A DNA stretch of 64,000 nt from Tremella fuciformis (lineage: Eukaryota > Basidiomycota > Tremellomycetes > Tremellales > Tremellaceae), in NCBI GenBank assembly GCA_032768795.1, contig CP136493.1, positions 310,001 through 374,000 of the forward strand. The letters are read 5' to 3'. The notes under the pieces are model-generated. The model had not been told where the DNA came from, made no database searches, and saw only the letters and a program-made list of their open reading frames with translations. A program made the position numbers and the translations under genes. Positions 1-64,000 of this stretch are shown one piece after another (position 1 is the stretch's first letter; each line of letters starts with the position of its first letter).

Positions 1-439
1 GGTTTTCCCCAGAGAAGGTGTCAGGCTCCTTGACCTTCGGCTCTTTCGGCGTGCCGCTTGCTGAACTTGCTGGGCTGAACGAGGGAGCTCGCCCTCTTGG
101 GCGGAGGAACTCTTCTTCCTCCTCTTCCTCCTGAAGCTTGAGGCGAGCTTCCTCAAAGGCTTCGGGACGGATATTCCATCGCTCGAGCTCTTTTAAGAAG
201 AGCGTCATGCTTGCCGCGTCACTGACATTGGCGGGAGGTGTAGGCATTGGGCCCAAGCCTTGGCAAGCGCGCCAAGTCTCTGACGCCCTGGGAGTGTCAG
301 GCGGGGTAGTCCCGTCGTCTTCCTCCCTAGTCACGGTCACGGCAGGGGGAATGGGTGGTGCAGGAGGCTCCTCCTTGGGCTCATTGAGCCTGGGGGGTCT
401 CCTGGGTAGACGAGAGGATTCAGGTGCGGAAGGAAACAT
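1..439 (-). CDS. Gag N-terminal part of a Ty3/gypsy retrotransposon (runs off window)
   Basis: The ATG is at 439-437 on the minus strand and the frame stays open to base 1 (146 codons, partial). The product begins with a Pro/Glu-rich low-complexity stretch, then a helix-forming Glu/Arg-rich segment, and ends in KEPKVKEPDTFSG, the motif that opens the retrotransposon Gag domain in fungal gypsy elements. It would build the virus-like particle in the cytoplasm. It lies 97 bp downstream (minus strand) of an LTR at 537-1042, so this is the 5' end of an element oriented right to left, with its pol beyond the left edge. No stop is seen, so the element could be intact. A very short related stretch recurs near 47,823-47,860. 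Confidence 0.75.
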   Translation of the reverse strand, partial: MFPSAPESSRLPRRPPRLNEPKEEPPAPPIPPAVTVTREEDDGTTPPDTPRASETWRACQGLGPMPTPPANVSDAASMTLFLKELERWNIRPEAFEEARLKLQEEEEEEEFLRPRGRAPSFSPASSASGTPKEPKVKEPDTFSGEN

Positions 440-536
440 AATGGGGAGGTTTCAGAGAGAGAGACGAGATGAACGAGGAGAAACAGGACTCAGCGGGTTG
501 GGTACGTGTCCGGCGGTAATAGTCTTCTCCCAATAC

Positions 537-1042
537 TGTCACGACGACTGCCTTCTCTGTCCAGGGCCCCGGCGGGCACGTACTCCGAACGGTCGGCATG
601 GGGGTCATTGGCGTAGGTAGGTATGAGCGAGTTGGGCGAGGGGCTCAGCGAGGGACTTGCTGAGCTTGGAGAGGTGGGCGAGGAGCTCGGCGAGGGACTT
701 GCTGCGCTTGAGGAGATGAACGGGTTGAGCGAGGGGTGCGGCGAGGGACTCGTTGAACTCGGCGAACAGGAAGGTGAACTTGATGAGCGGGAGGGAGTTG
801 AGGGAGATGGGCGAGGTACTTGGCGGGGGACTCGGTGTCGCTGGCAAGCCAAGCGACGGGACGGAGCAGGCAGTCTACGTGTCTGCAGAGGACAACAATT
901 GGGAGAAGACTACGGAACGTATCGCGCGCCCAGTCTTCCTAAGTATCTGTTGTCCCTCGGTAAGCTCGGGGGGTGATGCGTTGAATCAACAAGTCCGAGC
1001 TCCGTCTCCCCACGTGGCTTCCATGTGCTCCCCGTTGTGACA
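537..1042 (-). repeat. 5' LTR of the left-edge gypsy element (family B)
   Basis: The sequence begins TGTCACGA and ends TTGTGACA, the TG..CA termini typical of LTRs. It is directly followed (minus strand) by a leader and gag. A related 462-bp copy with a perfect target duplication lies at 58,939-59,400, which fixes the family ends. The 5 bp flanking it on the right are GTGTT; the matching duplication would be off-window. It has inserted into a family A LTR, whose remainder follows at 1043-1378. Confidence 0.75.
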
Positions 1043-1378
1043 GTGTTCCACAAGAAGGTGTGTCCTACAGCCTCTTGTGCTTCAACAACACGGCTGCACC
1101 GTTACTTTCTATCCATGGGACTCAATACCACGGTGCTAAGGACGGTCTACGGTTGAGGACTTGTATACATATCACCCGTGCCCTCCTCTGCACCGCCTTG
1201 GGCTTTCTCCTTGAAACACCATCGACGCGGCTTGAGCTCTAGAATTGTTGTGGCTACTCGAGCGTTGTTGAGGCTACTCGAGGATTGACAATAGGCTCAC
1301 GTGTCTGACAGGCTTGCTGGGCTGGAAGAAGGGTCGTAGGCGTGCGTTGGTGATCATGGAGGCGTGGCCGACGTGACA
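1043..1378. repeat. Truncated family A LTR
   Basis: This segment matches 45,045-45,385, 38,916-39,159 and the outer LTR at 58,735-59,585 along its length and ends ...CGACGTGACA. Its left part is cut by the family B LTR. It itself interrupts the Fot1/pogo transposase reading frame, which is lost exactly at base 1378/1379. Confidence 0.7.
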
Positions 1379-1858
1379 GAGAGGCTGAAGACGATGTGTT
1401 GAGTGGGGCGGCAGAACAAGCAGCCTGATGCGCAGGTCATTGCGTTTCTCGATAACTTTGTCGTTCACATGGCTGTTGTGGCCATCCACAATGAGGAGGC
1501 AAACTCGGTTGTTGGGCTTGTGCTTGGTCTCGGGGTCGAAGAGCTCAGTGAGCCATCTGAGGCCAACCTCCTGTGATGTCCATCCCTTCTCCGATGCTGC
1601 CACCCAGTATTGGTCTCCCTCAGACAGCTGGGCCAGCCAGTTCTTGCCAACATCCCCTGATGCTCCCTTGAATGTCACAGTCGGAGTGAGAGCTGTGCCA
1701 TCACCGCAGATGCAGCCCACAATGCTGAGCCATTCTCAGTTGCCATCGATCCTTGCCAATGGAGGGTTGGAGCCAATAATTCTCTTGATGGGCACAATCT
1801 TTCTCTGCTTGTTTGTGACTCCCATCTGCCAGCTCTTCTCGTCCATGTTGTAGATTGC
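1379..1858 (-). pseudogene. Fot1/pogo-type DDE transposase fragment
   Basis: Minus-strand reading gives a DDE endonuclease core of the Tc1-mariner superfamily, pogo/Fot1 branch. YNMDE carries the first catalytic Asp, VDGHNSH the second, and LPPHSTHRLQPL is the family signature just after it. The enzyme would cut and rejoin transposon ends in the nucleus. The copy is dead. The N-terminal DNA-binding half is missing at the junction with the copia fragment near 1859, the C-terminus is lost where a family A LTR begins (1378), and an in-frame TGA lies at 1738-1736 where family members have Arg. The third catalytic acidic residue is therefore absent from the window. Confidence 0.85.
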
Positions 1859-3230
1859 TTCTGGACGCCTGGATTGCTCTCACCATTGGCACCACCAAAA
1901 GGGCGGATCTCCTCGGCAACCCATGGGCTAAGAGCAAGGCTGACGTCACCGCCGCGGCCAAGAAGATCCTCAAGATTGCAGAGGCCAAGGGCACTGCCTG
2001 TGAGGCGGCGACAGCCAAGAACATTGTCATGACTTGCAATAAAAGCTATATTCTCATAGGGAACTAGCATATTCTTACAGAGAACTAGCATATTCTCACA
2101 GAGAACTAGCATACTCTCACTGAGAACTAGTATATCCCATAGAGAACTAGCATATCCTCCTAGAGAACTAGACCGGTCTCATAGAGAATATCCTATATTC
2201 TCATTGTTAGAGCATGAGAATACAAGAGAATATAGGAGAATAGGAGATCACAAGGCATCAGAGCAGAGCGTGCAAATATGAGAGATATGAGGAGAATAGA
2301 TAGAGATTTCGGGCAAACCTATATCAGTGATATAGGTAGTTTTCTCTAGGTAGACTATATAAACCCTGTAGTTCGTTTGACATTGCTTTTCTTCTTCAGC
2401 GATGTATCTTGTACTTCCTTGTACAAAGTCACACAGTTGGTTCTAACCCAACAACCTCAGTACCCTCAGTCACTCTCGCCCAGACAAGTCAGAGACTACC
2501 CCTCAACCCTCAAGGTCACTCCTTGTACATCCGACCCCAGCGTGACAAACATGCAGGATGTCGTTGAGATCGACGAGATCGTCAAGATCGACGAGACGGG
2601 CTGGGTGATTGATAGCGGAGCCACCCATCATTTGACCCCGCACCGCTCGATCCTCAAGAGCGTGCGAGTGCTCGAGACGCCGACCATCTTTAGGCTGGCT
2701 AGCGGGGCCACCGTCCAGGCCGTCGAGGCCGGTGAGGTCGAGGTCGTGTCGTCGGGACGACACCACACGCTGCAAGACGTGTACCTCGTGCCGACTGCTC
2801 GGGTCAGCGTGTGGTCGTTGTCGAGGCTGCTTGCCAGTGGCTGGCAAGGGGAGATCATACCAAGACAACCACCAGCCCGACTGCCCTGGGCTACATCGCG
2901 GCCGCCGCCAGGGACATTGAGGCCGAGATCCTCGCTGATCGCTCCGAGGACTCGCAGGACGATGATGAGGGCAAGGCGGCGTCGTCTGATGATCGGATAG
3001 GAGCAGGGGGAGCCTGTGATGAGAAAGAGACTGCGAATACGGATCAGAAAACCGTCGACACCGTCGACACCGGCACTGCAGAGCTGGGGATCAGATCAAA
3101 CTATCAGAGTGAAGTCGCGCTCATCAAGTCACCCGCCACTACCGCTGCCGCACACAGTCTTGGAGCCCTACGTCAGGAGGATCAGTCCGCGGCGCGGGAG
3201 GACGGCTACATGCGCATAAGCACGCCTCAT
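1859..3230 (+). pseudogene. Ty1/copia-type Gag-protease element, copy 1 (fragment)
   Basis: After removing the solo LTR at 2025-2547, the reading frame runs from the gag-protease linker into a copia aspartic protease: WVIDSGATHH at about 2599-2628, then a strongly conserved 60-residue tail. Directly after the protease the frame enters a Glu/Asp-rich linker instead of the usual GAG-pre-integrase and integrase domains. The same order is seen in copies at 21,984-25,030 and 41,987-43,345. The left end abuts the Fot1 fragment. The right end is approximate, set by where similarity to copy 2 fades. No LTR was seen for this copy. Confidence 0.65.
2025..2547 (+). repeat. Solo LTR, family D, TSD AACAT
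   Basis: A 523-bp sequence starting TGTCATGA and ending GCGTGACA, flanked on both sides by AACAT (2020-2024 and 2548-2552). A TATA-like ACTATATAAACCC lies at about 2348-2360, followed by a short ORF (ATG 2402, stop 2444-2446) that overlaps a hairpin GTTGG-N7-CCAAC at 2436-2452. A reverse-oriented relative with its own TSD sits at 56,035-56,442 and a truncated one at 39,160-39,430. No internal retroelement sequence is attached, so this is a recombination-derived solo LTR inside the copia fragment. Confidence 0.9.
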
Positions 3231-4429
3231 AAAGCGGAACAGAACAATAAGACTATGAGCGGCTACGCGTGTGCGAGGGTTCATATGTATACAGAGCTGC
3301 AGATATTGGAACCGTCAAAGCATTGCTCCAAAACGTCTGTTAGAGTACTTGAATTCCACGAAGACGGGGGGCGGCAGGCTGGCGTGGACTGTCAGAGACT
3401 CACTTGTGGGTCATGGATGGGATGCGCAAGGCTTGCGCCGAGTCGCAGGCTTCTTGAGCTGGTGCCGAGTTCAAGTACGAGCACAACACTCGAGAAACGG
3501 TGGCGGCGGGCGGACAGCTTGTTGACACATCACTCGACATACAGCCTTTGCACTGCTCGCCGATTTGCTCGTAAGTCTCCCGTCTCTCGCGCAGCGCCAA
3601 GGAGGTTTGAAAGTGGGAAAAGCTGATACGCAGCTGGTGCGACTCTACGGGTCGGTGCCTCTCCCCGCTCAAATCCCTCCCGTCTCGCTTCCTACCGGTG
3701 GCAGAACCCTAATTCGATCGACGTAGTTGGCCGAGACCGTGTATGCTGCTAGTGGTCACGTTCTGATGTGACATGTTCTGGCATCCAGCTCTCCCTCAGT
3801 GCGGCTATATAGAGGGAAATCAAGAACAAGTCTGAGGAGATTGCTAAATCTACCCTCGAGTCGGATGCACGCTAGCTCATTGGTGCAACATCCTCGAGGC
3901 CCCTTCACCATACACACTCAGCCGTCTCCGCGCCAACCCCCTTACCGCCAAGCACTCGGCTTTTCCCCGTCGAATGTCGACCATCGCGACCAGCCTCGAC
4001 GAAGAAGTACACCGCGGCCGAGTACGTGAGCTAGTTGGGCAGAAGCGGCAATCCGAAGGTCGGATGCGTCGTCGCGCCGCTCCTCCTTTTCCCCGGTATT
4101 GGTCGACATCCTCACTGGCAATGACTTGGCCGCGCCTCAACAAGGGATGTCAGAGTGCGAGAGGCGCCGATAGAGCCTTCCGTTGTTGTTGTGGTGTACC
4201 AGCGCCGATAAATGGATGCGGTGATACGATACAAACAAGAGTGGGGAGTAACGCAGCCGGGAGTGGAAGGTTGGCTCGAAGGGGTGACGATAATAAGCCC
4301 AGGCCGCTCTGCCATAGTTGAAATGTCGCGCTGTGCTCGATCGGGCAAGAGGACTGCGACTCATCACATGAAGTAGTGAATGGTGTGTTGCGTCGCTCGC
4401 AAGGGCAAGGGCAATCGCCGGGCTGCTGC
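3231..4429. other. Unassigned stretch between copia copy 1 and the coiled-coil gene
   Basis: No open frame here has a recognisable domain or consistent splice signals. A TATA-like GGCTATATAGAGGG lies near 3803-3816. The segment could contain LTR remnants, but no terminal repeats or target duplications were found. Confidence 0.4.
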
Positions 4430-5150
4430 TCATTGGTACAAAGTATCGGCCCTGTCCTTTAATTCGTTGATGAGGGAAGTGAGGTTCGAGGCGCGCTGCC
4501 GGTATGTCAGTCCTGAGCCACTCGAGGAAGCGCTGCCGTAGGCAAGACAGACTCACACCCTCTGCCATTGCCGCCCTTGTCTGCTCCGCCTGGACCCGTT
4601 CGCCTAACACCCGCTTCTCACCCTCCAACGCCTCCTCCTTGCGTCTCGCCTTGGCCAGGTCCGCTTCCAGGACCTTGATCCTTTCCATGGCCGTGGCCTC
4701 TGCGACACTCTTCTCCTGCAGCTGCTTTCGCAACTCCTTCTCCGTTGCTAGGGCCGCCCTGACCCATCCCTGGCGCGCCTGATTGCAGACGGCCTCGAGC
4801 TGTTCGCTGATATCCCCAGCTATCGAGGCCGATGCGATACAAGCCTCTGTCACACCGTTGATGCTGCCCATGTCCAGCTGGCCGTCGGCATCAAACGATA
4901 CGAGCCCTCCTTTCTCCGCCGCACTACTGACTCTTTGTTTGAGAATCATTGACGCCGCAAGCAGGGCTCCGGCAGCGCCTTGGGTGGACTCGAACATGTC
5001 AGGCATCGCCTGCTCCATGCTAGTAACTCGCTGGACAATCGCGGCATCGCCGATGACGGGTTGCTTAGAGGGTCCATTGTGTGTTGGCAAGTAGTGTAAC
5101 GCGGAATCAATATAGGACCTGAGCGCAAAGCCGACCTCTTGACATTTCAT
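4430..5150 (-). CDS. Coiled-coil protein, 219 aa, two exons (unknown function)
   Basis: The proposed exons are 5150-4557 and 4495-4430 on the minus strand. The 61-nt intron has GTGAGT, a CTGAC branch and CAG, and the phase closes exactly to a TGA stop. The N-terminal 110 residues are Ala/Gly-rich. From about residue 115 to the end the sequence is a continuous Glu/Lys/Arg/Ala-rich coiled coil (QLQEKSVAEATAMERIKVLE), and the last exon adds an amphipathic tail. I do not recognise the family. The start lies only 20 bp from the ATG of the opposite-strand AT-hook gene, so either an upstream exon exists (a GTGAGG donor and CAAG acceptor bracket this region) or one of the two starts is wrong. Confidence 0.6.
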
Positions 5151-5170
5151 CAACGGTCAGTCATGTCAGC

Positions 5171-5716
5171 ATGACCCATGGACCTCACCTCGATGGGATC
5201 TCAAAAGCCCGAGGCTACTCGACCGGACGGCCAAGAGGACGTCCGCGAAAGTACCCCGAGGGCAGCGAAGAGGCGAAACGGAGCAAGTGCGGCCGAGCCA
5301 AGCCCCGTATCCGTCCAGCCGAGGGGGCCGCGAGTGGGAGCGCGAGCGCGATGGGGCAGGGGAGCGAGAGCGGGGTGGGGGTGGGTGGTGAAAGTGGGAG
5401 TGGTAGTGGGAGTGGTAGTGGGAGTGGTAGTGGGAGCGTCGAGCAGGATGGGTCGGCGGTCCCGACGAAAGGTGAGTGAATATGGCGTCTTTAGGGTCGA
5501 TGATGACGAGCTGACCACGCAGGGGTCAAGAGGAAGATGACTAGGGTGACGGAAGAGCCGGAGACGCCCGGACAGCGACAAAGAATCGTCCGCGCAAGGC
5601 CAGCAGAGGAAGACAGAGATGATCTGGAGAGCCTCGGCGGGAGCAGGCTTCAGGATATGGACTCGAATTTGCAAGTCGCGATCACAGTGGGCCGGTTCCA
5701 ATCAGTCCAAAGCTGA
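5171..5716 (+). CDS. AT-hook protein, about 164 aa (3' end uncertain)
   Basis: Exon 1 is 5171-5471 and exon 2 is 5523-5716, separated by a 51-nt GTGAGT..CAG intron with a CTGAC branch; the phase closes. Residues about 19-27 read GRPRGRPRK, a textbook AT-hook for minor-groove binding to AT-rich DNA, followed by Lys/Arg-rich s sequence and a Gly-Ser repeat encoded by a 12-bp minisatellite (about 5390-5440). A nuclear DNA- or chromatin-binding role is inferred. Open sequence continues to about 6160 with plausible but unphased splice sites and a Glu/His-rich stretch, so the real gene may be longer. It is divergent from the coiled-coil gene next door. Confidence 0.55.
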
Positions 5717-7328
5717 GCAGGGAGGAGCTGACTGACCACGAGATCCCCGTCTCGACGCCTCTTGACATGTTCGACGTATGGCGATGCAGCGGCCGAGGAG
5801 AGACGTTAGCATCTGAGCCGTCCACACGGTCCCTCTACGCTTGCTCCAGCATCGATTCCAAACGAGCAGTCGACTTCACAGATCGCCGACGAATTCCCAG
5901 ATGACGCCACAGAACTGTCCAACCTGGACAAGCTCTCCCCAGATCATTCAAGACAGACGCATCCAAGGTTCGTACAACCGGCCTTGCTCCGTCATCTGGG
6001 CGGGCGGGCGTTGCTATTCGCCAGGAGCTTCACATGAGCAGCAGGAGCAGCACGAGGGGCGAGAGGTGCACGGGGAGGAAGAGGAGCACGCGCAGCACGA
6101 GTCGCACGAGAAGCTTCACGAGAAGTTTTCTACCGTCGAGGTAACTGCGTTTGCTACAGTACCCGTTCGATGATGGATCACCAAATGCTGGGCCGGCTGG
6201 CCTCACTGAATCGTGTGCAGTAGCGCAGAGGACGTCTCGTACACCTGTTACATGACTCGATAGCGGTAGTCTCGTTCTTCACACGCATGCATTCTGACCA
6301 TTGGCATTGCCCAATGATATGGCTCACGAGTGTACACAAGAGTGTGGAGCTCAGATGAAACATGGTGCACGACATTCGGTGCCCTTGGCTCCGTCTTGAT
6401 GTTGCACGAGATACCCAGACAGAACGAGACACCCAGTTCGACGCGCGAGGGCCGTGTTCGTTCGATAGATCGACTCGTACCAGTCTTTTGGCCTGTGGCT
6501 TGCTCGCGAACCGGTCTCCGGTCTGGTTCACGTGGGGTCGTCGTCTTCGGTGACTGAGAAGATCAGGATGATCAGTACCTCCACGTCAACGTGACAGTCA
6601 GGCGCAAAGCGATCGCTGATGAAAGACAGCTCGCAGTGTGGTTTGCATGGCTTCTTCGCCTGCACGCAAAGTCCATCCACCCATGCTCAGTCCTCATATG
6701 ACCACATATCTATCGCTTCAGCAGACCATCTTCCACCTCGAGGCTATCGTTCTCGCGAGGGACCGTATCAGCCCACACGCCTTGGTAGCGATCGTGTAGC
6801 CTTTCCTCGCTTCACCACTCCACCCTGCCTTCCCGTCGCATGCTGCGTCCCTGTTCTTGGGACTGATTTGATCGAGTCCGCAAATCCGCCTCTTTGCTGG
6901 CCGCGCTTCCGATCCTGTCGATGTCGATAGAGGGCAACCGCACCTGGTCCAGGACGGGTCCTGACCGGAAGGTGCAGGCGGATCGGTTGCATTGGCGAGG
7001 AAGACCGTCGGAGGCGGATGGGCGATGAACGGTATCCGAACGGATGTGGAGACATCGGCGTGGGCAGAGGGAGGAAGCTATGCTGATTCGGTAGGGGTGC
7101 TGCGATGGCAAAGGAGCGTGTCGGTCTGCACATTCGATAGATCAGCGCCTATCGGCGGACAGGGCGGCTCGAAGGTGGTGACCTCGAACCTAGACGCCTT
7201 GTGTTTGCCTCGCCGACTCCGAACCAGGTGGATTACCCCTTCGGCAACAGACAACCTTGCGGTTGTTCGTCGAAATGGAGGCCTGGGCGATTGGACGACC
7301 GGAGCGGACAGTGATGTCGGCTTCATAC
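5717..7328. other. Intergenic or unannotated 3' exons
   Basis: Between about 5727 and 6160 there are two coding-like segments (an acidic stretch near 5855-5950 and a Glu/His-rich stretch near 6030-6150) that may be further exons of the AT-hook gene, but I could not join them in phase. From 6180 to 7328 I see only short unconvincing frames on both strands. Confidence 0.35.
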
Positions 7329-10300
7329 TCATGTCATTGCCAGGTGCCTGCTGCGTACGTTGATCACCACATCGATAGCCCAATCGACCAAACGAGCCGC
7401 CCAGCGCGACTGCCATTGCCTCATAGCATCAATGCCATCGGCTGTCGATCCAGCATGATCGTCGCCCCACAGACCGCTTGTTGTAGGGTACTCCGCGGTC
7501 TCGTATTGATCGTCAGTTGTCTTGCTCGGCGCCTCGATTTTCGGAAGTGGATGGCGCTTGTCATACCAATCGAATCCATTCAAGACGAGCAGGCCCAGTC
7601 TGTCCACAAAGGCGGACGGTATCTGAACATTGGAATGTCCAGCGGGGACAAGGACATGGAAGAAGAATTGCAATGCTTGAGTTTGCGAGGCTTCGATCGG
7701 CCCGAATGTGGACCGGTCCATGGGCAAAAGCTGTCATTCAGCATGGACCTCCTGTCTTTTGGCTTGGCGATACTGCGCCAGAAGACGGTGGGCAGAGTGG
7801 AAGGCAAGCAAGAAACGCACCACAGCGTGTACATGGAATGTCCATCGACCACCTGCAGTGGGACTTGGCTGTCCCGCGTACAGTATTCGCGAAAAAATCT
7901 GAATCATCAGCCAAGTGGGTAACCCCCCGACTCTGTGACCGACCTGTTTCGCGTCGGCGCCCGAGAATGGCCGCCCCTCGACATCAGCCGAACGCGACAA
8001 TGGCGATGATGTTTCGGACGGAGGAGTGAAGATGCGTACGGCGCGATCGTGAAGGTCGATCAACACCGGCAAAACGCGTCCGTAAAAGATTATCACGCCC
8101 CAGTAGATGTCTGGCATTGATTCGGCGGATCTGCTCGCGGCGTAGCCGAGCTGCAGATGGTTTCGAATACATTGGTCGTGATGTACAAACGGGTTGTCGT
8201 GGGGTACGATTGGGTCCGTTATCGGTGCGTGATCCGAGACAATCCCCAAAGGGGAGTAGATCAGGCTGACGGCGCGAGCACCATCCCGAGAGTCGCCCCA
8301 AGATGACATCGAGTTGCCATACAGGAGGGAGAGAAGGGCAAGCAAGGTCCAGAAACGGCTCCACTGGGCCGAGAAGGGGTTGGGAGAATCGACGCCACCG
8401 ACATGGCTTGGGCCACTACAGAACCAATGAGGCATCGATAGCTCGATTGCGCGGCGGCGCTTCATGGCAGGCGGCGAAGCAAGCGCAGCAAAGAACAAAT
8501 CAGGCGGGAGCGAGATGTCCAGCGCAGGCGCAATTGGGCTGGAAGCAAGAAGGGCGAACGCCGAGACGATATGCACCCCAATACCAAGGGGGACCTCCTC
8601 GTTACGTGCGCTGTCAGTGTCCGTGCTGCGTTCTCCGACGATACCGAGCCAAAATCGAAATGAAAGCGGATCGATTTCCTGCTCGTTGCCGACGGAAGCA
8701 AGTAGCCTCGAGATGAGTGGCGCTTCGTCCCATCTGCACTCTGGATCCGCTGTCTCTGGCCCCAACGTCCCGCTGCGATGAGCTTTTGCTGCAGATGCCA
8801 AACGTGACCAGGAGTCTGAAGTTGCAATGTTGGTAACGGATGGCACGCGGTCGCCAGTCGTAACGTCATAGGCATGGTCGGAGATGGCACGCCTAGAGGC
8901 AACGCCGTTGGGAAACAGATCGACCAGTGTCTCAATGGGAAGATGCAGGCCATCAGCCGAAAGACGCAGTGTGCGATTCTGGCGAGGGCCGTGATTCGTA
9001 GCATCGGCAACACTGGTATCGTCGATATTCAGGCCATGGTCGATCCAGAGGACACCGAGTTTGATGAGTATGGCGTGAGATGGCCGGGGCAGTTGAGAAG
9101 TATCAGATAGGCCGTCGATCTCGTCACCCAGTGGTAAGGGCAAGGTGACATCGAAACCCGCGGATGGGCATTCCCTCAAAAACTGTTTCACTGGGCCCGG
9201 TATCTGCTAATAAGAACTGAACGTCAAAGACCAAATCTGATGGCGTTGAAGCGGATGGCAGGATGGATGTTTCGACTTACTTGTGAAGAGTCCAGGCTCG
9301 CATCATTCGCAATACTTCTGGAGCCAGCGATGCCCCCTTGACTGCCCCACTGATCTGAAGCGCCGGCCAACGCGTTCCGCAGATCATCGAGTACTTGCCG
9401 AGTGTGATGATAGACCTTGTCGGATGCTCGATCTGCCAGCTGGGTTACGAGCTGGCGAATCGTCTCGCGAAGGGAAGATTGACATGGCCCGCTATCCGTA
9501 TGATCCTCCAGATCCGGTTCAACGAGGTCTCCTGGATGGATTGTGGCAACGCGTCTCAGCTGCGAGAAAGCGGTTTGGAGTATCTCTTCGGGAAGAGATC
9601 TCGGTGAGCGATCGGTGTCACGATGATGTGGAGGACTGGACATGTTCTGACGGTCAACTGTCGTGCCGCTCTCCGATATAGTGACATACCCCTGCACCGT
9701 TGCTTTGCTCGACTGCGCTGGGCATGTCGCTGGCGGTTCGTAGTCGTTTAGTACGGCTGCTTCCGGACAGCTGAGCCTCAGCAGGCCGCTTGCGATTCTC
9801 AGTTCGCAAGCCGGCCTGCCCAGTCTCCCAAGTAACATAGTATCCGGGTCGCACATTGAAGTCTCTGACCAGAGCCAACCATCTCGACATCTCTTCCACC
9901 GTCGGGTCGCTCTCTTCACCTCGGTCCTGGTCCTCCCTTTCGCTCGTCTCAGTTCCAGCTTCTGCGCCTGATACGCCTCCTTCCGCGACTCGACCACCTC
10001 CTCGATTTCCTGCTCCGATCACTGCTCCTGCCGCGCCCGGCGGGCTTGAGTGGGCTGCCATTACAGCACTTGCTATACTGTCCGCGCTTCCCCTCCAGCA
10101 TGCGCTGACAGGTACTCTGATTTGTTCTCCATCCGGGGTGCGTATTTTAAACAAGCACGTCGTTGCAGTCTTGTCCGGCATAGCATGAGCGCACATGACG
10201 CACGGTCCGAGCGGAATGACATGTTGAATGCCGCCGGCCACCGAGGGATCGTCGAGTGCAGAGGCGCGAGGGGCGAGGGTGTGGACATAGCAGCAGAGAA

Positions 10301-11059
10301 ATCCCTTTTTCTCACATCGTTCACATCGACGTATAGGCCTGTATTCATGAGCTTGAGATTGAAAGCACATGAGATCCGGGCTCACAGTGCGAGGGATTGG
10401 AGGAGCTTTCTCGGCGGTAGCGACCCAGCGTTCTCCGGCGTCTCCTCAGACTTGCCCGAAGTCTCGGCGCCTTTCTCGGTCCGATCGAGCACCTGTCGCC
10501 TCCAGCCATGTCTGTCCAGCGCCTCTGATAAAGCCCGGAGTTGTTTGGCGCTGGCCGTTTCCTTGGAACCAGAATGTTTCCCCGTGATGCTGCCGCCATG
10601 ACCTGCGCTGTCGATCGAGCTATGGGTATTGGCGTGCTCCGGTTCGCTCGTGAGAGGTACATCGCAAGGCAGGACTGGATTGTCGATATCGACAAGCCGC
10701 AGAAAGGGCAGATGATGTATGTTTGGCGGCAAGAGAGCGGGCGAGATAGCCGGCGTGCGTGACGTCGAGGTGTCTAACGGACTCGCGATAGTCGAGACGC
10801 CGGCACCCGACACGCTCATAGCATGATTTCCGATGCGAATGTGTCCCTCGACCGGAGAGCCAGGGTCGGTCCACCCGGGAAGGTGAGACCACGGTACATG
10901 GTCGACGAGGGGTCCATGAGAGGAAGACATGATGAGACGTGTCCCGTGTCCGACGAGTTGACCAGAGTGTAAACAGCTGCGAAGTACTCTACGAGTAGTT
11001 ACGGCTTCAAAGACGAAGACAAGAGACTCGGCCACGTCACGTGTCACCCGCGTGGTCAT
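7329..11059 (-). CDS. Zn(II)2Cys6-like transcription regulator, 1158 aa, five exons
   Basis: Minus-strand exons are 11059-10386, 10338-9690, 9646-9281, 9206-7821 and 7730-7329. All introns are GT-AG (47, 43, 74 and 90 nt) and the total of 3477 nt closes in phase at TGA 7331-7329. The Ser/Pro-rich N-terminus is followed at residues 230-286 by a cysteine cluster, CX2CX6C then about 30 residues then CX2CX11C, with basic residues around the first half (RRCERCEKKGFLC). This is a loose variant of the fungal binuclear zinc cluster, whose loops are normally shorter. The C-terminal 600 residues look like the helical middle-homology region of fungal regulators. A nuclear transcription factor role is inferred. 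The first ATG could also be Met 44 (10930). It is head-to-head with the gene at 11158. Confidence 0.7.
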
Positions 11060-11157
11060 ACTAATTACATTAGTAATCTTATTACAAAGTCGCCGGTCAA
11101 TAGGACTCTCTCTCTTTTCTCGTCACTTCTACTCGTCTCCTAGCTAGACAACCGAGT
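11060..11157. promoter_or_regulatory. 98-bp divergent promoter
   Basis: This segment separates the ATG codons of the regulator (minus) and the acidic coiled-coil gene (plus). It holds an AT-rich palindrome-like stretch (CTAATTACATTAGTAATC, 11061-11078) and a pyrimidine-rich run before the plus-strand ATG. The short spacing implies a shared bidirectional promoter. Confidence 0.5.
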
Positions 11158-12455
11158 ATGCTCGGTCACGAGAGGATCGGGTCCAACAGCAGTATCGCAC
11201 CCTCGTCTACTCCGCCAGCTCGATATACCCTGCCAGCGCCAGCCCATATTATCAGCGACGTAGAGTTGTTACGTGCGACTGACGGAGACGGCCTATTCTT
11301 CCGTGACCTCGACGCCAGCGATGATGACGACCAAGTCGACCACCACGTCGAATGCCGCTCAGTGGTCGACAAGGAACAAGGAGAAGAAAAGGGAGAAGAA
11401 GGGGAAGAAACAAGGTTGGCCGAGGATATCGAGGTCGAGAGACCCCGGCGTCACTCGTTTGTTGCTCCACCGAACACAGACTTTCGTCATCTTGAAGGGT
11501 TGACATGGACGCAAGGCACTCCTCGCCGCAGCAATGACCACGGCGACATCGAGTGCGACATTGAGCCTTTCGCTCTCGACTTCGGTCCGAATCCCGGCAA
11601 GGGCATCGAGCTCGTCTCACCAAACTCTTCCCTCCTCGTCTCCCGGATCCTTGGCCAGGATCGTCGAGACACACTGCCCGATACGAGCACAGCCGTCCAC
11701 TCTGCTGCACAAACTGATTTCGAGGTCGACGGAGAAAGCAGCCACCGGTCAGCGTCTAACTCCGAAGGTCATATCAAGGTGTCTCCAACGGGAGACACCG
11801 GAGACACCACAAATCGTCACCCTCACCTCGGAATACACAAGGTCATATGTAGCAACGCCGTTCAGGAGAAACTGGTGGGTCACTCGTCGACTTCGTTCCA
11901 GCTCTCACTGACTCGCAGCTGCGGCGGATGAATGGCCATCTTGACAAACTCGTCCACGCCAGGCAAAGGTATAGCCGAGACTGTGCGGGGCCCAAGGCCG
12001 AGACGAGCAGAAAGGCGCTCGAGGCCAAAATGGACAAGTGCATACAACAGGCGTCGGAGGCGCTGATTGTCCTACGTAGGTTTCCTCTACTACCTGGTGC
12101 TTGTAGGGCAAATGAGCATCCCTGACGCTCAGGCCACCGCCCCAGCTCGTCAAACGCATGGCATCATCGCGGCGGCTTCCTCCTCGACCTCCCTTTGTCC
12201 TACTTTATTGCCAACTCGATGATATTTGATCGCAACGTACGAGATGCCCAGGCCGACCGGAGGCGAGAGACAGTCAAGCTAGAAGCTGAGGTCTGGTCAA
12301 ACCTCGCTAGGGCTTTGGACCTGGTCCACAATAACGGACAGCTCTACGATAACGATGTGGTCGGCGAACTTTTCAGGGTACGCGAGTGGAGATGGGGTCT
12401 CGGCGCAGCAAGCGTGAATCCGAAACACGCACTGAGCTCACTGGTGGCCCTTTGA
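11158..12455 (+). CDS. Acidic/coiled-coil protein, 398 aa, three exons (unknown function)
   Basis: Exons are 11158-11874, 11919-12075 and 12133-12455. The introns (44 and 57 nt) carry GTGGGT or GTAGGT donors, CTGAC branches and CAG acceptors, and 1197 nt close in phase. Residues 1-240 are acidic and low-complexity (runs of Asp and Glu near 60-100). Residues about 240-390 form two helical coiled-coil segments rich in Lys, Glu, Asp and Arg. No catalytic motif is visible. The layout (disordered acidic region plus short helices) resembles the proteins at 20,369-21,982 and 18,951-20,013. It shares its promoter with the zinc-cluster regulator, which suggests a functional link, but that is inference. 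Confidence 0.75.
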
Positions 12456-12728
12456 CCCTGCGGGCAGGCGTAGCATGTAGTCGATGTCGCACAACGTTTC
12501 TTCACCCTTTTTTGCGCAACGTAGCAGGACGTTTTTTTCTCTTTCCTCACAACGTCTGGTGACAGTATCTCGCCTCGCGCATTGAAGGAATCTATCGCCC
12601 ATTCTCAATATCCTGCGTAACTGGCACCACAGTCAGTCAGTTATCAGATGCCTTCTTCTCTCCCGCCATCATCTGTTGTCGTTGGATGATACGCCCGTCG
12701 CTCATATCCAGACTCTTCGCTCGGAAAC

Positions 12729-15700
12729 ATGAAGTCCAAACTCACCGCCGATCTGAAAAACAGGTGGTCGGCTGGCGAGATTCACACCACAGTGGGATCT
12801 TGTCTGGTAGGTCATACAACCCCCGCCCGCCTCTTGTCTGTTGCCTCGCGTCCAACGTCGTCTATCCGCATTCCCGTGGCCCAGCATCCGGCTGACAAGC
12901 AGTTGATTGTCAACCCACTTAAAGAGCTTGCCATTTGTGAGTCGCCTCCCCACCAGTGCCCCCCCAAAACTGCCAGACGGCACGCTGATTCTTTCCCAGA
13001 TGGAAAAGATTACCTCGACGCCTTTGCCCCTGGGTGCAAGGTCGGACACCTCGATCAAGTCCAGAGAAACCAGCTCGCTGTCGACGCCACCAAAGACCAT
13101 ATATTCGCCGTCGCGCGGGATGCGCTTGACGAGGCGATTCTGACCGAGAGGAACGGCACAATAGTCTTTCAAGGAGCTTCGTGAGTCGATTACTTGTCTT
13201 TCAACCTTCTTCTTCCTCGTATTCTGCCAGTCAGTGGGTGCTGGCTGACCTTGCAGTGGCGCAGGCAAATCGCGCAACTTTGCTCTGGTCGATGCGTACT
13301 ACGACTACCACATCCCTCGCGCCCAAAGTCAAGGTGTAACCCCCAACACGGTCGACACGCTCACAAACGCCTCGCTTCTCGTCGACTTCATGACTGTTGC
13401 CTCGACAAAACTCAACCCGCTCTCGAGTCGAGCAATCAAGTGCACCTACGTGAGTCCTCGCATGCATCCGGGGGCACTGTATCACGGAGGGGTGGGGCAA
13501 GAGGACAAGGCTGACCCTATAGAGATACATCGATCCGGCCTCGCGTCGTACCGTGGCTACTACCGTTGATATCCACGGTATCGAACACTCTCGCCTCTTT
13601 GCGTGCATCCACCACCCTGCCGGCGACCAATCTTGCTTCGACATCATGCACCAGTTGGCCGCGTGGGGCTCTACCCTTCCGGCTCTCATGATCAAACACG
13701 GCATCGACCTGCCGCTGGTAGTGCCTACCGAGGCTCTGAGCCTCGGGCATCAAGGTTTCGCCCTTGTCAAGGGCTGTGCCAACGACAACCTTCCCCTGGG
13801 CCTTCAGGAAAACCGCCTGGATGGGTTCGTGCGCGCTCTTCGCGCCACCCATTCCCCAGGAGCGGCGCACAAAATTATCCAGGCTCTCTTGGGAGTGTTA
13901 TTCCTCGGCAACTTCTCCGCTCGTGACGTGGACGACAAGAATATCAATTATGTTGCGGATTTGTGGGGAATCAAGGCGTCTGAACTGAGCAGCACACTCC
14001 GGGAGACTCTGTTTGGCGGCGTCGAGAAAGTGCGCAAGCCTGTCAATGAAGTGCTCGCTGTCCGGGACGGAATGATGCTTACCGTTTATCTGGCGGTCAT
14101 CCAAGTGAGCGTCGTGGACATGGATCGTTGACGTGGGCTGACTGCAGGGCATCTTCAAGCAATGCAACGACGTCTCGGTTGGTGGGCAGGATCTTTCCCA
14201 GTGTAAAAAGATTGGGATGCTGGACATTGTCAGTAGCTCGTCCGACCTAAACGGCTTGAATCTGACATCGGTAGTGTGGTTATGAAATCTTCGACATGGT
14301 GCGCGAAATCCCCCCCCCTTCCCCCCTTTTCCGTGTGCGAAGAAGAGGGTGGCCAGCGGCGCATGTACCTTGAAGTCCAATGCTGATATCAGAATACGCA
14401 CGGCTCCCTGATCATAAACATGTGTAACGACGAGCTCAGCAAGCTTGTGAGTTGCAGCTCGGCGGGAAACGTTGGCTCACGTGCAGTACTGTGAAGACCT
14501 CTATCAAGTTAGTCTCCGCTTCAGCGCTCCCGTCTCTACCCTTCTGCCTGTCACCCACAGGTTCGACTGATCTCACGTAGCAACACCGCACCTCGAACTT
14601 GGCAGCTGACGTACAGACCGCATACGAAACGTTAAAAGCGGATTCGGCCGAGATTGACCCGGCATTGGAGTCGGCACTTCTCGAACCGCGGCAATATCTT
14701 GGCAGGCTTGCAGACGCCAACGACAAATGGGCGGAGAAGCTCAACGACGCCGCCTTGAACCGGAAGAACACGGGGTTGGAAACACTCTGCAAAACCCTCG
14801 GTGACCTGGAACGAGACTTTATTCGCCGAAAAGAATCATTGGGTGACGGTGGCGCGGTCGTGGTCGAGCAGCAACACGCGTGTGACAAGGCCTCGTACAA
14901 GCTGGAACCATTGCTGCTCAGCAATATCCACCGGTCCGACTCGCGCGCCGTCGAACTTCTCACCTCGGCCGGTCTATACGCCTTCTCCGCCTCGCCTGAA
15001 GCTGCAACTGGCAGTCGCAACCCGGGCAACACTGCCAAGAGTCGTTCCTTGCTGGCAAAGGCCATGGCCGACTACAAATCCCTGACCAAAAAACTGTTGT
15101 TGGATAGCAGTGTCCGCTGGGTGATGTGCGTCACACCGCGCAACGCGGCCGATCGACATGCTGCCCGTTCCCGTCCAGGCGGCAGAGTGCTGAAGGGCGA
15201 CAACGATGACGTAGTGCAATGGTCCGATCAACACGTTTACGCGCAATTGGACCGGAGTGCTGTTGCGGTTGCTGCCAAAATGCAGGATAGCTTGTTGCCA
15301 GAACGATTGCTTCTCTCGGGTTTCGCTGCTGCGTAGGTTTTCTACATATCCCAGACGACCACATCTGATGCCGCAGATTCCCGGCGCTGTGGAAGGAAAG
15401 CCGAGATAAAATCCCCGAGGCGCAACCGAATGCAAGGGTTGTAAATGACATGTTGACAGCCCATTTGCCAAGTCGAGCTCGGACCCCTTCATCTTTTGCC
15501 TCCTCGGCTCGGCCTACGATGGCTACCGCGACACTCGGTCGAACCATGGCTTTCATGCCTGCTGGGTCGATCGCGCGCCTCACGCGAGCCGACAAGCAGC
15601 TGCGCGAGGACGAGGCCCAGCGGGGACAAGCGCAGTCCCAGAATCGATCCTGTCCGGAGCAGAACGCCTTCAACAAGAGCAAGCGGGGCCGGCCGTCGGT

Positions 15701-17342
15701 CAAAGAATCGCAGCAGAAGATCAAGCCGGTCGCGTCGCACTTGCAGGATGAGCTACGCAGAGTATTGCTGCAGCGGTTCAGGGAGACCGACGACCTGCCT
15801 CACGGCCCAAACGTACTCGCCGAGCTGGTCGCAGTGAAAGGTGACGAACGAGGTGCTCAAGGGGGCAGTGAGGAGGCGAACGCCGAGGACCGAGATCCGC
15901 CTGTGCCCGAGGATGGCTTGATCGACACCAGCGATATGTCTCTTGAGACTTTGAGTGAGAGTACGTCCATTTGCTTTGAGTCATTATAGGGAGCTGACGA
16001 GCCAGCGGGTGTAGGCGAATTCTCCACACCCATTCCCAAACGGGCCCGTTTCGCCTCTCTCTCTTCCCCGCTTGATTTCCATCGAGGGCTTGATGCCACA
16101 TCCACACCAGCGATCTTCCAATCGGACCAAGATTCGGCTCGCGGTCGAGGTCCGTCTGTCCACGACAGACCGTCAACACCGTACAACCCTCACACCGCTT
16201 CGGCTTCTCCGGCTTTACCCACCCCGACTACGATGCTAGAGGCAACCCCGTCTCCCTCATTGTCGGCCCTCCGCTCCGGCAACGGGGACGCCGATCAAAC
16301 ATTCTTTCACGACGGCCCGCCAGCCTTTTCCGGCGATCATTCCGGTTGGTTCGACAACGATTATGACGACGAGATCCGCTCCAAACTCGAGAACACTGTG
16401 CAGAGCTTGAAGGCGGATCTGGCTCGGGAACTCGCCCAGAAGTCGTTGGTGGAGGAACAGAACCATCGCCTGGCCCGACAGTTGGAGCAAGCCAGAAGCG
16501 AGGCGTGTGTAATGGAGGCAAGGCTCAACAAACAGGCGGAGCTGCATGCTGGCGAAATCAAGACGGCGAAAGCAGACCTGTCGAACGAGCGGGCAAGAAT
16601 GACAAAAGTGCTGCATTGCTCGATGACAATCTTACAACGCGTACGGCCTCCGACCATCGAGAAGTCCCCCAGCGGAGAGGCGTATCGGCAGATGCAGGAC
16701 GTGCAAACACTGGCAAAGGCCGTCAAGGGTACGATGGACGTGTTCAGCGAGTCGGGAAGAGGCATAACGGAGACGCTCCGTCCGCTCAAGGTCCTCGTAG
16801 AGGCTGCCGCAGAAGTAAGTATCGCTGGGCAGTTGCCGAGGTGGGCGTTGCGCGACGCTGACATGCAGTCCGGTTCTGGTTTGTTGTCCATCGGCGACAG
16901 TCTTTTCTTCATCGCAACCATCCATGCGCTGCGCGAGGCCTTCACATTTCCCGGAGTCACCGACGATGTGGGCGCCGCCGCTCTCTCGAAAGCTCTGGAC
17001 TTGGCCAAAGATGACGTCATCCTCGACACATCGCTCAAAACGGACAAAGCCTGGACCGCGTCCTTTTCGACGACACGCTACTCGGATCCCGATAGGATCC
17101 TCGCGGATCTACGGAGATCCCTCGTGACGCTTGGCCAGCGCCGGTACCTGTTCGGAGTGACAGTGAGAGATTGGGAGAGTGTGGAGACGAACGTGAAGCG
17201 CACCATGCACACACGATGGGCCAACACCGGCGGTAACCAGGACGCGCGCAAGCTGGACCAAGTGTTTGCAGAGGCGAAGTCTACGGTCGAAAAAGACTTG
17301 AAAGGTACGAGGAGCAACGGAAAGGGCAAGCTGGGTGTATAG
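12729..17342 (+). CDS. Divergent myosin-motor protein with coiled-coil tail, 1285 aa, 13 exons
   Basis: Exons: 12729-12806, 12903-12936, 13000-13180, 13257-13449, 13523-14104, 14148-14228, 14275-14298, 14393-14446, 14487-14507, 14581-15332, 15377-15960, 16015-16814, 16869-17342. Every junction is GT-AG and 3858 nt close in phase. The motor starts almost at Met1. The NPLKELAIYG segment matches the NPYK..PIY of myosins; the P-loop is GASGAGKS (96-103), switch I NPLSSR (151-156), switch II DICGYE (382-387), and the actin-side VMCVTPRN lies near 598. These residues support ATP binding. No IQ motif follows the converter (about 640-690), and no chitin-synthase domain or membrane segment is present. 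A Ser/Pro-rich linker leads to a coiled coil at about 978-1060. Fungal chitin-synthase myosin domains are the closest type I can name. The region between switch II and the actin-side loop is poorly conserved, so activity is uncertain. Confidence 0.8.
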
Positions 17343-18950
17343 TATGCGAGAAAGCAGCATGCATGGGTCTTTGAGCCGCGGCGCCGAGAGCGAGGGCATA
17401 CATGTGCATGCGATACCAGCAAGTTGGATAGTTTCTCTAACGGTAATGGGCCAACAAATAGATGCGATCATGTCGGCGTTAAAGAATACATCGGCCTTGA
17501 GGGGCAGACTGCCACATGCATCTGCCAACGGGGTTTTGAAAAGAATCCCCGATGGGCATCGCCTTGCTACATATACCCCCTCTCTTCATCTCTCTCTCTC
17601 TGACTCTCTCACTTCCGACCCTCTCACTCTCTTACTCTCTCACTCTCTCACTCCTCTCATCCTCTGTCATGCCTTGCCTTGTATCTCGTACTCCGCTCTC
17701 CTGGCTCCATCGCTCGTCGTCCTCTTGCCCATCCCATCTGTCGTTTCATTAGCCCGCGTTCCTCCCTCATTCCGCGCCCCTTCCCGACGGCGTGTCCTTT
17801 CCTTCCAGTCCCGCTCGACATGGCGACTACCGTATGTGGGTAGAACTACCTCGACGGTAACGTCTGTCGGGATGTGAGAAAGCTCTGCATGGCGTGTGTG
17901 GGCAGAACTGTCTCCGCGTTCTTGTTCGGCTGACTGGCCGGTGGGGCCATGCCACCGAGAGGGGCAGGGGTCCGAGGTGCGAGATCGAGCCGGACGTTAT
18001 GAGTACGTTGTCGATCTTGCGTGTTGTTGTCGGTGCTTACCCGCCAGCTTCGCTACTCGATAGAAGCATTTCCTCTCGCCTTGGCCGGCTGGTCGACCTC
18101 GCTCGCTTGCTATGCTATGCCTTGCTTGATTTGGTCAGTTTGTCCGTTTCCTTGCCCCTCTCTGGCGTACATGCTAATGTCCAGGCTACCCGCTCGGACG
18201 ATCGCAGACCGTGAGATGATGATGTTCATCGAGGACGAGTGTATTTGCATACGGCATAGGTGAGTCAGTGGTTGGTTCGTCGGACGTACTTGTACTGCCT
18301 TGGGTCGCGCTTACATATAGACCAACGCCACATATATATCACGACTGCGTCAGCCCTCCTTGCCCCTCCCTGCCCTGCGCGGCCTGCTCGTCAAATGCTG
18401 TCTCGGCGCCTCGCCCTCGGTTTCACGTCAACTCAACATTCAACAGGTATGTGTCTGGATGTCTGACCTCGGTCGGCTCGAGCTGATACGCCAGGTCGTC
18501 TGGAATCCCTACACATTGCCGATTGTCGGCGTCTTCTTCATCCATCCGTTCGGGCCATGCGACACGGTGCGAGTAGGTTCCACTTTGCACCATCCCCCCT
18601 TCCTAGGTGTCGTGGCTGATCTCCAGTTACTTTGCCACTGCCCCATCTCTTCGTGCTGCGCCAGCGATGTCGACGAGCCTCGGCCACGTCGTAAGGAGCA
18701 ATCGGATGGACTAGAGTTAGACGTATGCATGTGTAGATTGTCCTCAACTCGCTTGGCAACACGTCTGTCTTGCTTTGTTGCCTCTGTCTTTGCTTGGCGC
18801 TCGCTGCCCATCCATACTACATCCATCCATCCATCCCACCCCAGCTGTGCCCATTGCTGCGTGCGTACTGTACTGTAGATTGACTGTACTTACGGGGATG
18901 CATGCATGCGATTCAAGTACAGTACAGTACAGTCTACAGTCTACAGTCAC
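17343..18950. other. Intergenic region with microsatellites
   Basis: The segment lies between the convergent 3' ends of the myosin gene and the minus-strand coiled-coil gene. It contains CT-rich tracts (about 17,578-17,660), a CATC run (18,822-18,838) and a GTACAGTACAGTACAG/CTACAGT cluster (about 18,915-18,960). Several open frames exist but have no conserved features. Confidence 0.45.
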
Positions 18951-20013
18951 TCACTCACTTGCTTGCTCAACCGAGACCGAGACCGAGTGCGACTCGAGCG
19001 GGACCCAGCGGAGTCGACCTGAAGCGATGAAGCCACGCAACCTGCTCAGCTCGGATCGGATGATTTGACCGTCTACATCCTCGCCACCATCACCAACAAC
19101 ACCCTCTGGGCCTGCGCCTCGGCTGGGGCTGGGGCTGGGGCCGGCGGTGCCAGTCGGGCTCCAATGCGTCTCCAACCTCGCCATGGCGACCGCGATATCG
19201 TTGATCACGGCGGCCTGCGCGTCGAGCCGAGCCAGAATGGTCGCCGTGAGGTCCACAGCCTTTACGCCATCATCGGTCTTTGCTTCGGTAATCGTATGGC
19301 CAGTGGAAACGTCACCTACAGGCCGGGCGGGGGCGGCACGCAGTTCAAGGGCATGGCGGCGCTCGAGACGATCGATCTCGGCCGCATGACCGCGCACGAC
19401 GGCGCGCAACTTGGCCAGTTCTGCGCGGGCCTCGTCCAGCTGGTCTTGGCGAGGTCGGGTGGATTCGTTGAAGTGGACCAACTGGCGGAGGCCGACGACA
19501 TTGGTGTCGACGGCGACGGTATCGGCATCGGCATTGGGATTGGGATTGGTGATCGAGGAAGAGCGGCGTGACGTGGAGACTGTCGAGATGGACGACGAGC
19601 GGGATACCGAGCGGGACAGTGGCTCCTCTGCGAACGACACGATGCTTGTTCGACGAGAGAGGGATCGTGTCAGAGGGGCGGGCGCGGGCGCGGGGTCTGG
19701 GATTTCTGAGGTGAGGTTCCCGGCAGGGCCGACGGGGAGGGCGGCTGGGGCTGGGGCTGGGGGCGCGCCGGTGACGGACGCTCGACTGGTTGATCAGCAA
19801 AGGTCGAAGGTGGTCAAAGGGCCGGGCGGGCACGAACACGTACGGTCCGTACGAGTACTTGATCTCATGACTATTCTCGTGACCGTCTTGGTCCGTGTGC
19901 CTCACAGGTTTGGGCGTGGGCGTGAGCGTCGACAAGGAGACTGAACGGCGCGGGATCCGACTTGGTCGGGGTCGTCGCGCCGTGGGGGTCTTGTCCATGT
20001 CGCATTCACCCAT
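18951..20013 (-). CDS. Ser-rich coiled-coil protein, 334 aa, two exons (unknown function)
   Basis: Minus-strand exons 20013-19844 and 19785-18951, with a 58-nt GTACGT..CAG intron and CTGAT branch; 1005 nt close in phase. The N-terminus is basic and Pro/Ser-rich, followed by a Pro-Ala stretch and a serine cluster (SRSVSRSSSISTVSTSRRSSS) typical of phosphorylated disorder. A coiled coil (about residues 180-225) and a second helical part follow. The family is not recognised. It is head-to-head with the gene at 20,369. Confidence 0.65.
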
Positions 20014-20368
20014 GGTGGTCGATATGCGCTCCAAACTGGCTGGCTGGCGGTCAAGAGCTACAAAAGATGGTCGGACGTACGGCCACAACAATTGATTATG
20101 GATGGATGGATGGATGGATTGATGGACGCGAGAGGAGGGAGCGAGGCAAAGCCAAGCCGGTCGCAAGGTAGAGTCAAACAAACAAAAGAGCAAGAGGCGA
20201 GGAAGGGCCAAGGGAGGAGAGGGTTGATTGTCATGTGCGCACAGGACATTATCGCAACCCTGCATTCAACCCTTACGAGTAGCCTCTTTTTTCTCTTCCG
20301 CAGTCAGTGGGCTCGCTCGCTCCTCTGTCTCATCATCCTTTTCGTCTTTCCTCTCCACACGACGCGTC
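20014..20368. promoter_or_regulatory. 355-bp divergent intergenic region with GGAT microsatellite
   Basis: The region lies between two head-to-head genes. An ATGG repeat is found at about 20,097-20,118. No clear TATA box was seen on either strand. It probably carries both promoters. Confidence 0.4.
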
Positions 20369-21982
20369 ATGACAGCCAGAGCCACAGCCACGGCCACAGC
20401 CACAGCCACCGTCACCGCCGACAGGTGGGCGATAGACACAAAGGTGATCACCATCGAACTCCGCGCCGCTTGCGACAAATGGGAGGTGGGCCAGGTGCGT
20501 CCCGTCCCGTTTCCCTTTCGAGTCGAGGAGGTCCAAGCGGGGGCAGAGGCATGGGCACGCTGACGCACAGGAGTATCAAGAGTACGCTGTCGAATCGCTC
20601 AACGAGCTCGCTCTCGAGCTCGCAAAGCTTGCCGATAAATGTCGGAAGATTGCGGGGGCGCCAACTCGACGGGCGGTACCCCGAGTCACAGATACGGCTC
20701 ATAGACCTGGTGTTCGCGGCGTAAGCTCCTCGATCGCCCGCTCGGCTCGGTGAGAACCGCACTGAGCTTCAGGTCAAATCCAGGGGTGGGCCCGCCCATA
20801 CGCCTCGATCAGTTGCTCCAAACGCAAGTTCTCGAAAGCACAGAGATCGCAGGCAGATCGCGCTCCAGTCCATCCCTAAGACCAAGATCTACCGGACGCG
20901 CTACACGGCGGCCGTGACCCGGGCGTCGAGTGGCGAACCGCTCTTGCTCAATCTGCCGGCTCGCCCTGGTACCGATGCTGGCCGAGCTACCGGTTCCTCT
21001 GCCGCCAACGAAGCCCGCGCGAAATCGTACAACCAGAACATGAACCAGACCGAGTTGGTGAGCCGATCCATCTGCTCATGTACCCGTCAGAACTGACGCC
21101 CAGCTCGCCAGGTACAACTCGACATGTGTTGCGCCGATCGTCCGGCTTCGCGCGACGCTGAGGCACAACCAGCAGCGAGCCTCTTCGCAATCTTCCGTCC
21201 CCACGCGCAGTCCAGATGACGTCGGTCGGCGCGCCGATGGCGACGAGGAAGGGGACGGTGGTCGGATTGGCCGAGGCAGGGTCGATCGCTCGATCGCGGA
21301 AATGGCAAAGACGATCGAGCGATTGGTAAGAGGAACCAAGGAGCTGCGGGCCGAGCTAGCACGTAAGCTCCCTCGTACTCGACCTCGAGGCTGGGATGGG
21401 TAGCTGCTCACACGGTCAGCCTTTCGACCCAAACGTCTCGGACCGAGATGGCACTTGAGTACCGGCCTCTGCTTCGATCTTCCGCGCGCGTGGGCCGATC
21501 ACAAACTGGCCAAGCTGTCGCAGTTGGGCCGCTCGATCAACTCGGCATCAGATGTCGCCATCGCTCAGAACCTTCTGATCCGAGATCGCACTATCGGACG
21601 GCTTGAGAAATACCACGAGAGAGTCTTGTGGAAGACGGCCGAGTACGCCGCGTGGCGTGCGGGTGCGGATGCCGAGCTGTCATTTATCAAGGGGCATATC
21701 GAGAGTGCCAGTAATGCAGAGGAGGAGGGGACATTGAGCGATCTCTGTGGCACGGGCACGGGCACGAGCGAGGAAGATGGGGATCAAGCCGAGTCTGAGG
21801 AGGAGCACACGGTCGGAGCTTGTTCGGACAGCGATGACCCTATGGAAGGTGAGAGTGTCGCACGGAGCGATGACGAGTACGAGGATGAGGATGAGGATGA
21901 GGATGAGGATGAGGATGAGGATGAGGATGAAGATGAGGATGAGGATGAAGGTGACTCAGAAAGCGACGACGAGCTTGCTTGA
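20369..21982 (+). CDS. Coiled-coil protein with Asp/Glu repeat tail, 460 aa, five exons
   Basis: Exons 20369-20494, 20571-20720, 20773-21057, 21104-21362 and 21420-21982. All introns are GT-AG with CTGAC/CTGAG branches, and 1383 nt close in phase. An Ala-Thr repeat opens the protein, followed by a helical region, a basic middle part, another helix (AEMAKTIERLVRGTKELRAEL) and a globular-looking segment. The C-terminal 70 residues are acidic and end in a perfect Glu-Asp alternation encoded by a GAGGAT hexanucleotide repeat (about 21,880-21,950). Such tails are common in histone- or nucleosome-binding proteins, but no such domain is recognised here. The stop codon lies one base before a retroelement LTR (21,984), so the original C-terminus may have been longer. 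Confidence 0.7.
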
Positions 21983-21983
21983 T

Positions 21984-22124
21984 TGTTACTCAATGACGAG
22001 AGCGATGCATACGTCCATCTCTGCAGCTCTTCCTATATAAGAGCAGTCCCTCTGGTGGTCTGCTCATTTGGCCGCAAGAGGCCATTCTGGTCCTATGAGG
22101 CGTCCTCGGGGCCTATCGTGCAAC
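21984..22124 (-). repeat. Short LTR (3') of copia copy 2
   Basis: A 141-bp segment from TGTTAC to TGCAACA containing TATATAAGAG and GGGGCCTAT, both shared with the segment at 24,853-25,029. It begins one base after the stop codon of the upstream gene. LTRs of this length are short for the superfamily; the end call rests on the TGTT/AACA pairing. Confidence 0.55.
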
Positions 22125-24852
22125 ACTGCCCCTCGAAGTCGGCGGGCTGCAACTCATCGCCGAGCGTCTCCGCGACGGCGTCGCGGGCACTGAGGGCACT
22201 CGGGACGCCCTGCAGCCAGTTGATCTTCGCGCCATGACGATAGAGCCCGGATACGACTGATGCGGACGTCACACGGCTAACTGCTCCTCCTCCTTCAGGC
22301 TGCTCGGGAGCGATCCTGCCGTTCTCCGTCATTTCTGCCCCAATCTCAATGGTCTTGGTGTCTTCCGGTAGCTCTGAGTCTCCACTATGTCTTCCAGCTC
22401 CCCGTGCATGCATGCAGCCTCTGTTATTCCGTGCGCATGTAGGAAAGCGTTGCTGATAGGGCTGATGAGTCGAGAGCTGACTATCGGCGTTTCGGCGTTT
22501 TGGCCCAATCACCTGATGTGGCTCCACGTCGCCCCCGTCTGCAGGACTTGTCATCGATGGCCGCTTTGCGCATGTAGCCATCCTCCTCCGCCGCGTGATG
22601 ACTCTCCTGACGTAGGGCTTCAAGATGGTGTGCGGCAATGGCGGAGGCGGGCGACTTAGTGAGCGGAACCTCACTCTGACCGGTTGGGCTGATATCCAGC
22701 TCTGCCGTGCCGGTGTTGACGGTTCTCTGACGTCTCGCCTCTCTCTGGCCGGTGTTCGCGGCCTCCCTCTCTACACAGGCTCCCTCTGCTCCTCTCTGAT
22801 CACCAATCGACGCCGGCTTGCCTTCATCGTCGTCCTGCGAGTCTCTGGCCGCGGTATCGGCCTCTAAGTCTCTCGCGGTATAGCCCAGGGCGGTCGGGCT
22901 GGTGGTCTTGAGAGCGACGGTCCACAGGGATCCAGTCTTGCACAGAGTGAGCCATTAGTCCTCTCTCTGCAGCGTCCCGCCGTCGTCCTTGATCTCTGCC
23001 TCCCAGTCTCGGGCAAGCAGCCTCGACAACGAACACACGCTGACTCGACCAGTCTGCACGAGATGCCCCGTCTTGCAGCGTGAGGTGTCGTACCGAGACG
23101 AGCCTCACGTTGATTTCGCCGACATCGACGGCCTGGACGGTGCCTCCGCTCTCCAGCCCGAAGGTAACGGGCTTCTCGAGCACTCGCACGCTCTTGAGGA
23201 TCGAGCGGTGCGGGGTCAAATGATGCTCCGCTATCGATCACCCAGGCCGTCTTGACGATCTCGACGGTCTCGGCATCCTCGGTGGTCCCCGCCTCACAGG
23301 TAGTCTCACCGGTCTCTGCGATCTCGACGATCCTCTCGGCGACGGTAACAACGGCCTTGCTCTCAGCCCATGGGTTGCCGAGCAGATCGGCCCACTCGTT
23401 GACGGCAACAGTCAGACCGATCCACTCCATGCCGGCGGCAACATTCAGACCGATACACTCCATGCCGGCGGCAAGCAGCCCCGTGCTTGCCTTGGCCGGG
23501 ATGGCGATGCGCTTTTCCTGGTGGGCGGTTTGTCTCTGTCTGCAACCGAGCGCTCATCATCAGAGCTCTCGTCGCTATCATCGTCGGTGTCGCTCTGCTG
23601 GTCGCGATGACGTCTCTGTCGGTCCCTGTGGTCCTCATGAGTCTTGCGCTGACGTGCAGCCTTGCAGTCACGCCCCCCAATGACCCGTCTCACCGCATCG
23701 CCAACACTCGTCATCCTTCCTAGCCTTGTTGCGACAACGCTCGGCTACCATGACGGCGTCTTCGTGATTCCTCTCGGTCAAGCCTTATTGGTCAAATCGG
23801 CCTTGTCATCCGTGCGACGACGGCGGCGGCCTAGCCCGTCGTCGAGCGATCTCGGCGGTGTACTTTGGAAGTACTACAACCACGTCCGCTCCCTCTTGGT
23901 GATGGGGGCTAGCTCAGCCCGGACGATGTTGAAGGCGGGATCCAGGATCGTCGACAGGAACCGCTGCGCCCGCTCGCTGTCGCTCAGGACGATCCCGACG
24001 CGCTTGCCATCCGCAATCGCCTTCGAGAACGTCTCGACGTGCGCGCTCATCTCATCGGCAGGGGCGTCACCGCGTAGGTCCATCTTCCAGAGCCTTGACT
24101 GCGCAATGCGCTGATTCTCCAGGACATCTGCCCCGTGGCATCTTGTCGCAGTATTTCCACATGTCGACAGCGGCGAGCAGGTCTTCGATGTCCAGCCTGA
24201 CGGCCTGTGAGGCCGTCCCCTTTAAAATCGCCTGCGCCCTGCTCTTTCGGGTTTGCCATCGTCCTTCTTATCCTCCCAGCTGAGCCCGCCAGCTTCTGAT
24301 CCTGTCGGCATGACAGACCCAGCACGGACTCGACGTTCGGCGGTCACCCCGGCCCACCCTGGCTCGAGATCGAGCCCCTAGGCGGCATTTCAGCAGTCTC
24401 CGAGCTGCAGGGCGACTTCTACGGCCGCACGCCATGGCGCATATGACGAGGGAACATGCGAGAGCTTCGGGATCGCGTCTATATTGACTCTGGTGGCGGA
24501 CATTGCGATAAAGGTAGGTGGAACGTGGTCTGCGCGCACGCGGGGGTGCTGAATTTGATAGATACGACGGCACGGTGTGCGTCAGCGCAACGATACCTCA
24601 CAGACGACTTTCGCGATGAAGCGCCTGTTACTAGGCCCGACACTCTCCCTATGTGCTCACGAGGTATTCCTGTGTCCTAGTTCTCCTTCTAGCCTTGTTC
24701 GACGGCTGAGAAACTTCCTCGAGCGTCTGCGACGGTGGACGGCGACGGCTCGGTTTGTGACGGTGTCTAGGGCGTCTGCGGCAGCAGCGACGACTCGATG
24801 GACAGCCTGTAGGCTCTCTGTAGCCTGGGGCTGAGACTTGGGACTTTTAATC

Positions 24853-25029
24853 TGTTACACAACGATGAGAGCTATGCATTCGTCCATCTCTGCAGCTCTG
24901 TATATACGGATCATCGCTCTGGCGGTCTGTACAATGCCACTCGCCCAAGGTCTTATAGTTCTACACCGCATCCTGCCCAAAGAGGTAATTATCACCCTAA
25001 GAAGCGTCCTCGGGGCCTATTGTTCGTCG
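24853..25029 (-). repeat. Short LTR (5') of copia copy 2
   Basis: It begins TGTTACACAACG, shares ATGCATNCGTCCATCTCTGC with the left copy, and ends near GGGGCCTATTG. The outer boundary is uncertain and no target duplication matching the left side was found. The adjoining internal sequence GATTAAAAGTCCCAAG (minus strand) also follows the LTR of copy 3 at 42,122. Confidence 0.5.
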
Positions 25030-25273
25030 ATAAGAGATCCTCTTGACGTCGGGGATCTTTGGCTGGAGAACTTGCATCTTTATCGCGCCCCAGTCACGCA
25101 TACTGTACGCATGAAGCTCGCATAGTCAAGAGTATACACCTCTCCCAAGAGTCTCTGGGAGCTCCGAGGTTGCCTACAGTACACATCAAGCTTCAAGAAG
25201 ACGAAGTGCTACGAGTCGTCTCTAAATGGGTCGAATGCAGCAGCACCGCATCTGCACGGTTCCGACGTGCTCG

Positions 25274-25900
25274 TCACACCACTGGTTGCAGAGCTGCTGG
25301 CAAAGGTGACCGGCGCGCCCGTGACAGCGTTGCCCACGGAGTCGCGCCCCAGCACGCCAGCACGGTGATGGTTGAAGACGACACGCCGTCCGCCACCACG
25401 GAGCTACCGGCGGCCGTGGGCCGCGTAATGCTCACGTTGGGATTGTTGCTCTTCAAAACAATGCCATATCCCCGGGGAAGGGTCGCATCGCCTGCGAGCG
25501 CGAGGTTCATCGTGACCGCGGCCTCATGGACATGGTTCGCGACAGTGAACAGCACCCTCAGCGCCTACGGTCCGCCATCACAAACCGATCTCGCGCCGCC
25601 CGTCCTCTCAGCGGGTCGCATTCGCGCTGCGCTGCGCTGCAGCCGCTGTCGGCGTTGGAAACCGAGCTCTTGGCCGGTCAGGCCAGCCATCCACGCGACA
25701 CCGTTTACCGTGGGCGTTCCAGCGGGGCCCGTGACCGTCGTGGTTGGCGATACCGTGGTCCGAGTGAACGTCCAGTCGCCCTCGTTCCAGCTGCAATACA
25801 AGAGCCTGCGTGACTCCAATGCGCCGTGTTTTCTCACGTACGAGGGCAAGATGGAGCGGGGCGGGCAACGTGCCCTGGGCGGGGGTGCTTTACACGTCAC
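25274..25900 (-). pseudogene. Fragment with a bacterial-type Ig-like (Big) segment
   Basis: Minus-strand frames carry TTTVTGPAGTPTVNGVAW (about 25,740) and later VVADGVSSSTITVLA (about 25,390), followed in another frame by a VTFASSSATSG-like stretch. The VADG.S...ITV pattern is the core strand set of bacterial invasin-type Ig-like domains, which make extracellular stalks. At least two frame changes are needed. Identification is tentative. Confidence 0.35.
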
Positions 25901-26989
25901 GGGTGCGGTGTACGGTACACGGACGGCGGAGCGTACCCGATGTTCAGGACCGGTTGGTCTTGAAGGCCGCCAGCGCAGATGCGCCGGAGTTGGCCAAGTG
26001 GTTCGTCGCGCCGCACCCCAGCAACATGTACAACATTGCGCCGGGCGAAACCTGGGAGCAGATGAGCGTGGTGCGCTTCAACGGCGGCATCATGGCGGGC
26101 TGCATTGTGCAAAAAGTAGACTTGGGTACAGTATCGATCAAGAAAAGCGCGTGCTCAAGCGCGTGGAGAATGTGGATCAAGACACCGCCATCGTGTCGCT
26201 GATCCCCACCGAGTACACCTCGTCGAGAACATCTCACGGCAGCGCGAGAAGTTTTCCGGGAGCAGTGTGACGATGCTCTTCCGCCTAGTGAGCGCATCCC
26301 GCCGCGCATGCCGAATCTCAGAAACTCGTCATGGACAGCGTGATACCCACGCACGCGCCCGTGGTGCTGCTCAGTGAACGCGAGGCCACAGGCCTGCGCA
26401 TCAAGAAAGGCTGCACAATGTTGAGCGGTCGCATTGGCATGTGGACGGTCGACGGCGCCATCACGCAACCGTCAGTCCAAAATCGCGCAGACCGTTTTCA
26501 ACGACGTCAAGAAGCGCAGCTGGAACGGTGTGTCGGAAAACAAGTGGAGCGCCCTTGCGGACTACTCTACATCAAGGTCAACAACCGCGGCGTGAACCGC
26601 GAAGTGTTCACCGGGATTTACATCTACCAGCGAACCGCATTGGCGCCGGGCAAAGCCATCGCCATCGACATCAAGGGCGGTGCCAGCGCGAATGCCAAGG
26701 CCTTCAAGGACGCCACGCATCTCAGAGACGGGCGCAACGCCTTGGCAAGCTCCAGGAGATAGAAGACGCGTTGCGCCTGCGATTGGTGCACATCACCACG
26801 CCGCAAGTTCCGGGGCCGTACGCGATTGAAACCCTTGTGCATCTCACGCGCAGCAATCTGGACGACCACGATGTGCGGGGAATCTCTGCCGAGCTAGGTC
26901 TGAGCCGCAGCGAGACCGACACGGTGATCAGGACGGTCAACGGCCTGTTGGAAGCGGAACGCATGTCGGATGCGGAGAAGTATGTATGA
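25810..26989 (+). pseudogene. Unknown protein, frame-disrupted
   Basis: Successive plus-strand frames (25,810-26,202; 26,331-26,762; 26,441-26,989) each show stretches with coding character, for example GETWEQMSVVRFNGG and GPYAIETLVHLTRSN, but they are in different frames. I do not recognise the family. Together they look like one or two long intronless genes with several indels. Confidence 0.3.
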
Positions 26990-27139
26990 GCGCTCACAGG
27001 AGTACATGTACGCCAACAATCCCGCACTGCAGTTCGACACCAGTCACGCGCTTCCCTGGCTTGTGCACCAGTATCAAATGATCAAACATGCGCAGATCCT
27101 CGCGGCGGCACCGCCCGTGATCCTCAAGATCATCACCAA

Positions 27140-27645
27140 GTTTTTTTGCAGAAGAACGAGCATTGATGGCTCCGATGCGGGGGCAAAAAGGGGGGTGCTC
27201 TCGTTGGACGCACTCGCGGAGGACGTGTCATCAAGATCATGGCGGTGGCAGACCGTAATGGTCTACCTATCGCGGCAGGGATTGCGAGTGGGGGGCGCCA
27301 TGAGTCGCAATTGGCCGAGGTAACCCTTGCCAACATCTTCACCACGCAAAAGCCCAAGGTCGTCATCGGGGACAAAGCGGACAGTACGACAGCGACAATC
27401 TCGACTCGACGCTCCTAGCCCTAGGCTTCGAACTCGTCGCGCCCCATCAGCGCCACAGGTGTAGAAAAACGCAAGACGGCCGCAAGCTGCGTCGATACAA
27501 ACGACGATGGCGCGTTGAGCGCTGCTTCGCGTGGTTGAAACGCTTTCGCCGTTTGACGGTTAGGTGGGATCTCAGGGCGGACAGCTTCTTGGGCTTCCTC
27601 CACTTGGGATGCCTCAAGATAATGCTCAGACGGCTATGAGATACG
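27140..27645 (+). pseudogene. IS5-family transposase remnant
   Basis: The frames together give the DDE core of bacterial IS5-type transposases. IDGSDAG holds the first Asp (about 27,171). IMAVADRNGLPIAAG and VVIGDKA hold the middle part with the second Asp (about 27,370). After a 5-nt direct duplication (GACAG, about 27,379), RRYKRRWRVERCFAWLKRF carries the Glu and the conserved W-L-RRL helix, ending MLRRL and stop at 27,638-27,640. No terminal inverted repeats were found. This family is normally prokaryotic; here it is broken by frame changes near 27,165 and 27,379. It seems to interrupt the unknown protein frame that surrounds it. Confidence 0.75.
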
Positions 27646-28075
27646 TTCTAGCCTTACGCGGCGCGTGGGCTTGTCGCGGCGCGCTTACAACGGGAGCGGC
27701 GAAACCAAAGTGCTGAAGCGCTTGGACGATGTGCTCGACGACGTTGTAAGAGAGCTCGATGGTTTGGACGAGCTTTTGGACATGGCGTTGCCTCTGCATT
27801 CCTTATACCGCGTGCGTCGGGACGTGTTGCTCGGCACCGTGGCGCAATTGGCAGAAGACCCCATCATGCAGCGCCGCGATTCGAAAGCGTGGCAGCCCAA
27901 GTTGCAGAGCTGGATTGAGCGGAACTTACAGTACCAGCTCCAACCGTACGAAACGCTGGAGACCATGCCGTTTGTGACGTTGGCGGCCCCCCCCCCCCCC
28001 CCCCCCCCCCCCGGGCGCGCGGCGCCATCGCAGGGGTATGGCGCGTTGCCGCCCCCGCCCGATAGCGTCTCGTAG
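27646..28075 (+). CDS. Unknown protein with Pro-rich C-terminus (probably partial)
   Basis: A frame from about 27,665 to the stop at 28,073-28,075 encodes a helical Leu/Asp-rich region (DDVVRELDGLDELLDMAL), then a poly-Pro tract encoded by a 26-base C run (27,987-28,012). No family is recognised. It follows the IS5 remnant directly and may be the continuation of the gene that the insertion interrupted. Confidence 0.35.
27987..28012. repeat. Poly-C tract, 26 bases
   Basis: An uninterrupted C run inside an open frame. Similar runs occur at 44,096-44,112 (17) and 47,724-47,759 (36). Confidence 0.9.
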
Positions 28076-28218
28076 GTCCGCTGCTCCACAGCACCAGATG
28101 CTGTGGAAACGCGGCCAGAACTGCATTTTTTGCGCATTGCGATACACGTCATTAGCCGCCCTTCATTGTGCTGGAGAATGTCTGACGACTGTGGGCCGAT
28201 CCACCGTCGGGAGTCCGG

Positions 28219-28705
28219 TCATGTTTCGAGGGGTGGTGCTCGGCGGTGTTCTTCTGACCTGCTTATTTGCGACTGCCTGCGGCCTGGTCTTGACCAATAG
28301 CGCCCACAAACCCTTTGACCCCGCCTCCATGATGCCTCCGCGTGGACGTCACGAGCGGCGTCGATGAAAACGGTTCATACGCTGCTGCAGATGTGGTCAT
28401 GCCTTGGCGGTAACACGGATCAGAGTTTCGCCCTGGTGAACTACCATCGGCACTGGGTGGATGCCAACGGTGACACGAACAAGTGCATCGACGTGGTGAA
28501 CGGCACCGGTGTGCGACTCTGGGACTGCGTGGACGACAATACGAACCAGATGTTTGCCTTCAAGAACGGCGCCCTGCAGTGGATAGGGTCCTCTGTGCAG
28601 TGTCTCGACGTGACCAGCGGCAGCACCACCAACGGTACGCCTGTGCAAATCTGCGATTGCGTCCAAGACAGTCCCAATCAGCTCTTCACCGCGGTAAGCC
28701 ACTGA
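28219..28705 (+). pseudogene. Secreted ricin-type beta-trefoil lectin-like protein, frameshifted
   Basis: The ATG at 28,219 starts a hydrophobic signal peptide (VVLGGVLLTCLFATAC). After a frame change near 28,350-28,380 the frame to 28,705 shows three beta-trefoil repeats, each with a CxDV...NGT..Q/R..DC element and a QxF at the end (DQSF, NQMF, NQLF, in place of the classical QxW). Such modules bind galactose-type sugars; no toxin catalytic chain is present. Length is about 150 aa, that of a single lectin domain. It lies in the decayed island. Confidence 0.65.
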
Positions 28706-28759
28706 ACACAGCGTTCGAAGAAGGTTGACAGCCGCCCCTGCATCTCTTATCCACGCGGT

Positions 28760-29234
28760 GTGGATATCGAGCTACTGTACGTGACGCCCGCGCGGATGAC
28801 GCTCAAGCCATTCTCGCCATCAACGAAGCCAACGTGCTGTCAGCATGCTCACTCTGAAATCTCTCCAACAGCTTGCGGATTGGTCGTCGCTATTTCGCGT
28901 CGCCGTCGCCGACAACGACATCCTGGGATACTTGTTGTGCCTTGGCCCCAGAGCAGCGTACCAGAGCGTCAATTACCGCTGGTTTACACAGCGTTACCCG
29001 CAATTCTTCTACATCGATCGCATTGCGCTGTCGGCGTGCGCGCAACGCCGTGGCACCGAAGCGCGGGAGCGTGCGCAAAAGGCCGGCGCGCCGCTGCTGT
29101 GCGAGGTGAACATCGCACCGCGCAACGACAACGACACATCGCTAGCGTTTCACGCAGCGTGGGGATTTCGCAGCGTGGGCGAGCAGGGAACACCCGATGG
29201 CAAGGTGGTCACCATGCTTGCGCTCCAAGGCTGA
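28760..29234 (+). pseudogene. GNAT-family N-acetyltransferase, frameshifted
   Basis: The best frame is 28,845-29,234, with an N-terminal part (DAQAILAINEANVL, about 28,797-28,840) in another frame. FRVAVADNDILGYLLCL, FFYIDRIALS and EVNIAPRNDNDTSLAFHAAWGF are the strand order and C-terminal motif of GNAT enzymes, which transfer acetyl from acetyl-CoA to amines. Between AQRRG and TEARERA about eight residues of motif A, the acetyl-CoA pyrophosphate loop, are missing. The protein is therefore probably inactive even apart from the frameshift. Confidence 0.7.
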
Positions 29235-29236
29235 AC

Positions 29237-29839
29237 TCAGTCAAGTCCCAAGCTGTGTTTCCCAAGAACCTCTTCCACGTGCTGGGGGTCCGTCCCCAGC
29301 GGGCGCAGGTGTCCGACAAATCGTTGGGGTTTGCAGTGCCGGTGTTCCAGTCGAGTAAGGCAACCCCTCAGCTGTGGTGTTGCGAACAGTCGCTCGCCAT
29401 CGCCTGCGCAAATACCATGAGGGGTTCCCGGCGCGCCATTGTGTCCGAGCGGCGCGCTCGACTCGCTTGCGCTCTGCTGGATCAAATTTGGGTCGAGGTA
29501 GTCCAACAACAGCATCGCCAAGAACTGCGTGAATTCGTCCATCACCTCAGGATCGCTGGTGAGCGCGCCCGATCCACCCGCGGCGCCCTCCGTACTTGCA
29601 CCGGTGTAGGAGTCGGCTTGGTACGGCCTGCTCGTCGCCGTGCTTGCGCCCGATCTACCCAACAGGTTCTCGATGATCTCACTGAACTCGGTGCGTTCTG
29701 TAGGGGAAAGCCCATCAATCAGGCCCAGCATACTCGACGGCAGAGTGGTGGTCTGGCGCACTGATGACATGACATCTTCCCGATTCCAGCAAGAGGGATG
29801 AACCTCCGAATGCATACTTATGCAATGCGCGACGGACAT
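29237..29839 (-). CDS. Unknown protein, 200 aa frame
   Basis: An intronless minus-strand frame ending at 29,237 overlaps no other good frame. It has an acidic helical core (LIDGLSPTERTEFSEIIENLL) and a second helix (DEFTQFLAMLLLDYL). No domain is recognised. It sits tail to tail with the GNAT remnant. It may be a real intact gene of the island, or an undetected fragment. Confidence 0.4.
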   Translation of the reverse strand: MSVAHCISMHSEVHPSCWNREDVMSSVRQTTTLPSSMLGLIDGLSPTERTEFSEIIENLLGRSGASTATSRPYQADSYTGASTEGAAGGSGALTSDPEVMDEFTQFLAMLLLDYLDPNLIQQSASESSAPLGHNGAPGTPHGICAGDGERLFATPQLRGCLTRLEHRHCKPQRFVGHLRPLGTDPQHVEEVLGKHSLGLD

Positions 29840-30254
29840 GGTTAAACGCGCGCACGGACGTGCGATGCGCTCTTACTTTTAAACAAGAGTCGCGCAATGC
29901 GCACCATCACGCGTAATTTCTTTGACACAACGCGCAATGACCAAAAAGGAACAGCAACGACCAAGCAAAGGTGGCTGGCTTACTTTGGCCTCATCAAAGT
30001 GTGCATACGCCAAAGGTAACCAGACATGCCACCCCAACGAACGCTAACCCCGCCCGCCGCCTCACCTTTCCAAACAACGTCTTACGCAGCGCAACTTCCT
30101 CCGCCCTCATCAGTTGAAACAATCACCGTACTGTAACCCACGGGGACAGCCCCAGGAGTGCATCACATGAAACCTTGAACCTGTGTTCCCACACGTCTCG
30201 CTCTTCTCTCTCTCACGTGCCTGCCCATGCTTCGTCACGCAACCCAGCAGCCTC

Positions 30255-30880
30255 ATGCAGAGCGCGTTGAGCTCTGCAAACGATTCGCTCCCGTCGTCCG
30301 TAGCGGACACCGGATCCACCACGTCCCCGGACTCCAGCAGCGAGTCCAAGGTTGCGAGCTCCGTGGCCATCGTCACCAATCCGTCGCCCCTCGACCCCAA
30401 CAATCTGCCGCAGCAGTTCAGCATCAGATGGACATACACCAACTGCCCGCGCAGCACGCGTGGCGGCACGCTGAACGGCACGCGTTGCGTGAACGTCAAC
30501 CTCGACAGCAATCGCACCGCGGCGGAAACGTTTGCGCTTACGCGCGACTACGTCAACGGTGCGGACCTCAAGTCCGACGGCAACAGCACGATCGTCACCG
30601 TGGGCTGGCGCAACAGCGGCTCGGTGTCGCGGACCGTGTACGGTGACGGCAGCCGCGTGTTCACCGGCGCGGCGGGCAACGAGCGGGTCAACCACACCTA
30701 CACCCATACGTTGGATGTGAACGAAACGTACGTGCCCAACACCCAAGATGCCAACACCTACACGTTGTCTCAGCGCGTGATCAACGGCTCCGGCCAGCTC
30801 AATCACAACCTCATCGACGCGGTGAGCGTGACAACATTCACCAACGGTGTTGCGGTCCACGAGCGACACGTTTCCGCCGG
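30255..30880 (+). CDS. Secreted-type repeat protein of unknown function (partial)
   Basis: The first ATG of a long plus-strand frame is at 30,255. The sequence is rich in Asn, Thr and Ser with alternating beta pattern (STIVTVGWRNSGSVSRTVYG), N-glycosylation-like NGT/NGS sites and two cysteines, as in extracellular beta proteins. No family is recognised. After about 30,880 the frame runs antisense through the beta-helix gene, so the real C-terminus is unclear. Confidence 0.4.
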
Positions 30881-30959
30881 ACACGCTGTCCACGAGAAAC
30901 CCGTGGCCCAGAGTTGGTGCGGAGCGATGCTGCAGCAATTGTTGCTGGCCGCAAAGATC

Positions 30960-32170
30960 AACACCACGTTGAGGCCGAATGCGCGCAACACCAACCCTTG
31001 GGTGCCCGCCAGCGTGATCTCGGCGGGGACGCCCGCGTCACCGTTCAGCTGGCCCGCGTGCAGCATGTTCGCATCTTGGATGGTGGCGTGTTTGGTGGTG
31101 GCGCCCAAGTTCACAAACGTCCCATCAAAGTTCTCGCCAATCACGTCGCGAAAGAACACGTCCGTGGCGGCGCTCACGTCTGCGAACGTGGAGTACGCAT
31201 CGGTGTAGCGGCCGGCGGTGAACAGAGCCACTGTACCCAGGTGTTCTATGTCCACCTGCCGGATGCGTCCCGCAGACGTATACGGTGTGACCGTGCTGGC
31301 GGAGGGCGTGATATACTAGTCCATGTCCATCATGTCCGCCACGGGCGCGTTGAGCGTGATGCTGTCGTCTTGCACTGCGACAATCACGCGGTCGATGCTC
31401 ATTTCGGTTCCCGGTTTGATCCAGGTTTGCGGCGCTCCGTCGCGCACAAGAGACGCCATATCCATGAACTGAATCCACGCGTTGGTGACGAGCCGCTTGA
31501 TCAACACACCTTGCCCTGCTTCCAGGCCGGTTGTCTTGCTGAGATGCAACACCATCGCACCGGATTCCCCTCGCTTGTCGGTCACGGTGTAGCTTGTCTT
31601 GCCAGCCTCCCACATGTAAAGGACACACGGCGCGCCCTTCGCGCTCAACAGCGTTGCGCCGGCACCGCTGCTTCTTGAAACGTGCACCACCACACCGCTC
31701 GTGGTGATGTTGATGGTCTTGCTAACGGTGTACGTTCCACCGCCCAACTGCACGGCGCCGGGGAAGCCGTTGGGATTGGGGGGCAGCGCGGAAACGGCAT
31801 CGATGGCGGCCTGCACCGCTGCGGTCTCATCTTGCCCCGAGGCGCCAAGCGTTGTCACATAGCGTACGTAGGGCAAGACGACACCGCCGCCGCCGTAGCC
31901 CGCGCTGGAAAAGTCCATGAGTTGGTTGCCGCGAGGCGACTTGGCGTATGCCAGCTTACCGTTGCTGCCGCACCACACACGAGCACTCTTGGCGCCCAAG
32001 CCCTGCGTACACGGCGTGGTGTTGGCGTTGCTCGCGGCGATCAGTGCGTTGCTCCGCGCGGCGCAGACATCTTCGTTCGCTCCCGTGAGAGACGCGTCGC
32101 TCGCATTGGCGCACACGAACAGGGGCAACAGATAGCAAGACAACACGGCTGGGAATGTTGAGTTGCGCAT
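30960..32170 (-). pseudogene. Secreted right-handed beta-helix (pectate-lyase-like) protein, one stop
   Basis: The ATG at 32,170-32,168 opens a signal peptide (AVLSCYLLPLFVCANA). The mature part has LMDFSSAGYGGGGVVLPYV followed by SGQDETAAVQAAIDAV and VQLGGGTYTVSKTINI, the N-terminal cap and first coils of the pectate_lyase_3 fold found in bacterial and some eukaryotic secreted proteins. An in-frame TAG at 31,318-31,316 interrupts it; the same frame or a neighbour continues with beta-helix coils (VIGENFDGTFVNLGATTKHA) to about 30,960. The catalytic residues of true lyases cannot be assigned. A 150-residue Thr/Ser-rich open stretch precedes the ATG. Confidence 0.65.
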
Positions 32171-32690
32171 GGCAGCAGCGTGGACCCACTCGAACTGAAT
32201 GGATATTCGGAAAGTGTGGGCATGCACGGAAAAAGCATGTCGGCGCAAGGCGTTTGAAGTGCGGTGGTGTCCGCTACGCGTGGAGCTTGTCCGTGGACTC
32301 TCTGAGTTGCTCAAGTTGCCGCCTAGTGCTTCGAGCTTGGGCACAGCCTCTGGCATCGGCTCGCGCGCCATGCGCACGTGGCGTCCGAGCGTGCTTTCAA
32401 CACTTGCTCCAGTCGCAGGCTTCACCGTGGATTGCTCCGACATGGCCGTTGCGCCTTCCAACGACGTCACGCGCAAAAATGCATCGCGCGTGATGGTGGC
32501 CGTGTCCGAAGGCTGCGCCGAGCTGTCCGAGATGCGGCGTTTGGTGGTGGGCTGTGCGCCCGGGATGCCGTCTCGGCGATGCTGTCGGATGTCAGGACTG
32601 TGGCACTGGGACTGTGGCGAAATGAGACAAGGGCAAGTGCCGCACACAGTCCTGACTCAAATCCCCACCGCCTAATTACCATAACCGGGT
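32171..32690. other. Right margin of the island
   Basis: Open on the minus strand in frame with the beta-helix protein but without a recognisable domain. Base composition shifts to AT-richer sequence after about 32,690. Confidence 0.35.
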
Positions 32691-33139
32691 AAAGCAGCCA
32701 AACTTCTAAATGCGGGACTGGAAGTTCGTAGTGACCCAAGACTGTCTTTGGATACATAAAGTTGACATTCGAGTAGAGAAGGTCTCTAGTCGTATGTATC
32801 TCTTGTACTCTCCATCTACTTTACTAGCCCTACTTGATTGCATACTCCCTGTGAGGCAACTTTGACTGTACCAGTTTGACGCAGCCTATCCTACGCCTGG
32901 TCTTGACATTAGATGCATTCCACTATACTTGCACTGAGTATTGCAAGTTGAGTAACATGAGCACCTCTACCCGCCAGTTACCTTTGCATGCCAACCGCAA
33001 CTTGGAAGACCACAACACTCCTACAGAGGTAGAGGAACTTTGACATCAGTTACTCAAACTCCAACAGGCTAAGGAGCAAAGCAACTCAGCTTTGGTCATA
33101 GCCCGACTAGCCTTAGCAGAGCAAGCAACCCCAACAACC
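32691..33139 (+). pseudogene. 5' fragment of another gypsy element (leader plus Gag start)
   Basis: AT-richer, LTR/leader-like sequence leads to ATG 32,957, which encodes MSTSTRQLPLHANRN and, after a TGA in the first 30 codons, a Gln/Ala-rich helix typical of Gag N-termini. It is cut at 33,139/33,140 by the LTR of the next element. Confidence 0.5.
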
Positions 33140-33574
33140 TGTCACGACGGCCACGCCCTCGACGACCTACGCACGTGACCGACACCTGTCACGTGGCCGA
33201 CACGTGACCTACCTCGGGCTGGAGAACCTCGACGAGGGAGTAGACGTTGAATGAACGCGCGACGACGGGAAGCAGGCGCAGAGTCATATAGGATGCCCCG
33301 GGCGCCCGTCGTAGTTCTTCAGCACTCTCTGATTGAGTCTCATGGATCATCATTGACGATCTCACTCTCTCCGTGGCACGCAGTGTGGCTGAGTCACACT
33401 CACGCTGTATCCTCGACGACCTTGTTACCTCGACGACCTTGTAACCTCGACGAGGATCCAACCTCGACGAGGATCCCACCTCGACATCCTCGTTTCTACC
33501 CCTTTATCCTTTATCCTTGACTCTGATATTGTGCGAGAGGGCCTCTGCCAACGGGAGAGCGCAGCATCGTGACA
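33140..33574 (+). repeat. 5' LTR (435 bp) of the gypsy element
   Basis: Terminal inverted octamers TGTCACGA and TCGTGACA. Contains several CCTCGACGA repeats near the middle-right. A solo copy of identical length with a perfect TSD lies at 47,025-47,459 on the minus strand. Confidence 0.9.
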
Positions 33575-33736
33575 GTATCAGAGAGTGCTACTACCTCTTC
33601 GCACAACCACGCATACCCGGGGCATATGCCCACCGAGACTTGACGTTCGACATCACTCAACCCAAACCACGAGCACCAAGCTTTACCACAGTCCCTTCGA
33701 CTTCCTCCTGCTAGCCGGTCTAGCACACCCAACAAC

Positions 33737-34705
33737 ATGGCGGATCAGGCTTCCCTCGCTCAGATCCTGCAACAACTCGTTGCCATCGAGGCTCGTCGAG
33801 CCAATTCACCCACTCCCTCGACCAACGCATCATCGAGCGAGCCCAAGGCCAACCCGCCCGACACTTTCGATGACTCTAAGCCGGAGAAACTCGAAGGATT
33901 CCTCATGCAATGCAACATCGTCTTTCGCCTACAGCCTTCGAAGTTTACAGAGGAGTCCAAAGTCATCTACGCCATCTCCTTCCTTAGGGGCTTCGTTCAA
34001 GACGCTATCCAGCCTCTCGCGTCGGGAGAAGAACTTGACGAGAAGATCAGTAGCTTTCAGAGGCTATCGAGATACTTGAGGGACAACTTCGGGGATCCCG
34101 ACATCAAGGGCACCGCTCAGAGGCGATACTTCGACTTGAAGCAGACCGGATCAGCGGCAGAGTACTTCGCGAAGCTTAGGGAGTACCTGGCGGTCTTGGG
34201 ATGGGAAGCCAACGAGCAAGCTAGAGCTAGGGCGCTTGAAGGCCTCTCAGACAATCTTCGAGACGAGGTTGCTTGGACCACAGTGGAGCTGGAGACCTTC
34301 GGAGAGCTTCAGTCCTATGTCATCAAGTTGGACAACCGGCTCAGAGCAAGGGAGGCCGAGAAAAAGGCCGAGGTCAAGCGGTACGAAGAAGCTCGACGAC
34401 GGCCAGCCACGACTACCCAGGGGCAAGTTCCTCCCCCTGCCTCGTCGACCTACCGCCCTCTCCCGCCAATCCCGTCGGCGCGCCCTTCACCAGCCCCTAG
34501 TGGCCCGCTTGGTTACAGGCCAACGCCTCCTGGAGGACTCGACCCAGCGGAACGCCAGAGGAGGAACGAGCAGCGTCTCTGCTACCGTTGCGGCGGGGTC
34601 GGACACTTCGCCAATGCCTGTGTTCCCGGGCAACGACCTCCCGTTCCTCGAGGCAGCCCTGCACCCGGCCGACCTATCGTCAAGCAGGAGGACCCAAAAG
34701 CTTGA
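33737..34705 (+). CDS. Gag polyprotein, 322 aa, gypsy (435-bp LTR family)
   Basis: The ATG at 33,737 opens an uninterrupted frame. Residues about 40-190 match the retrotransposon Gag helical domain (PPDTFDDSKPEKLEGFLMQC, then a YFAKLREYLAVLGW segment). A Pro-rich linker follows, and a CCHC zinc knuckle CYRCGGVGHFANAC at about 286-299 binds RNA. The frame stops at 34,703-34,705. Two codons before the stop, CCCAAAA in the correct phase could shift ribosomes by -1 into the pol frame. Gag is the only intact frame of this element. Confidence 0.85.
   Translation: MADQASLAQILQQLVAIEARRANSPTPSTNASSSEPKANPPDTFDDSKPEKLEGFLMQCNIVFRLQPSKFTEESKVIYAISFLRGFVQDAIQPLASGEELDEKISSFQRLSRYLRDNFGDPDIKGTAQRRYFDLKQTGSAAEYFAKLREYLAVLGWEANEQARARALEGLSDNLRDEVAWTTVELETFGELQSYVIKLDNRLRAREAEKKAEVKRYEEARRRPATTTQGQVPPPASSTYRPLPPIPSARPSPAPSGPLGYRPTPPGGLDPAERQRRNEQRLCYRCGGVGHFANACVPGQRPPVPRGSPAPGRPIVKQEDPKA
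34693..34699 (+). promoter_or_regulatory. Candidate -1 frameshift heptamer CCCAAAA
   Basis: In the gag frame it reads C CCA AAA, the canonical X XXY YYZ arrangement, four bases before the gag TGA. A -1 shift leads into the pol frame, which however meets a TGA at 34,723. Confidence 0.5.
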
Positions 34706-37650
34706 GGGACGCTGAGAACATATGAGAGGTCCAGCGGCCCCATCAAGACATCCTCTCGGCCACCTCCCCTCCCCATTCACCTCCCAACCCCCCTGTATCA
34801 CAATCACCTTTAATCCCGAACCTCGACGAAGAAGCGAAAGATGAGAAGGCACTGGTTGCCACGGACGGAATAGCTAGTGATGAGGAGGCATGCATTCGTG
34901 GTGAGGTTTGCTGTTTAGGCAGAGAGCAGGCTGTCGTGTCAGGAAGCGTCAATCAAGTCGACGGGGTGAAGGTGCTGCTCGACACCGGGGCCACTGGTAA
35001 CTTCGTCGACTCTGTGTTCGTTGAACGGCATCACATCCCCTGTTACCCACTCCCTCGACCCCGGCAACTCCTCCTCTTTGACGGTAAACCAAGCTCAGCA
35101 GGACAAGTAGAAAAGGGAGTGACGGGAACAGTAAGAGTCCTAGGCGGTGAAGGAAGGGAAGAGTTAGGTGTGACAACGTTGGCAGGAGCGGACGTGGTGT
35201 TGGGATATGACTGGATGAAGGAGAACGGTGTGATATTGGATGCTGGAAGGAAGAAAGCGACAAGGAAGAGGACAGGCGGGAAGAAGACGGATCAGGAGGA
35301 CGGACCACAGAACCTCGACGAGGTTTCGTGACTATCAGGAACATTGGAGACTAAGGCGGAAAGGCGACAAGGTAAACGAAGGAGCAGGCGATCGAAGGCG
35401 AACAGCATTGAACTCCCATTCAACCAATGGGAGCAGAACCAGGGAAATACGGTCGAGCTATGCGGCACAGTGACCGAGGAGTTGAGCGAGAAAGAGGCAT
35501 ACATCGACGTCCTACCCGACTATGACGAGTACGAACTCAGCCCAGAGGAGGAAGCAGCTGTGCAACATCTTGTCCCGGAGCGGAATCACGAATACCTCGA
35601 GGTCTTCCATCCTCGACGAGGGGTAGAGACGCTTGCTCCAAGTAGAGAATACGACCTACGCATCACGCTTAAACCTGGAGCCGACCTACGAGTGGCCCCG
35701 CTGTATAGCTTGAACCCAGATCAGATGGATGCACTCGACAAGCTGCTGGATCGAGAGAGAAAGGCTGGAAGGATTCGACCATCGAACTCGCCCTATGGCT
35801 CACCAAGCTTCTTCGTACCAAAGAAAGCCCAAGGAGAACTGAGAATGGTTGTCGACTATCGCAAGCTCAACGAGATGACGGTACCGGATGCATACCCGCT
35901 ACCCCTGATATCCCAAGTGACCGACGACCTGGCCAAGTCGAGATACTACACGAAGCTCGACTTGCCGGGAGCATACCAGTGGCTCCGGATGGCTCCTGGA
36001 CATGAGAAGTTCACAGCATTCCGTACCCCTCGAGGAATGTTCGAGTCACTGGTGGTGCGAGACGGACTTCGGAACGCGCCGAGCGTGTTCCAACACTTCT
36101 TGAACGAAGTCCTGCACGAATTCCTGGGAAAAGGGGTCATCATCTACATCGACGACATTCTCATCCATGCGGAGAACCTCGAGGAACTTAGGAGATTGAC
36201 TAAGGCGGTGCTGGAGGCGTTGCGGAATGCTGGGCTGTTTGTGAAGGCGTCTAAGTCGGAGTTCGAGCAGACTAAGGTGAAGTTCTTGGGCTTCATCATC
36301 TCGCACGAGGGCGTCGAGGCTGACAGTGGGTATGTCGAGGGTGTTCGCAATTTCCCTACCCCTCGAAACCTACACGAAACTCGACGGTTCCTCGGTCTTG
36401 CGAGCTATTACTGACGCTTCGTACCGCAATTCTCCAAGCTTGCTGGGCCTCTCTCGCACCTCACAAGGAAGGATATCGACTTCGATTGGGGAGATGGACA
36501 GCAGTGGGCGTTCGAGGAGATCAAGAGGCGAATGAGCGAGGCACCAGTGATCGCTCACTTCAACCCGACGTTCGAGACTATCATCCAGACAGACACCTCG
36601 GTCTATGGATGGGGGTTCATCATTTTGCAGGTGAACTCCTTGACAGGACAAGAGCACCCTGTTGCAGTCAAGTCGGGAGCCTTCTCAGGAGCGGAGCTCA
36701 ACTACACCACCACGGAGAAAGAGTTCCTTGCAATTGTTATGGCCTTTAAGCGACGTCGGCACCTCCTTCTGCAGGTTACCTTGACGATCTTGACCGACCA
36801 TCTCAACCTCACATACTGGATGGAGCCACAGAAACTCAGCCCTCGAGTTGCAAGATGGGTGGATACCCTGGCTGGCTTCTCATACAAGATCGTCTACCGA
36901 CCAGGAACCAAGGCAGCCTACCTGGATGCATTATCGAGAAGAGCCGACTACATTCCACAGGGCAAGAACGCAGAACCAGAGCTAGTCCAAGCCCTGCCAA
37001 GCTTTGACAAGGAGAGTACGGTCACATCCAATCTGAGCTACATGCCGCGGTTGCTGGTGGAAGACAAGGAAGGAGGAGATGACGAGGAAAGAGGAGAAGA
37101 CGAGGAAGGAGAACTGAGGGGATTGTCTCGAGGAGAATTGAAGGAAGGGCAACGCGGAGATGAGGACTTGAAGGACACATTGGAGGAGATTGGAGAGCCA
37201 AGAGGGGAGAAGAACATCACAAAAGAGGAGAACCCAAAGGCATGGTCACTGGCAAAGAGACTGGGCCTCGACGAGGCAAGCAAGATCAAGTTTGACAATG
37301 ATGGTCTACTCAGGATAAATGGTCGACTCTACATCCCGGACATCAAGCAGGCAAGAGTTAAGGTCATGCGGGATCACCACGAGGGGCAATTGGCTGGACA
37401 TCCCGGAGTTGCAAAGATGCTGGAGCTGGTTAGGAGGGAGGACTGTTGGTTAGAGCTAAGGCGGGACGTGGAGAAGTATGTGCGAGGATGCGCAGTATGT
37501 CAGCGGTGCAAACCGGTGCGTCAGCGTCCCCATGGACTGTTACACAGCCTGGAGATAGCTGACAGACCATGCTCCTCGATTTCCATGGACTTCATCGAGG
37601 AGCTTCCGGCCAGCTCGGGCTTCAACTTGATCCTTGTCCGACGGAAATAG
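34706..37650 (+). pseudogene. Pol of the gypsy element: protease, RT, RNase H, truncated integrase
   Basis: One frame carries aspartic protease (LLDTGATGNFVD, about 34,975), reverse transcriptase with YIDDILI (about 36,145), RNase H (IQTDTSVYGWGF) and the start of integrase: a HHCC zinc finger (GHPGVAKM through CAVCQRC) and the first catalytic Asp in SMDFIEELP. TGA codons at 34,723, 35,329 and 36,412 interrupt it. The third stands where the family has Arg in the YY-R-F motif. The integrase frame ends at 37,648-37,650 before the second catalytic Asp, so the catalytic core is gone. No chromodomain is seen. Confidence 0.85.
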
Positions 37651-38467
37651 GTAGTACGCTCACATGAGCTTGACTCAGCCTCGAGTAGCCTCGTCGAGGC
37701 ACACACATCCTCGACGAGGTTGTGCCTCGACGAGGTTCATCCTCGACGAGGCAGGGGAAGCTGCCACAACGATAACTCCGCATATAACGCCGACACCCTC
37801 GACGACCTTGTAGAATGCCGCCGCCTGTTGCCCTCCTCATCACTCATAGCAAGTGCTGAGCGGGCAACAGGTAAGTCCGAATGCATCACTCATAGCAAGT
37901 GCTGAGCGGGCAACAGGTGACCGGAATCCCATTGCCTCAGAGCTAAGATTCCGTCGTTACTGACCCGTCTGAGTCAGAAGATGCCTCGTCTATAGTTGCC
38001 GTAGGGGTTGTAGAAGACGGATAGGACAGCGCGTTGTCTAGAGAACTGCTGTCGAAGAGGATGTAAGGAGATGGACGGGGCGAGCTTGTGGTAAAGGTGG
38101 ATGCGTCGAGTGTCCTTGGGCTTGAGAGGTGTAGCCAAGGCATAAGGCGTGAGTTGAAGATGATGATAGTGGGGAAGAGAGCGCTGACGCCCTCTCCCCC
38201 CTCTGTTTATGTCGTTTTTGAGCACCCCGCAACATGGCGACGCCCTCGAGCAACACGAGGCTACCTCGACGACGGATTGGCAGTCCTTTCTCCGTTTCCT
38301 TGACGACCGCTCGACGACTTGTCGCCAGAGTTTCGCTTCCGTTACAAGCGACGTCATTTGACTGCTGTCTCGACTCTTGGATCGGCAATGCGGGTGTGTT
38401 CGACGAGGACGAGGGAGAAGGCTGGAGTGGATGGAGATAGCGCGTGTCTTGCAGGAGCTCGACTTCA
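37651..38467 (+). other. Scrambled 3' section of the gypsy element
   Basis: The segment replaces the rest of integrase. It contains a cluster of CCTCGACGAGG palindromes (about 37,685-37,755) and a 28-bp direct repeat (CATCACTCATAGCAAGTGCTG, 37,839 and 37,882). From about 38,230 a short Gag-free coding-like stretch leads to the purine tract. Confidence 0.5.
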
Positions 38468-38480
38468 AAGGTGGGCAGAG
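38468..38480 (+). other. Polypurine tract before the 3' LTR
   Basis: AAGGTGGGCAGAG directly precedes the LTR start at 38,481, the position and composition of a plus-strand primer site. Confidence 0.55.
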
Positions 38481-38915
38481 TGTCACGACGGCCACGCCCT
38501 CGACGACCTACGCACGTGACCGACACCTCTCACGTGCCCGACACGTGACCTACCTCGGGCTGGAGAACCTCGACGAGGGAGTAGACGTTGGATGAACGCG
38601 CGACGACGGGAAGCAGGCGCAGAGTCATATAGGATGCCCCGGGCGCCCGTCGTAGTTCTTCAGCACTCTCTGATTGAGTCTCATAGATCATCATTGACGA
38701 TCTCACTCTCTCCGTGGCACGCAGCGTGGCTGAGTCGCACTCACGCTGTATCCTCGACGACCTTGTTACCTCGACGACCTTGTAACCTCGACGAGGATCC
38801 AACCTCGACGAGGATCCTACCTCGACAACCTCGTTTCTACCCCTTTATCCTTTATCCTTGACTCTGATATTGTGCGAGAGGGCCTCTGCCAACGGGAGAG
38901 CGCAGCATCGTGACA
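38481..38915 (+). repeat. 3' LTR (435 bp) of the gypsy element
   Basis: Same length and termini as the 5' LTR, with a handful of substitutions between them (for example near 38,530 and 38,824), so the element is not recent. Confidence 0.9.
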
Positions 38916-39159
38916 GCTAAGAACGGTCTACGGGTGAGGACTTGTATATATATCATCCGTGCTCTCCTCTGCACCGCCTTGGGCTTTCTCCTTGAAACAC
39001 CATCGACGAGGCTCGAGCTCTAGAGTCGTCGAGGCTACTCCAGCGTCGTCGAAGCTACTCGAGGATCGACGATAGGCTCACGGGTTTGACGGGCGTGCTG
39101 GGCTGGAACGAGACTTGTAGGCGTGCGCTGGTGATCATGGAGGCATGGCCGACGTGACA
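38916..39159. repeat. Family A LTR remainder
   Basis: Matches 1134-1378 and ends CGACGTGACA. The gypsy 3' LTR joins it at the GCTAA of its GGTGCTAAGGACGG motif. Confidence 0.7.
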
Positions 39160-39430
39160 AAAAGCAATGTCAAACGAACTACAGGGTTTATATAGTCTAC
39201 GTAGAGAAAACTACCCATATCCCTGATATAGGTTTGCCTGAAATCTCTATGTAGGTGTGTCTCTGCTCCTGCCCTTGGGATATATATTCTCTATGTACGA
39301 TAGAGAATAGGACAAAATAGATAGAAAGATATATGAATAGACAGGGAGATATGAGAAATAGCTATATCCACTAGCGCTGGATAGGGCAAATATGGGTCTG
39401 CTTAGGTTATTGGGTGTGCGGTTCATGACA
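39160..39430 (-). repeat. Family D LTR remainder
   Basis: Matches the reverse complement of the promoter half of 2025-2547 (ACTACAGGGTTTATATAGTC) and ends TTCATGACA. The other half was displaced by the family A LTR, so three LTR families are nested here. Confidence 0.7.
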
Positions 39431-39950
39431 CATGCTCACCGCCAAGCTATAATAGACCCCTTCACGCACACTCGAAAAGTGCTTGCTGCATCTGGCAATC
39501 TCAGTAATAGGAGTGATGGAGTCACAATGCTGCGCTCTCACGACATGTTACAACTTGACTAACAGGCATTGAGTTCCACAAATGAACCAAAGCAGCAGCG
39601 ACAACAAGTGGCAATTCTGCACACGATCCTTCTCAAGTCGACATGGTTGTCAAGGGCACCTAAAAGCATCAACAGTAGTCTGAAGGGTTATGTAGCTGTG
39701 ATGAAGTCTTGCTGAGTAAAGTGCAGTTAAGTACAACATAAATGCGCAAAATTGGCTTCCATGTCGCCCATAAATGGGGGGGTGGGAGAAGGCCGTGAAT
39801 CTTTGGCGTCGCACGGCGCTCCTCTGCTAGTGCATAGAGTATCCTTGGTCGATGCTGCATGCTGCATGTGCTCCCCAGACGTTTACGGTCTCGTTGTGCT
39901 GGGGATCACTTCCTGCGCGGCAAGCCACCATCCATCTCATCATACCGGTC
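39431..39950. other. Unassigned sequence upstream of the zinc-cluster gene
   Basis: AT-rich to about 39,740 with no conserved frame. The last 200 bases probably hold the promoter of the gene starting at 39,951. Confidence 0.4.
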
Positions 39951-41765
39951 ATGAGGGTCAGCACGCTGCGGCACACGACGCGCCGCGATCGGGCCGACTT
40001 GTACGACAATGACGGTGACCATGAGTTTGAGGAGGACGAGGACAAGGAGGACGAGGATTGCTTGCCCCGCGGAGAGGGGGAGGGTCAAGGGGTACACCTC
40101 GCCGCTCAAACATTAGTCTCGCTGTCCGTCGATCCATCTCCTAGGTCCACCTCGACCATCTCGGGCCATGGAGAATCCCATCGACCCCATCGACACCCGC
40201 TGCAGCCCAGACGCGAGATGCTTTCTTCCCCGGCCTCACGCTCGCGTTCGCCATCGTTCACACCTGATCCCAACTCGTCGACATGCACTCCACTCTGTCG
40301 GTTCTTGACCGATAATCTGACGCGCGCTGACTGGCAGCCATATCGCCGAGGTTGTATCGCGTGAACCATGCTCCGCCTCCGATCAACGCGGCGAGACGAA
40401 AAGGCGCCGCAAGAGACGGTGCAAAGATCGAGCGAGAGGTAGGTACGCTCCCCAATCGTCTTCGTCTTGACCAACCCTGCCCCGGAGACTCTTGACAGGC
40501 AAGGTCAATCGCTGACTTTGGTCTAGAGAAGCCTTCTTCAGTCTCCCGACGATCATCTCGAACTTCATCCCTCGGAAGCGTGCAGACGGTGTCACGATGC
40601 CGGATGGCGCTGCCTCATCGTCAAGAGTCCATTTCACGCCATGCAGAGCTGTCAGACGTGCGGACGCGCAGCCTGTGACTTGAAGCGACGATGGCCGGGG
40701 CTCGTGCAGCATCCGGGCCTGGCCGCTCTGGACCAAGCGGCGGTGCGTGGTACAGGCAGCTTGACATCGGAGGGCTCGGGCGGAGAGATGCTGCCGCGGT
40801 TGACAGAGGGAGGTGACAACAGCCGCGCCCCCTTGCAGAAGGTGGGCAGGAAGCGGAAAGCGGTGCATGTGGACAACGCTACCCCGCTCGAGACCAGTCC
40901 GACTCGGACCGGCGGCTCCCCCGACAGTGTCGGGTCGCGGTGCGAATCGCGGTCCACTCTTTCGCCAACGCCAGCTTCCTTTTACAACCACGATGATACC
41001 ACAGTGTCGCTGCCTCTGCCTACTGCCGCCCGACACCACGCGACTGCTAGCAGCGAGTCTGCAGGGGACAAGCCATCCGGTGATCCGGTGGGAGAAGCGA
41101 ATTCAGCAAACAACACGACGCCAAGCTACACCCTTCCTCCACTCCGGACCGATGAAATTCGTCTTCCCTCACCCTTCGGTGATACAGCAGATAGACCGCC
41201 AACATCCCACCGATGTCTTTCCACTCGGTCTCTCGCCGCCACGATCACTGGCTCAGGCACACCTTGCGCATCCAAAGCCAGTGAGCACGAAAATACCTGG
41301 CTCGATGCACTGCTTGCCGATCTACCGCGTTCGAAAAGATGGAACCGTCCGGCTGCTCCAGTGCTCACCGAGGCAGACTGCCAAAAGGCTTACGAGGAGG
41401 GCGATGTCTTGACATACGCAGCGATCGTGTGGAATAGTCTTCCCTCATCTTTCGTTGATAAGGCAGATAGACCGCCAACATCCCACCGATGTCCATCCGA
41501 TACGAATACCCCTTCCACTCGGTCCCTCGCCGCCACGATCACTGGCTCAGAGACACCTTGCGCATCCAAAGCCAGTGAGCCCAAATATACTTGGCTCGAT
41601 GCACTGCTTGCCGATCTACCGCGCTCGAAAAGATGGAACAGACCGGCTGCTCCAGTGCCAACCCAGGCAGACTGCCAAAAGGCTTACGAGGAGGGCGATG
41701 TCTTGACTTACGCAGCGATCGTGCGGAAGTGGCGATGTGGGAGAAGTGACGGGCTTGGAGGATAA
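39951..41765 (+). CDS. Zn(II)2Cys6-like protein with 92-aa tandem repeat, about 561 aa, three exons
   Basis: Proposed exons 39951-40296, 40338-40438 and 40527-41765 close in phase (1686 nt). The second intron (GTAGGT..TAG) is firm; the first has a weak GTCGGT donor. The N-terminus is acidic (EFEEDEDKEDED). Residues 168-199 form CX2CX6CX12CX2CX4C, close to the fungal binuclear zinc cluster (last spacing usually 6-8), implying DNA binding. The C-terminal half has two copies, 276 bp apart and in frame, of a block containing TWLDALLADLPRSKRW and DCQKAYEEGDVLTYAAIV, a Leu/Asp-rich motif that could be an activation or interaction region. Transcription regulator is inferred. Confidence 0.65.
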
Positions 41766-41986
41766 ATGGTCAGCGAAGGTACGCCCAGAAGCGCCATTCC
41801 ATTCACTCTGTGAGTAGACTTCTCCGTCGACCCCTCATACGCGACCGGCGAGACGAAATGTCGCCACACCGATTCCCACCCTCCTCCGAAGAACTGGTCC
41901 GTAGCTGACGCACAGTGAGCAGCAAGCTCATCGAGGAGGATGACGCCTTGATTCTTGGATTCTATCTCGAACCCTTGCCGCCCTAA
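41766..41986. other. 3' flank of the zinc-cluster gene
   Basis: No recognisable feature. A minus-strand frame crosses it but has no conserved motif. Confidence 0.35.
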
Positions 41987-43345
41987 TGTTGATAATAAGC
42001 ACCGTGAATGCCTCATAGCCGTCGGAATAAGACAACGATCATGCTGCGGCGCACAGACTGCGTCGATTCGGCGTCAGGAGGGTGAATGAATAGTTACCCA
42101 CGCCCATTTCGTAGAGTAACAGATTAAAAGTCCCAAGACCCAGCCGAGCTATCGAGAGCTCGGTGGAGATGATCGCTCGAGCCGTCGCCGTCAGCTGGGA
42201 CGCTCTGGAAGCCATTGGATCGTAACATTGACGCAATCCCGAAGCTATCGCACGACGACCCTTCATCATACACGCCGTGGCGAGCAGCTGTCGTGATTGC
42301 CTTGCAGCTAGCAGACTGCTAGGATGCCCGCCGCCTTGGGGCTCGATCTCGAGCCAGGGCGGACCGTCATTACGACGGAACATCGAGTCGGCGCTGGATC
42401 CGTCGTGCCGACGATCCTGCTTGAAGGGGGCGGCCTCACAGGCTGCCAGGCTCGATCGACATCGAGAATCTGCTCGCACCCGTCGACATGCGGCGTTATT
42501 GCGACAGGCTGCACCAAGTGGATCTGCTCGAGAACCAGCGCATCGTGCAGTCAAGGCTGTGGACGATGGGCCTACGCGGTGACGCCTCCGCGGATGACAT
42601 GAGCGCTCATTCATGTAGAGACGTTCCCGAAGGCTATCGCGGACGGCAAGCGCGTCGGGAACGTTCTGAGCGACGGCGAGAGCGCGCAGAGCTTCCTGTC
42701 GACGATCCTGGATTCCGCCCTCAACATCGTCCGGGCTGAGTTAGCCCCCATCGCCAAGAGTCAGCAGACGTGGTCTGTTCTCCTGTCCAAGTACTTGGCA
42801 GAGGCAGCGCGGCGACGGGCTAAGCCGCCGTCGTCGCACGGACGACATGGCCGGTTCGACCAGAACGGCCTGATCGAGAGGAACAACGGAGACGCCGTCA
42901 TGATAGCGGAGCGTCGTCGCGGCAAGGCTAAGGAGAATGACGAGTGCTGGCGATGCGGTCACATGGGTCCTTGGGAGCTCGACTGCAAGGCTACACGTCA
43001 GTGCAAGACTCGTAGGGACCGCAGGGACCAACAGGGACGTCATCGCGATGAGCAGAGCGACATTGAGGATGACAATGAGAGCTCTGATGACGAGCGCTCG
43101 GTCGCAAACAAGGACAAACGGCCCACCAAGGACAAGCGCATCACCATCCCGTCGAAAGCAAGCACAGGGCGGCTCGCCGCAGCCTGCGCGATGGACGCCT
43201 GGATCGGTCTCTCTCACCGTCGGCACCACCGAATGGGCTGATCTCCTCGGCAACCCATGGGCTGCGAGCAAGGCCGTTGTCACCGCTGCCGAGAGGATCG
43301 AGATCACAGAGACCGAGGAGACCGCCTGTTGCGAGTATTGAGCCG
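41987..43345 (+). pseudogene. Copia-type Gag-protease element, copy 3 (5' LTR and gag part)
   Basis: A short 135-bp LTR-like segment (41,987-42,121, TGTTGATAAT..GAGTAACA) is followed by GATTAAAAGTCCCAAG, as in copy 2. Gag follows in several frames: the VDMRRYCDRLHQVDLLEN helix (about 42,485) and AIADGKRVGNVLSDGESAQ (about 42,630), then a zinc-knuckle region at about 42,943 that reads CWRCGHMGPWELDC, with Pro in place of the zinc-binding His. The linker AMDAWIGL..ADLLGNPWA ends near 43,340, just before the protease. Frameshifts occur near 42,610, 42,620 and 43,210. Confidence 0.6.
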
Positions 43346-44005
43346 TGAATGGGATCGCGCACCAAGTAAATGAACCCTCTCGCTTCTCCATCATCAACCA
43401 CTCTGGGCGACTGGCAGCAGTCTGGCACCCCTCATTGTGGAAGCGACGGCCCTCACTCGTCCTCATGCACCTTCGCCTCAAAGCCAGCAACCAGCCGGTG
43501 ACCACTGAGTCCAGACCACGACCGCAACCGCCCAGAACCGCAGCCGCCCTCCCCTTTGAGTCTTTCCACCGGTATATTGCGTGCACCAACAACTTGACTA
43601 CAGTGATTGAGGAGCAGCTGAGACGACAGGAGGCTGGGGCGGGGAGGATAGATGACGGTATGATTTGCCCTTGTGTCTTGCCCACCAAAGACGATGGCAC
43701 AATTGGAGGGTGGACCAGCAGGCGGAGGACTGAGCTCCTTTTGCTCACGCACCACCCTCTCGCGCACACTGTTGACCGCAGACTGCTGTCACCCGCTTCA
43801 CCCCGCTCATCCTTCTGATGACCCTTGGCAGTAGGTCCTCACCTCCTCCCTCTTTACGCCTCGCTGATCATCAGACACCGCTCGACAAATAACCAGCTTA
43901 ACCCTTATCCCCACACCAACGATGCCCCCGACGGGGGAGAGGAGGCCCGCCAGCCCATAACTGCAGCCAACACTGCGTCTAACTCCCGCCGCCGACCAAC
44001 AAGGC
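43346..44005. other. Unassigned stretch
   Basis: A plus-strand frame (43,345-43,818) is open but has no recognisable motif. The opposite frame is equally open. No repeat boundary was found. Confidence 0.3.
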
Positions 44006-44011
44006 CCTAAC

Positions 44012-44365
44012 AATATCCTGCAGTACTTGGACACCCCCTTTGGTCTCGTGGGAGTACTTGGACCCCCCGTCCACCAATTTGTGGAAGTACTTGGACCCCC
44101 CCCCCCCCCCCCTTGAACTCGTGGGAGTACTTGGACCCCCCTCCACAAATTTGTGGGATTACTTGGACCCCCCTCCACGAACTCGCGGGAGTACTTGGAC
44201 CCGGTCCACGACCTCATGGGAGTACTTGGAAACGGTCCACAAACTTGTGGGAGTACTTGGACCTGGTCCACAAACTTGTGGAGACACCTTGCTCTTTCCA
44301 CAAAAACATTGGAGTACTTTCCACAACACCGTGGGACTACTTGCCCTTTTCCATGGATTTGTGGG
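44012..44365 (+). repeat. Tandem repeat, about 32-33 bp, with palindromic core
   Basis: About eight good and three degenerate units of GGGAGTACTTGGACC-C(n)-CCACAAA-TTTGTGG. The CCACAAA/TTTGTGG pair forms an inverted repeat within each unit (for example 44,143-44,156 and 44,238-44,251). A 17-base C run interrupts the array (44,096-44,112). It ends about 190 bp upstream of the OrsD-like gene. Confidence 0.85.
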
Positions 44366-44555
44366 AGGACTTTGGGTTTCCACGAGGGACATCTGTCCAC
44401 GAGCCTGTAGATGGTGTGCTTTCCACAGGTTCTGCATCCCCCCACCATACAGATAAGAACCCCTGAAACTCGGTCACCCCTTCACCACCTTTCATCTCTT
44501 TTTCCACCCTTTGTTTGCTACTGCTGCATACCAGATACAACAGTGATCCAGAACG

Positions 44556-44982
44556 ATGGACGACTCTCAGCCAGAGACAGACTGTGGTGATGCAATCCAG
44601 CTGCTGTCATGTTCTCCCACAGCACAAGGTGAGTGCATTCTTGGCTCTGCTCTGACTAACACTCAGACCAATCTTTCTATGACATTCCCCTGACCGTACC
44701 TGAGGGGTTTGAGTCTCTTGGCTATGGGTATCATTCATTGCGCAGGTGATACACCTGCATCAAGTGCAAGCAGGGAGTCAGGGGTGAACACCTGATAGGT
44801 CACCTCCGTGATTCTCACAACAAAAAAGGTCGAGGATGAGGTGATCAAGGAGATGCTCTCTGCCTATCCCAGTTACCCTGGCCAGCATCCGGACATCCCT
44901 GCTTTCCCCAATGGATTGCCAATCATATCTCTCCCTCTGCTTGCCATCCAGCCAGGCCTGTCCTGCAACCTGTGCAATTACC
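44556..44982 (+). pseudogene. OrsD-type C2H2-domain gene fragment
   Basis: The ATG is at 44,556; exon 1 runs to 44,628, with a 38-nt GTGAGT..CAG intron and exon 2 from 44,667. The protein shows a first zinc-finger-like unit YTCIKCKQGVRGEHL...HLRDSH, a spacer of small and Pro-rich residues, and a second CNLCNYLS unit. This is the layout of the OrsD/DUF3505-type domain seen at the start of fungal RecQ-like helicases and mobile-element genes. A TGA at 44,747-44,749 precedes the first Cys, a frameshift lies in an A run near 44,820, and a family A LTR cuts the gene at 44,983. Confidence 0.6.
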
Positions 44983-45385
44983 TGTCACGGGCCAGGCCGG
45001 TCGTTGATTGATAGGCCCTCTCACACATGCTCTCTGTCGATCTGTCTCTGTCCTCTGCAAGAAGGTGTATCCTACAGCCTCTCGTGTGTTGACAACACGG
45101 CTGCGCCATTACTTTCTATCCATGGGACTCAATACCATGGTGCTAAGGACGGTCTACGGGTGAGGACTTGTTTGTATATCACCCGTGCCCTCCTCTGCAC
45201 CACCTCGAGCTTTCTCCTTGAAACACCATCGACGAGGCTTGAGCTCCAGAGCCGTCAAGGCTACTCGAGGCTCGTCAAAGCTACTCAAGGCGCGACGGTA
45301 TTGTTACGTGTCTGACAGGCGTGCTGGGCTGGGACAAAGGTTGGAGGCGTGCGTCTGTGATCATGGAGGCGTGGCCAACGTGACA
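44983..45385 (+). repeat. Family A LTR, probably solo
   Basis: 403 bp, TGTCACGG..ACGTGACA. The flanks TTACC and CTCTG do not match, so one side has been lost or rearranged. It is the most complete single copy of this family apart from the interrupted one at 58,735-59,585. Confidence 0.75.
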
Positions 45386-46071
45386 CTCTGAAATTGAGCT
45401 CCTGCAAGATGGCGGGCGAGGCGGGGCAGCTTGTATGGCCTGGGCCTTTGCTCTTGCCTCGCGCTAAGCCGTATCTTTTGGTCATGCCTTGCAGGGCTGA
45501 GCTCGAGGGATTTTGGGTGGGTATGCAGAGTTTAGCCTCGTCCTTCTCGCTTGCCCGAAGTCTTGCGCAGCTGGTGCTATCTCGTTGGGGCGTTGACTGT
45601 GTTGCCGTGGGGTGATTTGTGGGCAAAGGGAGTGTGCAGGTTGCATCTGTCACAAGTCGGCTCTACGCGTGTGGTGCAGAGGGCAAGCCCTGTGCTGGCT
45701 AGCCCGCCCGTTGCTGAGCTGTAGGTGTCCCACACTGGAATTTGCGCGTATGTAAGTCAACCTTGAGTCAACCTCGGCCACGAGGCCGGGGTCAAATCAC
45801 CCAATGCGGAAGTCGCCGCAAGATGACCGGTGATTGCCGCTTCGCGCTACGCCCTTCTGTCGATTGCACGTTGCTAGGCAACAAGTTGCAAAACTGTTGT
45901 GAAGACTCTTGTTGCCTGCTCTCGTTGTCGAGTGCCCTCCTGTCCCTCGTCGCCACCATGTCCTCTCCAAAAGATATAAACCCTCCTCGACGAGGCTACT
46001 TGTCCTGTCCATTCCAAACTCTCCACTCCAACGCATCACATATTCTCCAACGCCACCAATCCCACGCTCAA
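45386..46071. other. Unassigned, GC-moderate stretch
   Basis: No conserved frame. It may be the flank of the interrupted OrsD-type element, but no matching frame was found. Confidence 0.3.
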
Positions 46072-46772
46072 AGTCACGACACCTCTCTATCTCTGTCCAA
46101 GGCCCGTCACTGGGTGACCAAGCCTCTTTGACTTTGGCGAGGCTGGGCGAGACTAGGAGAGAAAGGGGGAAGGCAAGGGCTTGGAGGACTTGTAGAGTCT
46201 CAATGAGTGTCGATGAGGGTAGCCGAGGTTGGCTAGGCAAGGCAAGGCAAGGGTCAACCAACAAGTGCTAGGCCTTAGCAGCGGTTGGGGGGACGGAGCG
46301 AGAGAGAGTAAGTGAGGGAGTAGTCCCATGCAACTCAATTGCGAGAGTACTGGAGTTCTACAAGGGCTCTGCGAGCCTTATGTATCTTACAGCCCGTCCC
46401 GTTGCGTCTGTGACTCTGTCTCTGCAAGCTTGGCGAGGTCCTGGCCCATCTACATCGAGCTCATTGTTCTCTCATTCCCTTAGCCAAGTTTGCACGCTGA
46501 GTAAGCATTGAGGAGGCCTATTGTCCTTTGACGGCAAGCATGGCAAGCACGGCGAGCCTCAAAGAGCTCCTCGCTGTTGACTAGAGCCGTGGTGACGGCG
46601 GGACTTAGCTGTGCAAGAGATGTATCCTTTTGTCCGACGAGTGCGGTAATTTCGCGTGGGTCGGTCTCGATGAGTCGCGGCGAGCTTTGGTGAGCGCCGA
46701 CAAGTGCTTGACTCACGTTTATTTGGCTTGGTCTTGCTCGGTCTTGGTGCTGCTTCGGTGTCATTTGTGACA
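46072..46772. repeat. Dispersed repeat, family C
   Basis: It opens with ACCTCTCTNTCTCTGTCCAAG and ends GGTGTCATTTGTGACA; the same order of blocks recurs at 57,701-58,467 and the first 150 bp at about 48,113-48,260. The TGTGACA end and a possible TGTCACGA start suggest an LTR. Boundaries are approximate and no target duplication was found. Confidence 0.55.
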
Positions 46773-47024
46773 CCACATCAGCGCTTTTTGCACGCGTGTT
46801 GGCGCAATCTCAGCGCTTACTTTATGTGTGGGCAAAGTATGCAATTTGTCAATGGCAACGTGGCATCAGCATATATTCTTGCGGACATATGTACATACAT
46901 TCAGCGTCCGTTGAGCCAGGCCACAAGGGCCGCAAGCGTAAAGGCACCTGTCAGGGTCACAATCACGTGGGGCTGTTGCGCTTCAGGAGGCCCAGAAGCA
47001 AGATACTGCACCGATGATACATAG
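46773..47024. other. Unassigned spacer
   Basis: Nothing recognisable, apart from the CATAG target site at its right end. Confidence 0.4.
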
Positions 47025-47459
47025 TGTCACGATGCTGCGCTCTCTTGTTGGCAGAGGCCCTCTCGCACAATATCAGAGTCAAGAATAAAGGATAAAGGGG
47101 TAGAAACGAGGATGTTGAGGTAGGATCCTCGTCGAGGTTGGATCCTCGTCGAGGTTACAAGGTCGTCGAGGTAACAAGGTCGTCGAGGATACAGCGTGGA
47201 TGCGCCTCAGCCACGCTGCGTGCCACGGAGAGAGTGAGATTGTCAAGGATGATCCATGAGACTCAATCAGAGTGTGCTGAAGAACTACGACGGGCGCCCG
47301 GGGCATCCTATATGACTCTGCGCCTGCTTCCCGTCGTCGCGCGTTCATTCAACGTCTACTCCCTCGTCGAGGTTCTCCAGCCCGAGGTAGGTCACGTGTT
47401 GGCCACGTGAGAGGTGTCGGTCACGTGCATAGGTCGTCGAGGGCGTGGCTGTCGTGACA
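47025..47459 (-). repeat. Solo LTR, 435 bp, TSD CATAG
   Basis: Reverse-oriented copy of the 33,140/38,481 LTR, exactly 435 bp, flanked by CATAG at 47,020-47,024 and 47,460-47,464. No internal sequence remains. Confidence 0.95.
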
Positions 47460-47722
47460 CATAGCCAGCCCAGCCTGAGACCGACCAAAACTCTCCAGGG
47501 TGGGGCTAGGACACAATACACCAATGAGTGCGTTGAGTGGGTCAAGGGTCCCCCACAGTCCAGGTTCGAGTCGCCTGACCCCCAGTCAAAGCCAAGAAAA
47601 CGGGTCGAGGGGGGCCAGTCAATGCGAGAGCCGGGCAAGAGAGGTGGGTCGAGGCCTGCAAGAGAGGGGCGTACCCCCAGTCAAGAGGCAAAACCCCAAA
47701 ACGAGACCTCGACACCCCCTCC

Positions 47723-47761
<39 letters not shown>

Positions 47762-48112
47762 GGGGGTTGAACCATTATACTGTTAGGGGCCCACTATCGG
47801 TGGTCATGAACCGCATACTGTTAGAAGGTGTCTGGCTTCTTGATCTTTGGCTCCTTTGACGCGCTTAGCTAAGACACAGCATGTCTGTCCGGAGTCCTGG
47901 GCGCATTCTCAAAGTCGATCTCGAGCATGTTCTCTTTGGGAGGCAGAGAAGACTGCTCCTCCAGCTTGTTGTGTTTGCCAAGAGCTTGCGTTGGGTTGAC
48001 GTCCTAGTTGCCAAGTGCCGGAACCGAGCTGTTGGCTCGCGGTTCCAGACATGGCGCCGGGAAATAAGGTTCCAAAGGGTCTAGGCAAAGGTATCAGTAC
48101 ACTCGCTGTACT
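47460..48112. other. Unassigned stretch with poly-C/poly-G tract
   Basis: Contains 36 C bases (47,724-47,759) followed directly by 7 G, then a duplicated ATACTGTTAG motif (47,777 and 47,814) and a short remnant of the gag start seen at the left edge of the window (47,823-47,860). No gene model is supported. Confidence 0.45.
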
Positions 48113-48265
48113 GTCACGATACCTCTCTTTCTCTGTCCAAGGGCCCATCACTGGGTGACCGAGACTCTTCAACTTTGGCAAGACTGGGCAAGGGAAGGAC
48201 AAGGTTGGCTAGGTAAGGCAAGACTGGCCAGGCAAGAGATGCTGACAGTTGCAGAATAAACACAG
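48113..48265. repeat. Family C repeat, partial
   Basis: Matches the first part of 46,072-46,772 and 57,701-58,467 (ACCTCTCTTTCTCTGTCCAAG and the following 100 bp). Confidence 0.55.
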
Positions 48266-48625
48266 GCTTGATCAAGTCTTGAGAGGTTTCAGCCATTTAT
48301 CCGGCATGACGGCTTGCAAGGACGGTGTTCTGACACTTTAAAAGAGCATTTTAGTCAAGGCATGGCGTGGGCCAGTATACCAATAAACGCGAAACAAACA
48401 CAGGCTAAATCATATATTGAGTGGTTGCAGCCATTCATCTGGCATCACAGCATGCAAGGATGCTGTTCTGACTCTTTACAAGAGGATTTTAGTCAAAGTA
48501 CGGCCTGGTCCAAGATACAAAGTTTGTATGTGGAAAAGTAAATGCGCAATAAACACGGGGTCAATCAAGTATTGAGTGGTTGCAGCCATTCATCCGGCAT
48601 CAGGGCTTGTTGTTACAACCTGCCC
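48266..48625 (+). repeat. Three imperfect direct repeats upstream of the Tc1-type transposase
   Basis: The block TTGAGTGGTTGCAGCCATTC, followed by ATC(T/C)GGCATCA and GCTTG/GCATG, occurs at about 48,277, 48,416 and 48,575, with GCTGTTCTGAC and TTTTAGTCAA also repeated between the first two. These could be subterminal transposase-binding repeats of the element whose gene follows. Confidence 0.6.
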
Positions 48626-48988
48626 TTGGTCAGAATGACTGATGCTTGCTTTACACCTCAAAAACAGTCTCGTATTGCCCAGGCTGGCCTGACAACGCCA
48701 TACCGACAGGTGGCCAATGAGAACAACTGTTCTATTGGCTCTGTGTCACGCCTGGTCATAGAGCTTCGTCAAACGGGCAGCAATTTACCTCCAATCCGAC
48801 ATGGACGCCCCTCTCGCTTCAGCCTTTGCTCTCTTGCCCTCATTTGCCGTGTCATCCCAAAGAATTGCAGAGCAACACCAGTTCAACTCGTTCCCCTTCT
48901 CTCCCCCAATGGCTTTACACTCTTGCTCTCTACTCTGCACGGTATCCTGGCCGTCCTAGGCTTTGCCAGGCGTGTAGCTCGAGTCAAA

Positions 48989-49560
48989 TGTCATGAATCA
49001 ACACATAGGAGAAATAGTATTAGAATCAGGATCCAAGAAATAGAGTAAAGTCCGGAACTTAAGGGTAACATTCGTAGAAGCTGCACAGAAGTTGCTCAGC
49101 ACCTGCACAGCATCTGCTTAGAACCTGCGTAGCACTTACTTAGAACTTACTTAGCACTTGCTTAGAACCTGCTCAGCACCTGCGTAGCACCTGCTCAGCA
49201 CCATTCGTAGAATCTGCCCAGCGCTCTGGGTGGCAAATTCATAGTTCTTAGCAATCTGGTGAAAGGGATATAAGCAGGCCTGTTTGCCGCTGAAGACCTT
49301 TCCCCAGTTATGGATCAAAAGTCATTCCCTTGTCTCTCTTCCTAGTCCCAGTCCCCCAGTCCTCCAGACCACGTCCAGTGCAACCCTGCGCCATCATTCT
49401 GTTACACAGAGAGGCAAGACAGCAGACAAGCCAGAGACTAGTCATTCCAGTTCCAGTCCAGTTTGCCACTCACAGTAGTGCGCTTCCAGTCAAGTCCTGC
49501 CTAGCTTTAGCTCCATCCGTCCGACAATCCGACCACCTCCCGTCCACGACAAGTACGACA
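48989..49560 (+). repeat. 5' LTR of the chromovirus (572 bp)
   Basis: TGTCATGA..GTACGACA. The promoter half contains tandem near-repeats of TGCTTAGAACC/TGCGTAGCACC (about 49,100-49,205), a TATA-like GGGATATAAGC (49,267-49,277) and a short ORF from ATG 49,310 to TAG 49,343-49,345. Confidence 0.95.
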
Positions 49561-49730
49561 GTATCCATAACCAAACCCCTTGTCCTCGCTTGTCTTGCTC
49601 CTAGTCATAGCCAACCCTAGTCGCTCATTACACACACTCGTTTACACCACACTCGTTTACAATCTACCAAGGTACTCTTCCTTTTCAGCTTAGCTAATCA
49701 AGTAGAACCCAAAGACGACCACACCCCGTA

Positions 49731-50292
49731 TGTCACGCTCGAAGGGGTAGCCCAAGGTAAAGGGCACGAGGGGGTCTAGTCTCTGGCTCGTAAAGCAAGG
49801 GGACTGAGGGATCGAGGACAAGAGTGCTGGGTTCAGACCAGCTGTGTGACTTTTGTGACGGGACACAAGAGATCCATTGCTGAAGAAACTATCTTGGCCA
49901 GAAAGTGGCCTCCTTATATAGACAAGAGGGCTATGTACGCCGAAGGGATTTGCCACCCGTTTTGCCACCCATTCCATGAGAAAAGTTTTCCTACTGCCGA
50001 TATTTCTCGAGTGCAAGCGATTCTCCTCGCTGCAGATCTGTCCATAATTACTGGGAATGGAAAGGTGGCTGAAGGCCGCCGAGTAGGATCACCGGAAAAA
50101 GTACTGACTTCAGGAAAGATCACCGATAAAAGTATTGACTTCAGGGAAGATCACCGACAAAAGTACTGACTTAAATCGGCGATGTACCAGAAGAGGTAAT
50201 GTTTGAGCAGTCCGGTGGAAAAAGTACTGTGTTTTGTAGGCGAATGGCGTAAAAAGCGGTGACTTGTGTTTGAGATGAGGTCGGTCATGACA
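49731..50292 (-). repeat. Solo LTR nested in the chromovirus leader, TSD CCGTA
   Basis: 562 bp, TGTCACGC..GTCATGACA, flanked by CCGTA at 49,726-49,730 and 50,293-50,297. Reverse-oriented. It holds the shared leader ORF (ATG 49,877, stop 49,835-49,833) and a GCTGG-N7-CCAGC hairpin. It ends 10 bp before the gag ATG. Confidence 0.95.
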
Positions 50293-50302
50293 CCGTATCA
50301 TC

Positions 50303-51271
50303 ATGTCCGACACCGTTACCAATACCCAAGATGAGGTCTTGCAGGAGATGCAGGCGCGCATCATCCAGCTTGAAACCATGCTACAGACCCAGACCATCAA
50401 TGGTCCACGAGCCAAGGAACCCAAGGTCACCAATCCACCGCCTTTCAGTGGCCGTAAGGATGGGGCCTATGAGTTCATACTCAAGTGTGACATGGTCTTC
50501 AATGTTCAGCCTCAGACCTATGCCAGTGACAAGGCAAGGATTGCCTTTGTCACCAACTTGCTCAAGGGAGAAGCCTATCAATGGGTAATGCCTTACCTCC
50601 TTATGGACCATGACGCACAGCCAGCATGGGTCCAAACCTGGATCAGCTTCAAGGAGGAGTTCAAAAAGGTTTATGGCGACTCCAACATCATTGAAACATC
50701 CCGTCGCAAGATCCAGTCCCTCCGCCAGACCGGTTCCGCCACCACCTATCTCACGGAATTCCGTTGCCACTCAGCCTATCTGCATTGGGGTGATGAGGCT
50801 TTACGTCATGCCTTCTTTGATGGACTGAAGGAAGACGTGAAGGACAAGCTCCTCACTCCCAACAAGTTTAAGGACTTCAATGCCCTGGCAAACGATGCCA
50901 TCCAGTGGGATGATCTTCTCTTTCAGCGCAGGAGAGGTTATTCCAATATCCGCCATCCCGCAGCCCGAGTTACCACCCATGTCACCAATCAAGTCACCCG
51001 TCCTCAGTTCCAGCGCACTCCAGTCACCACCACAACCAGCTCTTTCACTCCAACCCCAATGGAGATTGATGCTGTCCATCCACGCTTCACACCTCTCACC
51101 GCTCAGGAGAAGCAATACCGCTACGACAACAAGTTGTGCCTTTACTGTGGCAAGCCTGGCCATACAGCTTTCGCTTGTCCCAACCGGCCAGCTATCAGGG
51201 CCAACAAGGTGAACGCCACAACTGCCACTACCAATCCCATCAAGTCAAAAAACACCAAGCCCCTGGCCTAG
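50303..51271 (+). CDS. Chromovirus Gag, 322 aa
   Basis: The ATG at 50,303 follows directly after the nested LTR and its TSD. Residues 30-200 form the Gag helical domain (PPPFSGRKDGAYEFILKCDM and the FKEEFKKVYGD segment); the CCHC knuckle CLYCGKPGHTAFAC at about residues 277-290 binds RNA. The frame ends at TAG 51,269-51,271. AAAAAAC at 51,247-51,253 in the correct phase should give a -1 shift into pol, which overlaps gag by over 100 bases. Length and order are normal for the family. Confidence 0.95.
   Translation: MSDTVTNTQDEVLQEMQARIIQLETMLQTQTINGPRAKEPKVTNPPPFSGRKDGAYEFILKCDMVFNVQPQTYASDKARIAFVTNLLKGEAYQWVMPYLLMDHDAQPAWVQTWISFKEEFKKVYGDSNIIETSRRKIQSLRQTGSATTYLTEFRCHSAYLHWGDEALRHAFFDGLKEDVKDKLLTPNKFKDFNALANDAIQWDDLLFQRRRGYSNIRHPAARVTTHVTNQVTRPQFQRTPVTTTTSSFTPTPMEIDAVHPRFTPLTAQEKQYRYDNKLCLYCGKPGHTAFACPNRPAIRANKVNATTATTNPIKSKNTKPLA
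51247..51253 (+). promoter_or_regulatory. -1 frameshift heptamer AAAAAAC
   Basis: Read in the gag frame as A AAA AAC, a canonical -1 slippery site, 15 bases before the gag stop. After slippage the next codon is CAC of the pol frame. Confidence 0.7.
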
Positions 51272-54200
51272 TCATGCCCCAAGCCATGGGGCTCTGCTTA
51301 GGGCAAACATCCGGTCAACAACAACACGGTCTCCGTATTTCAGCCACAACGATCATGTCAATCATTCCAGTCAACCATGAGCCACACCTGTGCTTGCCAA
51401 TCACACTCAGCTATGGCAGTCATCAGTATGACACCTATGCTATGATTGACTCAGGTGCCACAGGCAACTTTATCAACTCCGACTTCCTTGCTACCACCAG
51501 CATATCCCAGGTCCCCAAGGACACACCCTTAGAAATTCAAGTCATTGATGGACGACCAATCAAATCCGGCGCCATTACACATCACACCAATCCAGTCCAA
51601 CTCTCAGCCCTTGTTCATGAGGAAACAATATCCCTTGACATCACGTCCCTTGGCGACTACCCAGTTATCCTTGGCCTTCCATGGCTATCCCAGCACAATC
51701 CCTGTATTGATTGGACCCGTCAGTCCATCAATTTCTCCTCCGCACACTGTCTGGCACAGTGCATCAAGCCTGACAAGCTTGAGGAGGTAGATTCCAGTCC
51801 CAGTATATCAAGTTCCGGCAACCTGTCTGGAAAGACATCCTCAGGTACACCATCCCAGCAACCGAGTCTCACCAAGTCAAGCCACTCCAATCCAAGTCCA
51901 AGTCATGGCATGCCAAGCACGACCGCTTCATGCACATCCAGCCAATCCAGCAAACCCAGCCTACCAAGATCAAATCCAGTCAACATTGCCCTAGTCAGCG
52001 CAGCAGCATTCCACCTTGCCCTCAAGTCAGCCAGCATCTATGGTGTGACCACATCCAGCCAAGTATCCGGTCTCATTGATCCTCCACCAGCAGAGGACAA
52101 TGACGAGTCAACAATCCCCGACATCACTACCCTCAGGTCTCAAGTCCCAGCCGAGTTCCATGCCTACCTTGATGTCTTCAACAAATCCAACTCCGACAAA
52201 CTCCCAGAACACGGAAGATATGACCATTCCATTGACTTGGAAGGGGACGCTCAGCCCAAGTTTGGTCCAATATATTCCCTTTCTGAAGTAGAGTTGAAAG
52301 CTTTGGATGAGTATTTGAAGGAGAACCTCAAGAAAGGATTTATACGCCCAAGTTCAAGCCCAGCAGGATCACCAATCCTATTTGTCAAGAAAAGCGACGG
52401 ATCATTGCGTCTCTGTGTGGATTACAGAGAACTCAACAAAATCACCAGGAAAAATCGCTATCCGCTCCCGCTTATCCAAGAATCATTGGACCGCCTCAGA
52501 GAAGCGCATTGGTTTACAAAAATCGACTTGCGTGCGGCCTACAACCTAGTCAGAATCAAGCCTGGTGACGAGTGGAAAACAGCTTTCCGCACCCGCTACG
52601 GCCTTTTCGAATACCTAGTCATGCCATTTGGCCTAACAAACGCCCCGGCATCATTCCAGCACCTCATAAACGACACTCTCAGGGATTACCTTGACATCTT
52701 TGTCATTGTGTACCTTGACGACATCCTTATCTTCAGTAAAACCCGGGAAGATCACATCAGCCATGTTCAACAAGTCTTGCAACGCCTACGCCAGCATCAT
52801 CTTTGGGCAAAAGCAGAGAAGTGCACCTTCTTCAAACATGAAGTGGATTTCCTTGGCTATCTTGTCTCTGACAAGGGAGTCAGGATGGATCCAAAGAAAG
52901 TTGAAGCAGTGACTTCTTGGCCACCACCAAAGAATGTTCATGATACCCAAGTATTCCTTGGCTTTGCAAACTTCTACCGACGATTCATCAAAGCCTACTC
53001 CAAAGTCACAGCACCCCTCACCAAACTTTTACGCAAAGGAGAAAAGTTCATATGGGGAGACAAAGAATCAAAGGCATTCAATACCCTTAAGGAGGCTTTC
53101 ACCAGTGCTCCTATCCTTCAGCATTTCCAGCCCGGTACACCCATTGTCATTGAGACAGACGCATCCGACTTTGCCATTGCAGGCGTCCTGTCACACTCAG
53201 TCAACAATCAGCTCCACCCAGTTGCCTACTATTCCAGGAAGCTCCAGCCAGCGGAGCTCAACTATGAAATCTACGACAAAGAAATGCTTGCAGTAGTGGA
53301 AGCATTTAAGCATTGGCGACAATATTTGGAAGGAGCAAAGGACATCAGTGTCTACACCGACCATAAGAATCTGGAATATTTCACCACCTCCAAAGTGCTC
53401 AACAGACGACAAGCACGGTGGGCAGAAATCCTAGCCAACTTTGATTTCAAAATTTATTACCGACCTGGTACCAAGATGGGCAAACCCGATGCCCTGACCA
53501 GGAGGTCAGACCTTCAAGGGGGGAGTAGAGCTGCAGATGCACCTCCCCACACACTTCTCAAGCCTAGCCAGTTTGTACTTGGAGCTTTACGCCAGCCCAG
53601 GTCACAAAATCCCAAGCCAAGTCCAACACAATCCAGTCTCATCCAACAAATCCGGCAATTCCAGTCTGAGGATTGCACCCTCCAGCAACTGCGACCGTAT
53701 TTAGAGGACCCCAGCCTAGTTCAACCTCCAGAGATCCAGCAACAAATCCAGTCATTCAGCATCCACGACAACATCATCTACTATGCCAACCTAGCGTACA
53801 TCCCAGACAATCATCAGCTCAAGCTCAACATTCTTCATCAAGTCCACAATGCGCCAACTGCAGGTCACTTTGGTCAGGCCAAGACCTATGACTTAGCAGC
53901 CCGACAATATTATTTTCCAGGCCTACGCAGCTTTGTCAACACATATGTCAATGGTTGTCACACCTGCGCACGGAACAAAGCACCTCGACACAAGCCCTAT
54001 GGACCACTCCAGCCATTGCCAATCCCGTCACGTCCCTGGCAGTCCATTTCAATGGATGCCATTGTCAAGCTTCCAATGTCTGATGGTTACGACTCCATCA
54101 TGGTCTTTGTAGACCGCTTCAGCAAACAAGCACACTTTGTGCCATTCACAGAAAAGGGTTTTGATTCACCCAATCTTGCAACAATGTTCCGGCAAAACAT

Positions 54201-55221
54201 CATGCGACTTCACGGTATACCTCAAGACATAGTATCGGACCGTGGCCCAGTATTCAACTCTCAGTTTTGGCGAGCCTTTGTCAAAGGCTTAGGCATCACA
54301 CCCAACTTCAGTACAGCATTTCATCCCCAATCCGATGGTCAAACCGAGAGAGTCAACCAAGTATTAGAGGCATATTTACGGAATTATTGCAATCACAATC
54401 AGGACAATTGGACATCACTCTTAGACCTTGCAGAGTTCAGCTACAACAACGCTGTACACACATCAACACACCAGTCACCATTTGAAGCCAACTACGGTTA
54501 CCATCCAACATCACCTTCAACACTCCCAGCTCCAGCCTTGGTCCCAGCAGCACAGTCCTATCTGGAGGAGCTGCAATCAGTACAAGAGGGCCTCAAGGAG
54601 AATCTCAGCCGCTCCCAGCAATCTCAAGCCCGTTTTTACAACCGGAAAATCAAGGAAATCATGAGTTCAGACGACATTCCCAAGTTCAAAGTAGGAGATC
54701 AGGTGTTCCTCAACCGGAAGAACATCACCTCTCTTCGCCCATCACTCAAGTTAGACCAGCGCATGCTTGGTCCCTACACCATCATTGGCACTACATCATC
54801 ACCACTTGCTTTCAAGCTTGACCTACCGCCAACTCTGCCAATTCACCCAGTATTCCATGTCAATCTCTTGGAACCAGTACGCCTTGGACATCCCGGCCAG
54901 CAGCAAGATCCCCCTCCCAAGATAGAAATCCAGGGAGAAGAGGAATATATTGTGGAAAGGATTCTCAATTCACGCATCAGTGAAGATGGTGGATACGATT
55001 ACCTTGTCCATTGGAAGGATTACTCCTCCGCACATGACTCATGGGAACCATGGGAGGAGGTCTACCAAACAACGGCTTACAAGCACTTCAGGCGGCAACA
55101 TTTACACGATAAGACTCAGCACTTCCCGCCACACTCAGCTCACCACAACAAAACAGATGCTCCAGCAGCACACACAAGTCAGACACGTACATCAGCCAGG
55201 CTCAGAGGACTTCGCCTTTAG
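51254..55221 (+). CDS. Chromovirus Pol, over 1300 codons, open
   Basis: The pol frame is open from within gag to the stop at 55,219-55,221. Domains in order: aspartic protease (MIDSGATGNFI, about 51,442), reverse transcriptase (VYLDDILIFS, about 52,708), RNase H (IETDASDFAIAG, about 53,150), integrase with HHCC finger (about 53,850-53,970) and DD35E (SMDAIV; VSDRGPVF; DGQTERVN), GPY motif (LGPYTIIG, about 54,760), and a chromodomain at the C-terminus (EEYIVERIL...LVHWKDYSSAHDSWEPW, about 54,937-55,060) that would steer integration to modified chromatin. All catalytic residues I can check are present and no stop or frameshift occurs. Confidence 0.95.
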
Positions 55222-55233
55222 AGGGGGAGCTCC
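55221..55233 (+). other. Polypurine tract of the chromovirus
   Basis: GAGGGGGAGCTCC directly before the 3' LTR at 55,234. Confidence 0.6.
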
Positions 55234-55805
55234 TGTCATGAATCAACACATAGGAGAAATAGTATTAGAATCAGGATCCAAGAAATAGAGTAAAGTCCGG
55301 AACTTAAGGGTAACATTCGTAGAAGCTGCACAGAAGTTGCTCAGCACCTGCACAGCATCTGCTTAGAACCTGCGTAGCACTTACTTAGAACTTACTTAGC
55401 ACTTGCTTAGAACCTGCTCAGCACCTGCGTAGCACCTGCTCAGCACCATTCGTAGAATCTGCCCAGCGCTCTGGGTGGCAAATTCATAGTTCTTAGCAAT
55501 CTGGTGAAAGGGATATAAGCAGGCCTGTTTGCCGCTGAAGACCTTTCCCCAGTTATGGATCAAAAGTCATTCCCTTGTCTCTCTTCCTAGTCCCAGTCCC
55601 CCAGTCCTCCAGACCACGTCCAGTGCAACCCTGCGCCATCATTCTGTTACACAGAGAGGCAAGACAGCAGACAAGCCAGAGACTAGTCATTCCAGTTCCA
55701 GTCCAGTTTGCCACTCACAGTAGTGCGCTTCCAGTCAAGTCCTGCCTAGCTTTAGCTCCATCCGTCCGACAATCCGACCACCTCCCGTCCACGACAAGTA
55801 CGACA
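55234..55805 (+). repeat. 3' LTR of the chromovirus (572 bp)
   Basis: Same length and, as far as I can read, same sequence as the 5' LTR; followed by TSD TCAAA at 55,806-55,810. Confidence 0.95.
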
Positions 55806-56034
55806 TCAAACTTTCTCTCAACAAGGCAGCTCGGTCCAAGCGACGCATCTATGCCTCAAACCACAAGACAGATGGTCTGGAGGACTGGAGAAGGACAATC
55901 TTTGTGGATGAGGCATCTCTGAGGAACAATGGCATGCTCCAGACCTGGGTGATGCGCAGACCAGGAGAGGAGTGGCTGGAAGATTGTATGACGCCCAAGC
56001 TCCTCTCTGGCAGGACATCCATCATGATCTGGGT

Positions 56035-56442
56035 GTCACGCTGGGGTTGGATGTATGAGGAGTGATCTTGAGGGTTGAGGGGGTAGTCTCTGACATGTCT
56101 GAGCGAGGGTGACTGAGGGTACTGAGGTTGTTGGGTTAGAACCAACTGTGTGACTTTGTACAAGGAAGTACAAGATACATCGCTTAAGAAGGAAAGCAAT
56201 GTCAAACAAACTACAGGGTTTATATAGTCTATGTAGAGCAAACTACCTATATCCCTGATATAGGTTCGCCCGAAATCTCTATGTCGGTATGTCTCTGCTC
56301 CTGCCCTTGGGATATATATACTCTATGTACGATATGTAGAGAATAGGACAAAAAAGATAGAAAGATATACGAATAGACAGGGAGATATGGGAAATAGCTA
56401 TATCCACTAGGGCTGGATAGGGCAAATATGCGGTTCATGACA
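56035..56442 (-). repeat. Solo LTR, family D, TSD CTGGG
   Basis: 408 bp, TGTCACGC..TTCATGACA, flanked by CTGGG at 56,030-56,034 and 56,443-56,447. Reverse-oriented relative of 2025-2547, with the same short leader ORF and the GTTGG/CCAAC hairpin at 56,130-56,146. It interrupts the Tc1-type transposase at its MIWG motif. Confidence 0.95.
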
Positions 56443-56933
56443 CTGGGGGGCTGTGTGGCATGGAGGGCAATCCAAACTGGTCCAATTTGATGTCAGTAGC
56501 AGCCAGGGGAGAAGGAAAGGTGTTTCTGTGGCCATCTATTGAGATCAGACCACTCTAGGCAAAGCTCAAACGGTGCTGGATGTGAGTCAACAACAATTGG
56601 AGAGGTTATCAAGGCAACACCAGGATCCTTGAGGACAATGCGAGGATACATGTAGCACGAACCAACAGAGAAGTCGGCCTGCAACAACACTTTGAGTACC
56701 TTGATCACCCTCCCTACTCCCCAGACCTGAACCCCATCGAAAACTGCTGGTCTTGGATCAATTGAAGGCTTGCAGCAATGTCCAGGAGGCTTACCAGCAT
56801 GGACAAGCTGTTTATGGCAGCAGAGGCTATATGGAATTCAATTCCGCAGGCGTATATAGACAGGATGGTGGACAGCATACCCAAGAGGCTGAAGGAGATC
56901 AGAAAGCGGCAAGGATTTGCAACAAAGTATTGA

Positions 56934-57700
56934 TTTTGGTGAGTTCTCGTGCACGCCATTGGAAGCGCACGGTTCATTTCCCTTATCTCGCTTATCCTCA
57001 GAGTTTCAGGATGATTGCATGCATACTTGACCCAGAGCGCACTAAGGAGGGCTTTAAGACGCACGAAAATCACGTGTTCAATCAGTTCTGATGCCAACTG
57101 TACGGTCTGGGATGTGCCAGACGATTGAAGGTAGAAGGTAGAAGATCAAAGTCGATTGTCGAAGTCGATGGGCGCTCAAGGCTGAGTGCGCAAGGAAGCA
57201 GACTCGAGTGCAAGAAAGCCATGAGAAGTAACTACAAGAATCGATGTCTGGGGAGAAGATCTCTGCGGCCAGAAGGGCCGCTTTATATAGTACTTGTGAT
57301 ATGCATGCCGTAGGGGATTTGCCACCCATCTTATTGCGTGCTGAGTAATATGTAACCGTGCTCCTTGCCTCCCTTTCTATTGTATGCTCTCCTTGCACCA
57401 TACTCTTCCCTGAGGAGACAATAAGTACCTTGTATGCAAACGATAGGCCATGTGCAAGGAGGGTTTGATTGTACCTCAGCCGAGCAGGTTTGCGGTGCTT
57501 CCCCTCAGGTTATGCCATGCCTGCTTGTTGTATTTGATCTCATCCGAAGGTGTAAGACCCTGGGGCACTTTGTCCAGACCGTTGTGTCTTGGATGAGGAT
57601 ATTGTCCTCTTGTCGGCTGAAGGGACTGGTTGTTGTGTGCCCTTTTGTCTGCGGATTGATGGCTTGTGTTACGAGCGGAGTTGCAGGGTCATAACACTTG
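56934..57700. other. Unassigned, LTR-like sequence
   Basis: Part of it (about 57,265-57,330: CGCTTTATATAGTAC, then GGGGATTTGCCACCC) resembles the promoter part of the LTR at 49,731-50,292, but I could not find both ends. It also holds the 3' flank of the Tc1-type element; no terminal inverted repeat was identified. Confidence 0.35.
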
Positions 57701-58467
57701 TGTTGTGATACCTCTCTGTCTCTGTCCAAGTTCCCGTCACTGGGTGATCAAAACTCTTTGATTTTGGCAAGGCTGGGCACGGCTGGCAGAAAGAAGACAA
57801 GGGTGAGGGGCTTGAAATACTTGTAGAGTCTCAGCGAGTGTCATCAAGTGTGGGCAAGGTTGGCTACGCCAGGCAAGATAAGGCAAGATGTGGCTGCCAA
57901 CAGGTGCTAGACTTTAGCAACTGTTAACGAGATGGAGAAAGAGAGTCAGTGGAGGGAATAAGTCCCATGCAACTCAATAGCAAGAGTACTGGTGTTCTGT
58001 GAGGGCTCTGCAAGCCTTTGGTATCTTACGGTGCATCTGTTGGTCTTTGTGACTTGGTTTCTGTGAACTTGGCAAGCTCTCTGTCCATCTACCTTGTGCT
58101 CATTGCTCTCGTTTTCTGTTGCTGGATATGGCAAGAATTTTGAGTAAGCATCGAGAGATTCCAGGGTGCTGGAACGGCGAGCAACCGGCAAGCAACAGTA
58201 ATCCCTCGCCTGGTCACTGAGAGCTTTGGCAACAACAAGACCCAGCTGCGAGACGTGCTCTTGAACCAACGGATCCGGAAGGTACAATGAGGGTTGTCCT
58301 TGATGGAACCCTCTGGTCTGATGGATGCGGAAATATCACGTTGGTTGTCTCGGCGAGCTTGGGCCAAGCCGTGGCGGGTTTGGGCAAGCTCCGATGAGTG
58401 AACAACCTTGTGTAAACTTGCGTACGTTTGACCCGTTCTGGCTGCTGCTTTGGTGTCATTTGTGACA
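57701..58467. repeat. Dispersed repeat, family C
   Basis: Same block order as 46,072-46,772, ending GGTGTCATTTGTGACA. It may be a solo LTR, but the flanks ACTTG and CAATG do not match. Confidence 0.55.
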
Positions 58468-58734
58468 CAATGCCCACCGCTGGCTGACAATTAAAGTGGC
58501 CAAGCCAGGCTGATACTTTCTGGATTGTCTGTGAGGTAGACCCATGCTGTGTCCCAGCTGTTTCCTTTTGTGAGCTGGTTGTGCGTATGATCACATGTTG
58601 GTTGGTCTTGATCGTTATGTTGTTATTGTCCGTCAAGGTCTGGGTGATTGAGCCAGCTGTCATATGTTGGCTTTGATCAGTCAGGCGCATCTGTCAAGTC
58701 TAAGGCTCATAGCCGCAAGCCGTCAGGAGATATC

Positions 58735-59585
58735 TGTCACGTCGGCCACGCCTCCATGATCACCAACTCACGCCTACGACCTCCGTCCCAGCCCAGCACA
58801 CCTGTCAGACACATGAGAATACCGTCGAGCCTCGAGTAGCTTTGACGACTCTAGAGCTCAAGCCTCATTGATGGTGTTTCAAGGAGAAGGCCCGAGGCGG
58901 TGCAGAGGCGGGCACGGGTGATATATATACAAGTCCTCCGTCACAACAACCGCCTTCTCTGTCCAGGGCCCGACGGGCATGTACACCGAGCAGTTGTCGT
59001 GGGGCTCATTGAAGTCAACAAGTATGAGCGAGGAGCTCGGCAAGGGGCTTGCTGAGCTTGAAGAGGTGAACGGGTTGAGTGAAGGGTGCGACGAGGGACT
59101 CGTCAAACTCGGCGAGCGGGAAGGTGAACTCGATGAGTGAGAGCAAGTTGAGAGAGTTGGATGGGGAACTTGGCGGGGAACTCGGTGTTGCTAGCAGGCC
59201 AAGCGACAGGACGGAGCAGGCAGTCTACGTGTCTGCAGAGAACAACAATTGGGAGAAGACTACGGAGTGTATCACGCACCCAGTCTTCCTAAGTATCTGT
59301 CATCCCTTGGCGAGCTTGGCGAGTGATGCGTTGAATCAACAAGTCCAAGCTCCATCTCCTCACGTGACTTCCATGTGCTCTCCCTACATCTGTCGTGACA
59401 TCCTCAGCTGTAGACCATCCTTAGCACCGTGGTATTGAGTCTCATGGATAGAAAGTAACGGCGCAGCCGTGTTGTCGACGCACAAGAGGCTGTAGGAAAC
59501 ACCTTCTCGTGGAGGACAGAGACAGATCAACAGAGAGCATGTGTGAGAGGGCCTATCAGTCGACGACCGGCCTGGCCCCATGACA
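58735..59585 (-). repeat. Family A solo LTR, TSD ATATC, with nested LTR
   Basis: TGTCACGTCGG..CCCATGACA flanked by ATATC at 58,730-58,734 and 59,586-59,590. Length is 851 bp, or 384 bp once the nested element at 58,939-59,400 and one TSD copy are removed, close to the 403-bp copy at 44,983. Confidence 0.95.
58939..59400 (-). repeat. Family B solo LTR nested in a family A LTR, TSD TCCTC
   Basis: 462 bp ending CGTGACA; its first base is C rather than the usual T. Flanked by TCCTC at 58,934-58,938 and 59,401-59,405. Matches 537-1042 along its length. Confidence 0.9.
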
Positions 59586-59742
59586 ATATCAATGGGACTA
59601 TTGCAACTACGTAAATGGGATAAATGGGTTAAATTGCGCCGAGAATAACGACCTCGTTGCCTCCTCACTTTTCTTATCTTCTTCTATCTTCTGTCTCTAG
59701 CATTCCCGATTGTCCCGCATCTGTTGGATATGAACCCCGGAT

Positions 59743-60695
59743 GTGTTATGCCCACAAGGGTCTCTGATTCATATACGTCCTCTCAAGGATGCCATCTCTC
59801 TCAACTGGCCTATCCTCACCGGATGTTATCATCGCTTCCATGGACCTCGAGGGTATACTGGGGAGAACGAGTATTGCAAAGACCTGCGAGACATTTTCAA
59901 CGGCTTGATCGCCCCTCCCATGCTGGGCAGGGTCCAGATAGACGACAAGCTGAACATGCGGGATATAGCTCGGGAAGAGTGGGATACCATGAACAAGGTG
60001 CCGCGTCTACATGACATTTTTGATCAAGAGGCGGCCGCCCGGGACCACTCGGAGAGTACGGTCTGACGACACCTGATCTTGCCACACGCCTCATGGAGGG
60101 ATTCAATGAGCTCGGTGTCGAGTCTTAAGATCGGTGCAGGGACGACTTCGTTCAGGTGGGAGCAATCGGCAAGCTGAAATTCAACAATTACACGTCCGAC
60201 AAGGTAGCAAAACGTGATGCTCAGCTGCTCGAGGCAAACTGCCAAACCATATGGTACTTAAGCTGCGGTTCAAAGCTGTTTGGCCTGCGGAGCGGCCTCC
60301 TCATCATCAATGATGTGTTTAAACGGTTCTATGTAATGGACAAGACCAGTCTGGCGGTTGAAGTTGACGCCACCTCCACCTCTACCTCGAGGCAGTCCCT
60401 CACCAAGCTGTTGCCTTCTACCCCTCGCAGGGCCCAATCATCATCGCAACGCACCCACGTGGATCACGATGTTCTCCGCAGAGGCATGGATGACAAACAG
60501 TGTCGCCAGCTGTATACCTTGTGTCATGACCAGCCAAGCCATCAATCAGCCAAAACAGTCTGTGCGCGCCGTGCGCTCTGGGTGCGCTCTTGTGCGCCCC
60601 AAGTGCGGTCCTGTGCGCCCCATGTGTGGTCATGTGCGGTCCACTGTGCGGTCCTGTGCGCTCCTCTGTGCGCTCCTGTGCGCTCCCATCTGTAA
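59743..60695 (+). pseudogene. Unknown protein fragments, probably of a mobile element
   Basis: Two plus-strand frames (59,743-60,066 and 60,156-60,695) read like parts of one gene: a Tyr/Asp-rich domain (GRVQIDDKLNMRDIAREEWD) and a later one (AQLLEANCQTIWYLSCGSKLFGL). I do not recognise the family. The second frame runs into a short tandem repeat and LTR-like sequence and has no conserved end. Confidence 0.3.
60570..60692. repeat. Minisatellite of about 10 bp (GTGCGCTCCT-like)
   Basis: Roughly ten degenerate units of GTGCGC/GTGCGGTCCT. It is followed at 60,705-60,810 by several TCGACA/TCGACAA motifs. Confidence 0.7.
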
Positions 60696-60820
60696 CTTGG
60701 ATTTCTGGTCGATCGCAATCGACAATGGATCGACATGATCGACAAAGTGTTCCCACTCAATTGACAGAGTCGACAATGTACCACTTGGCAGTCAACATGA
60801 TCGACATTTCTTCCTAGACC

Positions 60821-61294
60821 TGTCATTCAGGTCAACCACTTAGGTTTGGTAGCGCACGCTTCACTTATTCTAGTTTCTCGTGTTCTCGTATTCTTGTGTT
60901 CTCGTGCTCCCGTGATCTAGGTACATCAGAGTTAGGCTTCAAGCCATCTCAGATATACGCAGGTACCAAACCAAGTATATACTGGATACACGCTCTTGTA
61001 CCTCCACTTGCTTGATAAGCGATACTCTTTATTTAGTCCCTCCTGTAGTCATGTGAAGGGGATATAAACCCAGAGGTTTTGCCTCTGACCCCCTTCTTCT
61101 CTAGCAATGGATCTCTACTGTACTTTCTTCTACAGTTAAGTCACACAGTTGGTTTCGCCCAACACTCTCGTCCTAAGGCAGACTTCTAGGCTTTGCGAGC
61201 CAGAGACTAAGCCCCCGGGCAACCTCGTTGTACCTTCGCGTACATTCTCGCCACACCGCTCTTCAGGTGTGGAACCCCCCGTGACACCGTGACA
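60821..61294 (+). repeat. LTR-like sequence (boundaries tentative)
   Basis: Starts TGTCATTCAGG and ends ACCGTGACA. It contains GGGGATATAAACCC (61,058-61,071), a short ORF (ATG 61,107, stop 61,137-61,139) and a GTTGG-N6-CCAAC hairpin (61,148-61,163), as in the other LTRs here. The flanks AGACC and CAAAG do not match, so it may be part of a larger element. Confidence 0.55.
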
Positions 61295-61465
61295 CAAAGG
61301 GGACCCTTGTAGCTTTTTCCAGCGCTGGGTAAACTTATTCCGCAAGTCTCATGGTCGGAACTATACACCTTTTGACGAGCCGATTAAGGATCTCTAACCC
61401 ATTTCCAGATCAGAGCGAAACTGGCGGAGTTAATACCCCCAAAAGTCCCGTACGTCTGCCCAAGG

Positions 61466-62032
61466 TGTCATGACTCGCAATATCATGAATGGGGCCTGGC
61501 CAAAATCCGAGACACGGCTAAGACAGTAGAACTATTTTTGGAACAAGACCCTGAAACCTTACATAGACAGAGATAAGGAATACTCTAAGAAAGGTCGTAG
61601 AACACTCTCAGAGCACTCTCAGAGCACTCTCAGAACACTCTTAGAGTTTTCTCTTAGAAGATTCTCGTAGAACGCACGTAGAACACTCTTAGAAGGTTCT
61701 AAGAGTATTATTCAGATAAGACTCTTTGTACGCTCTTAGTATGTTCTCAGAACACTCTGAGATCACTCGTAGAACAAATGTTTGCCACCCAGTCCTCGCT
61801 CTTAGAGCAGAACTGAAGTGTATAAAAGACAGGCCCATCCGGTGCCAAAGTCTTTTCCCCAGCAATGGATCTTGTGTCTTCTCTTCGCACAAAGTCACTC
61901 AGTTGGTCTTAACCCAACACTTCAGTCACCTCAGTACCTAAGGCAGTCATCAAGCTCTACGAGCCAGAGACTAAACCCCTTCAGTACCCAAGGCAGACCT
62001 CTCGCTACCGCAGACTACCCGCAGGCGTGACA
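61466..62032 (+). repeat. LTR, probably solo (family F), flanked by CAAGG
   Basis: 567 bp, TGTCATGACTC..GCGTGACA, flanked by CAAGG (61,461-61,465; 62,033-62,037). The promoter half has CACTCTCAGAG repeats (about 61,600-61,650) and TGTATAAAAGA (61,818-61,828); then ATG 61,865 with stop 61,910-61,912 inside a GTTGG/CCAAC hairpin. Caution: the sequence after it (GGGGACCCTTG) also follows the LTR ending at 61,294, so it may instead be element leader and the CAAGG match chance. Confidence 0.75.
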
Positions 62033-62178
62033 CAAGGGGGGACCCTTGCAGCTTTTGCCGCAGCTGGATAAAATTATTTGGCAAGTCTAATGCCCATTAC
62101 CATACACAGTTTGATGAGCTGATTCCAAATCTCTGACTTGTTTCTCAATTACTTGAGAACTGAGAGAGTCAAATGCAT

Positions 62179-62367
62179 CTATCTACCAAACAACTCATCT
62201 GCAGTTACTAAGTTCTCATAATGCTCACTTGCTAAGTAAAGGCCAATACTATCCTCACCTTCTCCTATCTCATACCACTGATGGCTGCCATCATTATGCC
62301 GCTTGTAGACTGTGATCGTGACATTGTATGCCCCACTCAAGGCCTTTAGCATCAAGTCCTCACCCAA
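62179..62367 (-). pseudogene. OTU-type cysteine protease C-terminal fragment
   Basis: The minus-strand frame LGEDLMLKALSGAYNVTITVY and later IGLYLASEHYENLV matches the second half of OTU-domain proteases, including the strand around the catalytic His in EHYENL (consensus HY). An in-frame TAA just upstream and no Cys-containing half mean only a fragment remains. OTU domains occur in deubiquitinating enzymes and in some transposable elements; given the surroundings the latter is likelier. Confidence 0.55.
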
Positions 62368-63437
62368 AGTCCCCGCCTTGTGTTACGGGCACTCGTCCCT
62401 GGTAGGTCTGCAGTTGGTGAGAGACCAGAGACAAGGTAGACGGCAAAGGTTTACTGAGTGTCTGCCTGGGATGCAGACGAGGATCTCAGTGAAGAAGTCT
62501 GACAGTGGTGTCACTGTCTGGAATGGCTTGGAAGGATCCGAGGGCAAGCCAAGGGGGGATGGGTGAAGGGAGCTATGACAAGAGGTAAAGTCAAGTGCAG
62601 ACCCTATGAAGACTACAAGTAACAAATCAATAGCTGGATCCTTGGGATTCTTCAGACCCAACAAAGGGGGTTTATATCCCCTGCAGCGACCCCAATTTGC
62701 CACCCAAAATACGTTCTCGCTGATCAATCTTTCTCGCGCTGCGGAGCTATTGCTGATTCAGCTGGCAGAGGTGGGAGTGTGTCGATGGCGGAGGTGAGGC
62801 GCGTGACATTGGTGGAGGTTGCTATTTGCGTGTCGTATTGTAGTATGTATGATCACAGGTGGCGGAGGCGGAACGCTAATAATGTTTGGGCCCGGAGTGT
62901 GGATATCCTTGCGGGCAGTGGATCCAGATGATGGCAGAGCGTGCTGCCCGGCGGAGGCTGGTGGAGGGCTGTTGATAGTTTGGCGGAGGTTGAACTTAGG
63001 CAAATGAAAAGGAGTATGACACTGGTGGAGGCAGACCTCCAGATGATAGTCCCTGGGCTGGGGGGTATGGCCAGAGGTTTTAATCCCTCATAGCTAAGGG
63101 GTGCACAGGGGCGCACCAGGAACGCACAAAGCGCACCCATGGCCCAATCCAACCAATGGGAGCGAGTATTGGTTCACCTGAACGGGTCAGAGGCATATAT
63201 AAGACCGCACGTTCAGCCCCAAGGATCCTTTTCCCCAAGGATCAATTCAATCAATCTAGACAGTCATACATTACACCCTAGTCCTAGAGCCTTGCACTTG
63301 ACTTTACCATCATTGCTCGCTCCTCCACCACCTCCGCTTGCCACAACGCCTATCTCCGTGGGATCCTTCAAGCACCGCCACCAAACCTCCACGACACCTA
63401 TACAAACCAAGCAGGACCATCAGACATCTTCAGATAG
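62368..63437. other. Unassigned, leader- or LTR-like sequence
   Basis: No conserved frame. Near 63,195-63,245, AGGCATATATAAGACC is followed by TTTTCCCCAAGGATCAATTC, similar to the transcription-start region of the LTRs in this window, so this may be an LTR whose ends I could not place. Confidence 0.35.
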
Positions 63438-63489
63438 TGTCATGACATGGTCATGACCCTTGCGGAGCCCCATTGCTTATATGGAGCGC

Positions 63490-63715
63490 CCAAATAGCGA
63501 TCGACAAAATCGACAACAAGGTCAGAGTGGCTACAGACAAAGTCGACAGGTCAACTACAAGGCCACCGACAGAATCGACATCTGAGGCGCTTCCCAATCG
63601 ACAGGATCGACAATCGAGGCATTTCCCGACCGACAGAACCGACAGTCGAGGGATTTATCGAACGACAGAGCCGACAATCGAGGCATTTTGCGATCGACAC
63701 TGTCGACACTTAGGG
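63490..63715. repeat. TCGACA-rich imperfect tandem repeat
   Basis: About twelve occurrences of CGACA in spaced pairs (CGACAGAATCGACA, CGACAGGATCGACAATCGAGGCATTT, and so on), with a loose 40-50 bp higher-order period in the second half. A smaller cluster lies at 60,705-60,810. Confidence 0.75.
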
Positions 63716-64000
63716 CCTCAACCCCCTTGACGGACCTTGTGGGGAGGTCAACCAATCAGAGAAGGGCCCAAGGCTATGGTGAGGTAAATGCCTCAGATGA
63801 GCCTAGACCTTCCCGCAACAAGGTTACGACTGGGAGAAGCCCCTGAGTGCTGTCATGACCCGGCAAATTTACCACCAAGGTCGCGTCATTGACTCAATTA
63901 TCTGTCGCATTTGTCTCCTTCATGGCTCTTGCTATGAAGGGAGATGACCGACACTTGACTATGCCCCGTCGGACACCCGGCATAGCTTAAGGATGCATAG
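63716..64000. other. Unassigned right end
   Basis: TGTCATGACCCGG at 63,852 could be the start of an LTR that runs out of the window. Confidence 0.3.

What the first reader, a model, noticed from the sequence alone, without database searches (positions are those of the whole stretch)
12729..17342. Neckless myosin-like motor without a chitin synthase domain
The phased 13-exon model gives a motor domain with P-loop GASGAGKS, switch I SSR and switch II DICGYE retained, but no IQ motif and a poorly conserved region where myosins carry the relay/lower 50K part. The tail is a disordered linker plus coiled coil. Known fungal motor-domain proteins are classes I, II, V and the chitin-synthase fusions; this arrangement fits none I can name.
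Basis: partly seen in the sequence, partly recalled or inferred. Interest (0 to 1): 0.75.

Follow-up and report, generated by a model that had tools for sequence, protein, structure and literature searches.

The report
Lever-less myosins on accessory chromosomes
The gene makes a myosin head with an intact-looking ATP pocket but no lever arm to generate movement; it is one of at least ten such strange genes found in a jelly fungus, and all ten sit on the fungus's dispensable 'accessory' DNA, which suggests these DNA pieces carry motor-derived proteins of their own.

Summary

The larger finding is the context. All eight contig sizes seen match Tremella fuciformis Tr01 haplotype A. Besides five ordinary myosins (I, II, V, two chitin-synthase fusions), at least nine further divergent myosin-head genes were found. 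All ten lie in published accessory chromosomes or compartments (11.4% of the genome), two in each of the five; 0 of the five ordinary myosins does. At four of the ten loci a small gene of unknown function lies nearby.

Function is inferred: an ATP-gated, coiled-coil tether serving the accessory DNA fits best but is untested. A 2026 paper names 'motor domains' among the most abundant annotated accessory genes, but its main text never says myosin.

The parts
12729..17342 (+). lever-less myosin gene, 13 exons: 12729-12806, 12903-12936, 13000-13180, 13257-13449, 13523-14104, 14148-14228, 14275-14298, 14393-14446, 14487-14507, 14617-15332, 15377-15960, 16006-16814, 16869-17342; 1276 aa
   Evidence: translation equals P0001 letter for letter; first gene model
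12729..15303 (+). motor core, residues 1-645 (aligned to myosin V residues about 81-700); lacks the N-terminal part before it and the converter
   Evidence: Pfam; model and structure comparison; coordinates
13173..13272 (+). P-loop GASGAGKS (residues 96-103, split by an intron)
13414..13431 (+). switch I NPLSSR (residues 151-156)
14223..14286 (+). switch II DICGYE (residues 382-387, split by an intron)
15115..15297 (+). SH2/SH1 helix region (RWVMCVTPRN ... QHVYAQLDRSAVAVAAKMQDSLL)
15390..16355 (+). polar, probably disordered linker with an AT-hook-like KRGRP (15681-15695) and an NLS-like PIPKRARF (16029-16052)
   Evidence: these two motif types were not found in the nine paralogues scanned, so suggestive only
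16356..16622 (+). coiled coil (scored at residues 975-1031; wider limits drawn by eye)
16623..17339 (+). C-terminal part with no detected relative
11158..12455 (+). 'gene A' copy 1: gene of unknown function with the GFLLDLPLSYF motif, tandem upstream; predicted exons 11158-11874, 11919-12075, 12133-12455
   Evidence: z 6.2 to the copy beside the Chr09 448-kb motor, 0 of 300 shuffles as high; z 0.3 to 1.1 to the other three; leave-one-out HMM E 0.43, weak
20369..21982 (+). 'gene A' copy 2 (LCFDLPRAWADH motif), downstream, predicted 5 exons
   Evidence: leave-one-out HMM E 0.0024

Best explanation
SHOWN: the gene is an intact member of a family of at least ten divergent myosin-head genes in Tremella fuciformis Tr01 haplotype A. 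It keeps most of the ATP pocket but has lost the converter and lever arm. All ten genes found lie in accessory chromosomes or accessory compartments. Its own head is followed by a linker, a coiled coil and an unassigned C-terminal part. INFERRED: it is transcribed, and without a converter and lever it cannot make a normal power stroke. It most likely works as an ATP-gated switch: nucleotide state opens and closes the head's clamp on a partner (perhaps actin, perhaps not), the coiled coil pairs two molecules, and the tail holds a second partner. INFERRED, less sure: because two of these genes were found in each accessory unit (one of the two on Chr04 is broken) and none outside, the proteins serve the accessory DNA itself, by tethering or positioning it (or the nuclei that hold it) in division or in transfer between the two nuclei of the dikaryon.
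For: Fold and pocket: (P-loop 6 of 8, switch I 5 of 8, switch II 4 of 5 invariant residues kept, against 1 of 9 in the converter). Intact: P0001 removes 12 introns exactly; codon log-odds 0.117 against 0.107-0.131 for the five ordinary myosin genes (the codon table was trained on a set that includes the query and these loci). Family: 9 of 9 tested members pass Pfam's cut-off, the lowest at 37.2 against 33.3 (the interrupted tenth was not scanned). Location: 10 of 10 in 3.21 Mb of accessory DNA against 0 of 5 ordinary myosins; 0 of 146 kinase matches there (exon-wise, several per gene, 128 of 203 candidates scored) and 0 of 30 kinesin matches; boundaries taken from PMC10696834 section 8. Published context: accessory regions are nearly identical between the two nuclei and lack BUSCO genes; whole Chr09 is lost in 2 of 33 monospore isolates. 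A linked gene A at 4 of 10 loci.
Against: No function was measured. Location alone does not show that a gene serves its chromosome; accessory DNA also carries cargo genes. Paralogues L009 and L014 keep only 2 of 8 P-loop residues in my models (L038: 0 of 8, but that model starts after the P-loop), so a pocket switch cannot be claimed for all. L015 is cut by a Ty3-type element. The tail of this protein is not detectably related to the other tails. The AT-hook-like and NLS-like motifs were found in this member only. The structure model (pLDDT 63.4) was built on an alignment of true myosins, which favours that fold, and Foldseek's top row has TM 0.66 with rmsd 10.8. Near-identity between nuclei also covers all of Chr04 and some core stretches, so it is not peculiar to accessory DNA.
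Confidence: 0.4

Rival explanations
1. The family is cargo of the accessory chromosomes that serves the partnership with the host fungus Annulohypoxylon stygium, for example as a fast-evolving cytoskeletal or vesicle-tethering factor in hyphal contact.
For: PMC13066641 (section 8 and first part of the Discussion) reports that accessory-chromosome sets match which A. stygium strain a T. fuciformis strain can pair with, and proposes that they set this specificity. Very high divergence (branches 1.3-3.8 changes per column) suits an arms-race gene.
Against: Two copies in each of five separate accessory units is not expected for ordinary cargo. No secretion signal was looked for.
Confidence: 0.2
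2. They are ordinary myosin duplicates that landed on gene-poor accessory DNA and are decaying without a function.
For: L015 is interrupted by a Ty3-type element; L009 and L014 seem to lack a normal P-loop and L009, L010 have lower codon log-odds (0.074, 0.069); retroelements are common in the window and flanks.
Against: The query keeps a 1276-codon frame over 13 exons, codon usage in the range of the ordinary myosins and a spliced record at a divergence at which a neutral frame would be lost; switch II is kept at 3 to 5 of 5 residues in all nine members aligned there.
Confidence: 0.22
3. It is a working actin motor whose lever is replaced by another rigid element of the tail.
For: Head fold and pocket are myosin-like.
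Against: Converter 1 of 9, relay 6 of 16, actin face 7 of 26 invariant residues kept; no IQ motif and a polar, probably flexible linker after the head.
Confidence: 0.08
4. The gene model is wrong and the head belongs to a longer protein such as a chitin synthase.
For: Fungal class XVII myosins are such fusions, and this genome has two.
Against: P0001 ends at the same residue as the genome model; both chitin-synthase fusions found are elsewhere, on C1 and C8.
Confidence: 0.02

Closest known systems
Class XVII myosins (chitin synthases with a myosin motor-like domain)
   Same: Fungal myosin head without IQ motifs; this genome has two, L017 and L018
   Different: No chitin synthase domain; switch II better kept (4 of 5 against 2-3 of 5 residues in five class XVII rows); does not group with XVII in the trees
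Class V myosin
   Same: Head, later a coiled coil; best matches in sequence and structure are class V heads (Foldseek ranks a myosin II first)
   Different: No IQ lever, no DIL domain found, no converter
Orphan myosins (PMC5583752, passages only)
   Same: Unclassified divergent heads; that paper leaves 287 sequences unclassified and sets aside some very divergent ones, ascomycete class-17B among them
   Different: No lever-less family bound to accessory chromosomes was seen in the passages read
'Motor domain' genes of T. fuciformis accessory chromosomes (PMC13066641, section 12)
   Same: Named there, with MFS transporters, as the most abundant among 153 annotated accessory-specific genes; very likely the same family (inference)
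   Different: The main text never says myosin (0 occurrences); sections 7, 8, 9, 12 and the first part of 13, which I read, give no anatomy or count per chromosome; its supplements could not be read here

Membership tests
Myosin superfamily | Myosin_head domain over Pfam's cut-off | tested here: met
   81.8 bits against 33.3
Myosin superfamily | myosin motor core fold | tested here: met
Myosin superfamily | P-loop, switch I and switch II | tested here: met
Force-producing myosin | converter and IQ-type lever | tested here: not met
   1 of 9 converter residues; no IQ pattern; the structural match ends at about residue 645
Force-producing myosin | actin-activated ATPase | not testable with these tools
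   needs protein
Class XVII | chitin synthase domain | tested here: not met
   C-terminus confirmed by P0001
Class V | IQ motifs and DIL domain | tested here: not met
Class I | TH1 and SH3 tail domains | tested here: not met
   Pfam up to E 1 shows no such domain
Class II | IQ motif and long rod | tested here: not met
   no IQ; coiled coil scored over only 57 residues
Accessory-DNA gene of T. fuciformis | lies in Chr09-11, Chr04:1-500 kb or Chr05:1-590 kb | tested here: met
   C4:322729-327342; 8 of 8 contig sizes seen match Tr01 haplotype A, three contigs' sizes were not seen

The most novel reading that the evidence does not exclude
Each accessory chromosome of this fungus encodes its own lever-less myosin-head proteins, with gene A as a linked partner at some loci, as a self-serving partition or transfer apparatus: a myosin-based counterpart of the kinesins known to drive selfish chromosome segregation in maize (recalled).
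Probability: 0.18. Interest if true: 0.93.

Novelty: new variant of a known kind. Interest (0 to 1): 0.77.

Why it matters
How fungal accessory chromosomes persist and spread between nuclei is an open question, and most of their genes in this species have no known relative (PMC13066641 section 12). Here one gene family, recognisable as myosin heads stripped of their lever, was found in every accessory unit of the genome and not outside them. That gives a concrete gene set to delete and test. It also adds a case to the question of what a myosin head does without a lever.

Tried and rejected
Chitin-synthase fragment: rejected. Pseudogene for this copy: rejected by the intact spliced record and codon usage.

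Degenerate kinesins beside the myosins: neighbours at L016 (-), L015 (-), L011 (+) and L013 (+) looked kinesin-like by eye. Pfam up to E 5 gave nothing for the 3 of 4 scanned (L013's was not), a sequence search of solved structures gave one unrelated hit at E 1.7 (L016's only), the four-row profile gave none, and 0 of 30 genome-wide kinesin matches lie in accessory regions. Not claimed. A comparison with this genome's true kinesins could not be made.

KDZ transposon association: no KDZ match in the genome, but the control also rang nowhere. Ulp1-like neighbours: the five Peptidase_C48 matches fall on C1 and C8 only, so this stays an eye impression.

Shared C-terminal tail: leave-one-out profiles find L013 (E 0.002) and, weakly, L016 (0.047) and L038 (0.078); L011 (2.2) falls among shuffles, and the query and L012 are not found.

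Gene A is not seen by an all-against-all BLASTP of frames at E 1e-3, which shows only myosin exons and repeated or transposon-like pieces shared between loci; the case rests on profiles and shuffles. It is not an exclusive partner: a further copy at C10:412.8 kb (profile E 1.3e-6) has no myosin found in the 9.5 kb held. Of the three NLPYAW pattern hits in the genome (reversed control 0), two were by construction. One protein search with gene A found only its own locus and C10:392086 at E 1.4, so copies elsewhere cannot be excluded.

IQ pattern: one paralogue, L011, has a match, in its coiled coil. [KR]GRP also occurs once in the chitin synthase L018; looser K[KR]x[KR] matches occur in L010, L013 and L038.

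One copy of each of two types per region (four of five regions): not significant (about 0.38, counted by hand from the placements). Exactly two per region given ten: 0.008, post hoc and on lower-bound counts.

Orthologues elsewhere: searches with the query and with the L013 protein (motor and tail) found none beyond weak myosin matches. Each scored only the roughly 8000 candidates sharing most words, so distant ones can be missed.
Full report
What is there. The 4.6-kb gene at 12729-17342 (+) has 13 exons with short GT-AG introns. An independent record, P0001, comes from one 5286-base contig and is 1276 aa long; it equals the genome translation letter for letter when exon 2 starts at 12903 and exon 10 at 14617. 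That the contig is a transcript is an inference: several proteins from the same source fill their contigs almost entirely (for example 1893 aa on 5833 bases), which leaves no room for introns. P0001's coding part fills only 3831 of 5286 bases, so a genomic contig with a spliced gene call is not excluded. Codon log-odds (0.117) lie within the range of the five ordinary myosin genes (0.107-0.131), with the caveat that the codon table was trained on a set including the query and long frames of these loci.

What is missing. Against 148 columns that are the same in at least 7 of 8 ordinary myosins, the query keeps 6 of 8 in the P-loop, 5 of 8 in switch I and 4 of 5 in switch II, but 6 of 16 in the relay helix, 7 of 26 in the actin-facing lower 50K part and 1 of 9 in the converter. 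No IQ motif is found, while the same pattern finds 3, 1 and 1 in this genome's myosins V, II and I. After about residue 645 come a polar linker, a coiled coil (scored at 975-1031) and a C-terminal part without detected relatives. The linker has one AT-hook-like KRGRP (132 of 5000 shuffles of the tail have such a motif) and one NLS-like PIPKRARF (304 of 5000); these two motif types were not found in the nine paralogues, though [KR]GRP also occurs once in the chitin synthase L018 and looser basic patterns in three paralogues.

A family. A Myosin_head search of the genome finds five ordinary genes: myosin V (L027), II (L028), I (L029) and two chitin-synthase fusions (L017, L018), named from my reading of the gene models and, for L017, by 82% identity to a Tremella mesenterica chitin synthase. 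It also finds eight divergent loci, L009 to L016. A protein search with L013 adds another at C9:236k. With the query that makes ten. The query itself was missed by the exon-wise search, so ten is a lower bound. Nine of nine divergent proteins tested pass Pfam's cut-off, L012 only just (37.2 against 33.3); L015, cut by a Ty3-type element after about 250 residues, was not tested. In a 25-row tree, six (L011, L012, L013, L015, L016, L038) form one group (100/99); the query, L009, L010 and L014 are unresolved outside the ordinary and class XVII myosins (80/93 for that grouping). Branches are long (1.3 to 3.8) and the program warns of false joins, so deep placement is unsure.

Where they lie. G000 has 28,140,229 bases in 11 contigs. 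The eight contig sizes seen match Table 1 of PMC10696834 (seen as a passage) for T. fuciformis Tr01 haplotype A (8.65, 2.67, 2.49, 2.36, 1.58, 0.86, 0.83, 0.43 Mb; total 28.15); the sizes of three contigs were not seen. [quoted passage not shown] The ten divergent genes lie at Chr04 105 and 323 kb, Chr05 287 and 423 kb, Chr09 236 and 449 kb, Chr10 159 and 692 kb, and Chr11 50 and 213 kb: 10 of 10 in accessory DNA (11.4% of the genome; 3.7e-10 if placed at random by length), two in each unit; ordinary myosins 0 of 5 (Fisher 3.3e-4). Of 146 kinase matches (exon-wise, several per gene; 128 of 203 candidates scored), none lies on Chr09-11, the lowest on Chr04 is at 1,132,554 and on Chr05 at 656,640; of 30 kinesin matches none lies in these regions. 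Both agree with the published boundaries. Copies may be related by duplication, so the chance figures are guides, not tests of independent events.

What is in print. PMC13066641 (abstract and outline, sections 7, 8, 9, 12 and the first part of 13 read; passages) states that among 153 annotated accessory-specific genes the most abundant encode motor domains and MFS transporters. 'Myosin' does not occur in its main text nor in that of PMC10696834. Its supplements could not be read, so its gene list may well contain these genes. In search listings, nothing that describes the family appeared among the rows shown: Tremella with myosin (12 of 44 papers listed), accessory chromosome with myosin (9 of 9), neckless or lever-lacking myosins (3 of 3), and broader terms (15 of 41, 10 of 185 and 15 of 167 listed). 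[quoted passage not shown] PMC3942036 (passages) describes class XVII; PMC5583752 (passages) leaves 287 myosins unclassified.

A linked gene. A small gene of unknown function (gene A; motifs such as GFFLNLPYAWF) occurs beside 4 of the 10 motor loci: twice in the window (11158-12455 and 20369-21982) and once each at Chr05 287 kb, Chr09 448 kb and Chr09 236 kb, in tandem or divergent order. Leave-one-out profiles find the copies at E 1e-7, 8e-6, 0.0024, 0.0048 and 0.43; the last, window copy 1, is weak there but scores z 6.2 against the Chr09 448-kb copy with 0 of 300 shuffles as high, and z 0.3 to 1.1 against the other three. BLASTP between loci does not show it. The Chr09 236-kb locus was fetched for its motor before gene A was seen there, so that link is not circular. 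The other six loci showed none in the DNA held, and one more copy at Chr10 412.8 kb (profile E 1.3e-6) has no motor found in 9.5 kb. All six copies known lie in accessory DNA, but the genome-wide search for gene A was shallow.

How it may work. Shown: an intact head with most of its pocket and no lever, in a family found only in accessory DNA. Inferred: it is expressed, and acts as an ATP-gated clamp, paired by the coiled coil, a tether rather than a motor. Inferred with less support: the tether serves the accessory DNA. PMC10696834 reports that accessory regions are nearly identical between the two nuclei while most core regions differ (all of Chr04 and a few core stretches are near-identical too), and that whole accessory chromosomes are lost or gained; a protein that moves or holds such DNA would fit, but symbiotic cargo (the authors' idea in PMC13066641) or neutral decay of some copies fits part of the data too. 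In my models L009 and L014 lack a normal P-loop, so members may differ in function.

Limits. Paralogue models are my own predictions; N-termini are unsure and some may include neighbouring exons. The count of copies is a lower bound; two further searches did not complete (and repeats). No experiment was possible.

Noticed in passing
L015 (G000:C4:103000-111500), motor exons 105314-106199, Ty3-type gag frame 108397-106296 on the other strand: One divergent myosin copy is interrupted by a Ty3-type retroelement after about 250 residues.
   Followed up: partly
L016 with L037, (-) G000:C11:48874-46094; L015 (-) G000:C4:104562-103350; L011 with L032, (+) G000:C10:156029-158509; L013 with L034, (+) G000:C9:452107-456165: Neighbouring predicted genes with a faint kinesin-like look (TFTFDRIYSS...LVLHGSKHVGKSAWLLG); no database match supports it.
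   Followed up: partly
L010 with L031, (+) G000:C11:217048-220299; L037 (+) from G000:C11:43062: Large predicted proteins that by eye start with a BRCT-like domain and, in the first, end with a Ulp1-like domain; not tested one by one.
   Followed up: no
window 7329-10819 (-) and 39951-41918 (+): Two predicted genes share a CxxC...C zinc-cluster-like stretch (CERCEKKGFLCC / CRRCHDAGWRC); the first had no Pfam match in a shorter model.
   Followed up: no
window 18951-20013 (-): A predicted gene with an SRIPR N-terminus and a coiled-coil look resembles by eye the start of the L016 (-) neighbour; possible remnant.
   Followed up: no
window 33737-37650 and 50303-55221: Ty3-type retroelement frames by eye; the second is a 1620-aa polyprotein model in two pieces.
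   Followed up: no
G000:C10:412779-413147 (+), in L039: A gene A copy (AFWINLPYAWYRHVV; profile E 1.3e-6) on accessory chromosome 10 with no myosin-like gene found in the 9.5 kb held.
   Followed up: partly
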